Assembly: GCA_902573015.1 (NCBI GenBank)
Contig: CACGIE010000012.1
Location: 1 to 35,978, forward strand
Direction of reading: 5' to 3'
From: an uncultured Candidatus Poseidoniales archaeon
GTDB lineage: Archaea; Thermoplasmatota; Poseidoniia; Poseidoniales; Thalassarchaeaceae
Length of the DNA: 35,978 nucleotides
Shown: positions 1 through 35,978 of the stretch, in pieces
Numbering within the stretch: the first letter of the stretch is position 1
How the letters are laid out: each line of letters starts with the position of its first letter
Made by a program: the position numbers and the translations under genes
Notes under the pieces: model-generated
What the model saw: the letters and a program-made list of their open reading frames with translations, nothing else
Database searches by the model: none
Told to the model about the DNA's origin: nothing

Positions 1-61
1 CTATGCGACTGATAGAGCGTCCTTCCGTTGCAGTTATGTCCTGAACTTAATCCCGCAAGCC

Positions 62-2119
62 ATGGTACAATCGGTAGCTATAATCGGAGCGGGAAACATG
101 GGCTCGGGCATCGCCCAGAAGAGCGCCACTGAGGGATTCTCCGTCCAGATGGTTGACAGGGAGGAGCAATGGGTGGACAAGGGCAAGGCCACCATAGACA
201 AGTTCCTCCAGGAGGCACTAGAGAGGCGGATCTTCCGACCCGAGCAGGCGGAAGGCATCAAGTCAAGAATCAGGGGTGTGGTCGGACACGAGAACGTCTC
301 CCCTGACACCGACCTCGTGATCGAGGCCGTCTTCGAGGACTTCGAGCTGAAGAAGGAGATATTCTCCAGCCTGGACAGCACATGCGGGGAGAACACGATT
401 CTGGCTACCAACACATCCTCGCTCTCCGTTAACGAGCTCGCCCAGCAGGTAGAGAGGAAGGACAGGTTCGTGGGGATGCACTGGTTCTACCATCCTGCCA
501 AGAACCGCCTCGTGGAGATAATCCCGGCCGAGACCACCTCCCAGGAGACGATGGACGCCGTCGAGCAGTACTGCAAGACGATGGGTAAGGTCATCATCAT
601 CTGCAAGGACAGGCCCGGATTCGTGGTGAACCGATTCTTCGTGCCCTGGATCAACGAGGCCTGCAGGCTCCTCGAGGAGGGAGTCGCCACGGCCGCGCAG
701 ATAGACGCAGTGGCCTGCAAGGAATTCAGAATCGGACTAGGCCCATTCGGACTGATGAACCTCACCGGACCCACGATCGCGCTACACAGCAGCGACTACC
801 TGTCCGATCAGCTCTCCGTACCCCGCTTCGCTGGTGCCGACAACATGCGCGCCCTAGTGGAGAAGGGCGAGACGTGGGAGATCGACGAGGATGGGGAATG
901 CGACGAGGAAGCATCCAGGATAATCAAGGAGAGGCTGATGGGTCAGGCCTTCGCGGTCTGCTCCCAGATAGTCGAGGAAGGAATCTGCAGCATGGAGGAC
1001 GTCGACAGGGGAGCCAAGGTCGGGCTAAGATGGACAATGGGCCCCTTCGAGATCGCCAACAGGATTGGAGTCACGGAGGCATCCAGGATGGCCATGGGAT
1101 ATGCAGACATGGCGGGTCTGGAGGTGCCCGAATGGTTCTCCCGGAGGTCCGATCCCTTCGAGTTCAGCTACGTCGACGTGGATGTGGACGAAGCTGGCAT
1201 CGCCACGGTCCTCATCAACAGGCCAGAGGCGATGAACGCGCTCAACGTCACAGTGGTAGGCCAGCTGGGCCGGGTGATGGAGGACCTCAATGCGAGGTCA
1301 GACGTTAACACAATCGTATTCGAGGGAGCGGGGAAGGCATTCGTCGCGGGTGCGGACGTGAAGTTCTTCGTCGACATGATTGGCGAGGACTCCTTCGACA
1401 AGATCGAGGAGTTCACCAAGGACGGCCACAGGGTCCTGAACATGATCGAGGACTCTCCCCACACCACGATCGCCCTGACTACAGGCCTGGCACTAGGCGG
1501 GGGTCTGGAGCTGGCACTGTCCTGCGACTACAGGGTGGGCACAGAGAAGACCATGCTCAGGTTCCCAGAGACCTCGATAGGGATCTACCCGGGTCTCGGA
1601 GGAACTCAGCGCGCTACAAGGGTCTGCGGGATAGAGGCAGCGCGCTTCGCCGTCCTCGCTGGCAACTTCATGGACGCACCCACGGCAACAGCACTGGGTT
1701 TCATCACCCATCTGGTCGATCCCTCAGAGGTCTCGCACACGGTCAGCACTATAGCTTCCTCCGGCAAGCCGGACGACAAGTACCCTGGCAGGCCATCAGA
1801 CCCGAGCCACCCGGTATCGTTCATTTCCAAGGCGTTCTACTCCGACGCCAACATGGGCGCGATCCTCTCCGGGGAGGTCCCAGAGGGATTCGACCCGGAG
1901 GACAAGAACATCGCAAGACAGCTAAAGTCGCTGTCCAGGGCCGCCCCGGTGGCCGTCAGGATCGCAAGCGATCTTCTTGACAAGGCACTCTCAACCGACC
2001 TCGCTGCAGGCCTCCAGCTGGAGCTGGACGCGCTAGACGAGATCTTCGCTACGCAGGATGCGTGCGAGGGCCTCTCCGCCCTGGTCGAGGGCCGTCGCCC
2101 GGAGTACCTGGGTTCCTAG
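62..2119 (+). CDS. 3-hydroxyacyl-CoA dehydrogenase / enoyl-CoA hydratase fusion
   Basis: This 685-residue protein probably carries out two successive steps of fatty-acid beta-oxidation in the cytoplasm: hydration of enoyl-CoA and NAD-dependent oxidation of 3-hydroxyacyl-CoA. The N-terminal dehydrogenase half opens with the nucleotide-binding glycine loop IIGAGNMGSGIA (about residues 7-18), followed by GMHWFYHPAKN (about 138-148), which contains the family's catalytic histidine. A second dehydrogenase helical segment with RWTMGPFEIAN lies near residue 325. The C-terminal third (from about 375) is a crotonase domain with the oxyanion-hole segments AGADVKFF and LALGGGLELALSCDY, and the PETSIGIYPGLGGTQ motif. 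The dehydrogenase-first order is typical of archaeal fusions and is the reverse of bacterial FadB. Codon use and gene order suggest a resident chromosomal gene. The start is taken at the first ATG; no Shine-Dalgarno sequence is visible, so it may be leaderless. Confidence 0.93.
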   Translation: MVQSVAIIGAGNMGSGIAQKSATEGFSVQMVDREEQWVDKGKATIDKFLQEALERRIFRPEQAEGIKSRIRGVVGHENVSPDTDLVIEAVFEDFELKKEIFSSLDSTCGENTILATNTSSLSVNELAQQVERKDRFVGMHWFYHPAKNRLVEIIPAETTSQETMDAVEQYCKTMGKVIIICKDRPGFVVNRFFVPWINEACRLLEEGVATAAQIDAVACKEFRIGLGPFGLMNLTGPTIALHSSDYLSDQLSVPRFAGADNMRALVEKGETWEIDEDGECDEEASRIIKERLMGQAFAVCSQIVEEGICSMEDVDRGAKVGLRWTMGPFEIANRIGVTEASRMAMGYADMAGLEVPEWFSRRSDPFEFSYVDVDVDEAGIATVLINRPEAMNALNVTVVGQLGRVMEDLNARSDVNTIVFEGAGKAFVAGADVKFFVDMIGEDSFDKIEEFTKDGHRVLNMIEDSPHTTIALTTGLALGGGLELALSCDYRVGTEKTMLRFPETSIGIYPGLGGTQRATRVCGIEAARFAVLAGNFMDAPTATALGFITHLVDPSEVSHTVSTIASSGKPDDKYPGRPSDPSHPVSFISKAFYSDANMGAILSGEVPEGFDPEDKNIARQLKSLSRAAPVAVRIASDLLDKALSTDLAAGLQLELDALDEIFATQDACEGLSALVEGRRPEYLGS

Positions 2120-2555
2120 TTCGCAGTTAGTGATACCACCCCGCAAGTCATACACGAAGTGGTCCTAAGCTCCGGGGTCAGGTACTCCCGGTACACCAGG
2201 CAGGGCGATCCGCAACTAGGGCATGCAGCCACGCCCTGCAGACCAGACATCACCATGCGCTCACTTCCTTCGCGGATACTCCGACCAAGGGGGCGCCCGG
2301 CAGTCTGCCATGGCTCTCACCACTATCTCGAATAGGCTCATTCAGAGATCCTCCTTTTCTTCCCAGGCATTCATCACTTCGTTCATCCATTGTTCCAACC
2401 ATTTGTCCATCTATGCTTTCCTCTTTAAAGTTAGTGCTTTTTTTACACCTACTAGTCAAAACCAATAGACTGACTCATATTAATGCCCAAGTATCCGCGA
2501 TCACATTACGGTGTGGTTTATACACTAGATACCATTCTAACTACTTGATAACACC
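2120..2555. other. 436-base gap without a convincing gene
   Basis: Open frames exist on both strands here (roughly 2223-2468), but they overlap each other, lack recognisable domains and have unremarkable composition, so I do not call them. A seven-T run at 2438-2444 could end plus-strand transcription. The AT-rich sequence TTTATAC at about 2516-2522 lies 35-40 bases before the next start codon and could be that gene's TATA box. The segment is more AT-rich after 2390 than before. Confidence 0.5.
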
Positions 2556-3014
2556 ATGCCGAAAAAGCCGATGTCGATCTCAGATGAAGACTACAAGAAA
2601 GTGAACGAAGCGATTTCAGCCGTGATGGATGACGGGAAACAAATCAGGTCTATCTTCGAGTCTTACTACGACGGCGACCCCGACATAGAGTGGGAGGTCG
2701 ACGCTGCAGTCGAGAGCTTCGACATCTTCAGCTCCAGATGGACCACTGAGATACTCTGCTGCCTGTACGTGGCCGGTCCGCGTAGGTTCAACGAGCTCAG
2801 GAAGCTCCTGCGAGGGATCTCCTCCAGGACGCTCTCCGACAAGCTGACCAAGTGCGTCGAGACAGGCTTGGTCGACAGAGTGGTCGAGACGACCAGCCCG
2901 GTGAAGGTGACATATCGGCTGACTGATCACGGCAAGGATGCTGGCAGGCTCTTGGGGCCTCTGGTGGCCTACATGAAGATCCACAGGGGACGAGTAATCA
3001 GGCACAGCGTCTGA
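2556..3014 (+). CDS. HxlR-family winged-helix transcriptional regulator
   Basis: A 152-residue DNA-binding regulator. From about residue 52 it follows the HxlR pattern closely: IFSSRWTTEILCCLY, then RRFNELRKLLRGISSRTLSDKL as the helix-turn-helix, LVDRVVETTSPVKVTYRLTDHG as the wing, and a final helix. About 45 N-terminal residues are extra and charged. Family members usually bind as dimers and often respond to redox or small-molecule stress; the target here is unknown. A possible TATA box lies 35-40 bases upstream. A second in-frame ATG five codons in is an alternative start. Confidence 0.85.
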   Translation: MPKKPMSISDEDYKKVNEAISAVMDDGKQIRSIFESYYDGDPDIEWEVDAAVESFDIFSSRWTTEILCCLYVAGPRRFNELRKLLRGISSRTLSDKLTKCVETGLVDRVVETTSPVKVTYRLTDHGKDAGRLLGPLVAYMKIHRGRVIRHSV

Positions 3015-3075
3015 ACGAGCATCCACGACTCAAGTGACCCTGCAAGGTTAAAGCCTGCATTTGTAGACTCAGGCC

Positions 3076-3726
3076 ATGGCAATAGTGAGGCAACTCCGCG
3101 AGTCCTACCCCTGGATTGCCGACTCGTTGACCGCTTTCGTGGCCGGTACCACTGGCCTCGCGGCCCTGATTCCATTCGCCCCGCTAGCCAGCGGAACTCT
3201 CTCAGCACCTAGGGAGAATGCATGGGAGCACCCACTGAGGGGCAGCATCCTCCGTACCCTGGAGAGATCGCCAGGAATACACTTCAGAGAGCTCCAGAGG
3301 CAGCTCGAGGCGGCTAATGGCACCCTTAGGCATCATCTCAGAGTCCTCGTCAACGAGAGGTCGGTAACCGTGGTACCAGTCAATGGGAGGACATGCTACT
3401 ATGCCGGTGCGCCCGCCCAGGTAGAGATTCTCGAAGGTACGGGAGTCACCGACCAGGCAACTGCAGCAGCGATGCTACCAGTCGGACTTTCAGGTGTACA
3501 GAGGAAGATTGTGACCAGACTGTCTGACTCGCCTAACCCCCCTTCGCAGGCCCAGCTGGCCAGGGATCTCGGCAAGTCTAGGACCACGGTGAACAGCGCA
3601 ATCGGCATACTAAGGAAGAGGGGGATAGTCAATCATGGCACTCTTTCCCTGGCTCCCCATCTCGATGGCCTGGGGATGTCGAATGTAGACTACCCGTGGT
3701 TGGAGATCCGTCAGGAATACGCCTGA
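3076..3726 (+). CDS. Two-winged-helix protein with an N-terminal membrane segment
   Basis: A 216-residue protein. Residues 14-40 are hydrophobic (around SLTAFVAGTTGLAALIPFAPLA) and could form one membrane helix. Next comes a winged helix near 55-105 (ILRTLERSPGIHFRELQRQL, then TLRHHLRVL) ending in the wing YYAG. A second helix-turn-helix lies near 140-190 (QAQLARDLGKSRTTVNSAIGIL). Membrane-tethered double-winged-helix proteins of this kind are common in euryarchaea and are usually of unknown target. The weak TATA element GTTAAAG lies about 27 bases before the ATG with no Shine-Dalgarno sequence, which fits a leaderless transcript. Confidence 0.75.
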   Translation: MAIVRQLRESYPWIADSLTAFVAGTTGLAALIPFAPLASGTLSAPRENAWEHPLRGSILRTLERSPGIHFRELQRQLEAANGTLRHHLRVLVNERSVTVVPVNGRTCYYAGAPAQVEILEGTGVTDQATAAAMLPVGLSGVQRKIVTRLSDSPNPPSQAQLARDLGKSRTTVNSAIGILRKRGIVNHGTLSLAPHLDGLGMSNVDYPWLEIRQEYA

Positions 3727-3810
3727 TTCGCGCCCCGACCCTAGCCAACGCTCTTGAGCCTAGGAACTCGCGACGATGGTGTGTTCTCCCTCAAACTGGT
3801 CCAACTACCA

Positions 3811-4866
3811 ATGCCATTGAGCAGCAGCGACCCTGACGTTCTGCTGGACTGGCTCTTGGAGTCGATGGGGTTGATCAGGAGGAGACAAGAGGTTCCGATC
3901 GGAGATATCCATTCCAGTGCACTCCACAGGATAATGAGGCATGCATTCCTAATTGACCCTCTCAAGGGATGGGACTCCAAGGAGCTCGGTGACGAGACCG
4001 GACTGTCAAACACCGGAGTCCACCATCAGATTTCCAAGCTTAGGGAGTGCGGACTAGTCTCTGCACACGTGGATGGTAAGTGGCACAGACACGTGCTCAG
4101 AGGCGGCTCAATTACAGCGGCAACGCGTCTGACTGGCTCTCAGGCAAGGTCGGTGCTCGCCGTCAGGCTGGCCGAGCTCTCCGCGATAGTCGAACCATCA
4201 GAGACTAGGATGGAGGTAGAATCTGAGGACGAAGACCCCCCATTCTCGATAAGGATAACAGAGAACCGTCCGAGGAGGGAGGGAATATCATCTGCAGACG
4301 AACTAGTAAGAGATCTCGGGCTCGCTGGAGACAACCCACGAGAGGAGGAAGACCTAGCGTTCCGAGTCCTCTCAGAAATTTGCTCCAGGGACCACCCAGT
4401 GACCCTGATCGCCCTCTCCGAGAGCCTGTCTGCCAGCAGGGGAAGGGTGAGCACCATAGTAGAGAGGATGAGAGCCTCGGGCATCGCCGAGAGGGTACCT
4501 ATGCTCGACCGCATACCCCAGGACGTTTTCTCAGCGTTGATGCGCCAGTACGATGCCAGAGGAGAGGGGTGGCTGATTACAAAGGGAGGTCTGGGGAGGC
4601 TCGATGAAAGCGTTTCTAAGGCCCTCTTGAAGGGAGTCATCGAGAGCTCCCTGGACATAGACGTGGTCAGGTCAACCCTCAGCACTGTTCCATCAGGGGC
4701 GCAGAGGGTTCTGCTAAACACTCTTGGAGGGAGGATGCCTTTCGGAGTCCGGATATCCTCTGCAGATCACGAGGGGGTTTCGGAGAGGGTAATGCGCCTG
4801 ACTGGCAGAGCCCTGAGAAGGATAGAAACCGTCGCGGAGAGGTTGGATGATTGTCTGGGAAAGTGA
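3811..4866 (+). CDS. Winged-helix regulatory protein, uncharacterised
   Basis: From this ATG the protein is 351 residues. The frame stays open to a TTG at 3754 and a GTG at 3781, so the start is uncertain. The first helix-turn-helix is clear: GWDSKELGDETGLSNTGVHHQISKL, followed by a short wing with WHRHVLRGG. A second possible helix-turn-helix lies in the middle (PVTLIALSESLSASRGRVSTIV). The last 100 residues are helical with no recognised domain. It follows two other helix-turn-helix genes on the same strand and probably belongs to the resident chromosome. The target is unknown. Confidence 0.7.
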   Translation: MPLSSSDPDVLLDWLLESMGLIRRRQEVPIGDIHSSALHRIMRHAFLIDPLKGWDSKELGDETGLSNTGVHHQISKLRECGLVSAHVDGKWHRHVLRGGSITAATRLTGSQARSVLAVRLAELSAIVEPSETRMEVESEDEDPPFSIRITENRPRREGISSADELVRDLGLAGDNPREEEDLAFRVLSEICSRDHPVTLIALSESLSASRGRVSTIVERMRASGIAERVPMLDRIPQDVFSALMRQYDARGEGWLITKGGLGRLDESVSKALLKGVIESSLDIDVVRSTLSTVPSGAQRVLLNTLGGRMPFGVRISSADHEGVSERVMRLTGRALRRIETVAERLDDCLGK

Positions 4867-4887
4867 CCCAATAATAGTCATACCAAT

Positions 4888-4898
4888 CAGTTAATTAC
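4888..4898 (+). promoter_or_regulatory. TATA-type promoter for the ATPase/DUF4435 pair
   Basis: An AT-rich stretch containing TTAATTA is centred about 27 bases before the GTG start at 4920. This is the expected spacing for an archaeal leaderless transcript, and no Shine-Dalgarno sequence is present. Confidence 0.45.
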
Positions 4899-4919
4899 AG
4901 GCTCTCTGTACACCAACCC

Positions 4920-6602
4920 GTGCCAGTATTCCTGGAACCTTCTCTTACCAGATTTAGCGTCAAACTCAGAGAGGATATTCATGATTGGTCAGAAGAACTG
5001 ACAGTAGACCTCGAGGAGTTCCCTTGCTCCATTCTGACAGGCATTAACGCCAGTGGAAAAACACTGTCGATGGGCGTGTTGCACCAATTATGCGACTTGC
5101 TAGTCGATTATGACGAAATCAAGAAAGAGAGACTAACAAATTTAGCGTTACAGGCAGGAATCGAGGAGGTCCGCGTCAGATTCGAGTATGAATGGTACTC
5201 TTCCGAGAGAGAGGAATCTTCGAAACTGTTCTGGTTTGGACTCAAAGAGGACATCTCCGGATACAATAGCCCGGAGGAACTTCAACAATCTTCTACTGAT
5301 TCCGAGACCTACAGGCGTCGCCTAGGTTCAGACCTTGTGGAAAAAGATGTTCGGTATGGCTCGCGAAGTCTTAACAGCAGAATAATTATTGATTTTGAGG
5401 CCAAGGCCATACGCAACCCAGACGACTCGTTTGATGGCGAATTACAACTCTCGCGAAGAGACGGGATATCATTCGATGTTCATCAGAGGATTTCAATATC
5501 TGAACCCCGCGGTCATCACGAGCCAGGCACAATTGCGACAATACCTACACCACGTTTTGAGGGACGAACCTTCAGAGAAGTTATCCTTGAAGATGAATTC
5601 AGGCTTTGCGCAACCGAAGATCTCCATGTCAGCGGCTTTGGCCCAATGAGGCTTTCAAAATCTTCGAAATCGAATGACTTCGCTGGAGACGCATGGAGGG
5701 AGATTCTGAGAGAAAGGACTGGAATTGCCTTCGATTACATGGATTACGCAGGGGAGGATTACTTTTTCGAAGATCCGAACATCATGCTTTCTTTCAAACC
5801 AATCTCTACAAGACTGTTGACCGTAGAAGGAGCATACAAGATCGACGAGGATACCAGGAAGGACTTGGAACGTGACATCTACCCCTTTTTCGCTCCGAGG
5901 GGTGAACTTTCAGTTAACCTCCTTATGGAGGCAATTTGGACCGAGCTCGTAAAGAAGCACAGAATGGAGTTTTCATTTAGGCGCCTCTGTGATGATCACC
6001 GCCCCACCGAAAGAGAACGGCAAGAAGCAATGGAAGATTGGTCGGAAGCCCTGGATCTGGGCTCCTCAATTGATGAAGAAGAATTTAGAGAGAGATATTG
6101 CACTACCTTGGCGATTTTTGAGATGTACGGTGTTAATTACAGTTACGATCACGGTCTCGTGGACTTCGAGGATGTACCAGCGGGCAAGTTCCATTGGGAT
6201 GACTTTGGCCCAGAGCCGATACCATTCGACGAGCAAACCTTAGAATACGAGATGCCGGAAAAAGCAAGAACTCTCCTAATAGAGAGTAGTCGAGAATTTG
6301 CTCTGTTCCACTCGCTCTCCAGGTTCCTTCCCTTCATTCACGAAATAATCCCCGAACACTTCTCCTCCGGACAGAAGCGACTGATCAACCTCCTCCTCGA
6401 TATCTCACTCTCCCCAGATGGATCTACGATCCTGATTGACGAACCCGAACTATCCATGCACATAGATTGGCAGGAAAAAATGGTTAGCTCCTTGATAGAA
6501 AGCTTCCCAAAACACAAATTCATCCTTGCAACGCATGCTCCTAGCATGGTAAAAGACCACCATGACTTGATTTTCTCGGTACCCCCAAGTGGTGAGACAT
6601 GA
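4920..6602 (+). CDS. ABC/OLD-type ATPase, PARIS AriA-like
   Basis: A 560-residue ATPase starting at a GTG. Walker A is GINASGKT (about residues 41-48). An ABC-type signature SSGQKRLINLLL lies near 481-492. Walker B with the catalytic glutamate is TILIDEPELSMH near 501-512, and the switch segment ILATHAPSM follows. The long insertion between these motifs is acidic. The next gene overlaps this stop by four bases and encodes a DUF4435 protein. In the known PARIS anti-phage system an ATPase (AriA) of this kind holds a DUF4435 effector (AriB) and releases it when a phage inhibitor of host defence is sensed. Assignment rests on this pairing. Another OLD-like or RecF-like ATPase with a partner nuclease remains possible. 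Confidence 0.72.
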   Translation: MPVFLEPSLTRFSVKLREDIHDWSEELTVDLEEFPCSILTGINASGKTLSMGVLHQLCDLLVDYDEIKKERLTNLALQAGIEEVRVRFEYEWYSSEREESSKLFWFGLKEDISGYNSPEELQQSSTDSETYRRRLGSDLVEKDVRYGSRSLNSRIIIDFEAKAIRNPDDSFDGELQLSRRDGISFDVHQRISISEPRGHHEPGTIATIPTPRFEGRTFREVILEDEFRLCATEDLHVSGFGPMRLSKSSKSNDFAGDAWREILRERTGIAFDYMDYAGEDYFFEDPNIMLSFKPISTRLLTVEGAYKIDEDTRKDLERDIYPFFAPRGELSVNLLMEAIWTELVKKHRMEFSFRRLCDDHRPTERERQEAMEDWSEALDLGSSIDEEEFRERYCTTLAIFEMYGVNYSYDHGLVDFEDVPAGKFHWDDFGPEPIPFDEQTLEYEMPEKARTLLIESSREFALFHSLSRFLPFIHEIIPEHFSSGQKRLINLLLDISLSPDGSTILIDEPELSMHIDWQEKMVSSLIESFPKHKFILATHAPSMVKDHHDLIFSVPPSGET

Positions 6603-7339
6603 CCAAAATACCCAGACTATTGGAGCAATTGAATGAGCCTTGGTGGGGCCCTACCATAGGGAAATTCTCATCCGGGAAAGCAGAACGCTTCCTGGTCTAC
6701 GTCGAGGGTGGTTTCGATGTACAATTCTTCCGTAGATCGGTATCAAGAACCATCAAAGAGAGAGTAGAGTTCAGGATCGCGGGCGGAAAAGACCAGGTAA
6801 TTGCTCTGGTCAAGAGGGACGACAAATCCTTCGGAGTCGTGGATATGGACTTCGATTTCAAAGATCACCAAATCGATCAACTTCCAATTATAGCTACAAA
6901 CTCTGATTGCTGCCTTTTCTGGAAACTTGTTCGTGAAATAGAAGGCGGAGAATTACAAGGCCTGATCACCAAGATCGTTAACAGATACGCCACTAATGGC
7001 GAGGCTCAACAGATGCATAACAGGATCCACAATGATCTCTCAGAAATAGTGGGCCAAATGGAAAAAGCGACCATTGAGAGGCTTTTTCGAGGGCATCATC
7101 GTGAAAAAGGGGGGGAGATCTCACATTTCGAGAAACATTTCAGCGAGCAAATCAACAAAGCAGGAATCAACGATCATGACTTCGAAGAATCGATCAAGAA
7201 CCTGTTCGAAGAGTTCGGCTCTAACATCGAACCGTATCAAATCCGATCTCAAATAAAAGAACATCTTCTGTCACCGGAGCACGCTGTAAAGAGCTCAAAA
7301 AGAGAGAAAATAGCGAACCGTTTTCTCAAACAACTGTGA
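6599..7339 (+). CDS. DUF4435 (TOPRIM-like) effector, PARIS AriB-like
   Basis: A 246-residue protein whose ATG overlaps the stop of the ATPase gene (ATGA), so the two are translationally coupled. The N-terminal half shows the TOPRIM-like layout of DUF4435: RFLVYVEGGFDVQFF (about residues 31-45) supplies the conserved glutamate, and FGVVDMDFDF (about 79-88) supplies the acidic DxD. The C-terminal half is charged and helical. In PARIS, AriB is the toxic nuclease unleashed by AriA; cleavage of host tRNA has been reported for the bacterial protein. The substrate of this archaeal relative is unknown. I cannot tell whether the pair belongs to the neighbouring mobile region. Confidence 0.7.
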   Translation: MTKIPRLLEQLNEPWWGPTIGKFSSGKAERFLVYVEGGFDVQFFRRSVSRTIKERVEFRIAGGKDQVIALVKRDDKSFGVVDMDFDFKDHQIDQLPIIATNSDCCLFWKLVREIEGGELQGLITKIVNRYATNGEAQQMHNRIHNDLSEIVGQMEKATIERLFRGHHREKGGEISHFEKHFSEQINKAGINDHDFEESIKNLFEEFGSNIEPYQIRSQIKEHLLSPEHAVKSSKREKIANRFLKQL

Positions 7340-7555
7340 TCACTCGTCGCAGTGACATTGCGCGCACAAGAAGTACATCCCAGGCATGGCGGAGCTCTCC
7401 ATCCCGCACCATAATTTCCCACGTTCTAAGGATTTCAAATCCACGTCATTGTGATATGGAATTTCCCTCCCGCAACCGCCTCCTACGGCGCTCAGTAGAA
7501 CCTCGCTTTTTCCAGAAACAGGGATGCTGCTCCCAAGCGAGCCGTCGTCCTTCAC
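7340..7555 (-). CDS. Possible small zinc-binding protein, perhaps truncated
   Basis: The frame ends tail-to-tail with the DUF4435 gene and gives 71 residues from a GTG. The C-terminal half looks real: a CG pair, then GKLWCG, then MPGMYFLCAQCHCDE, a plausible metal-binding ribbon. The reading frame continues upstream of the GTG with a coding-like stretch (KCPGQWGRVV) to a stop near 7597 without any good start codon. It may therefore be the 3' part of a gene cut off at about 7600, where the next module begins. Family unknown. Confidence 0.4.
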   Translation of the reverse strand: MKDDGSLGSSIPVSGKSEVLLSAVGGGCGREIPYHNDVDLKSLERGKLWCGMESSAMPGMYFLCAQCHCDE

Positions 7556-7613
7556 GACTCTGCCCCACTGGCCTGGACATTTGGCGTTTTCGTGAACTCA
7601 TATACTCTGAGAG

Positions 7614-7628
7614 AACTTGCAATTATTG
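7614..7628 (+). promoter_or_regulatory. AACTTGCAA promoter-like motif, copy 1
   Basis: AACTTGCAA, then TTATT, then a G at 7628 as possible transcription start. The predicted leader carries AAGGAG and reaches the ATG at 7651. It is the leftmost copy of the ten-copy motif and may mark the left limit of the module. Confidence 0.65.
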
Positions 7629-7650
7629 TATCAAAAAGGAGTTGGAAAAA

Positions 7651-8262
7651 ATGAGAAGGAAGGTGGATTCGAGAACAGTATGGTCCCTAACGGCGATCAG
7701 GAACGGCAAGCAAGAGAATGCAGATGAGATTGAGAATGCTCAGTTCTACTACGGTAGGTGGCAATCAGAGGTTGATGGCTCTAGGCCCAAGAGACTCCCA
7801 AGCGGACTAATTGGGGTGATATGTGAATCCGGGATGGAACAAACTGCCATGGAGTCGGGTTTCGTAATCTCGATGAGTGTCTCTCCAGAAAATCGTGATT
7901 ACTGGACACGTTTCGTCTCCACAATCACGGTCAGGGAAATGGACAGCAGGCTCTTCCACGATACTCGGACACTTTTCTCTAGAGATGGGGGCGATATGGA
8001 CACAATCGAGTTCGTGGACCTGTTCAATCCATGTGCAGGTGGCATGCGCATGCCGAACAAAATATGGATGAGGGTAGACGAGCTCCCGATGAGCTCAATC
8101 GGATGGGCGATGAGTTCGGGTCTGATGGATGGTGAGAAGAGCAGGCAGACCGACCTCAGCAGGTGGATTGGGAAGCCGAAGGACAACGAGGTCATCCCCA
8201 AGGACATATTGGCGCTGCCAGGGCCTCCCAGCAGGGCGTACTCATTCGATGACACCGACTAG
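7651..8262 (+). CDS. Hypothetical protein convergent with the RNA polymerase
   Basis: A 203-residue protein of unknown family. The start is set at the ATG at 7651 because AAGGAG lies about ten bases before it and the promoter-like motif lies 37 bases before it. The frame is open further upstream, but that part would read through the motif and looks non-coding. The protein begins with a basic stretch and has mixed alpha/beta composition (SGLIGVICESGM, FVISMSVSPENRDYW, MDTIEFVDLFNP), with no membrane segment or metal motif. Its last bases overlap the end of the polymerase gene by four bases tail-to-tail, so transcription of one could affect the other. Confidence 0.7.
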   Translation: MRRKVDSRTVWSLTAIRNGKQENADEIENAQFYYGRWQSEVDGSRPKRLPSGLIGVICESGMEQTAMESGFVISMSVSPENRDYWTRFVSTITVREMDSRLFHDTRTLFSRDGGDMDTIEFVDLFNPCAGGMRMPNKIWMRVDELPMSSIGWAMSSGLMDGEKSRQTDLSRWIGKPKDNEVIPKDILALPGPPSRAYSFDDTD

Positions 8263-11200
8263 CTGATTAGGTAGTCCCCAGCGGTCCTTCCGGACTTTTC
8301 GGGGTCTTTCCAGAGAGAGCCTATCTTGACCCTACTTGTCTTCTTCTTGCCGACCCACTTCATCTCTGCGGTCCAATCGTTCAGGCTCCTTCCCTGGTGC
8401 ATATCGAAGAATACGGATTTCACTATCTCCCTCATCAGGTCGATGTCGCATGCATGGGTCCCGAAGGCATCGTGGACCGCCCAGAAGCTCAGATGGTCGT
8501 CCTCGCTCATCATCGTCCTCATCCTGTTTATCGAGGTCCTCATGTGGTATGCGTCGAGGGAGTGGACGAAGTTGGGGGGCATCGAGGAGTTCATCTTCCT
8601 CTTCCTTCCCTTCACCCTCTCCTTCTCGAATTTGCTGTAGTTTGGTATGGAGTACTCCCTCTGCCTCATTAGCCCTAGTATCTCTTTGGCCTCTTTGCTA
8701 TCTCCTCCGGCCTGTCTGACGATCGTCTCGAAACGAAGGCTCTCGAAATTGAACCTCTTCCCCTTTTCCAGTATTCTGTCTTTGGCGTCCCTCAGGAACT
8801 TCCTTGCCTCGGGCGCCAGTGATTCGTCCTCTTCGTACAGCTCGCAAGCCCTGAGTGCTATCCTCGCCTTGCTTTTTCCACCTTTGTGCCCCATCCAATT
8901 ATTCTTCTTGTACCAATCTGGTAGCAGACCGCTGTAGACGGAGCCGATGTGGGTTGGCTTCCCTGCCTTGGTCTTGTCAGCCCCATCCCGGCCGATGTAG
9001 TACTGGTGAACCCTGAAGCTCCCCTCATCCCCTGGCATGACGTCCCAGTACACGCCGGGCCAGAGCGCCGGCTTGCATGCCTCCGTAACTGCCCCGAGGG
9101 CCTCCTCGAGCTTTCCGTAGGCGTCTCTCGTCGCCTTGCCTATCGCCTTCATCATGATGTCCTTCATCAGAAGAGAGAGGCCGTGCTGATGCTCCCATAG
9201 ACTACCGTCAGGGTAGGCGAAGAGCTCGGCCAGATCGCCCCCTTTCGCAATTATCGCATCGTGGAGCCCGCTTCCCTGTGCCCAGAGGTTCACTGGCACC
9301 TCATCCCTGAGTAGCTTGGCCCACTTGTCGGCTCTCCCCTTCGAGAAACCACTTCCTACCTTCTTCTTGGCATGCTGCTGGTAGTGACTGACGGGCAGTC
9401 TCTCACCCAGTCTCCTCGCCTCTACAAATTCCAGATACGCCTCCTCGAACTCGACTGTTATCTCCTTCCTCTCGGCCTCCTCCTCCTCGCTGAGAACTCT
9501 AGGGAGCGGCATCGAGAAGTCAGGCCTGCCCTGTCCCTTCCTTCCCTCAAGGCACTTCAGCATGTCATTGCTGCCATAGACCCTGACGATTGTGGGTTGC
9601 TTTGCCAGGCTCCTAGTGAAGATCTTCTCTAGGCACTCCTCTATCAGGGACTCCTTGACTCCTATCTCCCCGAGGAACTCGCGAATCTTGTCTCTTCCGG
9701 CCTTATCCGCCTCCTTAGCCACCTCCGAGTACAGATCCAGTGGGCCCCTTCCCGAGTCGATGACGTTCGTGAGTCTGGCGAGCCTGACGTCACCTAGAAG
9801 CGAGGCCACGTGCTGGTAGCCATTGCAGGACGCATCGAGATAGACGGGCTGGCCGCTCTCGATGCTCTCCCACCCCTCGCCCTCGCCTCTTTCGAACTCG
9901 GACCACACCCTGTCCAGCTCGATAAGTGAGGCTAGCCTCTGGAAGTCAGTCCTCTTGCTGTACATCCTCTGGTCCAGTCCCAGTTCTACCAGGTACTGAT
10001 CCGGATGCCTGCCAATCTCCCTGAGTAATTTGAGGTTCTCTGTCACCCATTCGTCCCTGTACTCAAATTTCTGGTTCTTCTTGGCAGGGCCACTCTTCCA
10101 CCTCGAGGAGCGATTTCCGCCGTCATCAGGCTTGTCGAGGACCTCGATGCCCTCCATCAGGTTGTGGACATGGACATGGAACCAGAACCTGCCCCTCTCC
10201 CCCATGGGTTTCCATTCCTTGAAGCGCAATAGTGCTCTGCTAAGATCTCCCTTCTGCGGGCTTAGCAGCTGGCACCTCGGTACCATCCTCCCTCTGAAGT
10301 CGCACATCCAGGAGTGCCAGAAGACGTTCCCATTGTGTTCGATTATCCTCCTGCACCACTCGAGTACCATTCTCCTCTCGACATCGCCATTGTCCCCCTT
10401 CCCATCGAAGAATGCGGGTTCAAAAACCCCTTTTGGCATGATTCTCTTTATCCTGTCCTCCTTGTCCACCAGTCCGCCATCCAGGACAGTACCTCCGTCC
10501 ATCTGGAAACTGCAAACCTTCTCCAAAAGGTCTAGGTTGATTTCCCATTGGGTTTCTTGCAGTGTATTCATAGCCCTCATGATGTCGACTCCAGGCACGC
10601 ATCTCACGGTCTTGGCCATCTTCGGAACATCTCCTCCCATCTCTACCTCTCCCGTCTCGAGGTTCCTGACCTCCACTTCGAACATCTCGTAGTCACTTGT
10701 GTTGCTCGATATCTTGCGATCCCTCAGTAGCCCTCCAGCCCTGATTCCGCCCAACCACTCGTGCTTGTCCGGGGGGCAGTACATCCACCTATCTCTATCG
10801 CCTCTGAGCCATCTGTAGATGGCATTCTGGCGACCTTCCTCGAAGTCCTCCATTTTCGACTTCCCAATTATATCCTCGAGCTTCTTGGTGAACACGAGGT
10901 TGTTTGGGTATGGCTTTGGGCCCCTGCTCTTCGCCAGGGATTCGTCACCATCGAGGTAGTAGGACGTGTATTGCGCTGGAGTCATCTTCGCCGGGCGCAG
11001 TAGGCGCTCCCTCTTCATCTCGATAATAATGTTGTAAACGAACTTGAGGGTGTTGTGTTCATTGCATTCTTCGACGTTCTTGCTCTTCCCTACTCCTTGC
11101 AGGCTCCCGAATCCCTTGTTCCTGAATCTCTCCAGGGCCTCTTCTTCTTCTTCCTCCAAAGCGAACTTCTTCTGATCAAGACCCGCTTCCTTCCTCTTCT

Positions 11201-12461
11201 TCTTGTCGCCATATATCTCCAAAGCCTTGGCTCCCTCGCTCTCGATGTGCCTCCTAACTCTGGTCCTGACGTCTGGGAAGAAATTGATCCCAGCAGCCCA
11301 CACAAACATCCATCTCCACTCCCTCGGAGGCTCGACTTCCTCATCCAACAGTTTGGCTATCGTCATTCTGATTCGCTTCCTGTGGTGGAGGACGCTGAGG
11401 TTGGCCCCCATCCTCTCACGGTGTTTCTTGATCCTATCACGATCGATTTCACCCGTCTTACTGTCCGCGAAGTCTTCGGTGAATTCCTTCCTGGCCCTTT
11501 TTGCAGACACGAAGCACCCATTTGCCTTTGCGAACTCGAATAGCTGCTTCCCCTCGTTCACGTCCGAGCGCCATTCGAAGACCTCCCTATCTTCAGCCAT
11601 GGTGTTCGAAGAGTGGGAAATCAGGCACCTGGCCACCTCGTTGGCGACCTTCTCGACCACGTTCATCCTCCCATCCATCTTCCACCAATCCTCCAAGTCT
11701 ATCGATTGGTGGAACCCCTTGTCGAGCTGATCGAGGTGGAAGTCCCGCGCACTGGGTTCCAACCTGCCATTGATCTTCCGGATAACCGAAAGCTGCCTCC
11801 CCTCCATGCATTTGGTGGAACCAATTATCCTTTCATCGATTATCTCCTCTATCTTCTTCCGCACCCTCTCCCATGATTCGAGTGCCTCCTCTCTCTCCTC
11901 GTTTCTGTCCTCGTTCGAGAGGAACTTCGGGGAGGCCTCTCCTGCCGCGGCCTCCTCCACCTTGTCCTGTATCCAGGTTTTGAACTCGAAGTGCCCTGGG
12001 GTAAGGTCAGACTCCTCCCTGAGCCTGATTCTCGCCGGCTCGTCGTCTATCGACTTGGTCCTGTTGTCATTTTTGTCGTAGAAACCGATCTTCCTGAGCC
12101 TCGAGCTCTTCCATGTTCTCCAACCTCGTGATGCCCCCTTCGGTGGGGGAAGCCTCTTGCCCCGTTCGTAATTCCTGGAGAAGTAAGATCCGATCTTGTC
12201 CCTGTTAGTCGAAGCCTCGGGTTCAAACTCATCCTCTTCTTTTATCGGATCCTCATAGTCTACGTAGACCCCTTGCTTATTCGTGTAACTGAGCCTCAGT
12301 CTCGTCGAAGCGCCACATTCTCCACACTTCCTCACAGAGTCCCATTTGCTGTACACCTTACCCTTCTTCTTAGCATTCTTCGGTAGCGATAAGGAGACTT
12401 CGAATTTGTAGTCGCAGCGCCAGCAGACTATGCCATGGGTTCTGGACGTTTTCCCCGCCAT
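8259..12461 (-). CDS. Single-subunit (T7/mitochondrial-type) DNA-directed RNA polymerase
   Basis: A 1400-residue protein carrying the key polymerase motifs of the single-subunit family. Motif A is LDASCNGYQHVASLL with the metal-binding Asp876 (T7 Asp537). Motif B runs RSLAKQPTIVRVYG, with Arg950, Lys954 and Tyr962 at the same spacing as T7 Arg627, Lys631 and Tyr639. MPPNFVHSLDAYHM matches the T7 segment PNFVHSQDGSH. Motif C is VHDAFGTHACD with Asp1331 (T7 Asp812). The tyrosine in motif B is the residue that favours ribonucleotides in this family. The N terminus adds a zinc ribbon (Cys13, Cys16, Cys46, Cys49) and about 650 residues I cannot assign. At 1400 residues it is much longer than T7 polymerase (883) and nearer in size to mitochondrial enzymes. 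It is expected to transcribe the element's genes. Its own gene has a host-like TATA box and no AACTTGCAA motif. All catalytic residues are present and the frame is intact. Confidence 0.95.
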   Translation of the reverse strand: MAGKTSRTHGIVCWRCDYKFEVSLSLPKNAKKKGKVYSKWDSVRKCGECGASTRLRLSYTNKQGVYVDYEDPIKEEDEFEPEASTNRDKIGSYFSRNYERGKRLPPPKGASRGWRTWKSSRLRKIGFYDKNDNRTKSIDDEPARIRLREESDLTPGHFEFKTWIQDKVEEAAAGEASPKFLSNEDRNEEREEALESWERVRKKIEEIIDERIIGSTKCMEGRQLSVIRKINGRLEPSARDFHLDQLDKGFHQSIDLEDWWKMDGRMNVVEKVANEVARCLISHSSNTMAEDREVFEWRSDVNEGKQLFEFAKANGCFVSAKRARKEFTEDFADSKTGEIDRDRIKKHRERMGANLSVLHHRKRIRMTIAKLLDEEVEPPREWRWMFVWAAGINFFPDVRTRVRRHIESEGAKALEIYGDKKKRKEAGLDQKKFALEEEEEEALERFRNKGFGSLQGVGKSKNVEECNEHNTLKFVYNIIIEMKRERLLRPAKMTPAQYTSYYLDGDESLAKSRGPKPYPNNLVFTKKLEDIIGKSKMEDFEEGRQNAIYRWLRGDRDRWMYCPPDKHEWLGGIRAGGLLRDRKISSNTSDYEMFEVEVRNLETGEVEMGGDVPKMAKTVRCVPGVDIMRAMNTLQETQWEINLDLLEKVCSFQMDGGTVLDGGLVDKEDRIKRIMPKGVFEPAFFDGKGDNGDVERRMVLEWCRRIIEHNGNVFWHSWMCDFRGRMVPRCQLLSPQKGDLSRALLRFKEWKPMGERGRFWFHVHVHNLMEGIEVLDKPDDGGNRSSRWKSGPAKKNQKFEYRDEWVTENLKLLREIGRHPDQYLVELGLDQRMYSKRTDFQRLASLIELDRVWSEFERGEGEGWESIESGQPVYLDASCNGYQHVASLLGDVRLARLTNVIDSGRGPLDLYSEVAKEADKAGRDKIREFLGEIGVKESLIEECLEKIFTRSLAKQPTIVRVYGSNDMLKCLEGRKGQGRPDFSMPLPRVLSEEEEAERKEITVEFEEAYLEFVEARRLGERLPVSHYQQHAKKKVGSGFSKGRADKWAKLLRDEVPVNLWAQGSGLHDAIIAKGGDLAELFAYPDGSLWEHQHGLSLLMKDIMMKAIGKATRDAYGKLEEALGAVTEACKPALWPGVYWDVMPGDEGSFRVHQYYIGRDGADKTKAGKPTHIGSVYSGLLPDWYKKNNWMGHKGGKSKARIALRACELYEEDESLAPEARKFLRDAKDRILEKGKRFNFESLRFETIVRQAGGDSKEAKEILGLMRQREYSIPNYSKFEKERVKGRKRKMNSSMPPNFVHSLDAYHMRTSINRMRTMMSEDDHLSFWAVHDAFGTHACDIDLMREIVKSVFFDMHQGRSLNDWTAEMKWVGKKKTSRVKIGSLWKDPEKSGRTAGDYLIS

Positions 12462-12483
12462 GATTGCCCATCGGTATTGTTGA

Positions 12484-12490
12484 CATAAAA
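12484..12490 (-). promoter_or_regulatory. TATA-like box of the RNA polymerase gene
   Basis: On the minus strand TTTTATG lies about 23-29 bases before the polymerase ATG at 12461, the normal archaeal spacing for a leaderless transcript. No AACTTGCAA motif points at this gene. This suggests the host RNA polymerase reads it. Confidence 0.5.
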
Positions 12491-12496
12491 CTACTC

Positions 12497-12511
12497 AACT
12501 TGCAAATTTAG
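12497..12511 (+). promoter_or_regulatory. AACTTGCAA promoter-like motif, copy 2
   Basis: AACTTGCAA, then ATTTA, then a G at 12511. It lies in the divergent region between the polymerase gene and the plus-strand operon, 47 bases upstream of copy 3. The two may act as a tandem promoter for the gene at 12592. Confidence 0.6.
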
Positions 12512-12543
12512 ACTGGATACTCGTCAAAAATCTCCAGAAAATA

Positions 12544-12558
12544 AACTTGCAATTAATG
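12544..12558 (+). promoter_or_regulatory. AACTTGCAA promoter-like motif, copy 3
   Basis: AACTTGCAA, then TTAAT, then a G at 12558. The predicted transcript would begin with GAGGT, as would that of copy 7. The G is the first base of a perfect hairpin. Confidence 0.68.
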
Positions 12559-12577
12559 AGGTGGGCTTGCCCACCTC
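12558..12577 (+). promoter_or_regulatory. Perfect 9-bp hairpin at the predicted 5' end of the operon mRNA
   Basis: GAGGTGGGC and GCCCACCTC pair perfectly around a two-base loop (TT); a real RNA would open one or two pairs. The stem starts exactly at the proposed first transcribed base and ends 14 bases before the ATG at 12592. It could protect the 5' end or act as a regulator-binding site. Confidence 0.55.
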
Positions 12578-12591
12578 AAGGATGTGAGAAA

Positions 12592-13059
12592 ATGAAAGAT
12601 GGAAATGATATGGATAAAAACGGCAGTGTCGTGCTGCCAGAACTAACAGATGATGACAGAGACAGGGCTGAGAGCGAGGATAACTTGGCGTGGGCATATA
12701 GCCTGATGGAGTGGTACTCCCATGGAGCAGTGCACAAAGCGGAGGACCTTGGTTTGGTCTTCCAGGTGATAAAGGACCCAGAGTCGGACGAGTGTGGAAT
12801 CCGGGTCCTCTCCGCCTTTGAGGCTGAAACCTGCCTCACGTTCCTAGCCATGTTGGAGAGGACCTTCGTAAAGGCCCACTACAAGGTCGAAATAGAGCCC
12901 TACTTAGTTCTCCGTCCCTACACGCCGGCACCAGCCCACTCGCCCAGCTTCATGGTCGAAGAGCAAAATCGCGAGGATGAAGAGAACCCTCGGGAAGTGA
13001 GTGCTTCTGAGTCGCCTAAGGGGGGTACTGAGAGGCCAATAGCGATGGAGGTGGTCTAG
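12592..13059 (+). CDS. Hypothetical acidic protein, first gene of the ubiquitin-like module
   Basis: A 155-residue protein from the ATG at 12592. An in-frame TTG at 12547 lies inside the promoter-like motif and is unlikely to be used. The sequence is strongly acidic at both ends. The middle looks folded and helical (NLAWAYSLMEWYSHGAVHKAE), followed by VLSAFEAETCLTFLAMLE and a beta-rich HYKVEIEPYLVLRPY. The last 40 residues look disordered. No family is recognised. The next gene starts directly after its stop, so they form one operon; a GGAGGTGG just before this stop serves the next gene. Confidence 0.65.
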   Translation: MKDGNDMDKNGSVVLPELTDDDRDRAESEDNLAWAYSLMEWYSHGAVHKAEDLGLVFQVIKDPESDECGIRVLSAFEAETCLTFLAMLERTFVKAHYKVEIEPYLVLRPYTPAPAHSPSFMVEEQNREDEENPREVSASESPKGGTERPIAMEVV

Positions 13060-13305
13060 ATGCAGACAACAAAGAGCGAAGATGGTGGCACACCCCTCCC
13101 CCCCGAATCCAACCAGGATGGCGTAGGGACAGGGAAGGCCGTCCACCCGAATGCATACCACTCCGAGGCCTGCATGTCCTCGAGACAGGATGGGACGAGG
13201 TACTGCGGCTGGCTTTTGCATGGTCATCCATGGTGTGGGACCCACGGGCACCAGTGCGAAGACCTAGAACCCGAGGAGCCCGATATGAAAGGGAGGGGGC
13301 CGTGA
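13060..13305 (+). CDS. Small Cys/His-rich hypothetical protein
   Basis: An 81-residue protein beginning immediately after the previous stop, with GGAGGTGG about seven bases upstream of the ATG. The first third is polar and probably disordered. The middle contains regularly spaced metal ligands (HPNAYHSEACMSS, then YCGWLLHGHPWCGTHGHQCED), which suggests a small zinc-binding fold. Its stop overlaps the next start by one base. Function unknown; position suggests a component of the same operon. Confidence 0.6.
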   Translation: MQTTKSEDGGTPLPPESNQDGVGTGKAVHPNAYHSEACMSSRQDGTRYCGWLLHGHPWCGTHGHQCEDLEPEEPDMKGRGP

Positions 13306-13634
13306 TGTGGATCTTCACCACAAGCGGGTTCCTGAGCATCGTACAGCACAAGGACGCAGATGGGCACTTCCAGATCAAATCGAGAGTGAGAGTGCCTCTC
13401 GAGGTGCTCTGGCCGGACCACGAGATCATGGAGATAGGCTGGGCCGACTACAGATACAGGATAAACATCAGGAAGGACGACGCTATTCCCGTGTTAGTCG
13501 AGGAGATCAGGAAGGTCCTCTACACCAGCTTCAAGGACGAGTGCAGGGAGGACGAGGACTATCACCACGCCCTGTCTAGGGTCTGGTCCACGATGTACAA
13601 CTTCCAGACTCTCTGTGAGGGCAGGCGCCAATGA
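13305..13634 (+). CDS. Small conserved protein of the MW-x-FT...GF-S-V-V type
   Basis: A 109-residue protein. The start at 13305 is chosen because the ATG overlaps the upstream TGA by one base and follows GGGAGGGGG; the longer frame from 13230 would overlap the preceding gene. The N terminus MWIFTTSGFLSIVQHKD and the later IKSRVRVPLEVLWP, YRYRINI and YTSFKDECREDEDYHHALSRVWSTMYNF follow the pattern of a small uncharacterised family that I recognise from many bacterial genomes, with a beta-rich first half and helical end. No catalytic role is known to me. Confidence 0.65.
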   Translation: MWIFTTSGFLSIVQHKDADGHFQIKSRVRVPLEVLWPDHEIMEIGWADYRYRINIRKDDAIPVLVEEIRKVLYTSFKDECREDEDYHHALSRVWSTMYNFQTLCEGRRQ

Positions 13635-14563
13635 GGGAACTTGCAAGTGGGACGATGAAGATTGAACCACTTGATTCGGAACTGTACCAAGACGCGACCA
13701 CTGGGAGCTGGTTGCAGAGGGGCGGGTCCAGAATCGGGAAACCAGACGAGATAGACACCTCTGTACACGGAGAGTCCCCTAGGGAGAAGGCTCTGAGGAG
13801 ACAGGCCGTCACAGAGACGCTAGCCCCGCTGGACTTGCTTATCCAGATGCCACCTCCCGAACTGAGGGGTCTCGAACTCCTCCTCGACGTCCTCTCCTCA
13901 TGCGAGTCATTTCGCGTCACCTCAAGAGGGGGCGGCCTGGTAATCTGCAGACTCGACGAGGATGTGGATATCGAGATTCGAGTCGAGTACATGATAAGGG
14001 CGAGGCTCGAGATTCCCTGGGAGGGAAACGACTCTCTTAGCGGACTGCGCCCTCCCAACGATTTGCATCTGGCTTGCTCCATGCAACTAGTCGACAGCGA
14101 GTCAAGATGGCTGGCGGTGAATAACCACGGGAAGGATCGGGTAAGGGTGTGCCTGAGTAGCTACTACAGACTCTCTCCCGCAGAAGGCCGGAGGTGGGAT
14201 TGGGAGGAATATGACCTCCAAATCGAACTTGGTCAAGGGCCTTGGATGGAGGATCCTAGAACCGGGTTGTCGGTTCCAGATCTCGCTGCTCTCCTCCCTG
14301 TTACTGACTCCATCGTGTCATGGGCCCTCTGGGCCCAGTCCGGTTTCCCAAACCCCCCGGAATCGTTCATACTCGCCTACGAGCAACTGACCTCTCCCTA
14401 CGCATTCGATGGGTGCCTGCCAGAGTACATGACGGATGAGAACGGCTGGGAACCGTGGGACGACGAGTTCCAACAATCCATTTTCTGGGAGAGGCTTCTG
14501 GAGTCGGGGACCAGAGCCAGGAGGCACCCACAAAGAACTTGCAATGTCAGTGTCAGTGGTTGA
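13631..14563 (+). CDS. Unknown protein, possible E2-like (UBC/RWD) partner A
   Basis: A 310-residue protein whose ATG overlaps the previous stop. A second ATG at 13655 sits nine bases after an AACTTGCAA motif, so both starts may be used. Features that recall an E2 fold are a hydrophobic beta region (VDIEIRVEYMIRARLEIPW), then HGKDRVRVCLSSYYR with a candidate catalytic Cys174 seven residues after a histidine, then a helix SIVSWALWAQSGFPNPPESF that resembles the segment after the E2 active site. The next gene is a relative, sharing RGL-x-LL-x-VL near the start and VTD...WA-x-SGF. An E2 is expected in an operon with E1, ubiquitin-like and JAB genes. This is inference: no HPN box or proline-rich YP-x-x-PP loop is clear. 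Confidence 0.7.
   Translation: MRELASGTMKIEPLDSELYQDATTGSWLQRGGSRIGKPDEIDTSVHGESPREKALRRQAVTETLAPLDLLIQMPPPELRGLELLLDVLSSCESFRVTSRGGGLVICRLDEDVDIEIRVEYMIRARLEIPWEGNDSLSGLRPPNDLHLACSMQLVDSESRWLAVNNHGKDRVRVCLSSYYRLSPAEGRRWDWEEYDLQIELGQGPWMEDPRTGLSVPDLAALLPVTDSIVSWALWAQSGFPNPPESFILAYEQLTSPYAFDGCLPEYMTDENGWEPWDDEFQQSIFWERLLESGTRARRHPQRTCNVSVSG
13638..13646 (+). promoter_or_regulatory. AACTTGCAA motif, copy 4 (weak context)
   Basis: The nonamer lies at the very start of the gene at 13631, nine bases before an in-frame ATG at 13655. The following bases (GTGGG) are not AT-rich and the sixth is A, so it lacks the other promoter features. It may be a weak internal promoter or a coincidence. Confidence 0.3.
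14536..14550 (+). promoter_or_regulatory. AACTTGCAA motif, copy 5
   Basis: The nonamer runs into the ATG at 14544 (its last A is the A of ATG), inside the end of the preceding gene. A G does occur six bases on at 14550, but the five intervening bases (TGTCA) are mixed. If transcription begins at that G, translation would need a downstream GTG or ATG. Confidence 0.4.
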
Positions 14564-15353
14564 GGAATCGGTAGAAGAGAGAAGGCGGATGAACGAGTGG
14601 ATGGCCATCGAGGCCAACTTGGCCTCGGAGGATCTGAGGGAGATGATGCCCAGGGAGGAATGGAGGGGGCTCACGCTTTTGGTCAGCGTGCTGCACTCCT
14701 CGAAGGCATGCACCTCCATCGAGAGGGGGCGCATCGTGGCTCTGTATGACAGGGAGGTCGAGGTAGTCCTGATGTTCGAGTCGATGCTGATCAGGCGCAT
14801 AGACTGGCTAGCAGCCAACTCCAGTACTAACCCGCTGGTAAAGCCAGATTGCCACTTGCAAATCATCGTCAGGAGGAGATCGACAATGGCTGGACGGATA
14901 CTCCATCCGCATGAGAGGGACCTATGGAGCACCTCCCCGTGCATCGTAGCCACCGGTGCCGAGGGGCTGCCAGTGACGGACCTAGCCTCCTCCTTCGTAC
15001 TATGGGCTGACTCCGGTTTCCAACGTGAGCCCGAGACCCTGGTGGAGCAGGTCGCTTTAGTCAAGGGACCCGAGTCGTACGAAGAATTCCTCGAGGATAA
15101 GAAGCGCAGGGACAGGGAAAAGCGGCGCAGCCTCGAGAATCTCAGGAGGCGGTCCGTGATGGAAGCCACAAGGAGGCACCACGAGGAGGAGGGAAGGCGA
15201 CTCCTCCAAGACGAACTGGACCGAATCAGCGCCATGGGCTGGAGGGAGTTGATTCAGATGGAGAGGGATCTCTCAAATTCCCCCTGGGGGGTGAACCAGA
15301 GCATCAGGGCCGCGTCACAGGCGATATTGTATCCAGAGGAGAGAGAGATATGA
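14544..15353 (+). CDS. Unknown protein, possible E2-like partner B with coiled-coil tail
   Basis: A 269-residue protein overlapping the previous gene by 20 bases. It is a relative of that protein: EWRGLTLLVSVLHSSKACTS and VTDLASSFVLWADSGFQREP match its RGLELLLDVLSS and VTDSIVSWALWAQSGFPNPP. An E2-like reading is possible: strands VEVVLMFE and CHLQIIVRRR, then HPHERDLWSTSPCIV with candidate Cys133, then the helix. The last 90 residues, from LEDKKRRDREKRRS onward, are highly charged and likely coiled-coil. The longer upstream frame is rejected because it would lie inside the previous gene. No Shine-Dalgarno sequence is visible. The next ATG (15350) overlaps its stop. Confidence 0.7.
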   Translation: MSVSVVEESVEERRRMNEWMAIEANLASEDLREMMPREEWRGLTLLVSVLHSSKACTSIERGRIVALYDREVEVVLMFESMLIRRIDWLAANSSTNPLVKPDCHLQIIVRRRSTMAGRILHPHERDLWSTSPCIVATGAEGLPVTDLASSFVLWADSGFQREPETLVEQVALVKGPESYEEFLEDKKRRDREKRRSLENLRRRSVMEATRRHHEEEGRRLLQDELDRISAMGWRELIQMERDLSNSPWGVNQSIRAASQAILYPEEREI

Positions 15354-15409
15354 TTCGGGAGTTCAAATACTTAGCATCCACAATTAGAAACATCGAGGAG
15401 GTACGGATT

Positions 15410-15631
15410 ATGGAAAACGACAGAACAACCACCACGGTCGAGATCGCTGACCAGTCCGGGCACTCCACGCTGCAACTGACGAAGGAAGAGACTCTCGAGA
15501 GAGTCTCGGACTCGCCAGGAGCGTGGGTCTTCGCAAACAACCAGATGGTACAACCCGGACAGCTGCAGAATGCTGACTGGGGCACCATTGGTACTGTGAG
15601 GATTGTGCCCGGTCTCGTTGGCGGGGCTTGA
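15410..15631 (+). CDS. Ubiquitin-like protein 1, ends Gly-Gly-Ala
   Basis: A 73-residue beta-grasp protein from the ATG at 15410, which follows GAGGTACGG; an in-frame ATG at 15350 overlapping the previous stop would add 20 residues. The order of elements matches ubiquitin: strand TTVEIADQSG, strand STLQLTK, helix start ETLERVS, then WVFANNQMVQPGQL at the place of LIFAGKQLEDGRTL, then GTVRIVPGLVGG at the place of LHLVLRLRGG. The C terminus is Gly-Gly-Ala, so one residue must be trimmed before E1 could activate it. A JAB protease in the same cluster could do that. A near-identical paralogue follows. The start choice is supported by alignment with that paralogue. Confidence 0.88.
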   Translation: MENDRTTTTVEIADQSGHSTLQLTKEETLERVSDSPGAWVFANNQMVQPGQLQNADWGTIGTVRIVPGLVGGA

Positions 15632-15665
15632 GCTACCATTAGGTGACGGATTGATGAAGACCCAT

Positions 15666-15686
15666 TGGGGGGAAGTACCCCTCCCA
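15666..15686 (+). terminator. GC-rich hairpin after ubiquitin-like gene 1
   Basis: TGGGGGG pairs with CCTCCCA-type sequence (six Watson-Crick pairs and one G-T) around a seven-base loop. It lies 35 bases after the stop and 15 bases before a promoter-like motif. No T-run follows, so termination is a guess. Confidence 0.4.
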
Positions 15687-15700
15687 TACGGGATATATGA

Positions 15701-15715
15701 AACTTGCAATTTAAG
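15701..15715 (+). promoter_or_regulatory. AACTTGCAA promoter-like motif, copy 6
   Basis: AACTTGCAA, then TTTAA, then a G at 15715. It lies 67 bases upstream of copy 7 and points at ubiquitin-like gene 2. Confidence 0.65.
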
Positions 15716-15767
15716 AGCAAAGAAATAATTAAACACCTGTGATGCGTAGCATTTACTCCGCAAAAAT

Positions 15768-15782
15768 AACTTGCAATTATTG
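15768..15782 (+). promoter_or_regulatory. AACTTGCAA promoter-like motif, copy 7
   Basis: AACTTGCAA, then TTATT, then a G at 15782. The predicted transcript starts GAGGT, as for copy 3, and reaches the ATG at 15826 after 44 bases that include GGAGGT. Confidence 0.68.
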
Positions 15783-15825
15783 AGGTAAACAAATGATAGA
15801 ACATTCGAGAGAAGGAGGTAACCAT

Positions 15826-16044
15826 ATGGACACAGAGATAACGACAACTGTCGAGATCGCTGACTCCACCGGGCACACCACCTGCCAGATGACGAAGACT
15901 GAGACCTTGGAGAAGGTCTCTCAGTCACCTGGCGCGTGGGTCTTCGCGGGTGGCCAGATGGTGCAATCCCAGCAGCTGGAAACAGCAGACTGGGGCACCA
16001 TAGGCACCGTGAGAATAGTACCTGGTCTGGTCGGCGGCCTGTAG
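15826..16044 (+). CDS. Ubiquitin-like protein 2, ends Gly-Gly-Leu
   Basis: A 72-residue paralogue of the preceding ubiquitin-like protein. AAGGAGGTAACC before the ATG at 15826 fixes the start; the in-frame ATG at 15793 would add 11 residues. It keeps the ubiquitin plan: TVEIADSTG, ETLEKVS, WVFAGGQMVQSQQL (compare LIFAGKQLEDGRTL), GTVRIVPGLVGG. It ends Gly-Gly-Leu, again needing removal of one residue. It has its own promoter-like motifs, so the two paralogues could be made in different amounts or at different times. Candidate conjugation lysines are few (two), which may limit chain formation. Confidence 0.88.
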   Translation: MDTEITTTVEIADSTGHTTCQMTKTETLEKVSQSPGAWVFAGGQMVQSQQLETADWGTIGTVRIVPGLVGGL

Positions 16045-16048
16045 ACAG

Positions 16049-16063
16049 GCACCCAACGGGTGC
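16049..16063 (+). repeat. Short perfect hairpin after ubiquitin-like gene 2
   Basis: GCACCC and GGGTGC pair perfectly around AAC, five bases after the stop codon. With the larger stem at 16083 it forms a structured 3' end. Confidence 0.4.
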
Positions 16064-16082
16064 TGACGGAATTACGTAGAAT

Positions 16083-16109
16083 GGGATGGGTTACCCGATT
16101 ACCCATCCC
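16083..16109 (+). terminator. Perfect 9-bp hairpin before copy 8 of the motif
   Basis: GGGATGGGT and ACCCATCCC pair perfectly around a nine-base loop and are followed by CTTTG. It separates ubiquitin-like gene 2 from the next promoter-like motif, as in the other two hairpin-motif joints. Confidence 0.5.
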
Positions 16110-16151
16110 CTTTGAAACGTCCTGGATATGATGTGAAACTATCCAAAGACA

Positions 16152-16166
16152 AACTTGCAAATTAAG
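16152..16166 (+). promoter_or_regulatory. AACTTGCAA promoter-like motif, copy 8
   Basis: AACTTGCAA, then ATTAA, then a G at 16166. That G is the first base of GTGATGAAAATG, so the transcript would carry only a three- or nine-base leader before an ATG. Confidence 0.65.
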
Positions 16167-16168
16167 TG

Positions 16169-17380
16169 ATGAAAATGAACAAAGATAACAACGTGGCCAT
16201 CGGTTGGGCCTGCAGGTCCCTCGAAGAGAGAGAGCTCTTCGGTGAAGGGCCGAACAAGAACGGAGGAGGCCCACATGAGTGTACAGAGGAGTCAATGTGC
16301 TCCTGGTGCAGTATGAAGGAGGAAACCATGGGAAAGTGCCTAAGATGCGGGGGGTTCACAGGCCTCGACTCCTTGTTCGATGATGATGGGTGGAGAAAAT
16401 CAGGTTTTGAGAAGCCGTCTGCAACCTGCTGCGAATATTTCGAAATGAGCGATGAAGAATGGGAGGCATGCAAAGAAATACAGTTGCTAGACAGAGAAGA
16501 CAGAAGGAAAAGAGCGGAAAAGGAATACCTAGAGGACGGGATCGCCCTAATTGGGAGCTTGAAGCACCCATCTCTAGATGCCCACAACAAGTCCATCGAT
16601 CTGTGCATCTCATCCTTGACTGACATATTCAACTCGGGAGAGCCAAGTTATCAGAACTGCCTAGAATCGCATAAAATCCTCGGAGTCGCTGGGAGTCCAC
16701 CAGTATATGCGCGCTCAATCATCAGTGTGCATGAAACTACTACCGACTATCAGAGGAACGATGGCGAAATGCGTATGGAAATCTCGTTCAGAGGAAAGGA
16801 GTCGGGCATAACATACAGGGTCGAACTAATCTATGCCCGTAACAATGCCAAACATCTGGCATCTCGTATAGACGAGGTCTTGGACGCGAACTCCTCATAT
16901 CCAGTCTCGGACGGTGTTCTGAAAGGCTTCATCAAGGCCACCGATTTCTTGAGGTTCCAGGTCAGCAGAGTCTCGAACGGAGGTGGGTGGGATTACCTAT
17001 GCATAGACCCGGGCGAGGATTTCGGTTTGTGGCCGGGAGATAGCGTGGCCGCGCTCCTAATGTGCCTCCACGATGACCTTAACACGGCTCTGGAGCCAGC
17101 GATGTACACTCTCAGAGGAGGTCTCAAAGAAGCGAGCAAGATGGCCTTCCTGAAGGGGAGATCCAAACTATCGATCCATAGGCTGATGGCATACGAGGTG
17201 GCGTACAACAGCATCAGGTCAGCGACATCTTCCATGCCCGCTGATGAGGTCTATGCACTGGTCTCTAGAATAAAGGAGAAGTTCTCAGATCCAGACTACG
17301 CTAGAGATAGACCGCCTGCCGAGGTCGATTACGGGTTGTTGCAGGAAGAGGCATGGGAAGGTGAGTGGAATGGCCATTGA
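16169..17380 (+). CDS. Unknown protein with N-terminal Cys cluster, in the ubiquitin-like operon
   Basis: From the ATG at 16169 the protein is about 403 residues; a GTG at 16166 and an ATG at 16175 are also in frame. Near residues 31-58 a likely zinc site is present (HECTEESMCSWC and CLRCGG). The middle is helical and charged. Around residue 270 the segment YLCIDPGEDFGLWPGDSVAALLMCL has a Cys before a W-x-P-G and a helix, loosely like an E2 active site. The same pattern recurs in the 641-residue protein at 20425-22350, so it is more likely a separate shared domain. The E1 gene start overlaps its end by 11 bases, which implies a linked function. Confidence 0.72.
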   Translation: MKMNKDNNVAIGWACRSLEERELFGEGPNKNGGGPHECTEESMCSWCSMKEETMGKCLRCGGFTGLDSLFDDDGWRKSGFEKPSATCCEYFEMSDEEWEACKEIQLLDREDRRKRAEKEYLEDGIALIGSLKHPSLDAHNKSIDLCISSLTDIFNSGEPSYQNCLESHKILGVAGSPPVYARSIISVHETTTDYQRNDGEMRMEISFRGKESGITYRVELIYARNNAKHLASRIDEVLDANSSYPVSDGVLKGFIKATDFLRFQVSRVSNGGGWDYLCIDPGEDFGLWPGDSVAALLMCLHDDLNTALEPAMYTLRGGLKEASKMAFLKGRSKLSIHRLMAYEVAYNSIRSATSSMPADEVYALVSRIKEKFSDPDYARDRPPAEVDYGLLQEEAWEGEWNGH

Positions 17381-18065
17381 AGCGGAAAAGAGAGAGTTCT
17401 CAGTAAACATCGTAGGCGCTGGAGGTATAGCCAGCTGGGTTTTGCACGGCCTAATCAGACCGGCCAGACGCTTCGCCCAAGTGACCGGCTCCAGTGTTAC
17501 CATCAGAGTATACGACTCTGACAGTGTGGATGACGACAACGTGCATCACCAGAACTTCCGACCATCAGACGTGGGTAAGACGAAGGTCGATGCACTATGC
17601 GGCGAGCTGTCAGAGTTCCAAGGCGATGAATTCTCCCTGGTCGCGTGCGAGTGGGACGTCAGAAGGGAGTCCGACTTCGAGGAAGCGGACCTGACCGTCG
17701 TCGCAGTCGACTCCCCGGACGCACGAGAGCTGGTCACCAAATCGAAGAAGTCGGGCAAGTGGGCAATCTGCACTTGCGCTGGCGACTCCTTCATGTTCCT
17801 GACCGAGGAGTCCTCCAAGCAGGCAGTCTCTATGGTCATAGAGAATGCCCAGAAGGGCGCCTCGTGCCAGTTACCCGGGGCGATATCCGAGGGTAAGATA
17901 GAGGCCGGAAACATGGCAGTCGCAGCAGTGGCACAGACCTGGGTCCTCCGCTCACTGAGAGGGATGTCAGGGGAGGAAGGGGCGAAGGTCCCGGTCTCTC
18001 GAGCGGAATCCACAGTCCTGGGGACTCTGGGAGTGCTGTCCGAAAGCGAGGGAGGGGGGATATGA
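17370..18065 (+). CDS. E1-like ubiquitin-activating (ThiF/MoeB-type) enzyme
   Basis: A 231-residue adenylating enzyme. The ATG at 17370 is preferred because AAGGTGAG precedes it; a GTG at 17361 is the alternative. The Rossmann ATP site is IVGAGGIASW (residues 14-23). The E1 signature follows: YDSDSVDDDNVHHQNF, then DVGKTKVDAL, supplying the Asp, Asn, Gln and Lys that position ATP and Mg. Candidate active cysteines are Cys166 in GASCQLPG and the pair in ICTCAGDS. The protein has only the adenylation domain, like prokaryotic E1 proteins in ubiquitin-like operons. It would adenylate the C-terminal Gly-Gly of the two ubiquitin-like proteins after trimming. The JAB gene overlaps its stop by four bases. 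Confidence 0.92.
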   Translation: MAIEAEKREFSVNIVGAGGIASWVLHGLIRPARRFAQVTGSSVTIRVYDSDSVDDDNVHHQNFRPSDVGKTKVDALCGELSEFQGDEFSLVACEWDVRRESDFEEADLTVVAVDSPDARELVTKSKKSGKWAICTCAGDSFMFLTEESSKQAVSMVIENAQKGASCQLPGAISEGKIEAGNMAVAAVAQTWVLRSLRGMSGEEGAKVPVSRAESTVLGTLGVLSESEGGGI

Positions 18066-18559
18066 TGCAGGCAGAAACCGACGTGACTCCTTTTCTACAC
18101 GACCCACTCGAGGTACAATCTGCTATCGGCTCTGGCAATCTGGGATCGAGAGTCCTCAAAGAGACCATCGCTGGACTGGCTAAAGAGTCAATGTGGCGGC
18201 AGCTATGGCTAGTCGCTGACTCCCTGTCCCGCGAGGTCAGCGTCCTGTTCGACAGGGACGGAAGGATATGGGTGGACATAGGGACGGCTGGACAAGTCAG
18301 GCTCAGCCCGCCGGTCGGTGCTACCATTCCATTCTCGCTCTGGATACACACCCACCCATGGGACGCGTACTGGAGTCAAACCGATCTCTCCACCCTCGCC
18401 TCCTACTCCAGGATTTTGGACAGCGCGCTGGTCCTCGGTCACGACCACATGAAGTCGACCACGAAGGCCGAGGGGGATTGCGAGAGACTAGGGCCAAGGG
18501 CGCCCCTGTCAGTTTGGACATCCGAGGAAGTGAGAACCTACGAAGAGGAGGGGGCCTAG
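18062..18559 (+). CDS. JAB/JAMM metalloprotease (deubiquitinase-like)
   Basis: A 165-residue protein with the JAMM zinc site: Glu58 (in SREVSVLF), then HTHPWDAYWSQTD, giving His96, His98, Ser105 and Asp108. The spacing between HTHP and Ser is one residue shorter than in Rpn11-type enzymes, a variation allowed in prokaryotic members. It probably removes the final Ala or Leu from the ubiquitin-like precursors or cleaves conjugates. Its ATG overlaps the E1 stop (ATGA) after a G-rich Shine-Dalgarno stretch, so the two are coupled. Confidence 0.9.
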   Translation: MMQAETDVTPFLHDPLEVQSAIGSGNLGSRVLKETIAGLAKESMWRQLWLVADSLSREVSVLFDRDGRIWVDIGTAGQVRLSPPVGATIPFSLWIHTHPWDAYWSQTDLSTLASYSRILDSALVLGHDHMKSTTKAEGDCERLGPRAPLSVWTSEEVRTYEEEGA

Positions 18560-18560
18560 C

Positions 18561-18800
18561 ATGGCTGACAAGTTGGAACAGGCGATAAGCAGGCTGCAGA
18601 CTCTAGCCGACAAGGCCCAGAAAGAGGGTAACGGCATGGACATTCCAGACATCGTGGAGGCAATATTGGGCCCAGACTACGACAAAGAACTAGAGAACCT
18701 AGTCTCCTTGGCGATGGAATCCAACGAGAAGGGCATGGATATCGAGGAAATGGCTCGCGGAGTGATGGCACTACACGAGTGGAGGACTAGGAACGCCTAG
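18561..18800 (+). CDS. Small helical hypothetical protein
   Basis: A 79-residue acidic, almost wholly helical protein starting two bases after the JAB stop, with GGAGGGGG eight bases upstream. Sequence such as LEQAISRLQTLADKAQKEG and LENLVSLAMESNEKGMDIEEMA suggests a helical bundle or an adaptor. No family is recognised. Its position at the end of the run suggests an accessory role. Confidence 0.65.
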   Translation: MADKLEQAISRLQTLADKAQKEGNGMDIPDIVEAILGPDYDKELENLVSLAMESNEKGMDIEEMARGVMALHEWRTRNA

Positions 18801-18937
18801 TTGAGAAGCCCCTTCAGGTACCGAAAACACACCCCCAAGGGCGACTTTCCGGGCAACCTTGAAGGGCCTCAATCCCGACGCTCGGAGTCCCGCTCCGTAG
18901 CGACCGAAAAACAATGGGAAAAAACAGAGGAGGAGTG
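18801..18937 (+). ncRNA. Possible structured leader before the TFB-like gene
   Basis: This GC-rich stretch has two pairings. CCCTTCAGG (18810-18818) pairs with CCTTGAAGGG (18857-18866) with one bulge. CGCTCGGAG (18879-18887) pairs with CTCCGTAGCG (18893-18902) with one bulge. Similar ACCGAAAA sequences follow the left arm of the first stem and the end of the second. It could be a leader, terminator or small RNA; pairing by eye only. Confidence 0.3.
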
Positions 18938-19885
18938 ATGAAAATGAACAGAAAGAGAGACGACGGAAAGTGCGAGGTCTGCGGCTCCACCAAGAGGGTT
19001 GAGGGGCAGACCCACTACATCTGCGATGGATGCGGATCCCAACTGGAAGAACTGGAACCAGATCCCGGTTTCTTGCCAGAAGGGCAGACCCCAACAGTCC
19101 TCAGGGACTCGGTAGACCGCAACCACCTGGGTAGCTGGATCGATCCGTCCGGGGACAAGGCATCGGAGAATTTCCGCAAGAAGCACATGGCGGCATCATA
19201 TCGGAAGCCACGATTCATAGACATCATAGTCAGGGAGCTCGTGAAGAAGTGCGGAACAGGCAACTCTTCCCAAGATGCCGCAAGGCTCCTCATCGAAGTG
19301 GATTCCAAGGAGAGACTAGGGGCGGTAAGGAAGAAGAGGAGGGGAGCCAAGGGGATGGGCAAGGAGGAGTCCAAGCAGTACAGGGCCAGGGCGTTCGCAG
19401 CCGCCGCACTGCATATTCTCAACTCCAACGGCCACTCGAACACCGCACCTCAGGCGGCGAGAGACTGGGGTTTGGTCTACTTGGACTTGGCATCGGCAAT
19501 CAGGACCCTCAGGAGCAACATCACGGAATTAGAGGGCACCATGAGGGAGAAGCCATCAGCCCTCAGGTCACGTCAACTGAGGCACGAGTTGGGCAGATTG
19601 AGGAGCTTCCTGCATGAGCAATTCGACATGGCTGAAGTCGACCGGATAATAGAGGCTGCAAGTAGGATACTTTTGGACGAGGGAGAGCCATTAGGAGCAA
19701 ACGATCAATGGCTGACCGGGCGATTCTGCAACGTCCCATCGCCCAGAGCTGCATTCGAGGCCACGGTCACAGCGATGGCGGGCCTGGGCCTCCCTCTCAG
19801 ATGCGCAAGGAGGCTTTACGAGAGACTCCCAATAACGGGAATGGCATACTTCATGGAGAGGTGCTCCGGACTGTTCGCCCACTAG
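18938..19885 (+). CDS. TFB/TFIIB-like transcription initiation factor (divergent)
   Basis: A 315-residue protein from the ATG at 18938, chosen because GAGGAGGAG precedes it; an upstream ATG at 18914 adds eight residues. The N terminus is a zinc ribbon CEVCGSTKRVEGQTHYICDGCG with the C-x2-C, about 15 residues, C-x2-C spacing of TFB. After a linker, HLGSWIDPSGDKASENFRKK recalls the TFB segment before the core. What follows is helical with YRARAFAAAALHIL and a second helical region (VDRIIEAASRILLDEG), consistent with two cyclin folds. Archaeal TFB bridges promoter DNA and RNA polymerase. This divergent copy could redirect host polymerase or help the element's own polymerase. Other zinc-ribbon helical proteins cannot be excluded. 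Confidence 0.72.
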   Translation: MKMNRKRDDGKCEVCGSTKRVEGQTHYICDGCGSQLEELEPDPGFLPEGQTPTVLRDSVDRNHLGSWIDPSGDKASENFRKKHMAASYRKPRFIDIIVRELVKKCGTGNSSQDAARLLIEVDSKERLGAVRKKRRGAKGMGKEESKQYRARAFAAAALHILNSNGHSNTAPQAARDWGLVYLDLASAIRTLRSNITELEGTMREKPSALRSRQLRHELGRLRSFLHEQFDMAEVDRIIEAASRILLDEGEPLGANDQWLTGRFCNVPSPRAAFEATVTAMAGLGLPLRCARRLYERLPITGMAYFMERCSGLFAH

Positions 19886-19914
19886 AATTGAGATATTCTT
19901 CACAATCAATCTCA

Positions 19915-20058
19915 TCAGTTTCTAGGCAGGCCCAGAATACCGGCCACGAGGTAGAATGGGCCGCAGAGCAAGAAGAAAATCGCCACAGGGACGCTGGCTG
20001 TGAGCACTATTGGTAATGCGATTACCATCAATACGGCTTCCGCTACGTTATTTCCCAT
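19915..20058 (-). CDS. 47-residue small membrane protein
   Basis: The frame reads MGNNVAEAVLMVIALPIVLT and onward to GILGLPRN. Two hydrophobic stretches (about residues 8-22 and 24-44, separated by a proline) suggest one or two membrane helices. GTGAGG lies six bases before the ATG, and the upstream membrane-protein gene ends eight bases before it, so the two form a small operon. Function unknown; toxin, holin-like or anchor roles are all possible. Confidence 0.6.
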   Translation of the reverse strand: MGNNVAEAVLMVIALPIVLTASVPVAIFFLLCGPFYLVAGILGLPRN

Positions 20059-20066
20059 GGTAAACC

Positions 20067-20345
20067 TCACAGATGTTCGGTGATGAACTCCCAGGAGTGA
20101 TCAAACTCCGCCACCTCCTCCTCTGGTTCTTGCTCAGATTTTCTCTCACCACGCATCACATCCTTGATCTCTTCACCCCACAATGTCATCAAGGACCATG
20201 CGTATGCTGGGATCAAGAGCCTGATCGCCATACTCTCACCAAGAAATTCCTGGATGAGAAACCATGTCCCGACCATCGATATCAGAAACGTCGATGTGAT
20301 TGCGGTTGCTAACGTTTTAACCAATACAATATTCATTTTAATCAT
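20067..20345 (-). CDS. 92-residue small membrane protein
   Basis: The protein has two predicted membrane helices: TLATAITSTFLISMVGTWFLI (about residues 11-31) and SMAIRLLIPAYAWSLMTLW (about 38-56). An acidic cytoplasmic-type tail with SEQEPEEEVAEFDHSW follows. An AACTTGCAA motif abuts the start. If transcription begins at the predicted G, the ATG at 20336 (fourth codon) would be the first usable start, behind a seven-base leader. Function unknown. Confidence 0.7.
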   Translation of the reverse strand: MIKMNIVLVKTLATAITSTFLISMVGTWFLIQEFLGESMAIRLLIPAYAWSLMTLWGEEIKDVMRGERKSEQEPEEEVAEFDHSWEFITEHL

Positions 20346-20357
20346 TTATTGCAAGTT
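20343..20357 (-). promoter_or_regulatory. AACTTGCAA promoter-like motif, copy 9
   Basis: On the minus strand AACTTGCAA, then TAAAT, then a G at 20343. It points at the small membrane-protein pair. It is one of two minus-strand copies and obeys the same orientation rule. Confidence 0.65.
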
Positions 20358-20394
20358 GCCAACTATTAGAGTCCAGACCCACAACGGGATGAAC

Positions 20395-20422
20395 CCACGA
20401 GGGTGTGAGAGTCTCCTCGTGG
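20395..20422 (-). terminator. Perfect 8-bp hairpin after the 641-residue gene
   Basis: CCACGAGG and CCTCGTGG pair perfectly around a 12-base loop, two bases beyond the stop of the minus-strand gene and about 38 bases before copy 9 of the motif. It repeats the hairpin-then-motif layout seen on the plus strand. Confidence 0.5.
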
Positions 20423-20424
20423 AA

Positions 20425-22350
20425 CTACAGTATTTCCCGATCCATCCTAGGAAGAAGCGCAGAGGGGCCGGGGTTCTCCCTCTCGAAGTAGGTCCACAGC
20501 TGCCTCTGGATCAGCATTATCCTCTCGTCCACCATTAGCTCGGGCTCCAGGATCTGGCTGATCTCCCTGACGACCTCCCCCAGATCCCTCTCCCCAGTCC
20601 CGGTCCTGATGTAGATTCGTTGCTCGCCGCGCACTCCCTCTTCTATCTGGTCCCTTACCCAGCCGGAGTCCTCCAGCATCCTATATATCGCCCTCCTCTC
20701 CGCCATGTTTCTGGTCCTGAACTGTGTCTGACACCCATCGAAAGTGATGTTCGGCCCGTCACCCCTGATCGCTCCGAAGGACATCCTCTCACCGAGAGGC
20801 AGCCTCAGCAGGGCCCCCCATAGGAGGGGGAATGACTCGGTGTACCGACGTACCCTGTCAGCGACCCTGTTCTGCCTGAGCCTCCTCCTAAACCACCTAG
20901 CCTCGTTCATCTGCGCTATCTCGGGGTTGGCCCTCTCCTGATCCTCCCTAGTCCTCCTGGAGATGTGGTTCCTCAGCGTGTCGATCCTACTCCTCGAGCT
21001 CATATCGTCCAGCAGAGCCATTACCACGCTAGAGACCGCATCTCCTGCCACGAGCCTCTTCAGATCGCGCGTCTCGACTATGCATATTGGTGGCGAGTGA
21101 CCCCTGCCTCGGACAGCCTCAGCATCCGCCGCACTGTTCCGCCCTGTCGGCCAGACTGAGAATCGAGACCCATGGCCTCCGTTCCCTGGCGTCACCAGGT
21201 AACTCAGCCCCGATGTCCCAGTCACCTTGATGGACTTCAGTCCCGGGTCTATCTCAGCCCTCTCGCTAGACTCAACTACGCTCCTGAGTAGTCCTATTCC
21301 TCTCTTTTCGTCTGGACCTATCATGGGTGAGTCGGAATCGGCGAAGATACTCTGCTGGATGCAGGTAAGCCTCTGCCTCTGGGGGTGATTTGGAGGGGAT
21401 AGGGCCCAGGTGACGATCTTCGACCAGATCAGTGGGTGACTGCCCACCTCCAGCTTCCTCCATCCGTGACTCCTACGGACCCTCAGTTGCAACCTCCCTC
21501 CCTTGCTGATGAACAGGCTTTGCGGCACTGTGACAGAATCACGTGCGCCGGGCCTGGCGAGCTCCTTGTTCTCGCCGACCCATTCCATCCATCTCCCCAT
21601 CCACTCGGTCCTCTCCACGGCTTCTAGGGGAATCTCCTCGATTCCTCTTGAGTGCCTCCTTGCCATCATGGCAGCCCATCTGTCGGTAGGAGCACTACCG
21701 AACAACAACATGTGAACCGGATGCACGAGGGAGCTCTTGTCCGTCAAAGGCCCTGCTTCGAATCCATTGAAGCGCTTCAGTGACAGGCTTATCGAGAACA
21801 GGATCTTCTTCCAATCCACCATGCTGACATCGAAGTCGCTTTTCAGGATCTTGCTGAGGCCGAGGAAGGGGACCGCTATCCTCACGCCATCGAGGTAGAA
21901 GCATCCTGAGGCCCACGACAAATGACTCCCATCCGGAAGAATTCCTCCGATCTGGAGCCTCCTCCTCTGCTCCAGAGGTGGCCTCTCCCCTCCGGGGTTA
22001 GAGAGATACCGGACATCCTCCTCTAACAATCTCCACTCGCGGGGCTGATCCGTAATCCGCTCCTGCCTGGTGGGGGACGAGTTCCAGCACCAGTCCCCCT
22101 CGGCCCCTTTGGAATCCCTTATCCGGCTCCAGATCTGCTGGGGCCGCGTCCCCGGATCTCCAAGGAACCTCCTGATCCTGTCGATGTCCTTCTTGCTGGA
22201 TATCTCGTCTATCCGCTGTCCTGTTATGCAAGGCACCATGATTCTGCAGTATTCGCACCACTCCTCCGAACGAGGTAGGTAGTTTATCATCGCACCACTG
22301 CTAGCAGAGGAGCTATCCAGGATAGAATTACAGCAAACGCAACGCGACAT
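20425..22350 (-). CDS. Large unknown protein with N-terminal zinc ribbon
   Basis: A 641-residue protein. Cys residues at the N terminus (CVCCNS at residues 4-9, then CEYC near 32-35) form a likely zinc ribbon. The body is rich in Arg and Trp and has no domain I recognise. Near residue 440 the segment SPPICIVETRDLKRLVAGDAVSSVVMALLDD, ending in a TLR motif, resembles part of the unknown protein at 16169. The two share an IC-I, an acidic/loop stretch, GD-x-V, a hydrophobic helix, LxDD and TLR pattern. The basic character and zinc ribbon suggest nucleic-acid binding. No AACTTGCAA motif precedes it. Perhaps a structural or replication protein of the element. Confidence 0.75.
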   Translation of the reverse strand: MSRCVCCNSILDSSSASSGAMINYLPRSEEWCEYCRIMVPCITGQRIDEISSKKDIDRIRRFLGDPGTRPQQIWSRIRDSKGAEGDWCWNSSPTRQERITDQPREWRLLEEDVRYLSNPGGERPPLEQRRRLQIGGILPDGSHLSWASGCFYLDGVRIAVPFLGLSKILKSDFDVSMVDWKKILFSISLSLKRFNGFEAGPLTDKSSLVHPVHMLLFGSAPTDRWAAMMARRHSRGIEEIPLEAVERTEWMGRWMEWVGENKELARPGARDSVTVPQSLFISKGGRLQLRVRRSHGWRKLEVGSHPLIWSKIVTWALSPPNHPQRQRLTCIQQSIFADSDSPMIGPDEKRGIGLLRSVVESSERAEIDPGLKSIKVTGTSGLSYLVTPGNGGHGSRFSVWPTGRNSAADAEAVRGRGHSPPICIVETRDLKRLVAGDAVSSVVMALLDDMSSRSRIDTLRNHISRRTREDQERANPEIAQMNEARWFRRRLRQNRVADRVRRYTESFPLLWGALLRLPLGERMSFGAIRGDGPNITFDGCQTQFRTRNMAERRAIYRMLEDSGWVRDQIEEGVRGEQRIYIRTGTGERDLGEVVREISQILEPELMVDERIMLIQRQLWTYFERENPGPSALLPRMDREIL

Positions 22351-22511
22351 AATACACCGAGCCTCCGTAAGGCGATGGAATATTGTGCGGCAGAGTATTT
22401 GAATCTACGAAGACAGCCCCTGAAAAACTACGTCATGAGACTCCTGGATAGATCAGACATGTCATGCCACTTTTGTGGAACATATATATTGCCATAACCC
22501 TAGGAAAAAAA
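22351..22511 (+). promoter_or_regulatory. Divergent promoter region with a TATA box for peptidase E
   Basis: TATATATT at 22483-22490 is centred about 26 bases before the ATG at 22512, which marks that ATG as a leaderless start. The rest holds the upstream region of the minus-strand 641-residue gene. A 20-codon frame from 22434 with CHFCG is too short to call. Confidence 0.6.
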
Positions 22512-23249
22512 ATGGGACGTAACGAACCCGAAATCAGAGTTCTGCTGGGTAGTGGTGGAATTTCAACCGCACCTAGGAGGAGAATGTACAGAGAATTGTC
22601 AAATGCCCACTTCTCGGGTTGCCAGGAGGTCCTTTTCATCCCTTATGCCTCTCATGACCATTCGCACTACTCCTCGAGAATGAGAGATCTACTGGGAGAG
22701 GGGGGTGCTAACCTGGTCGGGATTGAGACTAAGTCAGACCCCGTATCCGCCATCGAATCGGCCGAGGCTATTTACGTAGGAGGGGGGAACTCTTTCCTAC
22801 TAGTCAAGGAGCTTCATGACAGATGTTTGATCGAACCAATCAGGAAAATGGTTCACAATGGAGCACCATATATGGGTGTCAGCGCGGGGGCGAACGTTGC
22901 ATCTCCAACGATGATGACCACGAACGACATGCCGATTGCACATCCCGAGTCGTTCGACTCGCTCGGGGTGGTACCCTTCCAGATAAATCCGCACTACCAC
23001 CCTGGGAAGATAAGATTCATTGATGGTGGCGAGGTTGTTGAGCACTTCGGGGAGACTCGAGAACAGAGGATTTCAGAATTCCACAGGCAGTCCAATACTC
23101 CGGTTCTTGGGATGTGGGAGGGATCATTCGTGCACTGGAACGGCAAGATTGGGATGCTGACCGGGAGGGCCACAGCCTTCAGGAAGGGAGAAGAAAAGAT
23201 AGAGCTGTTTGACGGTTCTGAGTTCGACGAAACGCTGGTGGAGAGGTAG
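22512..23249 (+). CDS. Peptidase E (S51 family), complete copy
   Basis: A 245-residue peptidase of the dipeptidase E/cyanophycinase group. The nucleophile elbow is GVSAGANVA (Ser near residue 123). EAIYVGGGNSFLL precedes it, and PFQINPHYHPGK supplies the conserved histidine. The family cleaves aspartyl dipeptides or related substrates in the cytoplasm. The start is set at 22512 by the TATA box. The last 90 residues, from FQINPHYH on, are duplicated in a broken copy at 33409. The complete gene could therefore be a hybrid whose 3' end was brought in by insertion. Confidence 0.88.
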   Translation: MGRNEPEIRVLLGSGGISTAPRRRMYRELSNAHFSGCQEVLFIPYASHDHSHYSSRMRDLLGEGGANLVGIETKSDPVSAIESAEAIYVGGGNSFLLVKELHDRCLIEPIRKMVHNGAPYMGVSAGANVASPTMMTTNDMPIAHPESFDSLGVVPFQINPHYHPGKIRFIDGGEVVEHFGETREQRISEFHRQSNTPVLGMWEGSFVHWNGKIGMLTGRATAFRKGEEKIELFDGSEFDETLVER

Positions 23250-23279
23250 CTTAGACTCTCGAGGGAGATAGGCATCCTT

Positions 23280-24497
23280 TTGATTGATGGTCTAGAACGG
23301 CAGGCCATGAGTTGGGCTCTGTCATTCCCTCCGAGAAAGTGGCAGGAGACGGGTCTCTCAAAGTGGTCTGAAAACGGGCTACGAGGAATCTGTAAGGTTG
23401 TGACCGGCGGCGGAAAGACGTTCTTCGGTATGATGTGCATCCTCCGTCTACTCGAGGAGAAACCGGATTCCAGAGTGTTGATCATTGTCCCTACTCTGGC
23501 ATTGAGGGATCAATGGGTATTGGATATAGAGGAGGGCATCGGGGCTTCCTCGGACGAGATATACTCCCACGGCTCTGACAGGAAATTGCTAGACGGTCAT
23601 AGGATCGCGGTGATGGTGATTAACTCGGCTAGGAAGGAGGCGGAGAAGATTAGCTCAGAGGGCGAGTGGATGCTGATCGTCGATGAGTGCCACAGGGCCG
23701 CATCCGAGGAGAATCGAAAGTCCATGAGGGGCAATTGGATTGCCACGCTAGGCCTTTCTGCCACGCCTGAACGACAGTATGACGAGTGGTTCGAGGAGTT
23801 CCTAATTCCCAACCTAGGCTCGATAATTGCGGAATACGACTACGTTCAGGCCAAGAAGGACGGAGTGATTGTGGACTTCGAGCTGAGGAACTACAAAGTT
23901 CCACTCACAGAATCAGAAGAGTCCAGAATGACGGATCTCAGCAGGAAAATCGCTATCGAGAGAAGACGCCTCACCTCTCAGGGGCTCCAAACATCCGATC
24001 AACTGTTGAATCTACTGATGCAGAGGTCTAGGACCTCCCAAAAGGCAGAGAACAGAATCCCAATGGCAATTGCAATCTGTAGGGAGCACATCGGTAGAAG
24101 GATTCTAGTTTTCCACGAATACATAGAGCCTGCTGACCAGCTTGTCCGGATCCTAGACGAATACGGATTCAGAGTTGCCGCGTATCACTCCAAAGTTGGC
24201 GATCAACTAAGGCTCACTAACCTGAAGATGTACAGAGACGGCTTGATAGACGTCTTGGTGACTTGCAGAGCCCTGGACGAGGGACTGAACGTCCCCAACA
24301 CCGAGGTTGGAATGATCGTGTCTTCAACAAAATCAACTAGACAGAGGATACAGAGGATGGGGAGGATTTTGAGAACTGCAGAGAACAAGGATTTGGGAGT
24401 CATAATCTCACTATTCACATCTCACGAGCAGGAAAAAATGGTCGAGGAATCGACATTATTGGAAGAAGTATCAGAGGTAAAATGGTTCGGTGTCTGA
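23280..24497 (+). CDS. Superfamily 2 DNA helicase
   Basis: A 405-residue helicase from TTG at 23280; an in-frame ATG at 23307 is a good alternative. Motif I is VTGGGKT (about residue 41), motif II is VDECH (about 135), motif III is LSATPE, and motif VI is QRIQRMGR. RILVFHEYIEPADQL marks the second RecA-like domain. The compact form with DECH is like helicases of restriction and XPB-type systems. It overlaps the next gene by eight bases and starts a tightly packed set. The predicted role is DNA translocation or unwinding in a defence complex. Confidence 0.88.
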   Translation: MIDGLERQAMSWALSFPPRKWQETGLSKWSENGLRGICKVVTGGGKTFFGMMCILRLLEEKPDSRVLIIVPTLALRDQWVLDIEEGIGASSDEIYSHGSDRKLLDGHRIAVMVINSARKEAEKISSEGEWMLIVDECHRAASEENRKSMRGNWIATLGLSATPERQYDEWFEEFLIPNLGSIIAEYDYVQAKKDGVIVDFELRNYKVPLTESEESRMTDLSRKIAIERRRLTSQGLQTSDQLLNLLMQRSRTSQKAENRIPMAIAICREHIGRRILVFHEYIEPADQLVRILDEYGFRVAAYHSKVGDQLRLTNLKMYRDGLIDVLVTCRALDEGLNVPNTEVGMIVSSTKSTRQRIQRMGRILRTAENKDLGVIISLFTSHEQEKMVEESTLLEEVSEVKWFGV

Positions 24498-25341
24498 GAT
24501 GGTGAATGAATTTATTTGCAAGGGCGAGAAGTTTGAACCCACCAAGGTGGAGAGCGAATATCATTTGGAGAGGCTTATTCTAGAGAATGCAGACTCTCTT
24601 TTCCCTAATGCCTATATTTTTGACTTCAAAGTTAAGGCATACACTAGTTTGGGCCATGGAACCAAGCCTGATCTTTGCCTTGTCTCACATGACTGTACGA
24701 AATGGTGGATTATTGAGGTAGAGAGATCGAAAAATAACTCCTACGCTAGAACAATACAAAAGCAGGTCTCAAGGCAACAAGATGCGAATTGGCACGCCGT
24801 CACAGATCAAGTAATCTCGGAACTAATAGTGTTGGGAGCCTCAGCGGATCTCGCGGAAAACGTCAAATCTGCAGATCCAGATTTTATCCTACTCTATGAT
24901 GAGGAGGATGAGAACATCTCAGACATTGCTAAAGAACACGGCTTCAAGAGGATTATTCTCAGGCCGTATCTAAGCAATAAGGGGAATTACGCTTTAGTAC
25001 CAATTTTGCAGGAGGTTTGTCCGTTGCCATCAGAAATCAATACACTCAGAGTAAACCCCAAACTAACGAAGGTCGTCGCAGGGAAGCTATGGGTGCCTAT
25101 CCCGTCCAAAACGGAAAAAAGAATTGGCAATAGAAAGATAGTAGTAAACATCGATAACCAGAACTCATTCGTCCATATCAATCCCAAAGGTATTATCCAA
25201 GTTCCAATGTCTACGGACGATGATAGCGAATCTCATCGTGTATTTTATAGGGAGTTGAACTGCACTTTCGACATAGACGAGGACCCCGAAAACGTGATTC
25301 TTAGTTTTAGAGAAGAGAGGATGTGGAATTTTGACGACTGA
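24490..25341 (+). CDS. Probable PD-(D/E)xK nuclease
   Basis: A 283-residue protein (GTG at 24490, or ATG at 24499). Residues near 57-80 read GTKPDLCLVSHDCTKWWIIEVERSK. This gives the Asp, then Glu-x-Glu at the end of a hydrophobic strand, that typify the PD-(D/E)xK fold; HLERLILENADSLFP upstream would be the first helix. Later parts are beta-rich. Setting between helicase and MORC ATPase suggests the cutting subunit of a restriction-like system. The gene is more AT-rich than the ubiquitin-like module. Confidence 0.65.
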   Translation: MSEMVNEFICKGEKFEPTKVESEYHLERLILENADSLFPNAYIFDFKVKAYTSLGHGTKPDLCLVSHDCTKWWIIEVERSKNNSYARTIQKQVSRQQDANWHAVTDQVISELIVLGASADLAENVKSADPDFILLYDEEDENISDIAKEHGFKRIILRPYLSNKGNYALVPILQEVCPLPSEINTLRVNPKLTKVVAGKLWVPIPSKTEKRIGNRKIVVNIDNQNSFVHINPKGIIQVPMSTDDDSESHRVFYRELNCTFDIDEDPENVILSFREERMWNFDD

Positions 25342-26902
25342 TGAAGTTGATGCAACACCGAATTTAGGCGAAGTTTTGGATATGATGGAGGGTTACTCGT
25401 ATGATCTCTGGGACGCAGTATTCGAGCTAGTGGACAACAGCTTTGACTCATATACAAAACATGGTAGGAAGCTCTCTAGAGCCGGCATAAAGAAATGGGA
25501 AATCAATATCACTCTTGACAACAAGAAGAGAACCTTCGTCATCTCGGATAACGCCTATGGCATGGACAGAGAGGAATTGGGAAAGGCCCTTCTACTCGCC
25601 AAGGCCAACAAGGCCGAGGGTATCATCGGAAAATATGGCATGGGTATGAAAACAGCATCCTCGTGGTTGGGGAAAGTCTGGACAGTCAGAACCAAAAAGC
25701 TCGGATCGGGAACCGAACTAACCGCTACTGTCGATATTCCAAATTTGATGAAGACGGGAAGCAACTCAATTCCAATTAAGCAAAAGCCAGTAATGGACAA
25801 AAACACTTCTTACACAATCATAGAAATCAAGAATGGTCCGAGGCCATACCATCACAAAACTCAGACAAAGGCCAAACAAAAGCTGGAGATGTGCTACCAG
25901 AAATACCTCAGTAACGATAAGCTTACCATCAACTGGAAGGGGGAGAAGCTAGAATACAAAGAACCCGAGGTACTAGTCAGTAAAAACACCCTAATCGACG
26001 AGAAAACGGGAAAAAAATCCACCAAGACTATCAAGTACGATTTCAAGATCAAAAAGTTCGAAATCAATGGTAGCAGCGTTTCAGGAAGATATGGGATCTA
26101 CCAACCCTCCGGGCAAAGAGGGGAGGGCAGCCAAGTCAAACATGCAGGATTGACAATGTTCTACAACAACAGGGTCATACTAGACAGATCCAGAGACAAG
26201 TGGATGGAGAGAATCTTTGGAAAGGGGGCAGGGGATCTAGCCAGGCAAAGGGTTTTCCTGAAGATAGACGTACAATTAACCCCTAATGCTCTGAAAACTG
26301 ATTTCCTATGGAAAGAGTACACCATTGAAAAGCTTGAAAAAGCGATAATCGAACAAACTGACAAGTTCATAATAGAATGTAGGAAGATAGCAACTAAGAC
26401 AAGGGTGTACAGAGGAGAACTATCAGAAGCCGAGAAAAAGCTCTCGGATGACGAAATAAAGAGGAGGCTAGAATCTTCAGACGTAGCCAATGCATTAGTT
26501 AGTGCCCAGATGGAAGCCGAATCTGGAACTCCAGAACCCTCTAAAGAGGAAATAGAGGCTTTGAAGAAGGCTTCAGAAGGAGCTACTCCGCTAAAAGTAT
26601 CAGTTGCAGGCGGAAGGCCAGATATAGAAGCGGTCCTTGGAGATCTGCACAAGGCCGAGCCATTCCTCACATCCGTTTCAGAACCAAAGAAAATCAGCGT
26701 TTTTATCAACCCAAAACATCCTTTCTACACGCAGAAGATTGGACCAGATCCAGAATTATACCAGCTCTACCTGGATTTCTGCATGGGGCTTTCTTTGGCT
26801 AAGTGGACCTCTGATAAGCAGGATTCGGATGTCACCCCTTCAACTTTCATAGGAGTGCTCGACAAACATCTCAGAGGATTCGGAGATGCCAAAAAAGAGT
26901 GA
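25331..26902 (+). CDS. MORC-type GHKL ATPase
   Basis: A 523-residue protein from TTG at 25331, overlapping the previous gene by 11 bases. GHKL motifs are clear: ELVDNSFD (N box, about 32-39), ISDNAYGMD (about 71-79) and GKYGMGMKTAS (about 99-109). A second S5-like domain follows with an invariant-type lysine region. The C-terminal half is charged. Prokaryotic MORC ATPases are known from restriction-modification-like operons and act as ATP-driven clamps on DNA. Its neighbours (helicase, nuclease, methyltransferase) fit that setting. No ATG is available before residue 18, and that residue already lies in the domain's first helix, so TTG is probable. Confidence 0.88.
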   Translation: MTTDEVDATPNLGEVLDMMEGYSYDLWDAVFELVDNSFDSYTKHGRKLSRAGIKKWEINITLDNKKRTFVISDNAYGMDREELGKALLLAKANKAEGIIGKYGMGMKTASSWLGKVWTVRTKKLGSGTELTATVDIPNLMKTGSNSIPIKQKPVMDKNTSYTIIEIKNGPRPYHHKTQTKAKQKLEMCYQKYLSNDKLTINWKGEKLEYKEPEVLVSKNTLIDEKTGKKSTKTIKYDFKIKKFEINGSSVSGRYGIYQPSGQRGEGSQVKHAGLTMFYNNRVILDRSRDKWMERIFGKGAGDLARQRVFLKIDVQLTPNALKTDFLWKEYTIEKLEKAIIEQTDKFIIECRKIATKTRVYRGELSEAEKKLSDDEIKRRLESSDVANALVSAQMEAESGTPEPSKEEIEALKKASEGATPLKVSVAGGRPDIEAVLGDLHKAEPFLTSVSEPKKISVFINPKHPFYTQKIGPDPELYQLYLDFCMGLSLAKWTSDKQDSDVTPSTFIGVLDKHLRGFGDAKKE

Positions 26903-26979
26903 ACTAGATCGCTAATGATTGAAAACTCCAGTGGAAATAATGGAGTAAGATATAGATCTACTCCGGAGGAGCATTAGAA
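26903..26979 (+). promoter_or_regulatory. Intergenic region with hairpin and Shine-Dalgarno before DGQHR gene
   Basis: ACTCCA (26925-26930) pairs with TGGAGT (26941-26946) around a ten-base loop. It is followed by CCGGAGGAG, a strong ribosome-binding sequence about ten bases before the ATG. The hairpin may separate expression of the ATPase from the next gene. Confidence 0.4.
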
Positions 26980-28974
26980 ATGCGCTTTACCCCAAGAGAA
27001 AGAGCAATCGCATTTTCTAACGATCTAAAGAAGTGCTTCTCCGAATGGATGGAAGAATGGGATGAGTTCATAGATCTGAAAATCGAGACTGAGGACATTT
27101 CGATAGTTCTGGAGCAAGGAGACGATGACGAGCTAACGGATGAGGAAGTCAGTAACCTGGTTGATGTAACTACGGAGCTAATGAAGTGGTGCGAGGACCT
27201 TGATCTGAACAACCCGGGTAGGGCCGCATCGAAGAACAAGCTCTCCGGATTCCTAGGGGGAATAGGCAATCGAAGATGGGAAATTTACCAGCCCGGTGCA
27301 GGAAAAAATGCGGACAAAGCACTCAATCTGAGACCCATTGGAGATGGAGAGATAAGATTCGACGTACATCAGGACGGTGATCTGGATTATGTAAAGCTCT
27401 CACAGCTCGACAGGGAGGAATTGGCATGGTCGCTGTTCAAGATAGAGATCGATAACCAACCATCAGTTTTCGTGGGGTCAATACCAGCATGGGAGCTTGA
27501 ACTGGTGAGCTCTGTCCCCTCACTGGAATCAGAAATCTCGCGATACGAGTCTGCGAGGAGGATATTGGACAAACAGCGGGCTGTCGATCGCTGGCAGCGC
27601 CAGATAGTGAAGAAAAATAGGGAGAGCATAGCACTATTTTTTGATGACGAAGAGACATTCTTTGCCAATCCTGTTATACTTCACGATTCAGGCTCAGATT
27701 ACATAGAATACGAAACTAATGATAGTGGAGTTACTGAAATCAGTGTGAAGCTAGGATTTTTCAATGACAAGAAAAGCATTAGATTGGTCGATGATGTGGC
27801 AACGGACTCTAGGCCGATGACCATTATTGACGGCCAACATCGGATCAGAGGTGCTTCTCTAGCTCCAAATAAATATAATCAGAGGCTGATGTTGGTGGTC
27901 CTGCCTCCAGAGATCTCAGAGGCCACTGCAGGAAAGATATTCGCTGAGATTAACACCCTCAGTCAGCCCTTGAAGGACAAGCACAACATGTTCCTTGCTC
28001 ATCGTTTCCAAGTCTCCTCGCCAAACCCTAAGTTCACCTTCGCACCCTTCGATGCGGAGAATGGACGGACTTTCAGAGATCGTGCAAACAAGATGTCTTA
28101 CGAATTCGCGGCGAAGCTATCAATCAGCGAAGACTGCCCATTCCTCAAGAATAGAATACGCTTCTTAGATCAGAACAAGACAGCGGGCCGAATATTAGAT
28201 ATCGAGAAGTGGGTAGAATTCACCTATGGATGGTTCCAGAACTACCCATACACAGAGGTTTCCCAATTCGAAGAAGACCAGATCATGGATGAGCTATGCA
28301 ACTATTTCCAGGCATGGTATGAAATCATCGGAGAGGAAGAGTGGTCTGGAGACGCAGGCTGTCTGTTCAGAACCGGGACACAGTTCCGTGTGATTCTGAA
28401 GAGATTCGAACAGATCCATCAGAGGGCGAAAACGGAAGAGGGCAAGACAATTTCAACCTCTAGATTCAAGGATGCCCTTTCTCCATTGGCGAACATCCCA
28501 TTCACCGACCCAGAAATATTCGATGCGTACGATGACTCAGGCGAGAAGCCATGGAAGCTCCTAGATGCATGGGTCTATGACGCGCTAGAAGCCAGATCAG
28601 CCGCCACTGAGGATCAGATCAAAGACACGGAGCTACGTGGAGTTGTGGGAGCTGGGATAATCTCCCATCCAATCTCAAAAGAGAAGCACCAAGTCGACAT
28701 CCCATCCACGGGAATGTACCCTTCACCCGGTACCAAGGGTACGAAGTACATCAAAGCACACCGGCCGAAGAACTGCGGGTACACGTGCAACATAAGAGTT
28801 GGATTCGAGGACCAGCTTTTCAACAGAGTCTCCCACGCCTCAAAGATGATCACGGTCAAGGAAAACATCCCCATTAGGAGTACTAAAGACATAGAAAATA
28901 TAAGATCGGGCCTGTACATTGAACTCGAGTGGGAAACCATAGCAGGAAAGGTCGTGAACAGGATAGATTTCTAA
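26980..28974 (+). CDS. DGQHR-domain protein (DndB-like)
   Basis: A 664-residue protein with IIDGQHRIRGASLA near residues 282-295, the hallmark of the DGQHR group that includes DndB and ParB-related proteins. LPPEISEATAGKIFAEINTLSQPLKDKH just after it also follows that group. About 200 acidic N-terminal residues and 250 C-terminal residues are unassigned. Members are found with DNA phosphorothioation and other defence islands, often as regulators or as possible nucleotide-binding enzymes. Here it sits in a set with MORC ATPase and methyltransferase. The exact role is not known. Confidence 0.82.
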   Translation: MRFTPRERAIAFSNDLKKCFSEWMEEWDEFIDLKIETEDISIVLEQGDDDELTDEEVSNLVDVTTELMKWCEDLDLNNPGRAASKNKLSGFLGGIGNRRWEIYQPGAGKNADKALNLRPIGDGEIRFDVHQDGDLDYVKLSQLDREELAWSLFKIEIDNQPSVFVGSIPAWELELVSSVPSLESEISRYESARRILDKQRAVDRWQRQIVKKNRESIALFFDDEETFFANPVILHDSGSDYIEYETNDSGVTEISVKLGFFNDKKSIRLVDDVATDSRPMTIIDGQHRIRGASLAPNKYNQRLMLVVLPPEISEATAGKIFAEINTLSQPLKDKHNMFLAHRFQVSSPNPKFTFAPFDAENGRTFRDRANKMSYEFAAKLSISEDCPFLKNRIRFLDQNKTAGRILDIEKWVEFTYGWFQNYPYTEVSQFEEDQIMDELCNYFQAWYEIIGEEEWSGDAGCLFRTGTQFRVILKRFEQIHQRAKTEEGKTISTSRFKDALSPLANIPFTDPEIFDAYDDSGEKPWKLLDAWVYDALEARSAATEDQIKDTELRGVVGAGIISHPISKEKHQVDIPSTGMYPSPGTKGTKYIKAHRPKNCGYTCNIRVGFEDQLFNRVSHASKMITVKENIPIRSTKDIENIRSGLYIELEWETIAGKVVNRIDF

Positions 28975-29010
28975 TAAATCGACGATTTCATAATAACGAA
29001 CGAATTGTAA

Positions 29011-29020
29011 CTATAAAATA
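29011..29020 (+). promoter_or_regulatory. TATA box for the GIY-YIG/SAP gene
   Basis: CTATAAAATA is centred about 26 bases before the ATG at 29042 with no Shine-Dalgarno sequence, a typical leaderless archaeal promoter. Confidence 0.6.
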
Positions 29021-29041
29021 TCACAACTTCACACAGCAATC

Positions 29042-29674
29042 ATGGGATTCACCGCCTTCCAGAAACACTGTACTGAATGCCAGGATGGCGAGCCGTGTGG
29101 AAAGATGCACGTCTACGCATTGTGCCTGGACGTATCGATAGCGGATCAAGAGTGGTTCAAGCAGGTCAACCCCAACTACAGGCCAGGAGCTGAGTGCTTC
29201 TACGTAGGCCGGACGGAGAGGCATCTGCCGAAGTGCAGAGCCAGTGCCCACCAGCACTGTAAGCCCGGGAGTTGGAAGGGGAAGGAGTACTTGTGCTATT
29301 GTAGCGGGGAGGGCGAGGGGATTTCTTGCGGTATTGGCAGCAGAGGAAGCTCCAAGGTCGACCGCTTCAACACATTCCTATTGCGTAAGAAGCTCTTCCG
29401 GAAGGAGAACCCCCAGGAGGATCGAGATTCGAACAAGAGAGCAGAGCAAGATCTCGCAGATAATCTTCGGAAGCAGGGATTCGGGGTCTGGGCAGGACAT
29501 CTGGACACAAATGCCGGGAGCCTACTCGACAACCCTGCCACACCTCCAGATCCATCCGACGAACTCACAAAGTATCAGTCCATGTCCATGGCAAAAATCA
29601 AACAGCTACTGAAGGAACAAGGTAAGCCTATATCCGGATCGAAGCCCGAATTAATCTCTAGGCTGCTATCGTGA
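29042..29674 (+). CDS. GIY-YIG-like nuclease with C-terminal SAP domain
   Basis: A 210-residue protein. MHVYALCLDV (about residues 23-32) and CFYVGRTERHLPKCRASAHQ (about 56-75) resemble the VY...YVG-x-T...R...H layout of GIY-YIG domains. Nearby cysteines (CTECQDGEPCG, CYCSGEGEGISCG) may bind zinc. Residues 178-210, with MAKIKQLLKEQGKPISGSKPEL, form a SAP DNA-binding motif. It is plausibly a DNA nuclease or nickase of the cluster. Catalytic residues are not all assignable by eye. Confidence 0.65.
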   Translation: MGFTAFQKHCTECQDGEPCGKMHVYALCLDVSIADQEWFKQVNPNYRPGAECFYVGRTERHLPKCRASAHQHCKPGSWKGKEYLCYCSGEGEGISCGIGSRGSSKVDRFNTFLLRKKLFRKENPQEDRDSNKRAEQDLADNLRKQGFGVWAGHLDTNAGSLLDNPATPPDPSDELTKYQSMSMAKIKQLLKEQGKPISGSKPELISRLLS

Positions 29675-29731
29675 TCAGAGAGTCCCATATCGACCAGTCA
29701 TGTTAAAGAAATGTCATTTTTTCCACGGAGC

Positions 29732-29740
29732 TTAATAAAC
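29732..29740 (+). promoter_or_regulatory. TATA box for the DNA methyltransferase gene
   Basis: TTAATAAAC lies centred about 27 bases before the ATG at 29762, supporting that ATG as a leaderless start over the upstream one at 29711. Confidence 0.5.
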
Positions 29741-29761
29741 CCTGATTCCTGTGAAAGAGCA

Positions 29762-31609
29762 ATGCCCTCCCAGATTGAGAGAAGTAAATCTCGTAAGACA
29801 CTGGCAAGGATTTCCGGAAATGCAGTATTGAAAACAATTGCAAGGTTACGTCATGACAGTGAAAAATCCCTCTCAATTTTGTATGAAATGGTTTGTAGGG
29901 AATTAATCAGGAGACTGATAGAGTCGTACACATCCTCTCCGATTACAAATGAAACTATCCGAACAAACCCCGATCTGGTTTTCCTGATGCCGACAGTCGA
30001 TCTAGAGGATGGAATTAGAAATGCTCCAGAGTTCGATGAACCAGTCTCATTCATGATAGAAAACTCCGGTGCTTTCTCTCCAGAGGATCTTGGAGGTATT
30101 TCTGAGCTATTCAGCGGACATAGTGCAATATTAACAGATTCAGGCGTGGAATTCGTCAATGATATTTCAAGGAGGGGGGCAGGGCGGATTTACACGCCTT
30201 TCGACGTCACTCTACACATGTGCGAAGGGACAATACCCGACATAGTGAGTAATTGTCACTCCTTCGATTGTTTTCTCAGACTTCGGATTATAGATCCTGC
30301 CTGTGGTTCAGGTGCATTCCTGGCTCAAGCTTCTCGAATTCTGATTCGTGAGGCTATATGTAGATGGCCCGAAAGAGAGGATGAGATAACCAAACATGTA
30401 TTTTCAGCGATCCTGCATGGAATAGATTTGGATGGATTTGCAGTTAACCTATGCAAACTCGTTCTTTGGATGGAAGCAGGCTCTCCTGAGGACTCCATCG
30501 GATTCCGCCTCGCAGAATTCGACTCTCTCTCCAAGGGGGCAGATCCCTCCTTTTCTGATTGGAGTAAGTACACGGGATTGGAATTAATAGAAGGCTACGA
30601 TTTGTGGATTGGAAACCCCCCCTATGTTAGAGTAAAACCATCCGAGTATGATGGTTTTGTGTATTCCGATGCTAGGAACCTGTACGCCCTTTTCTGTGAA
30701 TTAGGTATTTCCCTAACCAAGAAAAACGGAACATTCTCGATGATCTTACCCCAGGGGGTTGTGGTTTCCAGAGATGCGGACAGGCTGAGGTCTTTCCTAC
30801 TAGGAATCAGGGGGTCGAAGACATTCCAGGTTTTCGATAGTGTACCAGACTTCCTATTCGATCAGGGCAAGATTGAGAGTAATAGCAACACCAATATCAA
30901 TCAGAGGACGACCATTGTCACCGTACAAAAGGGTCGAGAGGAGGAAATCCTGACTTCCCCACTGATTCGTTGGAGGAGAAGCGAGGAGAGAAACTACCTA
31001 TTCAGGAATCTGAGAAATTCGCCTATAACCAAAGAGGACAGGGTCCACGGCAAAATACCCATGTTGGGATCTGATGCTGAAGTGGCCCTATTCAGGGATT
31101 TGGTTCGGAGAGGGCCGAAGATAGGGGAAAGGATAGGCAAGGGGACAAAATCCCTTTACATGACCAAGGCAGTTCGCTACTTCATAACCGCACTACCCAA
31201 GTCATTGGGACGGGCAAACTCGATTGAACTAATAATCCCAGAGGAAGACTTCCATTCCATTCATGTGATCCTGAACAGTAATGTGTTCTACTGGTGGTGG
31301 AGGGTCATTGGAAACGGATTCCAGTTGGAAAGGGGGGACATCGACTGTTTCCCAATGATCCCAATAGATCCCCAGCGAGCGTCGCTGCTCAGCCGAAGAC
31401 TGTCGAAAGCCGAGGATTCCTGCAGAGTCATAAAGAGAAACGCTGGTAAGGACATTCCAAATGTTAATTACAACTATTCAATGGACCTAATTTTAGAGAT
31501 CGATAGCGAGATACTTTCATCTTTCTCAGATCTGGACTTTGATTTCATTCTCAAGTCAAAATCAAACTCATTGTTTGGGAAAATGGACGGTTTGGTGGGT
31601 TATTCTTAG
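29762..31609 (+). CDS. Adenine-type DNA methyltransferase (Eco57I/TaqI-like)
   Basis: A 615-residue protein from the ATG at 29762; an ATG 17 codons upstream is also in frame. The S-adenosylmethionine motif is DPACGSGAFLAQA (near residue 178). The catalytic motif is NPPYVRV (near 285), typical of N6-adenine methyltransferases. HGIDLDGFAVNLCKLVLWM lies between them. The C-terminal third, with AVRYFITALPKS and NSNVFYWWWR, resembles the target-recognition part of Eco57I/TaqI enzymes. It would mark host DNA so that the neighbouring nuclease system spares it. A fused nuclease domain is not seen. Confidence 0.9.
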   Translation: MPSQIERSKSRKTLARISGNAVLKTIARLRHDSEKSLSILYEMVCRELIRRLIESYTSSPITNETIRTNPDLVFLMPTVDLEDGIRNAPEFDEPVSFMIENSGAFSPEDLGGISELFSGHSAILTDSGVEFVNDISRRGAGRIYTPFDVTLHMCEGTIPDIVSNCHSFDCFLRLRIIDPACGSGAFLAQASRILIREAICRWPEREDEITKHVFSAILHGIDLDGFAVNLCKLVLWMEAGSPEDSIGFRLAEFDSLSKGADPSFSDWSKYTGLELIEGYDLWIGNPPYVRVKPSEYDGFVYSDARNLYALFCELGISLTKKNGTFSMILPQGVVVSRDADRLRSFLLGIRGSKTFQVFDSVPDFLFDQGKIESNSNTNINQRTTIVTVQKGREEEILTSPLIRWRRSEERNYLFRNLRNSPITKEDRVHGKIPMLGSDAEVALFRDLVRRGPKIGERIGKGTKSLYMTKAVRYFITALPKSLGRANSIELIIPEEDFHSIHVILNSNVFYWWWRVIGNGFQLERGDIDCFPMIPIDPQRASLLSRRLSKAEDSCRVIKRNAGKDIPNVNYNYSMDLILEIDSEILSSFSDLDFDFILKSKSNSLFGKMDGLVGYS

Positions 31610-31680
31610 GTGCACTTCCATGAAAATGAAAGATCTCAATTTTCAATCCGATTTCTCAAATCTCTAGAATAACGATATTC

Positions 31681-32733
31681 TCAGTATGGCCTGTATATCT
31701 TAATCTTGAATGCGGCTATTCGCTTCTCCGAAGTCATGTTTTCATCCACAATCTCGGGGTTCTCCTCCAAGAGTCCCTTCCAGTCTATGATCTCCGTCTC
31801 CGTCTCTACCCGCTTCCACATACAGACCCCATCGATCCCGTCGTTCTGTCCGCATGCTGCCTTCACCCTGTCGACAGCCAGATCTAGGTGGATTTTTGAC
31901 TCGCGTTCATCTCCAAGGCTGGAAAGAAAGGCCATATGGGCATCCTCTATTTCTGGCGTCCTAGGGGCAAGAGAATCCTCGTAGTCATCGGGTTCGCCAC
32001 CTGGGTGCTTACATTCCTTCTCGCTCTTTATGCGATCCGCCAATGACTCGTCCAGAGCGTTAAGAGTCGGGTTAGTGAATTCCGCCTTCAGAACCCCGCT
32101 CACAGAGGTTTTTGTTGAGGAATAGCGCTTAATCAAGAGGGGGTGATTCTTTTTTATCGCACTTTTATCAACAGAGGCAGCTCTGAGCTTGTCTTGGAAA
32201 TCTACGACTCCATCTATCCCTCTGCTATTCCCCATCATCCTCAATAGCCTCTGTCGATACAGGGAGGTCAACGACTTGGCCATAACGTGCCTTTCCTTCG
32301 CTCCCAGCCACTCATCGAAGAGCCTAAGATCATCCTCGCCAGCCTCCTTGATCTCTCCATTGGAAGAGATGTTGTAGATCTCCATGCCCAACTCGATTAT
32401 ATCCCTGTGTCCCTCTATGAGGTTGTCCAGTAAAGTGGCCTTCTCGACGGCCTCATCGATTTGCGCATCAGACATCTCGAACCACTCCCCATGGACACGA
32501 AACGGTGCATACTGGTGGTGCAGATAGTTCTCTACCGTGCTAATCGCGCTAACCTTCATCTCGTGGAGTGAGTAAAGCTCCCTGGGGTTGCCGGTCTGAT
32601 GGTCATCGATCCGGTCGGCCACAGGACGTTCGAAATTGGTTAGTCCTATCTTGACGTAGTTGCCCAGTTCTCCGGTCCTGTAGTCTCGATCACGAAGGAA
32701 GTATAACCACCCTGGCTTCAGTACAACTGTCAT
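31681..32733 (-). CDS. T5orf172 (GIY-YIG superfamily) protein
   Basis: A 350-residue protein. The first 90 residues match the T5orf172 domain: GWLYFLRDRDY, NYVKIGLTNFERPVADRI, STVENYLHHQYAPFRVHGEWFEM. These provide the conserved Tyr, Lys-Ile-Gly, Arg, Glu and His pattern. The rest is helical and acidic without a known domain. The domain is found in phage and mobile-element proteins and is a predicted nuclease. It lies downstream of the zinc protein at 33354 on the same strand with a 27-base gap and GTGAG before the ATG, so it is probably in the operon started by copy 10 of the motif. Confidence 0.82.
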   Translation of the reverse strand: MTVVLKPGWLYFLRDRDYRTGELGNYVKIGLTNFERPVADRIDDHQTGNPRELYSLHEMKVSAISTVENYLHHQYAPFRVHGEWFEMSDAQIDEAVEKATLLDNLIEGHRDIIELGMEIYNISSNGEIKEAGEDDLRLFDEWLGAKERHVMAKSLTSLYRQRLLRMMGNSRGIDGVVDFQDKLRAASVDKSAIKKNHPLLIKRYSSTKTSVSGVLKAEFTNPTLNALDESLADRIKSEKECKHPGGEPDDYEDSLAPRTPEIEDAHMAFLSSLGDERESKIHLDLAVDRVKAACGQNDGIDGVCMWKRVETETEIIDWKGLLEENPEIVDENMTSEKRIAAFKIKIYRPY

Positions 32734-32760
32734 AGTCTCACTTCTCTCATTCTTAGTATA

Positions 32761-33354
32761 TCAATAGTTCAAAGCAAATGATTTGATGTAATCTAAGGTC
32801 GGTGATAGATTTTCATAGTAGGCATCAGAGACGTTTACGTTGTCGAGTATCTCTTCCTGCCTCTGTTTAGGAATCCTGATCCAGTACTGCTTCCTCCACT
32901 GCCTATTTGATAGTAAGGTCTGCCCGCACCACACACCATCGCCATGATCGGGGCCGGTTGATTCGAAAGGAGAGTCTGATGCTTTGGTCGTGAATCCGCA
33001 CATGCACGCCCATGACCTCCTGCCTTTCCTAACGTTGATTTCGATGTCACAAAGCCTACATCTCCTAGGAACAGGTGATGGCGACCCCTTCCTCTCTACA
33101 AAATCGAACGTGGAATGGATTTCCCATGAACATTCGGTGCATTCCCAGTACATGGTGGCTTTCTTTGTCTCCAGCAACAAAAGCTCTGCACATCCATCTA
33201 CCGGACAACACAACTCCACATGTGGCAGCTTGTTGAAGTCGAAAACAACCGGCTCTTTCTTGGGAGAGCACTCGCTACAATCGCATACACTGCCGATCGA
33301 CATAAGATTTCCATTCGGACACCATCCGAATCCATTGGGTAATGAGCTAACCAT
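32761..33354 (-). CDS. Zinc-ribbon hypothetical protein
   Basis: A 197-residue protein with repeated Cys pairs: CDCSEC, LCCPVDGC, WECTEC, RRCRLC and ACMC, suggesting two or three zinc ribbons. The C-terminal 60 residues, with NRQWRKQYWIRIPKQRQEE, are basic and aromatic and may bind nucleic acid. GAGGATGTG precedes the ATG by about ten bases, and AACTTGCAA lies 31 bases upstream. No family is recognised. Confidence 0.7.
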   Translation of the reverse strand: MVSSLPNGFGWCPNGNLMSIGSVCDCSECSPKKEPVVFDFNKLPHVELCCPVDGCAELLLLETKKATMYWECTECSWEIHSTFDFVERKGSPSPVPRRCRLCDIEINVRKGRRSWACMCGFTTKASDSPFESTGPDHGDGVWCGQTLLSNRQWRKQYWIRIPKQRQEEILDNVNVSDAYYENLSPTLDYIKSFALNY

Positions 33355-33384
33355 ATTCTGAACACATCCTCTTTCTTCTTCCTA

Positions 33385-33393
33385 TTGCAAGTT
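33385..33393 (-). promoter_or_regulatory. AACTTGCAA motif, copy 10
   Basis: On the minus strand the nonamer precedes the zinc-protein gene by 31 bases. The following bases are TAGGAAG, so the G falls one position later and the AT-rich block is broken. It lies only 15 bases inside the right-hand peptidase E breakpoint. Confidence 0.5.
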
Positions 33394-33408
33394 ACACATT
33401 TAGTATTA

Positions 33409-33684
33409 TTCCAGATCAATCCCCACTACCATCTGGGCAAGGTCCTGTTCATGGATGGGGATGAGGTTACGAATCACTACGGCGAGTCGAGGGCACAGAG
33501 GATAGCCGAGTTCCACAGGCACCAGGACACCCCGGTGCTGGGGATGTGGGAGGGCTCGTTCGTCCAGTGGGACGGGTCTAGGGGAAGACTGACGGGCAAA
33601 GCAACGGCGTTCCTCCCCGGAGCCGATCCCTGTGATTTCCATGATGGTTCGGAATTCGACTCCGAACTGAGATTCAGAGATTAG
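33409..33684 (+). pseudogene. Peptidase E 3' fragment
   Basis: The frame from FQINPHYH to the stop encodes the last 91 residues of a peptidase E. It is about two-thirds identical by eye to the end of the complete protein at 22512 (for example TPVLGMWEGSFV and DGSEFD are the same). The catalytic serine part is missing and the upstream sequence does not continue the homology, so it cannot be a working peptidase. It is best read as the displaced original 3' end of the gene. Confidence 0.85.
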
Positions 33685-33750
33685 CCATTAGTCGCATAGG
33701 ATAATTGCAAGATTGTCTCCCTGTATGAAGTTCTATATCATATGTGCGGC

Positions 33751-33757
33751 TTTTTTT
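33751..33757 (+). terminator. T-run terminator after the peptidase fragment
   Basis: Seven T residues follow GCGGC, 66 bases after the fragment's stop. A T-run is the usual archaeal termination signal. It may be the original terminator of the peptidase gene. Confidence 0.45.
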
Positions 33758-33830
33758 CGAATTATTAGAGTGTAGGTGACCACATATAGTTCAATTAAAA
33801 CCAAGATGCCCCTTGCGGAATACGATACTG

Positions 33831-34178
33831 ATGAGGAAGCAGAGAGATTACCCGGTTACTCTGTATCGTATCCTCCTCTACCTTTCACGAATGAAGGCAA
33901 AGGGGCCCGAGGCGAAGAGGCTAGTGAGGATAGAGAGGGCCACGGGAATAGATCGCAAGGAGCTCAGAGGTCACTTGGATTCCTTGCATCAAGCCGAATT
34001 GATCGATATCATTGACTCGGGTAAGGTAGGTCGCGGAGGCCATCCAGTCATTCATTGGGAGATAACAGAGTCCGGCAGGATGTGGAGGTCCGACATCGGA
34101 AGGATGATCCAACTAGGACAGAGGATGGGGGAGTATCCGGAGTCATTCTTCTATCTGCCCTCGGATGACATAATTTAG
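33831..34178 (+). CDS. Winged-helix DNA-binding protein
   Basis: From the ATG at 33831 the protein is 115 residues; a TTG at 33813 is in frame. LYRILLYLSRMKAKGPEAK, then RIERATGIDRKELRGHLDSL and IDIIDSGKVGRGGHPVIHWEIT, form a winged helix with a long beta wing. It is probably a resident transcription regulator. The competing frame from 33776 is rejected because it lacks any fold and has frequent charged runs. Target unknown. Confidence 0.68.
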   Translation: MRKQRDYPVTLYRILLYLSRMKAKGPEAKRLVRIERATGIDRKELRGHLDSLHQAELIDIIDSGKVGRGGHPVIHWEITESGRMWRSDIGRMIQLGQRMGEYPESFFYLPSDDII

Positions 34179-34213
34179 GTGGACAAGTAACCTCCTAAAT
34201 ACCCACTCCGTTC

Positions 34214-34221
34214 CTTATACC
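34214..34221 (+). promoter_or_regulatory. TATA box for the gene at 34244
   Basis: CTTATACC lies centred about 26 bases before the ATG, with no Shine-Dalgarno sequence, as in other leaderless genes here. Confidence 0.5.
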
Positions 34222-34243
34222 ACATTCCCTTCTCGGCATCTTC

Positions 34244-34531
34244 ATGGCCGGACCGAAGCCAGTAGAGAACGTGACTAAGGGACTCAGCTCGCTCATCGAC
34301 GAGTTCTCCTCCGCAGTGAAGGAGCTAGTGAACGCGGGAGAGGACACGGTTGTCCACCTAGCAGTGGGAGGAGGTCGTGCGATCAGCGCGATCGTGGATG
34401 CGACGGGCGAGGTGACCAAGGTGACAGTGGAGACAGCGGGCAACGTGGTTGGCACGATCAGCGAGAGCGCCGTGCGAATCGCCAAAGGCAAAGCGGGCAA
34501 GGGAGAGGCCGAAGAAAAGGAGAATGAATGA
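34244..34531 (+). CDS. Small amphipathic hypothetical protein
   Basis: A 95-residue protein rich in Ala, Gly, Val and Ser with a regular amphipathic pattern (TGEVTKVTVETAGNVVGTISESAVRIAKG) and a charged tail. It could lie on a membrane surface or form a fibrous assembly. It is the first of four closely packed genes. No family is recognised. Confidence 0.6.
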   Translation: MAGPKPVENVTKGLSSLIDEFSSAVKELVNAGEDTVVHLAVGGGRAISAIVDATGEVTKVTVETAGNVVGTISESAVRIAKGKAGKGEAEEKENE

Positions 34532-34709
34532 TATGATGGCAAAAGAAATTACGGCCTTATTCAGTGGACTGATGGCGGGACTTGCGGTAAGCAGTTTCAA
34601 GCACTATTACCACATGTTCGCTGAGGGCCAGGATAGAACGAAGATCGATCAATACGAAGTAATCGTGGTCGAAGACAAGACAAAGACAACTAGGAGGAAG
34701 AAGTCATGA
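34524..34709 (+). CDS. Small single-pass membrane protein
   Basis: Up to 61 residues. AGGAG at 34518 suits the in-frame ATG at 34533 better than the one at 34524; both overlap or abut the previous stop. EITALFSGLMAGLAVSSF is one likely membrane helix, followed by a basic tail. Its end overlaps the next ATG. Function unknown. Confidence 0.55.
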   Translation: MNDMMAKEITALFSGLMAGLAVSSFKHYYHMFAEGQDRTKIDQYEVIVVEDKTKTTRRKKS

Positions 34710-34894
34710 TTCCAGTTATCGGGTTTGCAGTCAACCAAGCTGTAAGAGCGTTCGGAGTTATGTCTGTGGCTGGATTTGCAGGCATGGGTTTTGGTCTGGG
34801 AAGGAAATACGGCAGAATTGCATGTGAGATGTCCGATCAAATGTACCAAACAATCTCAGACAGGGTCAATCAACAGAGAGAAGAACTGAGATGA
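34706..34894 (+). CDS. Small Gly-rich membrane-associated protein
   Basis: A 62-residue protein whose ATG overlaps the previous stop (ATGA). GVMSVAGFAGMGFGLGRKYG is a Gly-rich hydrophobic stretch, followed by a helical charged end. AGGAGGAAG precedes it. The next gene starts two bases after its stop. Function unknown. Confidence 0.55.
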   Translation: MIPVIGFAVNQAVRAFGVMSVAGFAGMGFGLGRKYGRIACEMSDQMYQTISDRVNQQREELR

Positions 34895-34895
34895 G

Positions 34896-35315
34896 ATGAT
34901 GAATTCGAATGATCGTCTGCTTTTCCGGGCAGCTGCATTTGCAATGGCTACTACGTCCCTGATTACGGGGATTATCCAAATTACCAGAGATATCGAGAAA
35001 ATATACGCACATCCTCCAGTAGGGCCGAAGTTAATCGAATCCAAGCCCCAGGCCCTCCCGGCCATGAAGTTAGGTTATCCAATCAAACAGTGCGAGTGCA
35101 GAATTTGTGGCAGAACAGGTTACACTGAGTGGCACCACATTATCAGCCGTGGTCATGCAAAGAAGACCAACCAACTGGATCTGATAGATAACCCAGGCAA
35201 CGTTGTGGAGCTTTGCAAGGGATGCCATGACCAAACTACTGCTTCCAAGTCCAGATATCTTCTTGAGAAGAAGCAGAAGAGGTGGAATAAGCGGTTCTGG
35301 AAATCATATCAATAG
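34896..35315 (+). CDS. Membrane-anchored HNH endonuclease
   Basis: A 139-residue protein. Residues 11-28 (RAAAFAMATTSLITGIIQ) form a possible membrane helix. The HNH nuclease follows: CRICGRTGYTEWHHIISRG, then NPGNVVELCKGCHDQT, giving the two zinc Cys pairs, the paired His and the final Asn-x-His. HNH enzymes cut DNA or RNA. Tethering to the membrane is unusual and could target incoming DNA. It sits with small membrane proteins on the same strand. Confidence 0.85.
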   Translation: MMNSNDRLLFRAAAFAMATTSLITGIIQITRDIEKIYAHPPVGPKLIESKPQALPAMKLGYPIKQCECRICGRTGYTEWHHIISRGHAKKTNQLDLIDNPGNVVELCKGCHDQTTASKSRYLLEKKQKRWNKRFWKSYQ

Positions 35316-35346
35316 ATTCAACTTCCTATTACTGGTCGTGTAATCA

Positions 35347-35978
35347 ATGGTGCTTGAAGCCCTCTTGACGGCACTGCCCTCGCTGTTTCCTCCGACCTCA
35401 TTGCGTGATTTCGCGTTCGTGGCAATTATTGTACCAACGATTATCCAGCTCTTGCTACTTATCTCCCCCTACCTCAGGTTTCGCAAAATGATACCCGAGA
35501 AACAAACTATCAAGGCAGTGAATCTAATTGGAAAACTCGAAATTCCTAGGCTATACTCGTGGTTGTTCTTTGAGATATCCAAGATACTTCTCCCGGCAAT
35601 ACTGTCACTTCCGGTATTCTATTTATTCAGGCTTAATCAGCTTACCTTCCAAGATTTAGACAACTTCCCATGGGTCAAATTCCTGGCTGCTACTCTTCTG
35701 CTTGCCTGGTCTCTGAGGTCAATTCATCGAGTAATTCAGATTAGAAGGACATTAGACGATGGTCTTGACAAGTTCCAAGAACAATTAGACTTCATGCAGT
35801 CAGAGATACAAAAATGGACAAAGAACATCCCAAAAATAAACTCCTGGGAAATAGTCAAGGATACATCTCCGACAAAATATCTTCAGTTGCTAGAATACTT
35901 CATCTCTATCCGGGAAACATTCTCATCCGCTTCTAAGAAGGCAAAGAGCAAATCGCCGAAAATAGTGCAAGACAATGT
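35347..35978 (+). CDS. Membrane protein with coiled-coil, truncated by window end
   Basis: The frame is open from the ATG at 35347 to the last base (210 codons). Hydrophobic segments lie near residues 26-41 (VAIIVPTIIQLLLLI), 75-95 (around ILLPAILSLPVFYLF) and 109-120 (FLAATLLLAWSL). A charged, likely coiled-coil stretch follows (RTLDDGLDKFQEQLDFMQSE). No family is recognised. It may work with the preceding nuclease; the C terminus is outside the window. Confidence 0.65.
   Translation, partial: MVLEALLTALPSLFPPTSLRDFAFVAIIVPTIIQLLLLISPYLRFRKMIPEKQTIKAVNLIGKLEIPRLYSWLFFEISKILLPAILSLPVFYLFRLNQLTFQDLDNFPWVKFLAATLLLAWSLRSIHRVIQIRRTLDDGLDKFQEQLDFMQSEIQKWTKNIPKINSWEIVKDTSPTKYLQLLEYFISIRETFSSASKKAKSKSPKIVQDN

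Follow-up and report, generated by a model that had tools for sequence, protein, structure and literature searches.

A chromosomal single-subunit RNA polymerase of Poseidoniales archaea, encoded with a ubiquitin-like gene cluster and a repeated candidate promoter motif

RESULTS

A polymerase cassette at a chromosomal insertion site

The window, by which we mean the whole stretch of 35,978 nucleotides that was analysed, carries a cassette in which a single-subunit RNA polymerase (RNAP) gene lies beside genes for ubiquitin-like (Ubl) machinery. The cassette and its surroundings comprise the following features.

3754–4866, plus strand: HTH regulator, marking the left edge of the insertion site
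4920–7339, plus strand: PARIS-like AriA/AriB pair, an insertion next to the cassette
7651–8262, plus strand: fam9 protein of unknown function, common to the G338 and G258 cassettes
8259–12461, minus strand: single-subunit (T7-like) RNA polymerase, 1400 aa, motifs A/B/C intact, extra N-terminal zinc ribbon
12547–13059, plus strand: fam4 protein of unknown function, common to G332, G338, G070 and G073
13230–13634, plus strand: fam6 protein (MWIFT..GFLSIVQH), common to G338, G332, G070 and G073
13631–14563, plus strand: X-domain protein 1, putative E2-like
14436–15353, plus strand: X-domain protein 2, putative E2-like, with a Cys that is a candidate for the active site
15350–15631, plus strand: ubiquitin-like protein 1, C-terminus ...RIVPGLVGGA
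15793–16044, plus strand: ubiquitin-like protein 2, C-terminus ...RIVPGLVGGL
16166–17380, plus strand: fam10 X-domain protein, putative E2-like (...YLCIDP...LWPGD...)
17361–18065, plus strand: E1-like (ThiF) Ubl-activating enzyme
18062–18559, plus strand: JAMM metallo-isopeptidase (E58, H96, H98, S105, D108)
18561–18800, plus strand: fam24 small protein, adjoining JAMM in the window and in sister cassettes
18914–19885, plus strand: TFB-like zinc-ribbon protein
20425–22350, minus strand: fam2 protein, N-terminal CxxC/CxxC zinc finger, C-terminal putative E2-like domain (C423)
22464–23249, plus strand: S51 peptidase, divergent allele, right boundary of the RNAP cassette

An empty version of this chromosomal site exists: the HTH and S51-peptidase genes are adjacent in three sister genomes (G323, G324 and G336). 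The distribution of the RNAP cassette is patchy, with hotspot exchange at the insertion site, and the association of polymerase and Ubl genes is recurrent; in further cassettes the RNAP neighbours are again Ubl, E1, JAMM, TFB-like and zinc/X-domain proteins. Genes for integrase, replication, capsid or terminase were not recognised in the window cassette, nor are any evident in the five-gene G055 cassette. Searches for Rfam families and tRNA genes found none. Restriction/helicase genes and the PARIS-like pair lie alongside the window cassette, a context that, with the hotspot exchange, bears on defence.

The polymerase and its catalytic core

The polymerase ORF runs on the minus strand from an ATG at 12461 to a stop at 8259, with no internal stop codon, and is a genuine single-subunit RNA polymerase. 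Its product matches the RNA_pol family PF00940 with an E-value of 2.2e-43 (149 bits against a curated cutoff of 22) and the RNA polymerase PHROG 414 with 2.6e-68. In the PDB the product matches the mitochondrial RNAPs of yeast and mammals as well as T7 RNAP, and a family-profile search of the PDB gave 7e-54 for T7 and 2e-51 for the mitochondrial enzyme. A preliminary description of this DNA had already proposed a complete single-subunit polymerase gene here, naming no strand, with motifs A, B and C intact. Both proposals stand: D876, R950, K954, Y962 and D1331, as well as H1330, do not vary when the protein is aligned with three close relatives, and the motif A and C columns of the archaeal polymerases coincide with those of the T7, yeast and mammalian enzymes.

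The N-terminal zinc ribbon that had also been reported is present as a cysteine pattern (C13xxC16 and C47xxC50), but it is not shared: the aligned relatives begin after it, and we therefore regard it as an add-on of the window polymerase and reject it as a hallmark of the family. A structural comparison of the N-terminal region had been suggested at the same time; the model predicted for residues 1–720 was poor (pLDDT 61), and at this confidence it gave no usable fold match and no T7-like promoter-binding domain. A weak match of the model to the zinc-ribbon ribosomal protein S27e fits the zinc ribbon only.

Archaeal origin, distribution and phylogeny

The contig is archaeal and belongs to Marine Group II (Poseidoniales), in the genus of 'Ca. 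Thalassarchaeum' MGIIb-O3. Proteins encoded in the left flank of the window are 95–99% identical to those of chromosomal genes in the single-cell genome AG-457-A01 (Ca. Poseidoniales). RNAP homologues are found on single-cell-genome contigs of 77 and 62 kb (AG-457-A01 and AG-461-G23) and, in other Poseidoniales, on contigs that are chromosomal; open reading frames are continuous and flanks chromosomal in several genera. As relatives occur in two single-cell genomes and the left flank is so close to one of them, a binning chimera is very unlikely, and the polymerase is of archaeal chromosomal origin. The archaeal setting claimed in the preliminary description is thus upheld, and neither of the outcomes that it had named against its own reading, bacterial or organellar flanks and failure of the profile search, was found.

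The polymerase was matched in 21 of 340 genomes of the class; a search of 38 high-quality genomes did not find it in any. The relatives on genome contigs came from an alignment-based scan; a single-sequence scan gave none. In the tree, 20 archaeal RNAPs group together in a single clade (SH-aLRT 98), separate from the sampled phage and mitochondrial enzymes. They do not fall among the phage (Autographiviridae) polymerases, in keeping with their chromosomal flanks, nor do they branch with the mitochondrial ones, whose rows in the alignment were only about 30% filled. Divergence is fast, with 35–39% between related RNAPs. Most members are 1200–1500 aa long with a variable N-terminus to which DNA-binding domains have been added, such as the zinc ribbon of the window or the HMG boxes of G049. 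Scans of IMG/VR contigs did not find an RNAP of the archaeal clade. The earlier statement that no archaeal example has been described agrees with our literature search, which covered few subscription papers and no preprints and found none. The enzyme is probably active and represents a distinct archaeal (Poseidoniales) clade.

Components of a ubiquitin-like cascade

The Ubl cascade, like the empty chromosomal site and the repeated promoter-like motif, had been missed in the preliminary description. Both Ubl proteins end in a di-glycine followed by one residue (LVGGA and LVGGL). With regard to a possible beta-grasp fold, the best PDB matches of the Ubl profile are polyubiquitin and diubiquitin at about 0.004–0.006 (hhalign 0.012). 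The E1 matches ThiF with an E-value of 7.6e-13, and its profile matches the structures of MccB and ubiquitin E1 with E-values near 1e-9. In JAMM the metal ligands E, HxHP and SxxD are invariant in nine members; its best PDB matches are AMSH isopeptidases (E = 0.006), and no NCBIfam model matched. The X-domain proteins are putative E2s. An invariant Cys in an xICI..GD context and a UBC-like order of elements were observed. One X-domain member matches UQ_con weakly at E = 0.12, and hhalign of the X domain against a small set of E2s gave 0.025, with one control at 0.037. Foldseek with fam2 returned nothing significant; several matches were to E2/UEV proteins, all at E above 1.

Going by JAMM, which occurs in 149 of 332 genomes, roughly 45% of the class has Ubl/E1/JAMM modules, and these often sit at conserved loci together with a TFB-like protein. 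Chromosomal loci that hold a Ubl module but no RNAP are widespread, with an example on the complete chromosome G056, and since they are common the polymerase is dispensable for Ubl modules. For the same reason we gave up the idea of the entire cassette as a single mobile element.

A repeated, oriented motif

The motif AACTTGCAA occurs ten times in the window, against 0.12 expected, and these account for 10 of its 14 copies in the 1.08-Mb assembly.

7614–7622, plus strand: 37 nt ahead of an ATG (7651) that is in frame with the fam9 gene
12497–12505, plus strand: leading copy of two in tandem before the 12547 gene
12544–12552, plus strand: upstream of the 12547 gene
13638–13646, plus strand: in-frame ATG 17 nt on
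14536–14544, plus strand: in-frame ATG/GTG at 8/14 nt
15701–15709, plus strand: leading copy of two in tandem before Ubl2
15768–15776, plus strand: upstream of Ubl2
16152–16160, plus strand: upstream of the 16166 gene
20349–20357, minus strand: upstream of a 92-aa minus-strand ORF
33385–33393, minus strand: upstream of a 197-aa minus-strand gene

Every site in the window is co-oriented with the gene that follows, and the eight gene-proximal sites have a same-strand, in-frame start codon 8–39 nt on. The core, TTGCAA, is palindromic and preceded by AAC; after the motif come five mostly A/T bases (+9 to +13) and a purine at +14, at 10 of 10 sites. The RNAP gene itself has no AACTTGCAA on its own strand. 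Related words are found in the sister cassettes G338, G332 and L062. The G332 version, ACTTGCAAGT, is a full palindrome, and TTACTTGCC is the sister word named beside AACTTGCAA and ACTTGCAAGT for the polymerases of the window, G338 and G332. A motif common to all RNAP cassettes was rejected, as it is limited to this group of four and was not found in the more divergent cassettes G055, G070, G073, G052, G286, G287 and G153. Related words are also absent from the RNAP-free Ubl modules of G339, G332, G226 and G247. AACTTGCAA may be the cognate promoter of the single-subunit RNAP.

DISCUSSION

Relation to known systems

Phages, mitochondria, plastids and plasmids of organelles are the known sources of single-subunit RNAPs. 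The archaeal enzymes share the catalytic core, motifs A/B/C and the DxxGR region with the T7-like phage polymerases, but they are chromosomal, lie outside the sampled phage clade without phage genes around them, and are mostly longer and N-terminally elaborated. Mitochondrial POLRMT/Rpo41 belongs to the same catalytic family at a comparable profile distance; the archaeal enzymes differ from it in their separate branch and non-organellar nature, and Pfam recognises in them no relative of the mitochondrial N-terminal region.

Compact operons of Ubl, E1, E2 and JAMM/JAB genes are familiar from the bacterial antiviral systems BilABCD, Bub and type II CBASS (E1/E2/JAB). The window cassette is likewise compact, with Ubl, E1, probable E2 and JAMM, whereas it is archaeal and adds several X-domain proteins, a TFB-like protein and the polymerase; PADLOC E1-E2 models match its E1 only weakly. 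The archaeal SAMP system (UbaA/SAMP/HvJAMM) also combines a di-glycine Ubl, an E1 and a JAMM protein. In the window, by contrast, the genes are clustered in an operon with X-domain proteins and RNAP, and the E1 of a relative is only distantly related to UbaA. The nearest NCBIfam model of the E1 is PRTRC_ThiF, from the plasmid system that includes ThiF, JAB and other PRTRC proteins; the score of 62.5 bits is far under the cutoff of 144.75, the other PRTRC models matched none of the proteins scanned, and the window cassette has an RNAP, so we do not assign it to PRTRC.

A model for the cassette

What might a second polymerase do beside a Ubl cascade? We propose that the host RNA polymerase would transcribe the single-subunit RNAP gene, whose own strand is without the motif. 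The single-subunit RNAP would then start at AACTTGCAA-WWWWW-R sites before the cassette operons, and the Ubl machinery could be expressed independently of the host multisubunit polymerase. JAMM would remove the residue or residues behind the Ubl di-glycine and also reverse conjugation, E1 would activate Ubl, and the X-domain zinc proteins would pass it to a target. The purpose is most likely to defend against viruses even after host transcription has been shut off or captured by one of them. We read the cassette as an exchangeable, probably antiviral Ubl unit with its own transcription machinery, defence being the part deduced from context. As a whole, this best explanation, an active archaeal RNAP and a Ubl cascade in a chromosomal, horizontally exchanged cassette driven by the motif and most likely antiviral, has in our judgement an even chance of being right. 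Somewhat more tentatively, we see here a cellular use of such a polymerase that is neither viral nor organellar, in which an archaeal immune or regulatory cassette employs an orthogonal polymerase-promoter pair of its own to express a Ubl cascade without reliance on the multisubunit RNAP of the host.

Other readings have to be weighed against this model. The cassette could be what handles transcription and regulation for a mobile element or virus of Poseidoniales (an integrative element, a satellite or a domesticated provirus), or what is left of one, the RNAP serving expression of the element. In other settings single-subunit RNAPs work for phages and plasmids, and the patchy distribution, the insertion between two host genes and the fast RNAP divergence fit such an origin. 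So do about 24 IMG/VR phage contigs that join a related set of X-domain protein, Ubl and E1; ten have a sigma-70-like gene nearby, and a JAB gene was confirmed in L200. Neither the archaeal-clade RNAP nor an archaeal JAMM was found in IMG/VR, however, genes typical of mobile elements were not recognised in the window or evident in the G055 cassette, and RNAP-free modules are chromosomal loci; we consider this reading rather unlikely. A virus of Poseidoniales as such was rejected, given that three papers on magroviruses and related viruses name no RNA polymerase or ubiquitin and that the IMG/VR scans gave no RNAP of the archaeal clade. An assembly or binning chimera, with the RNAP contig being phage or bacterial, could be suspected from G163 contigs whose phage-type RNAPs look mis-binned and from a family member, L062, filed under an Acidimicrobiaceae bin; the single-cell genomes carrying RNAP refute it for the family, the flanks and continuous ORFs agree, and we consider it extremely improbable.

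There are two further readings. The cassette might be a host regulatory or stress system in which Ubl modifies host transcription proteins (e.g. TFB or RNAP subunits) and the RNAP is a condition-specific second polymerase for host genes. The conserved Ubl/E1/JAMM loci with a TFB-like protein speak for it, as does Haloferax TBP2, which is Ubl-modified and degraded according to PMC4895103. Yet the RNAP is rare in the class, diverges rapidly and sits in a hotspot, and the motif hardly occurs outside the cassette, so that few host genes could be targets; we judge this account quite improbable. Alternatively, AACTTGCAA could be an operator for a cassette regulator such as the TFB-like protein, while the RNAP transcribes something else. 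The palindromic core, and the full palindrome of G332, would also fit a dimeric regulator, and the TFB-like protein is in the same cassettes. The motif extension is directional, though, its sites are co-oriented with genes, and those RNAP-free modules that keep the TFB-like protein lack the motif, which makes an operator an unlikely explanation.

If the promoter model is true, a Ubl cascade whose cognate promoter differs from one sister cassette to the next would open a new route to cassette expression independent of host transcription. It would also put new orthogonal polymerase-promoter pairs on offer, open to direct in vitro test. For the organism, the finding means a cell that keeps a second, unrelated RNA polymerase; for the family, the existence of a deep clade on archaeal chromosomes has a bearing on where single-subunit RNAPs originated.

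The polymerase and its archaeal setting

The open reading frame at 12461-8259 on the minus strand is real and encodes a protein of 1400 residues that matches PF00940 (2.2e-43), the PHROG 414 RNA polymerase (2.6e-68) and the solved mitochondrial and T7 polymerases, bearing out the preliminary description of a complete single-subunit RNA polymerase gene. The family profile finds T7 at 7e-54 and mtRNAP at 2e-51. Aligning the protein with three close relatives shows the catalytic residues proposed earlier (D876, R950, K954, Y962 and D1331) unchanged in every sequence. The N-terminal zinc ribbon also proved genuine but is peculiar to this protein: those relatives start downstream of it in the alignment. 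In the sole close pair, G070 and G073, dN/dS is 0.38 for the polymerase and 0.02-0.09 for flank genes; the enzyme is therefore under constraint, though less than its flank genes.

The window is an entire contig of a 1.08 Mb source genome, 63% complete. Proteins encoded at 2-2119, 2556-3014 and 3076-3726 are 95, 99 and 96% identical to those of chromosomal genes of G338 (AG-457-A01), which upholds the archaeal origin that had been left to a check of the flanks. Relatives of the polymerase lie on contigs of AG-457-A01 and AG-461-G23 (G052), whose 'AG-' names we take to denote single-amplified genomes. On these two grounds contamination does not account for the finding. A scan of GTDB representative contigs placed the named relatives in Poseidoniales or Thalassarchaeaceae, G332 belonging to the same genus as the window. 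Within the class, 21 of 340 genomes have a PF00940 match, a lower bound since some polymerase-type loci (G330, G100, G154 and G296) end at a contig edge before the polymerase; among 390 genomes sampled from the phylum, matches are confined to this class (7 genomes).

In a quick-search tree of 39 sequences, with two partial mitochondrial rows about 30% filled and with plastid and linear-plasmid members absent, 20 Poseidoniales polymerases form one clade on a long stem (SH-aLRT 98). It takes in a second group (G049, G045 and G171) and the long-branched G059, and is separate from the sampled Autographiviridae and IMG/VR enzymes and from the mitochondrial rows. Two phage-like polymerases of G163 (contigs L039 and L040) fall outside it and probably represent phage contigs mis-binned into a Poseidoniales genome. 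A polymerase-Ubl (ubiquitin-like protein) cassette is also present on L062 (PBSS01000008), filed in an Acidimicrobiaceae bin; since the genes recognised on it correspond to those of the Poseidoniales cassette and its polymerase groups with that of G338 (SH-aLRT 99), this contig is probably mis-binned. In the second group, HMG-box domains lie inside the polymerases of G049 (L036:6758-10864; PF00505 at 582-635, 1.2e-11, and HMG_box_2 at 1145-1199) and, more weakly, G045 (L037:2304-4907). Elsewhere, HMG boxes are found mainly in eukaryotes, and in mitochondrial TFAM they are the DNA-binding domain. The papers searched describe neither an archaeal RNA polymerase of the single-subunit kind nor this cassette, which is no proof of novelty.

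A putative ubiquitin-like pathway in the cassette

Genes accompanying the polymerase in the window
7651-8262, fam9
12547-13059, fam4
13230-13634, fam6
13631-14563 and 14436-15353, X-domain proteins
15350-15631, Ubl 1, C-terminal end ...RIVPGLVGGA
15793-16044, Ubl 2, C-terminal end ...RIVPGLVGGL
16166-17380, fam10, X-domain protein
17361-18065, E1
18062-18559, JAMM protein
18561-18800, fam24
18914-19885, TFB-like protein
20425-22350, minus strand, fam2, X-domain zinc protein

At the same chromosomal place G338 holds a syntenic, strongly diverged cassette: fam9, polymerase (35%), fam4, fam6, X-domain proteins, Ubl, E1 (41%), JAMM (60%), fam24, TFB-like protein and fam2. Polymerase, E1 and JAMM, often with fam2, recur at other chromosomal sites in G055, where the cassette has five genes only, G070, G073, G088, G052, G295 and G153; G191, again at another site, has the polymerase with fam2 and a TFB-like protein.

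An ADxxGH..PGLVGG pattern is largely common to ten aligned Ubls, whose profile best matches polyubiquitin in the PDB (the strongest E-values being repeat-inflated) and diubiquitin at 0.004-0.006. The E1 is ThiF-like, its profile matching MccB and ubiquitin E1, and the JAMM ligands E58, H96, H98 and D108 are invariant, as is S105. Relatives carry fusions of Ubl-Ubl-E1 (G153), Ubl-Ubl-X domain (G052), Ubl-AAA ATPase (G295, L041:4550-6223) and E1-JAMM (G247, G229, G226 and G258), which supports placing Ubl, E1, JAMM and X domain in one putative pathway. The fused ATPase is related to proteasome-activating nucleotidase/FtsH, hinting that Ubl-tagged targets are delivered to an unfoldase.

The X domain is common to fam2, fam5, fam10 and proteins of G052, G258 and G332 (hhalign probability 75-95%). 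In fam2, C423 is invariant in 16/16 aligned sequences, and its context, xICIx...(L/P)xxGDxxxSVVLxLxDD, resembles the E2 active site GxICLxIL...WSPxxTIxxVLLSI. In the predicted model (pLDDT 75), helix, four strands, Cys loop and helices follow one another in UBC order. UQ_con is the sole Pfam family matched (one of six X segments, E=0.12), Foldseek returned several E2/UEV matches, none of them significant, and a comparison with four E2 sequences by hhalign reached E=0.025 (JAMM control 0.037). This support is weak; we regard the domain as a putative E2 and claim nothing stronger.

In the class, 149 of 332 genomes match the JAMM profile, 22 of the 38 high-quality ones among them. Those examined include genomes with chromosomal Ubl/E1/JAMM modules that lack the polymerase, some having TFB-like and fam2 proteins and some not; in the complete chromosome G056 one such module adjoins homologues of the window's flank genes. 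This common archaeal Ubl module thus exists without the polymerase, which is an optional extra.

A candidate promoter

The window contains 10 copies of the motif AACTTGCAA against 0.12 expected, a number that none of 100 shuffles reached; the whole assembly, of which the window is 3.3%, contains 14. Every copy in the window has the same orientation as the gene that follows. Two are the upstream members of tandem pairs, and each of the other eight, which are gene-proximal, lies 8-39 nt ahead of an in-frame start codon. A/T predominates at positions +9 to +13, and a purine stands at +14 in 10/10 (G in 8/10). T7 promoters have a similar layout, in which a recognition element is followed by an AT-rich melting element and a start at a purine. 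Related words appear in sister cassettes, TTACTTGCC in G338, ACTTGCAAGT in G332 and, weakly, AACTTGCCA in L062, and are absent from four polymerase-free Ubl modules and from the more divergent polymerase cassettes. Such co-variation would be expected of a polymerase and its cognate promoter. The core is palindromic, as suits a regulator, and the motif may be the site of one instead. The polymerase gene's own strand has no copy.

Insertion site, function and origin

In G323, G324 and G336 a gene encoding an HTH protein (3754-4866 in the window) and an S51 peptidase gene are adjacent, a few tens of bp apart. G336 and G338 align as far as the HTH gene's end, and again from the S51 gene on G338 contig 25, which starts with the missing part of fam2. 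Different genes occupy the site in G339, G327 and G332, and it looks like a defence-island hotspot. The window contains both a native C-terminal S51 fragment (33385-33684) and a divergent full S51 copy (22464-23249), and this pair reads as the scar of island import by recombination. Identity to G336 and G338 is only about 61-64% for the window's HTH allele and full S51 allele, against 89-91% for the fragment. We infer that approximately 3.75-33.4 kb was imported as a single divergent segment, which brought in a PARIS-like pair, the polymerase cassette and a second island with helicase, GHKL ATPase and methylase. The PARIS-like AriA/AriB pair (4920-7339) lies between the HTH gene and the cassette and is absent in G338. 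The second island (23280-33354) encodes a PbeA-like helicase, a HATPase_c_3 protein (weak MzaB match), a protein weakly matching DpdB, a SAP-domain protein, an Eco57I-type methylase and a T5orf172/MUG113-domain protein; it is probably a restriction or modification system.

What does the cassette do? This is the hardest inference. In favour of defence are the exchange of genes at the hotspot, the patchy distribution, the divergence and the PARIS-like neighbours. The main rival, origin from a mobile element, draws on the approximately 24 IMG/VR phage contigs that carry X-domain protein, Ubl and E1 together; it is compatible with defence, and both may hold. The phage operons (L194-L212, L216-L218 and L221-L222) encode proteins related to the archaeal ones; in L200 a JAB gene was confirmed by Pfam and a Ubl di-glycine end was read. 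A sigma-70-like gene lies nearby in 10 of these contigs. Together, these contigs suggest a broader viral history for this Ubl machinery and possibly a recurring association with transcription factors.

Follow-up and report, generated by a model that had tools for sequence, protein, structure and literature searches.

Relays in which a host RNA polymerase makes an element's own polymerase, which then takes over transcription, are known mainly from bacterial viruses. A marine Poseidoniales archaeon carries, in a chromosomal island, a gene identified from its sequence as encoding a single-subunit RNA polymerase, which raises the question of which enzyme transcribes this gene and which transcribes its neighbours. 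The window, meaning the whole stretch of DNA analysed here (35,978 nucleotides), is one whole contig from this organism's assembly, which totals 1.08 Mb and is 63% complete. We consider it likely that a two-step relay operates at the locus, in which host transcription supplies the single-subunit polymerase and this enzyme reads the surrounding module from a motif of its own. Sequence and comparison with relatives (named below by G and L handles) support this reading through the polymerase family, a directional and island-restricted motif, a conserved TATA register and the lack of a perfect motif copy facing the polymerase gene. The gene itself is as follows.

8259-12461, minus strand: single-subunit (T7/mitochondrial-type) RNA polymerase, 1400 aa, recognised by profiles, catalytic residues and predicted structure.

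By profile and predicted structure, the 1400-aa protein is a member of the single-subunit RNA polymerase family PF00940. It matches the Pfam RNA_pol model with E=2.2e-43 (149.1 bits, against a curated cut-off of 22) and the PHROG RNA polymerase profile with 2.6e-68, and profile comparison retrieves mitochondrial RNA polymerase (2.5e-61) and T7 RNA polymerase (1.3e-56). Residues D876, K954, Y962 and D1331 are invariant in all eight aligned sequences; we take D876 and D1331 to be the catalytic aspartates, and K954 and Y962 the catalytic lysine and tyrosine, of single-subunit RNA polymerases. The model of residues 420-1400 (mean pLDDT 66.5) has a predicted right-hand polymerase fold, and aligns with yeast mitochondrial RNA polymerase (8atw; Z 27.9, 492 residues at 3.7 Å) and T7 RNA polymerase (Z 26.2). 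The N-terminal extension is Cys-rich and zinc-ribbon-like. Phage relatives are distant: all 258 records fall below 60% identity and none covers 80% of the query, and the phage polymerases among the matches listed share about 25-30% identity over 24-35% of the query. A search with the single protein yielded no close relative in viral contigs or genome contigs; the later set of relatives' loci was found by an alignment-based search instead. PF00940 is present in 7/148 genomes of the family, 21/318 of the order and 7/389 of the phylum, the last seven all belonging to the same order, and was not found in any genome that is at least 90% complete in these three scans. No report of archaeal genomes encoding a single-subunit RNA polymerase was recognised in a literature survey of titles and the beginnings of abstracts, which included few subscription papers.

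The island is delimited by comparison of the relatives' loci.

4867-22511, no strand: insertion relative to the empty site in G144, G131 and G132.

The sequences flanking this interval correspond to adjacent genes in these three genomes, which identifies the interval as an insertion; G147 and G140 carry different DNA at the same site. Three of the four host flanking genes are 95-100% identical to the G146 contig, and the fourth is 61% identical. A full S51 peptidase gene directly beyond the insertion (22512-23249) is just 63% identical to the S51 peptidase of G144, while a 77-aa stretch at 33451-33684 shares 91% identity with the C-terminal portion of the G144 protein; judged by sequence, the island might extend to about 33.4 kb, with the S51 peptidase gene replaced. 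The interval 23307-33354 holds further defence-like genes, namely a PbeA-like helicase, a HATPase protein, an Eco57I-type methylase and a T5orf172/MUG113 protein. At 4920-7339, directly adjoining the polymerase module, lies a PARIS-like pair consisting of an AriA-like ATPase (3.7e-17) and an AriB-like DUF4435 protein (2.2e-5). Among 19 window proteins, a subset of the open reading frames, none matched a structural gene in PHROGs. The island would appear to work like a T7 cascade, yet nothing seen here marks it as a phage. Rfam at gathering scores detected nothing but tRNAs in seven relatives, and the window gave two snoRNA matches, both below threshold.

The first step of the relay depends on the promoter of the polymerase gene.

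12484-12490, minus strand: TATA-like box TTTTATG (TTTATG at −28 of the polymerase ATG), at leaderless spacing and in the host register.

The preliminary description had noted TTTTATG at leaderless spacing before the polymerase gene, and the box does lie 22 nt upstream of the ATG at 12461. A host promoter matrix was built from 332 host upstream regions with the window contig excluded, and gene starts were called with a codon-usage gene caller, which gave a clearer host promoter signal than poorer starts. The matrix reads TT[C/G]A[A/T][A/G] with TT at −30/−29, a leaderless arrangement. TTNAWW starts at −30 or −29 in 24 instances among the 332 regions, compared with an average of 2.2 at each position farther upstream; TTTAWW is rarer and also peaks, at −29/−28 (5 matches versus 0.17 per position). 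This matrix places the polymerase box among the top 30% of host genes, but 13% of control windows score as well or better, for which reason the box was rejected as convincing by itself.

Its significance derives only from conservation across relatives. The pattern TTNAW[ATG] at −31 to −28 precedes 10/15 related polymerase genes, against 10/255 other windows of the same genes; it matches 3.6% of 4-nt control windows (107/2988) and occurs at −31 to −28 in 49/332 host genes. Of 23 polymerase frames available, 15 entered this count, the others being 5′-truncated (G170, G213, G171, G288a) or more phage-like or unclear (G296, G278, G316, G288b). Under a strict first-ATG rule the box precedes 9/15 genes, and the matches of G103 and L110 count solely if the start is GTG. 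Three later loci have the box in two cases, one of these at a GTG start. G140, G066a, G094, G185, G175 and L113 are without the box at the chosen start, and the matches are not all independent because the upstream sequences of G199 and G196 are identical in the part shown. Taken together, the host leaderless register and the retention of the box in relatives favour the host-type promoter that had been proposed for the polymerase gene.

The second step depends on the motif AACTTGCAA, which the preliminary description had reported in two copies facing the opposite operon; both are present, on the plus strand at 12497 and 12544, within the interval 12462-12558 that parts the polymerase gene from the plus-strand operon. 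The features relevant to this step are listed below, the candidate promoters having been located by motif search.

12592-15353, plus strand: divergent operon of proteins of unknown function (155, 81, 109, 310 and 269 aa), several with homologs beside related polymerases.
12497-12511, plus strand: AACTTGCAAATTTAG, putative element promoter 1, whose +1 is predicted to be the G at 12511; it lies directly against the host-type TATA/BRE in front of the polymerase gene.
12544-12558, plus strand: AACTTGCAATTAATG, putative element promoter 2, with the G at 12558 as its predicted +1.
12558-12577, plus strand: predicted 5′ leader hairpin GAGGTGGG-CTTG-CCCACCTC, starting at the predicted +1 (by folding).
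7614-7628, plus strand: putative element promoter before the 203-aa gene 7651-8262.
15701-15715, plus strand: putative element promoter, first of a tandem pair 5′ of the second Ubl gene.
15768-15782, plus strand: putative element promoter, the other copy of this tandem pair, with GAGGT and then ATG after it.
16152-16166, plus strand: putative element promoter before the 403-aa gene 16169-17380.
20343-20357, minus strand: putative element promoter ahead of the small gene 20067-20345 on the same strand.
13638-13646, plus strand: weak candidate, an exact 9-mer that lies at a gene start but has neither the A/T stretch nor the G.
14536-14544, plus strand: exact 9-mer over the ATG of gene 14544-15353, without A/T stretch.
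33385-33393, minus strand: exact 9-mer facing gene 32761-33354, outside the polymerase module; uncertain.

The pattern ACTTGCAA has 12 matches in the window where 0.66 would be expected, and none of 100 shuffles reaches 12. The pattern AACTTGCAAWWWWWG occurs seven times in the whole 1.08-Mb assembly, with all seven on the window contig between 7614 and 20357, and the reversed pattern, used as a control, has no match in the assembly. The 45-nt leader at 12558 folds with an MFE of −15.9 (z=−3.3). The AACTTGCAA-WWWWW-G sites resemble T7-type promoters, with an apparent recognition core, five A/T bases and a G at the expected start. The L023 homolog of gene 14544-15353 likewise has the motif at its start (5090, minus strand).

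A related motif recurs beside the polymerases of relatives. A table of 31 sites in six elements was compiled by eye from copies at or facing gene starts, omitting copies inside genes, the window site at 33385 and a single ACTTGCC site of L023 that faces the wrong way (4317, plus strand). When aligned, these sites show the core ACTTGCMA with A/T-rich sequence after it; position 14, numbered from the first A of ACTTGC, is G in 22/31 and a purine in 29/31. In the divergent regions, G occupies position 14 in all seven listed sites of the six elements; the list leaves out a second G140 site (2867), which also has G. The five related elements carry a slightly varied motif toward the divergent operon with G at the same place, and L110, L111 and L113, fetched once the rule was set, again direct the motif toward that operon (L109, L112 and L114-L122 were left out as repeats of loci already in the G set). 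These three loci are Poseidoniales-type polymerase elements in assemblies labelled Acidimicrobiaceae, Gammaproteobacteria and Chloroflexi, and their contigs are probably misbinned. The element variants are AACTTGCAA, TACTTGCCA, GACTTGCMA, AACTYGCCA, ACTTACCA and AACTTGCAACAA. An unbiased count of intergenic 9-mers returns the motif as the top repeat in three same-genus elements, with a flanking base that differs per element. For a looser pattern, the share of genome matches falling inside the element is 7/11 in G000, 5/11 in G140 and 3/7 in G146, and 0/16 in G178, whose element has another motif. A 5′ hairpin is found within 45 nt in five of the six elements, L111 having no clear leader hairpin; it begins at the predicted +1 G in the window, G140 and L110, and within 11 nt of the G in G146 and L113. 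The directionality of the motif, its A/T stretch and G start, its restriction to the island and its element-specific variants support its action as a polymerase-specific promoter. The earlier proposal that the element polymerase reads the neighbouring module is strengthened by the position of such directional, island-restricted sites in front of module genes.

The motif could also be an operator for an island-encoded repressor or activator, with the host polymerase transcribing everything, an explanation that we regard as unlikely. The core TTGCAA is palindromic in the window, ACTTGCAAGT forms a perfect palindrome both at 13638 and in G140, and motif copies lie close to starts. The argument from symmetry was rejected, since the core is non-palindromic in L023, L110 and L111 (TTGCCA, TTACCA). 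The sites are moreover directional, with the A/T stretch and the G at a fixed distance, and motif and single-subunit polymerase co-occur in six elements. No host TATA box lies at the proper distance from the predicted +1 of the seven sites, nor at −31 to −28 of the motif-driven genes at nine listed start positions (two of them alternative, one of these not a start codon).

The genes at or downstream of the motif introduce a further candidate reader.

15350-15631, plus strand: small protein ending GGA, proposed ubiquitin-like modifier 1; homologs near polymerases.
15793-16044, plus strand: small protein ending GGL, proposed ubiquitin-like modifier 2; homologs near polymerases.
17370-18065, plus strand: ThiF/E1-like adenylyltransferase (PF00899, E=7.6e-13).
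18062-18559, plus strand: JAMM/JAB-like protease candidate (HTHP...SQTD).
18914-19885, plus strand: TFB/TFIIB-like candidate with zinc ribbon and helical domains (Zn_Ribbon_TF; low-confidence model).

We propose that the module encodes a ubiquitin-like conjugation set. No Pfam Ubl model matches the two GG-ending module proteins; they are called ubiquitin-like on account of the GG tail, the E1 neighbour and the Ubl-E1 fusion in L062, where a 413-aa protein (7180-8421) carries two Ubl copies fused in frame to a ThiF domain (Ubl-Ubl-E1). Homologs of the GGA-ending protein occur in 11/24 loci searched and in 2/3 further loci. The ThiF protein matches PRTRC_ThiF with 3.8e-17 and 62.4 bits, below the NCBIfam cut-off of 144.75. 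The HTHP...SQTD signature is presumably a JAMM motif; the candidate itself has no Pfam match, and a homolog matches Prok-JAB at 0.037, below the cut-off. Homologs of Ubl, E1 and JAMM-like genes lie beside the polymerase in L023, L025, L051, L052, L053, L054, L057, L062 and L063 (a partial E1 in L063), and Ubl and E1 homologs do so in L110 and L111.

The TFB-like protein at 18914-19885 could offer an alternative route to the motif: the host RNA polymerase would read it through this factor, and the single-subunit polymerase would have another role, such as replication priming. The candidate combines a zinc ribbon (Zn_Ribbon_TF 0.0028, 17.6 bits, below the cut-off of 29) with helical domains (low-confidence model, pLDDT 53.7, Z ~8 to Brf1/TFIIB/cyclins), and its homologs adjoin the polymerases of L023 and L110. 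TFB-directed transcription starts about 25 nt downstream of its element, whereas motif-driven open reading frames begin as near as 8-12 nt past the predicted +1. No TFB-like homolog was found in L111, L113 or L028, whose contigs are incomplete; the L028 element shares the core motif. We judge this route improbable.

Equally slight is the probability that the polymerase gene is autoregulated, started by the host and then transcribed mainly by its own product, whether by readthrough or from the one-mismatch copy AATTTGCAA that faces it 47 nt upstream (12508-12500, minus strand): this copy replaces the C that is invariant in 31/31 tabulated sites, and four of the six elements lack one even when a single mismatch is allowed, the exceptions being the window and L111. 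The earlier statement that no motif faces the polymerase holds for exact copies of AACTTGCAA, of which there are none; AATTTGCAA is a shadow of the near-palindromic core TTGCAA.

The two-step relay would open with transcription of the polymerase gene by the host's archaeal RNA polymerase, together with TBP and TFB, from the leaderless TATA promoter (TTTATG at −28). The single-subunit polymerase would recognise AACTTGCAA, melt the A/T stretch that follows and start at the G of position 14, transcribing the divergent operon from the two tandem copies and the remaining module from five more. The anatomy of the locus suggests an early-late order. In a possible further step, polymerase bound at 12497 could occlude the adjoining TATA/BRE and limit its own synthesis. 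The first motif copy adjoins the TATA/BRE region of the polymerase gene in the window, G140 and L110 (the G140 box fails the TATA test), which suggests such a brake; this self-damping was absent from the preliminary description. Among the points that count against the relay are the relatives without a TATA box, the L023 site that faces the wrong way, the exact copies at 13638 and 14536 without the A/T stretch, and G146, where G occupies position 14 in just 2/5 tabulated sites.

In T7 and the Autographiviridae, a single-subunit RNA polymerase, itself a product of host transcription, uses short directional promoters composed of a core, an A/T melting stretch and a purine start. The island shares with this cascade an apparently host-made single-subunit polymerase, short directional promoters and a 5′ leader hairpin, and as a pattern the predicted host promoter for the polymerase is combined with dedicated promoters elsewhere. 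It differs in its archaeal host, its TATA-type first promoter, its location in a chromosomal island without recognised virion genes and its module, the proposed ubiquitin-like set. Mitochondrial RNA polymerase uses nonanucleotide promoters; it provides the best sequence and structure matches, and the promoter core of the window is about nine bases long, although the window polymerase belongs to a prokaryotic mobile island. Bacterial ubiquitin-like operons (PRTRC cassettes, Bil, the type II CBASS E1-E2) likewise have a GG-tailed small protein, a ThiF E1 and a JAMM-like gene. Unlike these, the window module is coupled to a dedicated RNA polymerase and has no recognised E2, and its E1 lies below the PRTRC cut-off and matches the PADLOC E1-E2 models weakly. 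It is possible, though doubtful, that a private polymerase keeps the ubiquitin-like module running once a virus seizes host transcription, in which case each island would hold a matched polymerase-promoter pair as an orthogonal T7-type system, perhaps for antiviral defence.

If the relay is correct, it would place single-subunit-polymerase transcription on an archaeal TATA/TFB promoter background and outside recognised phage, and would connect a proposed ubiquitin-like module of abundant ocean archaea with dedicated transcription. It would also provide a set of polymerase-promoter pairs, with promoters differing in one or two bases, making promoter recognition and co-evolution directly testable, and orthogonal expression parts for archaea.

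A second family of polymerase-bearing genomes, which we take to be Poseidoniaceae, has elements with motifs other than the window type. In G178, all three genome matches of YCACATAACACRTA lie in the element before small genes, with none in three other genomes; for CCYAYACTANAGGTY, shared by G181, G196, G199 and G213, all six matches in ten genomes lie in polymerase elements. The core of CCYAYACTANAGGTY is similar to the T7 promoter around its start site. In L052, L053, L054 and L057 a copy of CCYAYACTANAGGTY lies within about 10 nt 3′ of the polymerase stop, giving a layout with the polymerase gene in front and its promoter immediately behind; a TATA box precedes the polymerase in L052, L053 and L054, and the L057 contig ends short.

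An intron-containing tRNA lies 5′ of the polymerase gene in L052 (2345-2443), L053 (10535-10633) and L054 (46-144), adjoining it in the last two, which suggests that insertion is linked to tRNA. This position, together with the Poseidoniales hosts, is a likeness to Charybdis and other Poseidoniales mobile elements. According to the accessible part of their account, Charybdis elements are circles of about 4.6 kb with Poseidoniales hosts, some inserted at tRNA genes, and 'RNA polymerase' is mentioned there twice, in the introduction only (PMC12324425).

Conserved leaders are also present in these loci. The sequence GGCGCTG(T/A)AATCCCAGCATAGGAT is conserved before Ubl genes in L052 (11405-11510), in L053 and L054 near the Ubl gene, and in L057 (1967); it has no Rfam match at gathering scores, and a small hairpin precedes it in some loci. 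A second leader, GATAT..CGC.TGAA.GAT(A/G)TCCA.GT.GGTGCAAAG.C, is conserved in L051 (~12250-12300), ahead of the first gene of the module in L053 and L054, and in L057, and is possibly a structured RNA.

Follow-up and report, generated by a model that had tools for sequence, protein, structure and literature searches.

A putative self-contained system for ubiquitin-like conjugation in Poseidoniales archaea, one form of which adjoins a chromosomal single-subunit RNA polymerase

Genes for ubiquitin-like (Ubl) precursors, an E1-like activating enzyme, E2-like proteins and a JAB metalloprotease were found together in an archaeal contig, beside a single-subunit RNA polymerase. The best reading is that this is a new Ubl conjugation system, of which the polymerase version is an accessory form. 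The probability that the locus encodes a self-contained conjugation system of the Poseidoniales, here in the form linked with a single-subunit RNA polymerase of the chromosome, and that it works by the cycle proposed below, is put at roughly 0.7. The kit is present in about half of the order but the polymerase in few members, so that tagging is taken as the main finding and the polymerase as an optional, repeated partner. The window, that is the whole stretch of 35,978 nucleotides that was analysed, is the entire contig CACGIE010000012.1 (C12) of a draft archaeal genome (1.08 Mb, 63% complete), and its relevant genes are the following.

8259–12461, minus strand: single-subunit (T7/mitochondrial-type) RNA polymerase, 1400 aa (Pfam RNA_pol 2.2e-43, PDB profile, residues, tree).
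12547–13059, plus strand: conserved protein o12547 of polymerase-type loci; tblastn relatives adjoin the polymerase in L023 and L042; no Pfam match.
13305–13634, plus strand: conserved small protein o13230; relatives begin MWIFT; tblastn relatives adjoin the polymerase in L023, L024, L029, L030 and L042.
13631–14563, plus strand: possible divergent E2-like protein o13631, not established; with a profile E of 0.059, below inclusion, it was set aside as unproven.
14436–15353, plus strand: possible divergent E2-like protein with the motif PCIVATGAEGLPVTD (E2-like profile E 0.007; relatives in L024 and L025).
15350–15631, plus strand: Ubl precursor 1, C-terminus PGLVGG followed by A (sequence, Ubl alignment, family fold predicted as beta-grasp).
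15793–16044, plus strand: Ubl precursor 2, C-terminus PGLVGG followed by L, residues 14–82 folded (AlphaFold2, Foldseek, PDB profile).
16166–17380, plus strand: E2-like protein, domain at about residues 177–308, motif YLCIDPGEDFGLWPGDSVAALLMCLHDD (profile).
17370–18065 from ATG, or from a GTG start at 17361, plus strand: E1-like (ThiF-family) activating enzyme (Pfam ThiF, invariant residues, PDB profile).
18062–18559, plus strand: JAB/JAMM metalloprotease (E58, H96, H98, S105, D108; PDB profile).
18561–18800, plus strand: partner of about 80 aa that follows JAB in most relatives (ORF families 2, 47 loci, and 16, 11 loci; tblastn relative in L024).
18914–19885, plus strand: TFB-like protein with a TFIIB-type zinc ribbon (Zn_Ribbon_TF 0.0028).
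20425–22350, minus strand: E2-like protein whose N-terminal part has Cys-x2-Cys pairs and whose E2-like domain lies at 20908–21324 (AlphaFold2, VIA-align, invariant Cys in PPICIVE).

An alignment of JAB was scanned against 84,980 prokaryotic genomes, giving 83 relatives; 80 of them were retained for analysis. Most are records named Poseidoniales, Poseidoniaceae, Thalassarchaeaceae or Euryarchaeota. L054, L057, L058 and L063 carry bacterial titles, but the E1-JAB tree places all four within one archaeal family, and thus they are probably misnamed. In 80/80 named contigs E1 is immediately upstream of JAB, overlapping or fused with it, which is far above chance, and E1-JAB fusions occur among the relatives. 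In the window the two genes overlap by four bases (ATGA), as the initial annotation had noted, and the E1 loop and signature and the JAB residues Glu58, His96, His98 and Asp108 that it had picked out are confirmed by conservation. The E1 matches Pfam ThiF above the cut-off (7.6e-13), and its profile finds Uba1 as the best match among PDB sequences (1.7e-9). It carries the GxGGxG ATP loop, the acidic/Asn/Gln/Lys signature and the catalytic Asp of the ThiF/E1 family, with G16, G18, G19, D49, D51, N57, Q61, K72, D114 and C166 unchanged in 79/79 E1-JAB relatives. Cys166 (ASCQLPGAI) is, on this invariance, the candidate catalytic cysteine. JAB residues E58, H96, H98 and D108 are likewise unchanged in 79/79 relatives and S105 is kept in 78/79, the remaining row being ambiguous; they make up the JAB/JAMM zinc site E...HxH-x7-S-x2-D, here H-T-H-x7-S-x2-D. 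The window JAB has no Pfam match of its own, its relatives match Prok-JAB at 0.03–0.065, and the top PDB sequences for the JAB profile are AMSH-like ubiquitin proteases (E 0.004).

For the order Poseidoniales (Marine Group II), co-occurrence was analysed over 243 genomes, with JAB found in 115, Ubl in 109 and the E2-like family in 127. All three are present in 99/243 genomes and all three absent in 111/243, with Fisher odds ratios of 108–305, the p values being inflated by relatedness. Co-presence holds even where the genes are unlinked. In G002, a single contig of 2.06 Mb, the parts are dispersed hundreds of kb apart: a tandem di-Ubl adjoins an ATPase gene, apparently for a clamp-loader subunit, E1-JAB is next to a 3-hydroxyacyl-CoA dehydrogenase, and the gene for an E2-like protein of 797 aa is convergent with a TFB-like gene. 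The last is the same neighbour pair as 18914–19885 and 20425–22350 in the window. E1-JAB is separate from the Ubl and E2-like genes in most Poseidoniaceae loci, and thus the operon logic is not universal. A genome of the window's own genus (G106) has the set, a TFB-like gene and two E2-like genes, with no polymerase in view. Relatives of the TFB-like protein match Zn_Ribbon_TF at 9.5e-6 (L054), 3.5e-7 (L227) and 6.8e-7 (L228). In a phylum-wide sample, the E2-like protein and the polymerase were each found within the order only.

The initial annotation had described the set as joined to a phage-type polymerase. The join is borne out, as a search for polymerase, E1 and JAB neighbourhoods in other genomes gave 10 named contigs that carry polymerase, Ubl, E1, E2-like protein and JAB together, from both families of the E1-JAB tree; the phage label is not, since 21 chromosomal polymerases from Poseidoniales group in a single clade separate from the phages (support 100/99). 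The polymerase profile finds T7 RNAP in the PDB at 2e-59. Motifs A, B and C are present and all T7 catalytic residues are retained, D876, K954, Y962 and D1331 corresponding to T7 D537, K631, Y639 and D812. Judged by these residues, the chromosomal clade is catalytically intact, and among the genomes searched it is found only in Poseidoniales. No capsid or terminase was seen among the window ORFs, no JAB was found in IMG/VR, and searches of plasmids gave no match for E1 or JAB. A provirus or phage origin is rejected on the tree and on these searches. Within the window's polymerase subclade (n = 14) the set is visible in 11 and a contig end cuts the other 3, and two shorter polymerases (L035, L128) also come with the set. 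A sister subclade (L032, L033, L034, L037) is without it, and polymerase relatives are present in 18/243 genomes against 115/243 for JAB, so that the join, though not random, is optional. Loci carrying the polymerase without the set had been named beforehand as the sign of a chance neighbourhood; they exist (L032, L033) and take away only the constancy of the join, which is real, repeated and old.

The main rival to a conjugation system with an accessory polymerase concerns its purpose, not its chemistry, and starts from the place of the window cassette, which is flanked by an AriA/AriB-like (PARIS) pair on one side and restriction-like genes on the other. The polymerase-type cassette would then be an antiviral or antiplasmid module resembling CBASS E1-E2/JAB or Bil, in which Ubl is attached to proteins of phage or host while the polymerase serves as effector or sensor. 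Bacterial E1/E2/JAB systems function in defence, the polymerase loci are patchy among the 243 genomes, and in G132 the polymerase cassette is additional to a second JAB and Ubl elsewhere in the genome. However, the wider set is a chromosomal trait widely shared in the order, and other polymerase loci are placed among housekeeping genes (L025, L029, L035). The E1/E2/JAB logic is that of CBASS Cap2/Cap3 and Bil, but there is no cyclase or effector pair here, and PADLOC gave only a weak E1-E2 match for the E1 (3.3e-5) and none for JAB or the polymerase, so that assignment to CBASS, Bil or another known defence system was rejected. A defence role for the polymerase-type cassette is thus considered rather unlikely, though it is the alternative that keeps most weight.

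The conjugation-deconjugation set had been called nearly full. That there is such a set stands, but the "nearly" does not, because E2-like proteins lie within the same cassette. A domain with an invariant Cys in the pattern x-C-I-x(7-12)-LP-x-GD is common to 20425–22350, 16166–17380 and many relatives, and 16166–17380 scores E 0.0018 and 9.2e-4 against E2-like profiles built without it, the iterated profile being stronger. The Cys, a putative active-site residue, is kept in 20/20 aligned sequences. In the AlphaFold2 model of 20908–21324 (pLDDT 88.5, pTM 0.83) a helix, four strands, the Cys loop and helices follow each other in the UBC order. The first Foldseek match is UBE2H, although weak (E 0.83), and 49 of the 50 entries listed by VIA-align are E2/UEV chains, the exception being a kinetochore complex subunit, with a best Z of only 5.5. 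At the sequence level, the E2-like profile did not find an E2 among PDB sequences, the E2-like window proteins have no Pfam match, and hhalign of the profile with three eukaryotic E2s aligns Cys to Cys but is not significant (p 0.033). A search with the canonical UQ_con model gave no match and was uninformative, as controls gave none either. With the match list uniform and the Cys invariant, an E2 (UBC) fold is likely for this domain, and the set of Ubl, E1, E2-like protein and JAB appears complete; no E3 was identified in it, and no RING E3 recognised. The domain could instead be a non-catalytic binding domain of RWD/UEV type, with E1 passing Ubl directly to targets in a SAMP-like manner or another E2 being needed. 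The top VIA-align match is in fact a UEV, TSG101. UEVs are without the E2 cysteine, however, whereas the present Cys is invariant and stands before a helix, at the Cys position of E2s. Although Cys-less RWD-like domains are also present in bacterial row-6e systems (PMC1779556), this alternative is thought unlikely.

Beside E1 and JAB, the two Ubl precursors of the initial annotation are upheld: they end in GLVGGA and GLVGGL and are predicted to be beta-grasp proteins. The AlphaFold2 model of the mature domain of precursor 2 (pLDDT 87.3) has the beta-grasp order of elements, and its Foldseek matches are SUMO, the ubiquilin UBL and Mth1743. VIA-align gives MoaD, SUMO and ISG15 at Z 5–6. In the PDB, the Ubl profile matches ubiquitins best, GG aligned to GG, with single-domain E-values of only 0.2–1, small summed E-values arising from tandem copies. 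The window Ubl proteins have no Pfam match. Taken together, the models point to a beta-grasp modifier. The Gly-Gly tail is conserved across relatives, as GG alone, GG plus 1 or 2 residues, or GG plus about 19 residues; in four distant relatives the Ubl-like proteins are without Gly-Gly and end in MVAGLV or VVAGRA. Tandem "poly-Ubl" genes occur among relatives (L090 has two near-identical Ubls in tandem), and L035/L072, L071, L077 and L128 encode Ubl-GG-Ubl-GG-E1 fusions. The variation in the tails, together with the tandem and fused Ubls, implies that the precursors are processed after GG.

Another rival is a sulfur-carrier pathway of the ThiS/MoaD/Urm1/TtuB kind, in which E1 would adenylate Ubl to form a thiocarboxylate for tRNA or cofactor thiolation and JAB would merely trim. 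Archaeal Ubls often serve both sulfur-carrier and conjugation roles, the E1 belongs to the ThiF family, and for Ubl VIA-align ranks a MoaD-type molybdopterin subunit first and also lists TtuB. Yet the invariant-Cys E2-like family accompanies Ubl in 107/109 genomes, the ORFs listed for the cassette loci showed neither a sulfurtransferase nor a biosynthesis gene, and tandem Ubls with JAB better suit conjugation and deconjugation, all of which makes a dedicated sulfur carrier quite improbable. Chance neighbourhood of polymerase and set, as two independent accessory genes at a variable site, is very improbable: polymerase relatives without the set exist and genome-wide presence of polymerase and JAB is unassociated (Fisher p 0.33), but the two lie less than 10 kb apart in 6/10 sampled genomes having both, where about 1% is expected for each (taking 20 kb out of 1.5 Mb), the polymerase loci repeatedly contain relatives of o12547 and o13230, and every uncut locus of the window's subclade has the set.

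For the preferred reading, a conjugation system, the following cycle is proposed. JAB would trim the Ubl precursors after Gly-Gly, removing one residue here and longer tails or head-to-tail fusion partners in relatives. E1 would adenylate the Ubl tail and then hold it as a thioester, probably on Cys166, and the Cys of the E2-like protein would carry Ubl onwards. Lysines would be tagged with Ubl, and JAB may also reverse the tagging by removing it. What the analysis establishes is which genes there are, how they are linked, which residues never vary, what folds are predicted and how the parts co-occur across genomes; the chemistry at each step and the choice of targets are inferred. Transcription proteins are proposed to be among the targets, as a TFB-like gene adjoins an E2-like gene in G002 as well as in the window, and the polymerase variant may be an accessory transcription module that has kept a tagging set of its own; both the TFB link and the role given to the polymerase are guessed from gene position. 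It is possible, if doubtful, that the Poseidoniales have a complete, widely inherited Ubl system with poly-Ubl genes and divergent E2s, which some members couple with the polymerase and a TFB paralogue into a Ubl-regulated second transcription machinery.

Among known systems, the set is similar to PRTRC and to type 6d of Iyer 2006 (PMC1779556) in its small Ubl with a C-terminal Gly, stand-alone E1, JAB, and E2-like protein with a conserved Cys. The likeness to PRTRC that had been suggested does not extend to membership: PRTRC_ThiF is the nearest NCBIfam model to the window E1, but at 62.5 bits it is below the curated cut-off of 144.75, and the nine other cassette proteins scanned, those listed above apart from the polymerase, o12547 and o13230, gave no match to PRTRC proteins A–F. 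In contrast to PRTRC and type 6d, the genes are on an archaeal chromosome and not a plasmid or ICE, the E2-like family is distinct, with zinc-ribbon-type cysteines, the Ubls have a GG tail and are tandem or fused, and TFB-like and polymerase partners are present. With type 6e (1–3 Ubl repeats with JAB-E1) the set shares repeated Ubls and JAB/E1 fusion, but here E1 precedes JAB in the fusion, the E2-like protein retains its Cys, and the host is archaeal. Complete archaeal ubiquitin-type systems were described earlier from Aigarchaeota and Asgard (PMC6043591, PMC5654768). The Caldiarchaeum and Asgard operons resemble the present set in E1, E2, an archaeal Ub-like protein and JAMM trimming after GG, as is proposed here; they have a eukaryote-like Ub, an Rpn11-like JAMM and a RING E3, whereas here Ubl and E2-like proteins are too divergent for Pfam, the E1 is ThiF-sized and no RING E3 is recognised. 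One MGII single cell is reported to have a UCH DUB and RING E3s (PMC4327156), a different set from the present one. The polymerase has the palm and fingers motifs and catalytic residues of T7-like and mitochondrial single-subunit RNA polymerases, but belongs to a chromosomal archaeal clade of mostly 1200–1500 aa with a long N-terminal region, apart from phage polymerases. A literature search turned up no account of this Ubl system and none of a single-subunit polymerase on an archaeal chromosome, an absence that is not proof of novelty.

The host order consists of abundant ocean-surface archaea, and the system is divergent enough for Pfam to miss it. Its polyubiquitin-like tandem genes and its E1, E2 and JAB in many arrangements offer a large natural series on how a ubiquitin cascade is assembled. 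A single-subunit RNA polymerase that is catalytically intact, is fixed in the chromosomes of archaea and lies repeatedly next to a system of this sort would give archaea a cellular transcription enzyme of a second kind.

A binning artefact is unlikely, as G002 is one contig and polymerase and set are found together in AG-457-A01 (L055, a record titled Poseidoniales isolate, with the same full cassette as the window) and AG-461-G23 (L090), which are named as isolates and look like single-cell genomes. A contaminating podophage with its own polymerase was seen in one bin, G236 (L038/L039).

In most of the E1-JAB loci, a small protein of approximately 80 aa is encoded downstream of JAB (ORF families 2 and 16, together 58 loci). 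The window carries it as follows:

18561-18800, protein of approximately 80 aa after JAB (ORF families 2 and 16)

E1 and JAB are fused in a single ORF, with E1 N-terminal to JAB, in loci L056, L059-L062 and L064. In the E1-JAB tree, records titled as Acidimicrobiaceae or Acidiferrobacter (L054, L057, L058 and L063) nest inside Poseidoniales, and are probably misnamed or from mixed bins.

The Ubl-like proteins of L067 (8560-8802) and L068-L070 end in VVAGRA or MVAGLV, not GG; TFB-like genes are found near them. In Poseidoniaceae (L221:3857-5637, L224:7125-8291 and L225:4884-7139), the tandem Ubl gene adjoins an ATPase gene whose product looks like a clamp-loader subunit of the replication-factor-C-like kind, and this neighbor hints at a replication target.

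A sister clade of chromosomal single-subunit RNA polymerases (L032:6758-12109, L033:5427-10646 and L037) lacks the Ubl set, and each of these polymerases is followed by a partner protein of 411-493 aa. Searches of genome G047 for JAB, Ubl and E2-like proteins found no match to any of these. In other polymerase loci (L029:1629-2324, L030:9681-11194 and L023:1236-1646), a putative dual-specificity-type phosphatase ORF adjoins the conserved small protein o13230, as does a possible Ser/Thr-phosphatase-like ORF in L030, all assigned from motifs only. Contigs L038 and L039, from podophage contaminating a Poseidoniales bin (genome G236), carry their own RNA polymerase.

An AAA ATPase and DUF4435 pair at 4920-7339 of the window matches PADLOC models at 3.7e-17 and 2.2e-5, and resembles the AriA/AriB pair known from PARIS defence. 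The block at 23280-31609 resembles restriction/defence genes, and includes:

PbeA-like helicase
HATPase protein
DpdB-like protein (weak match)
N6 methyltransferase
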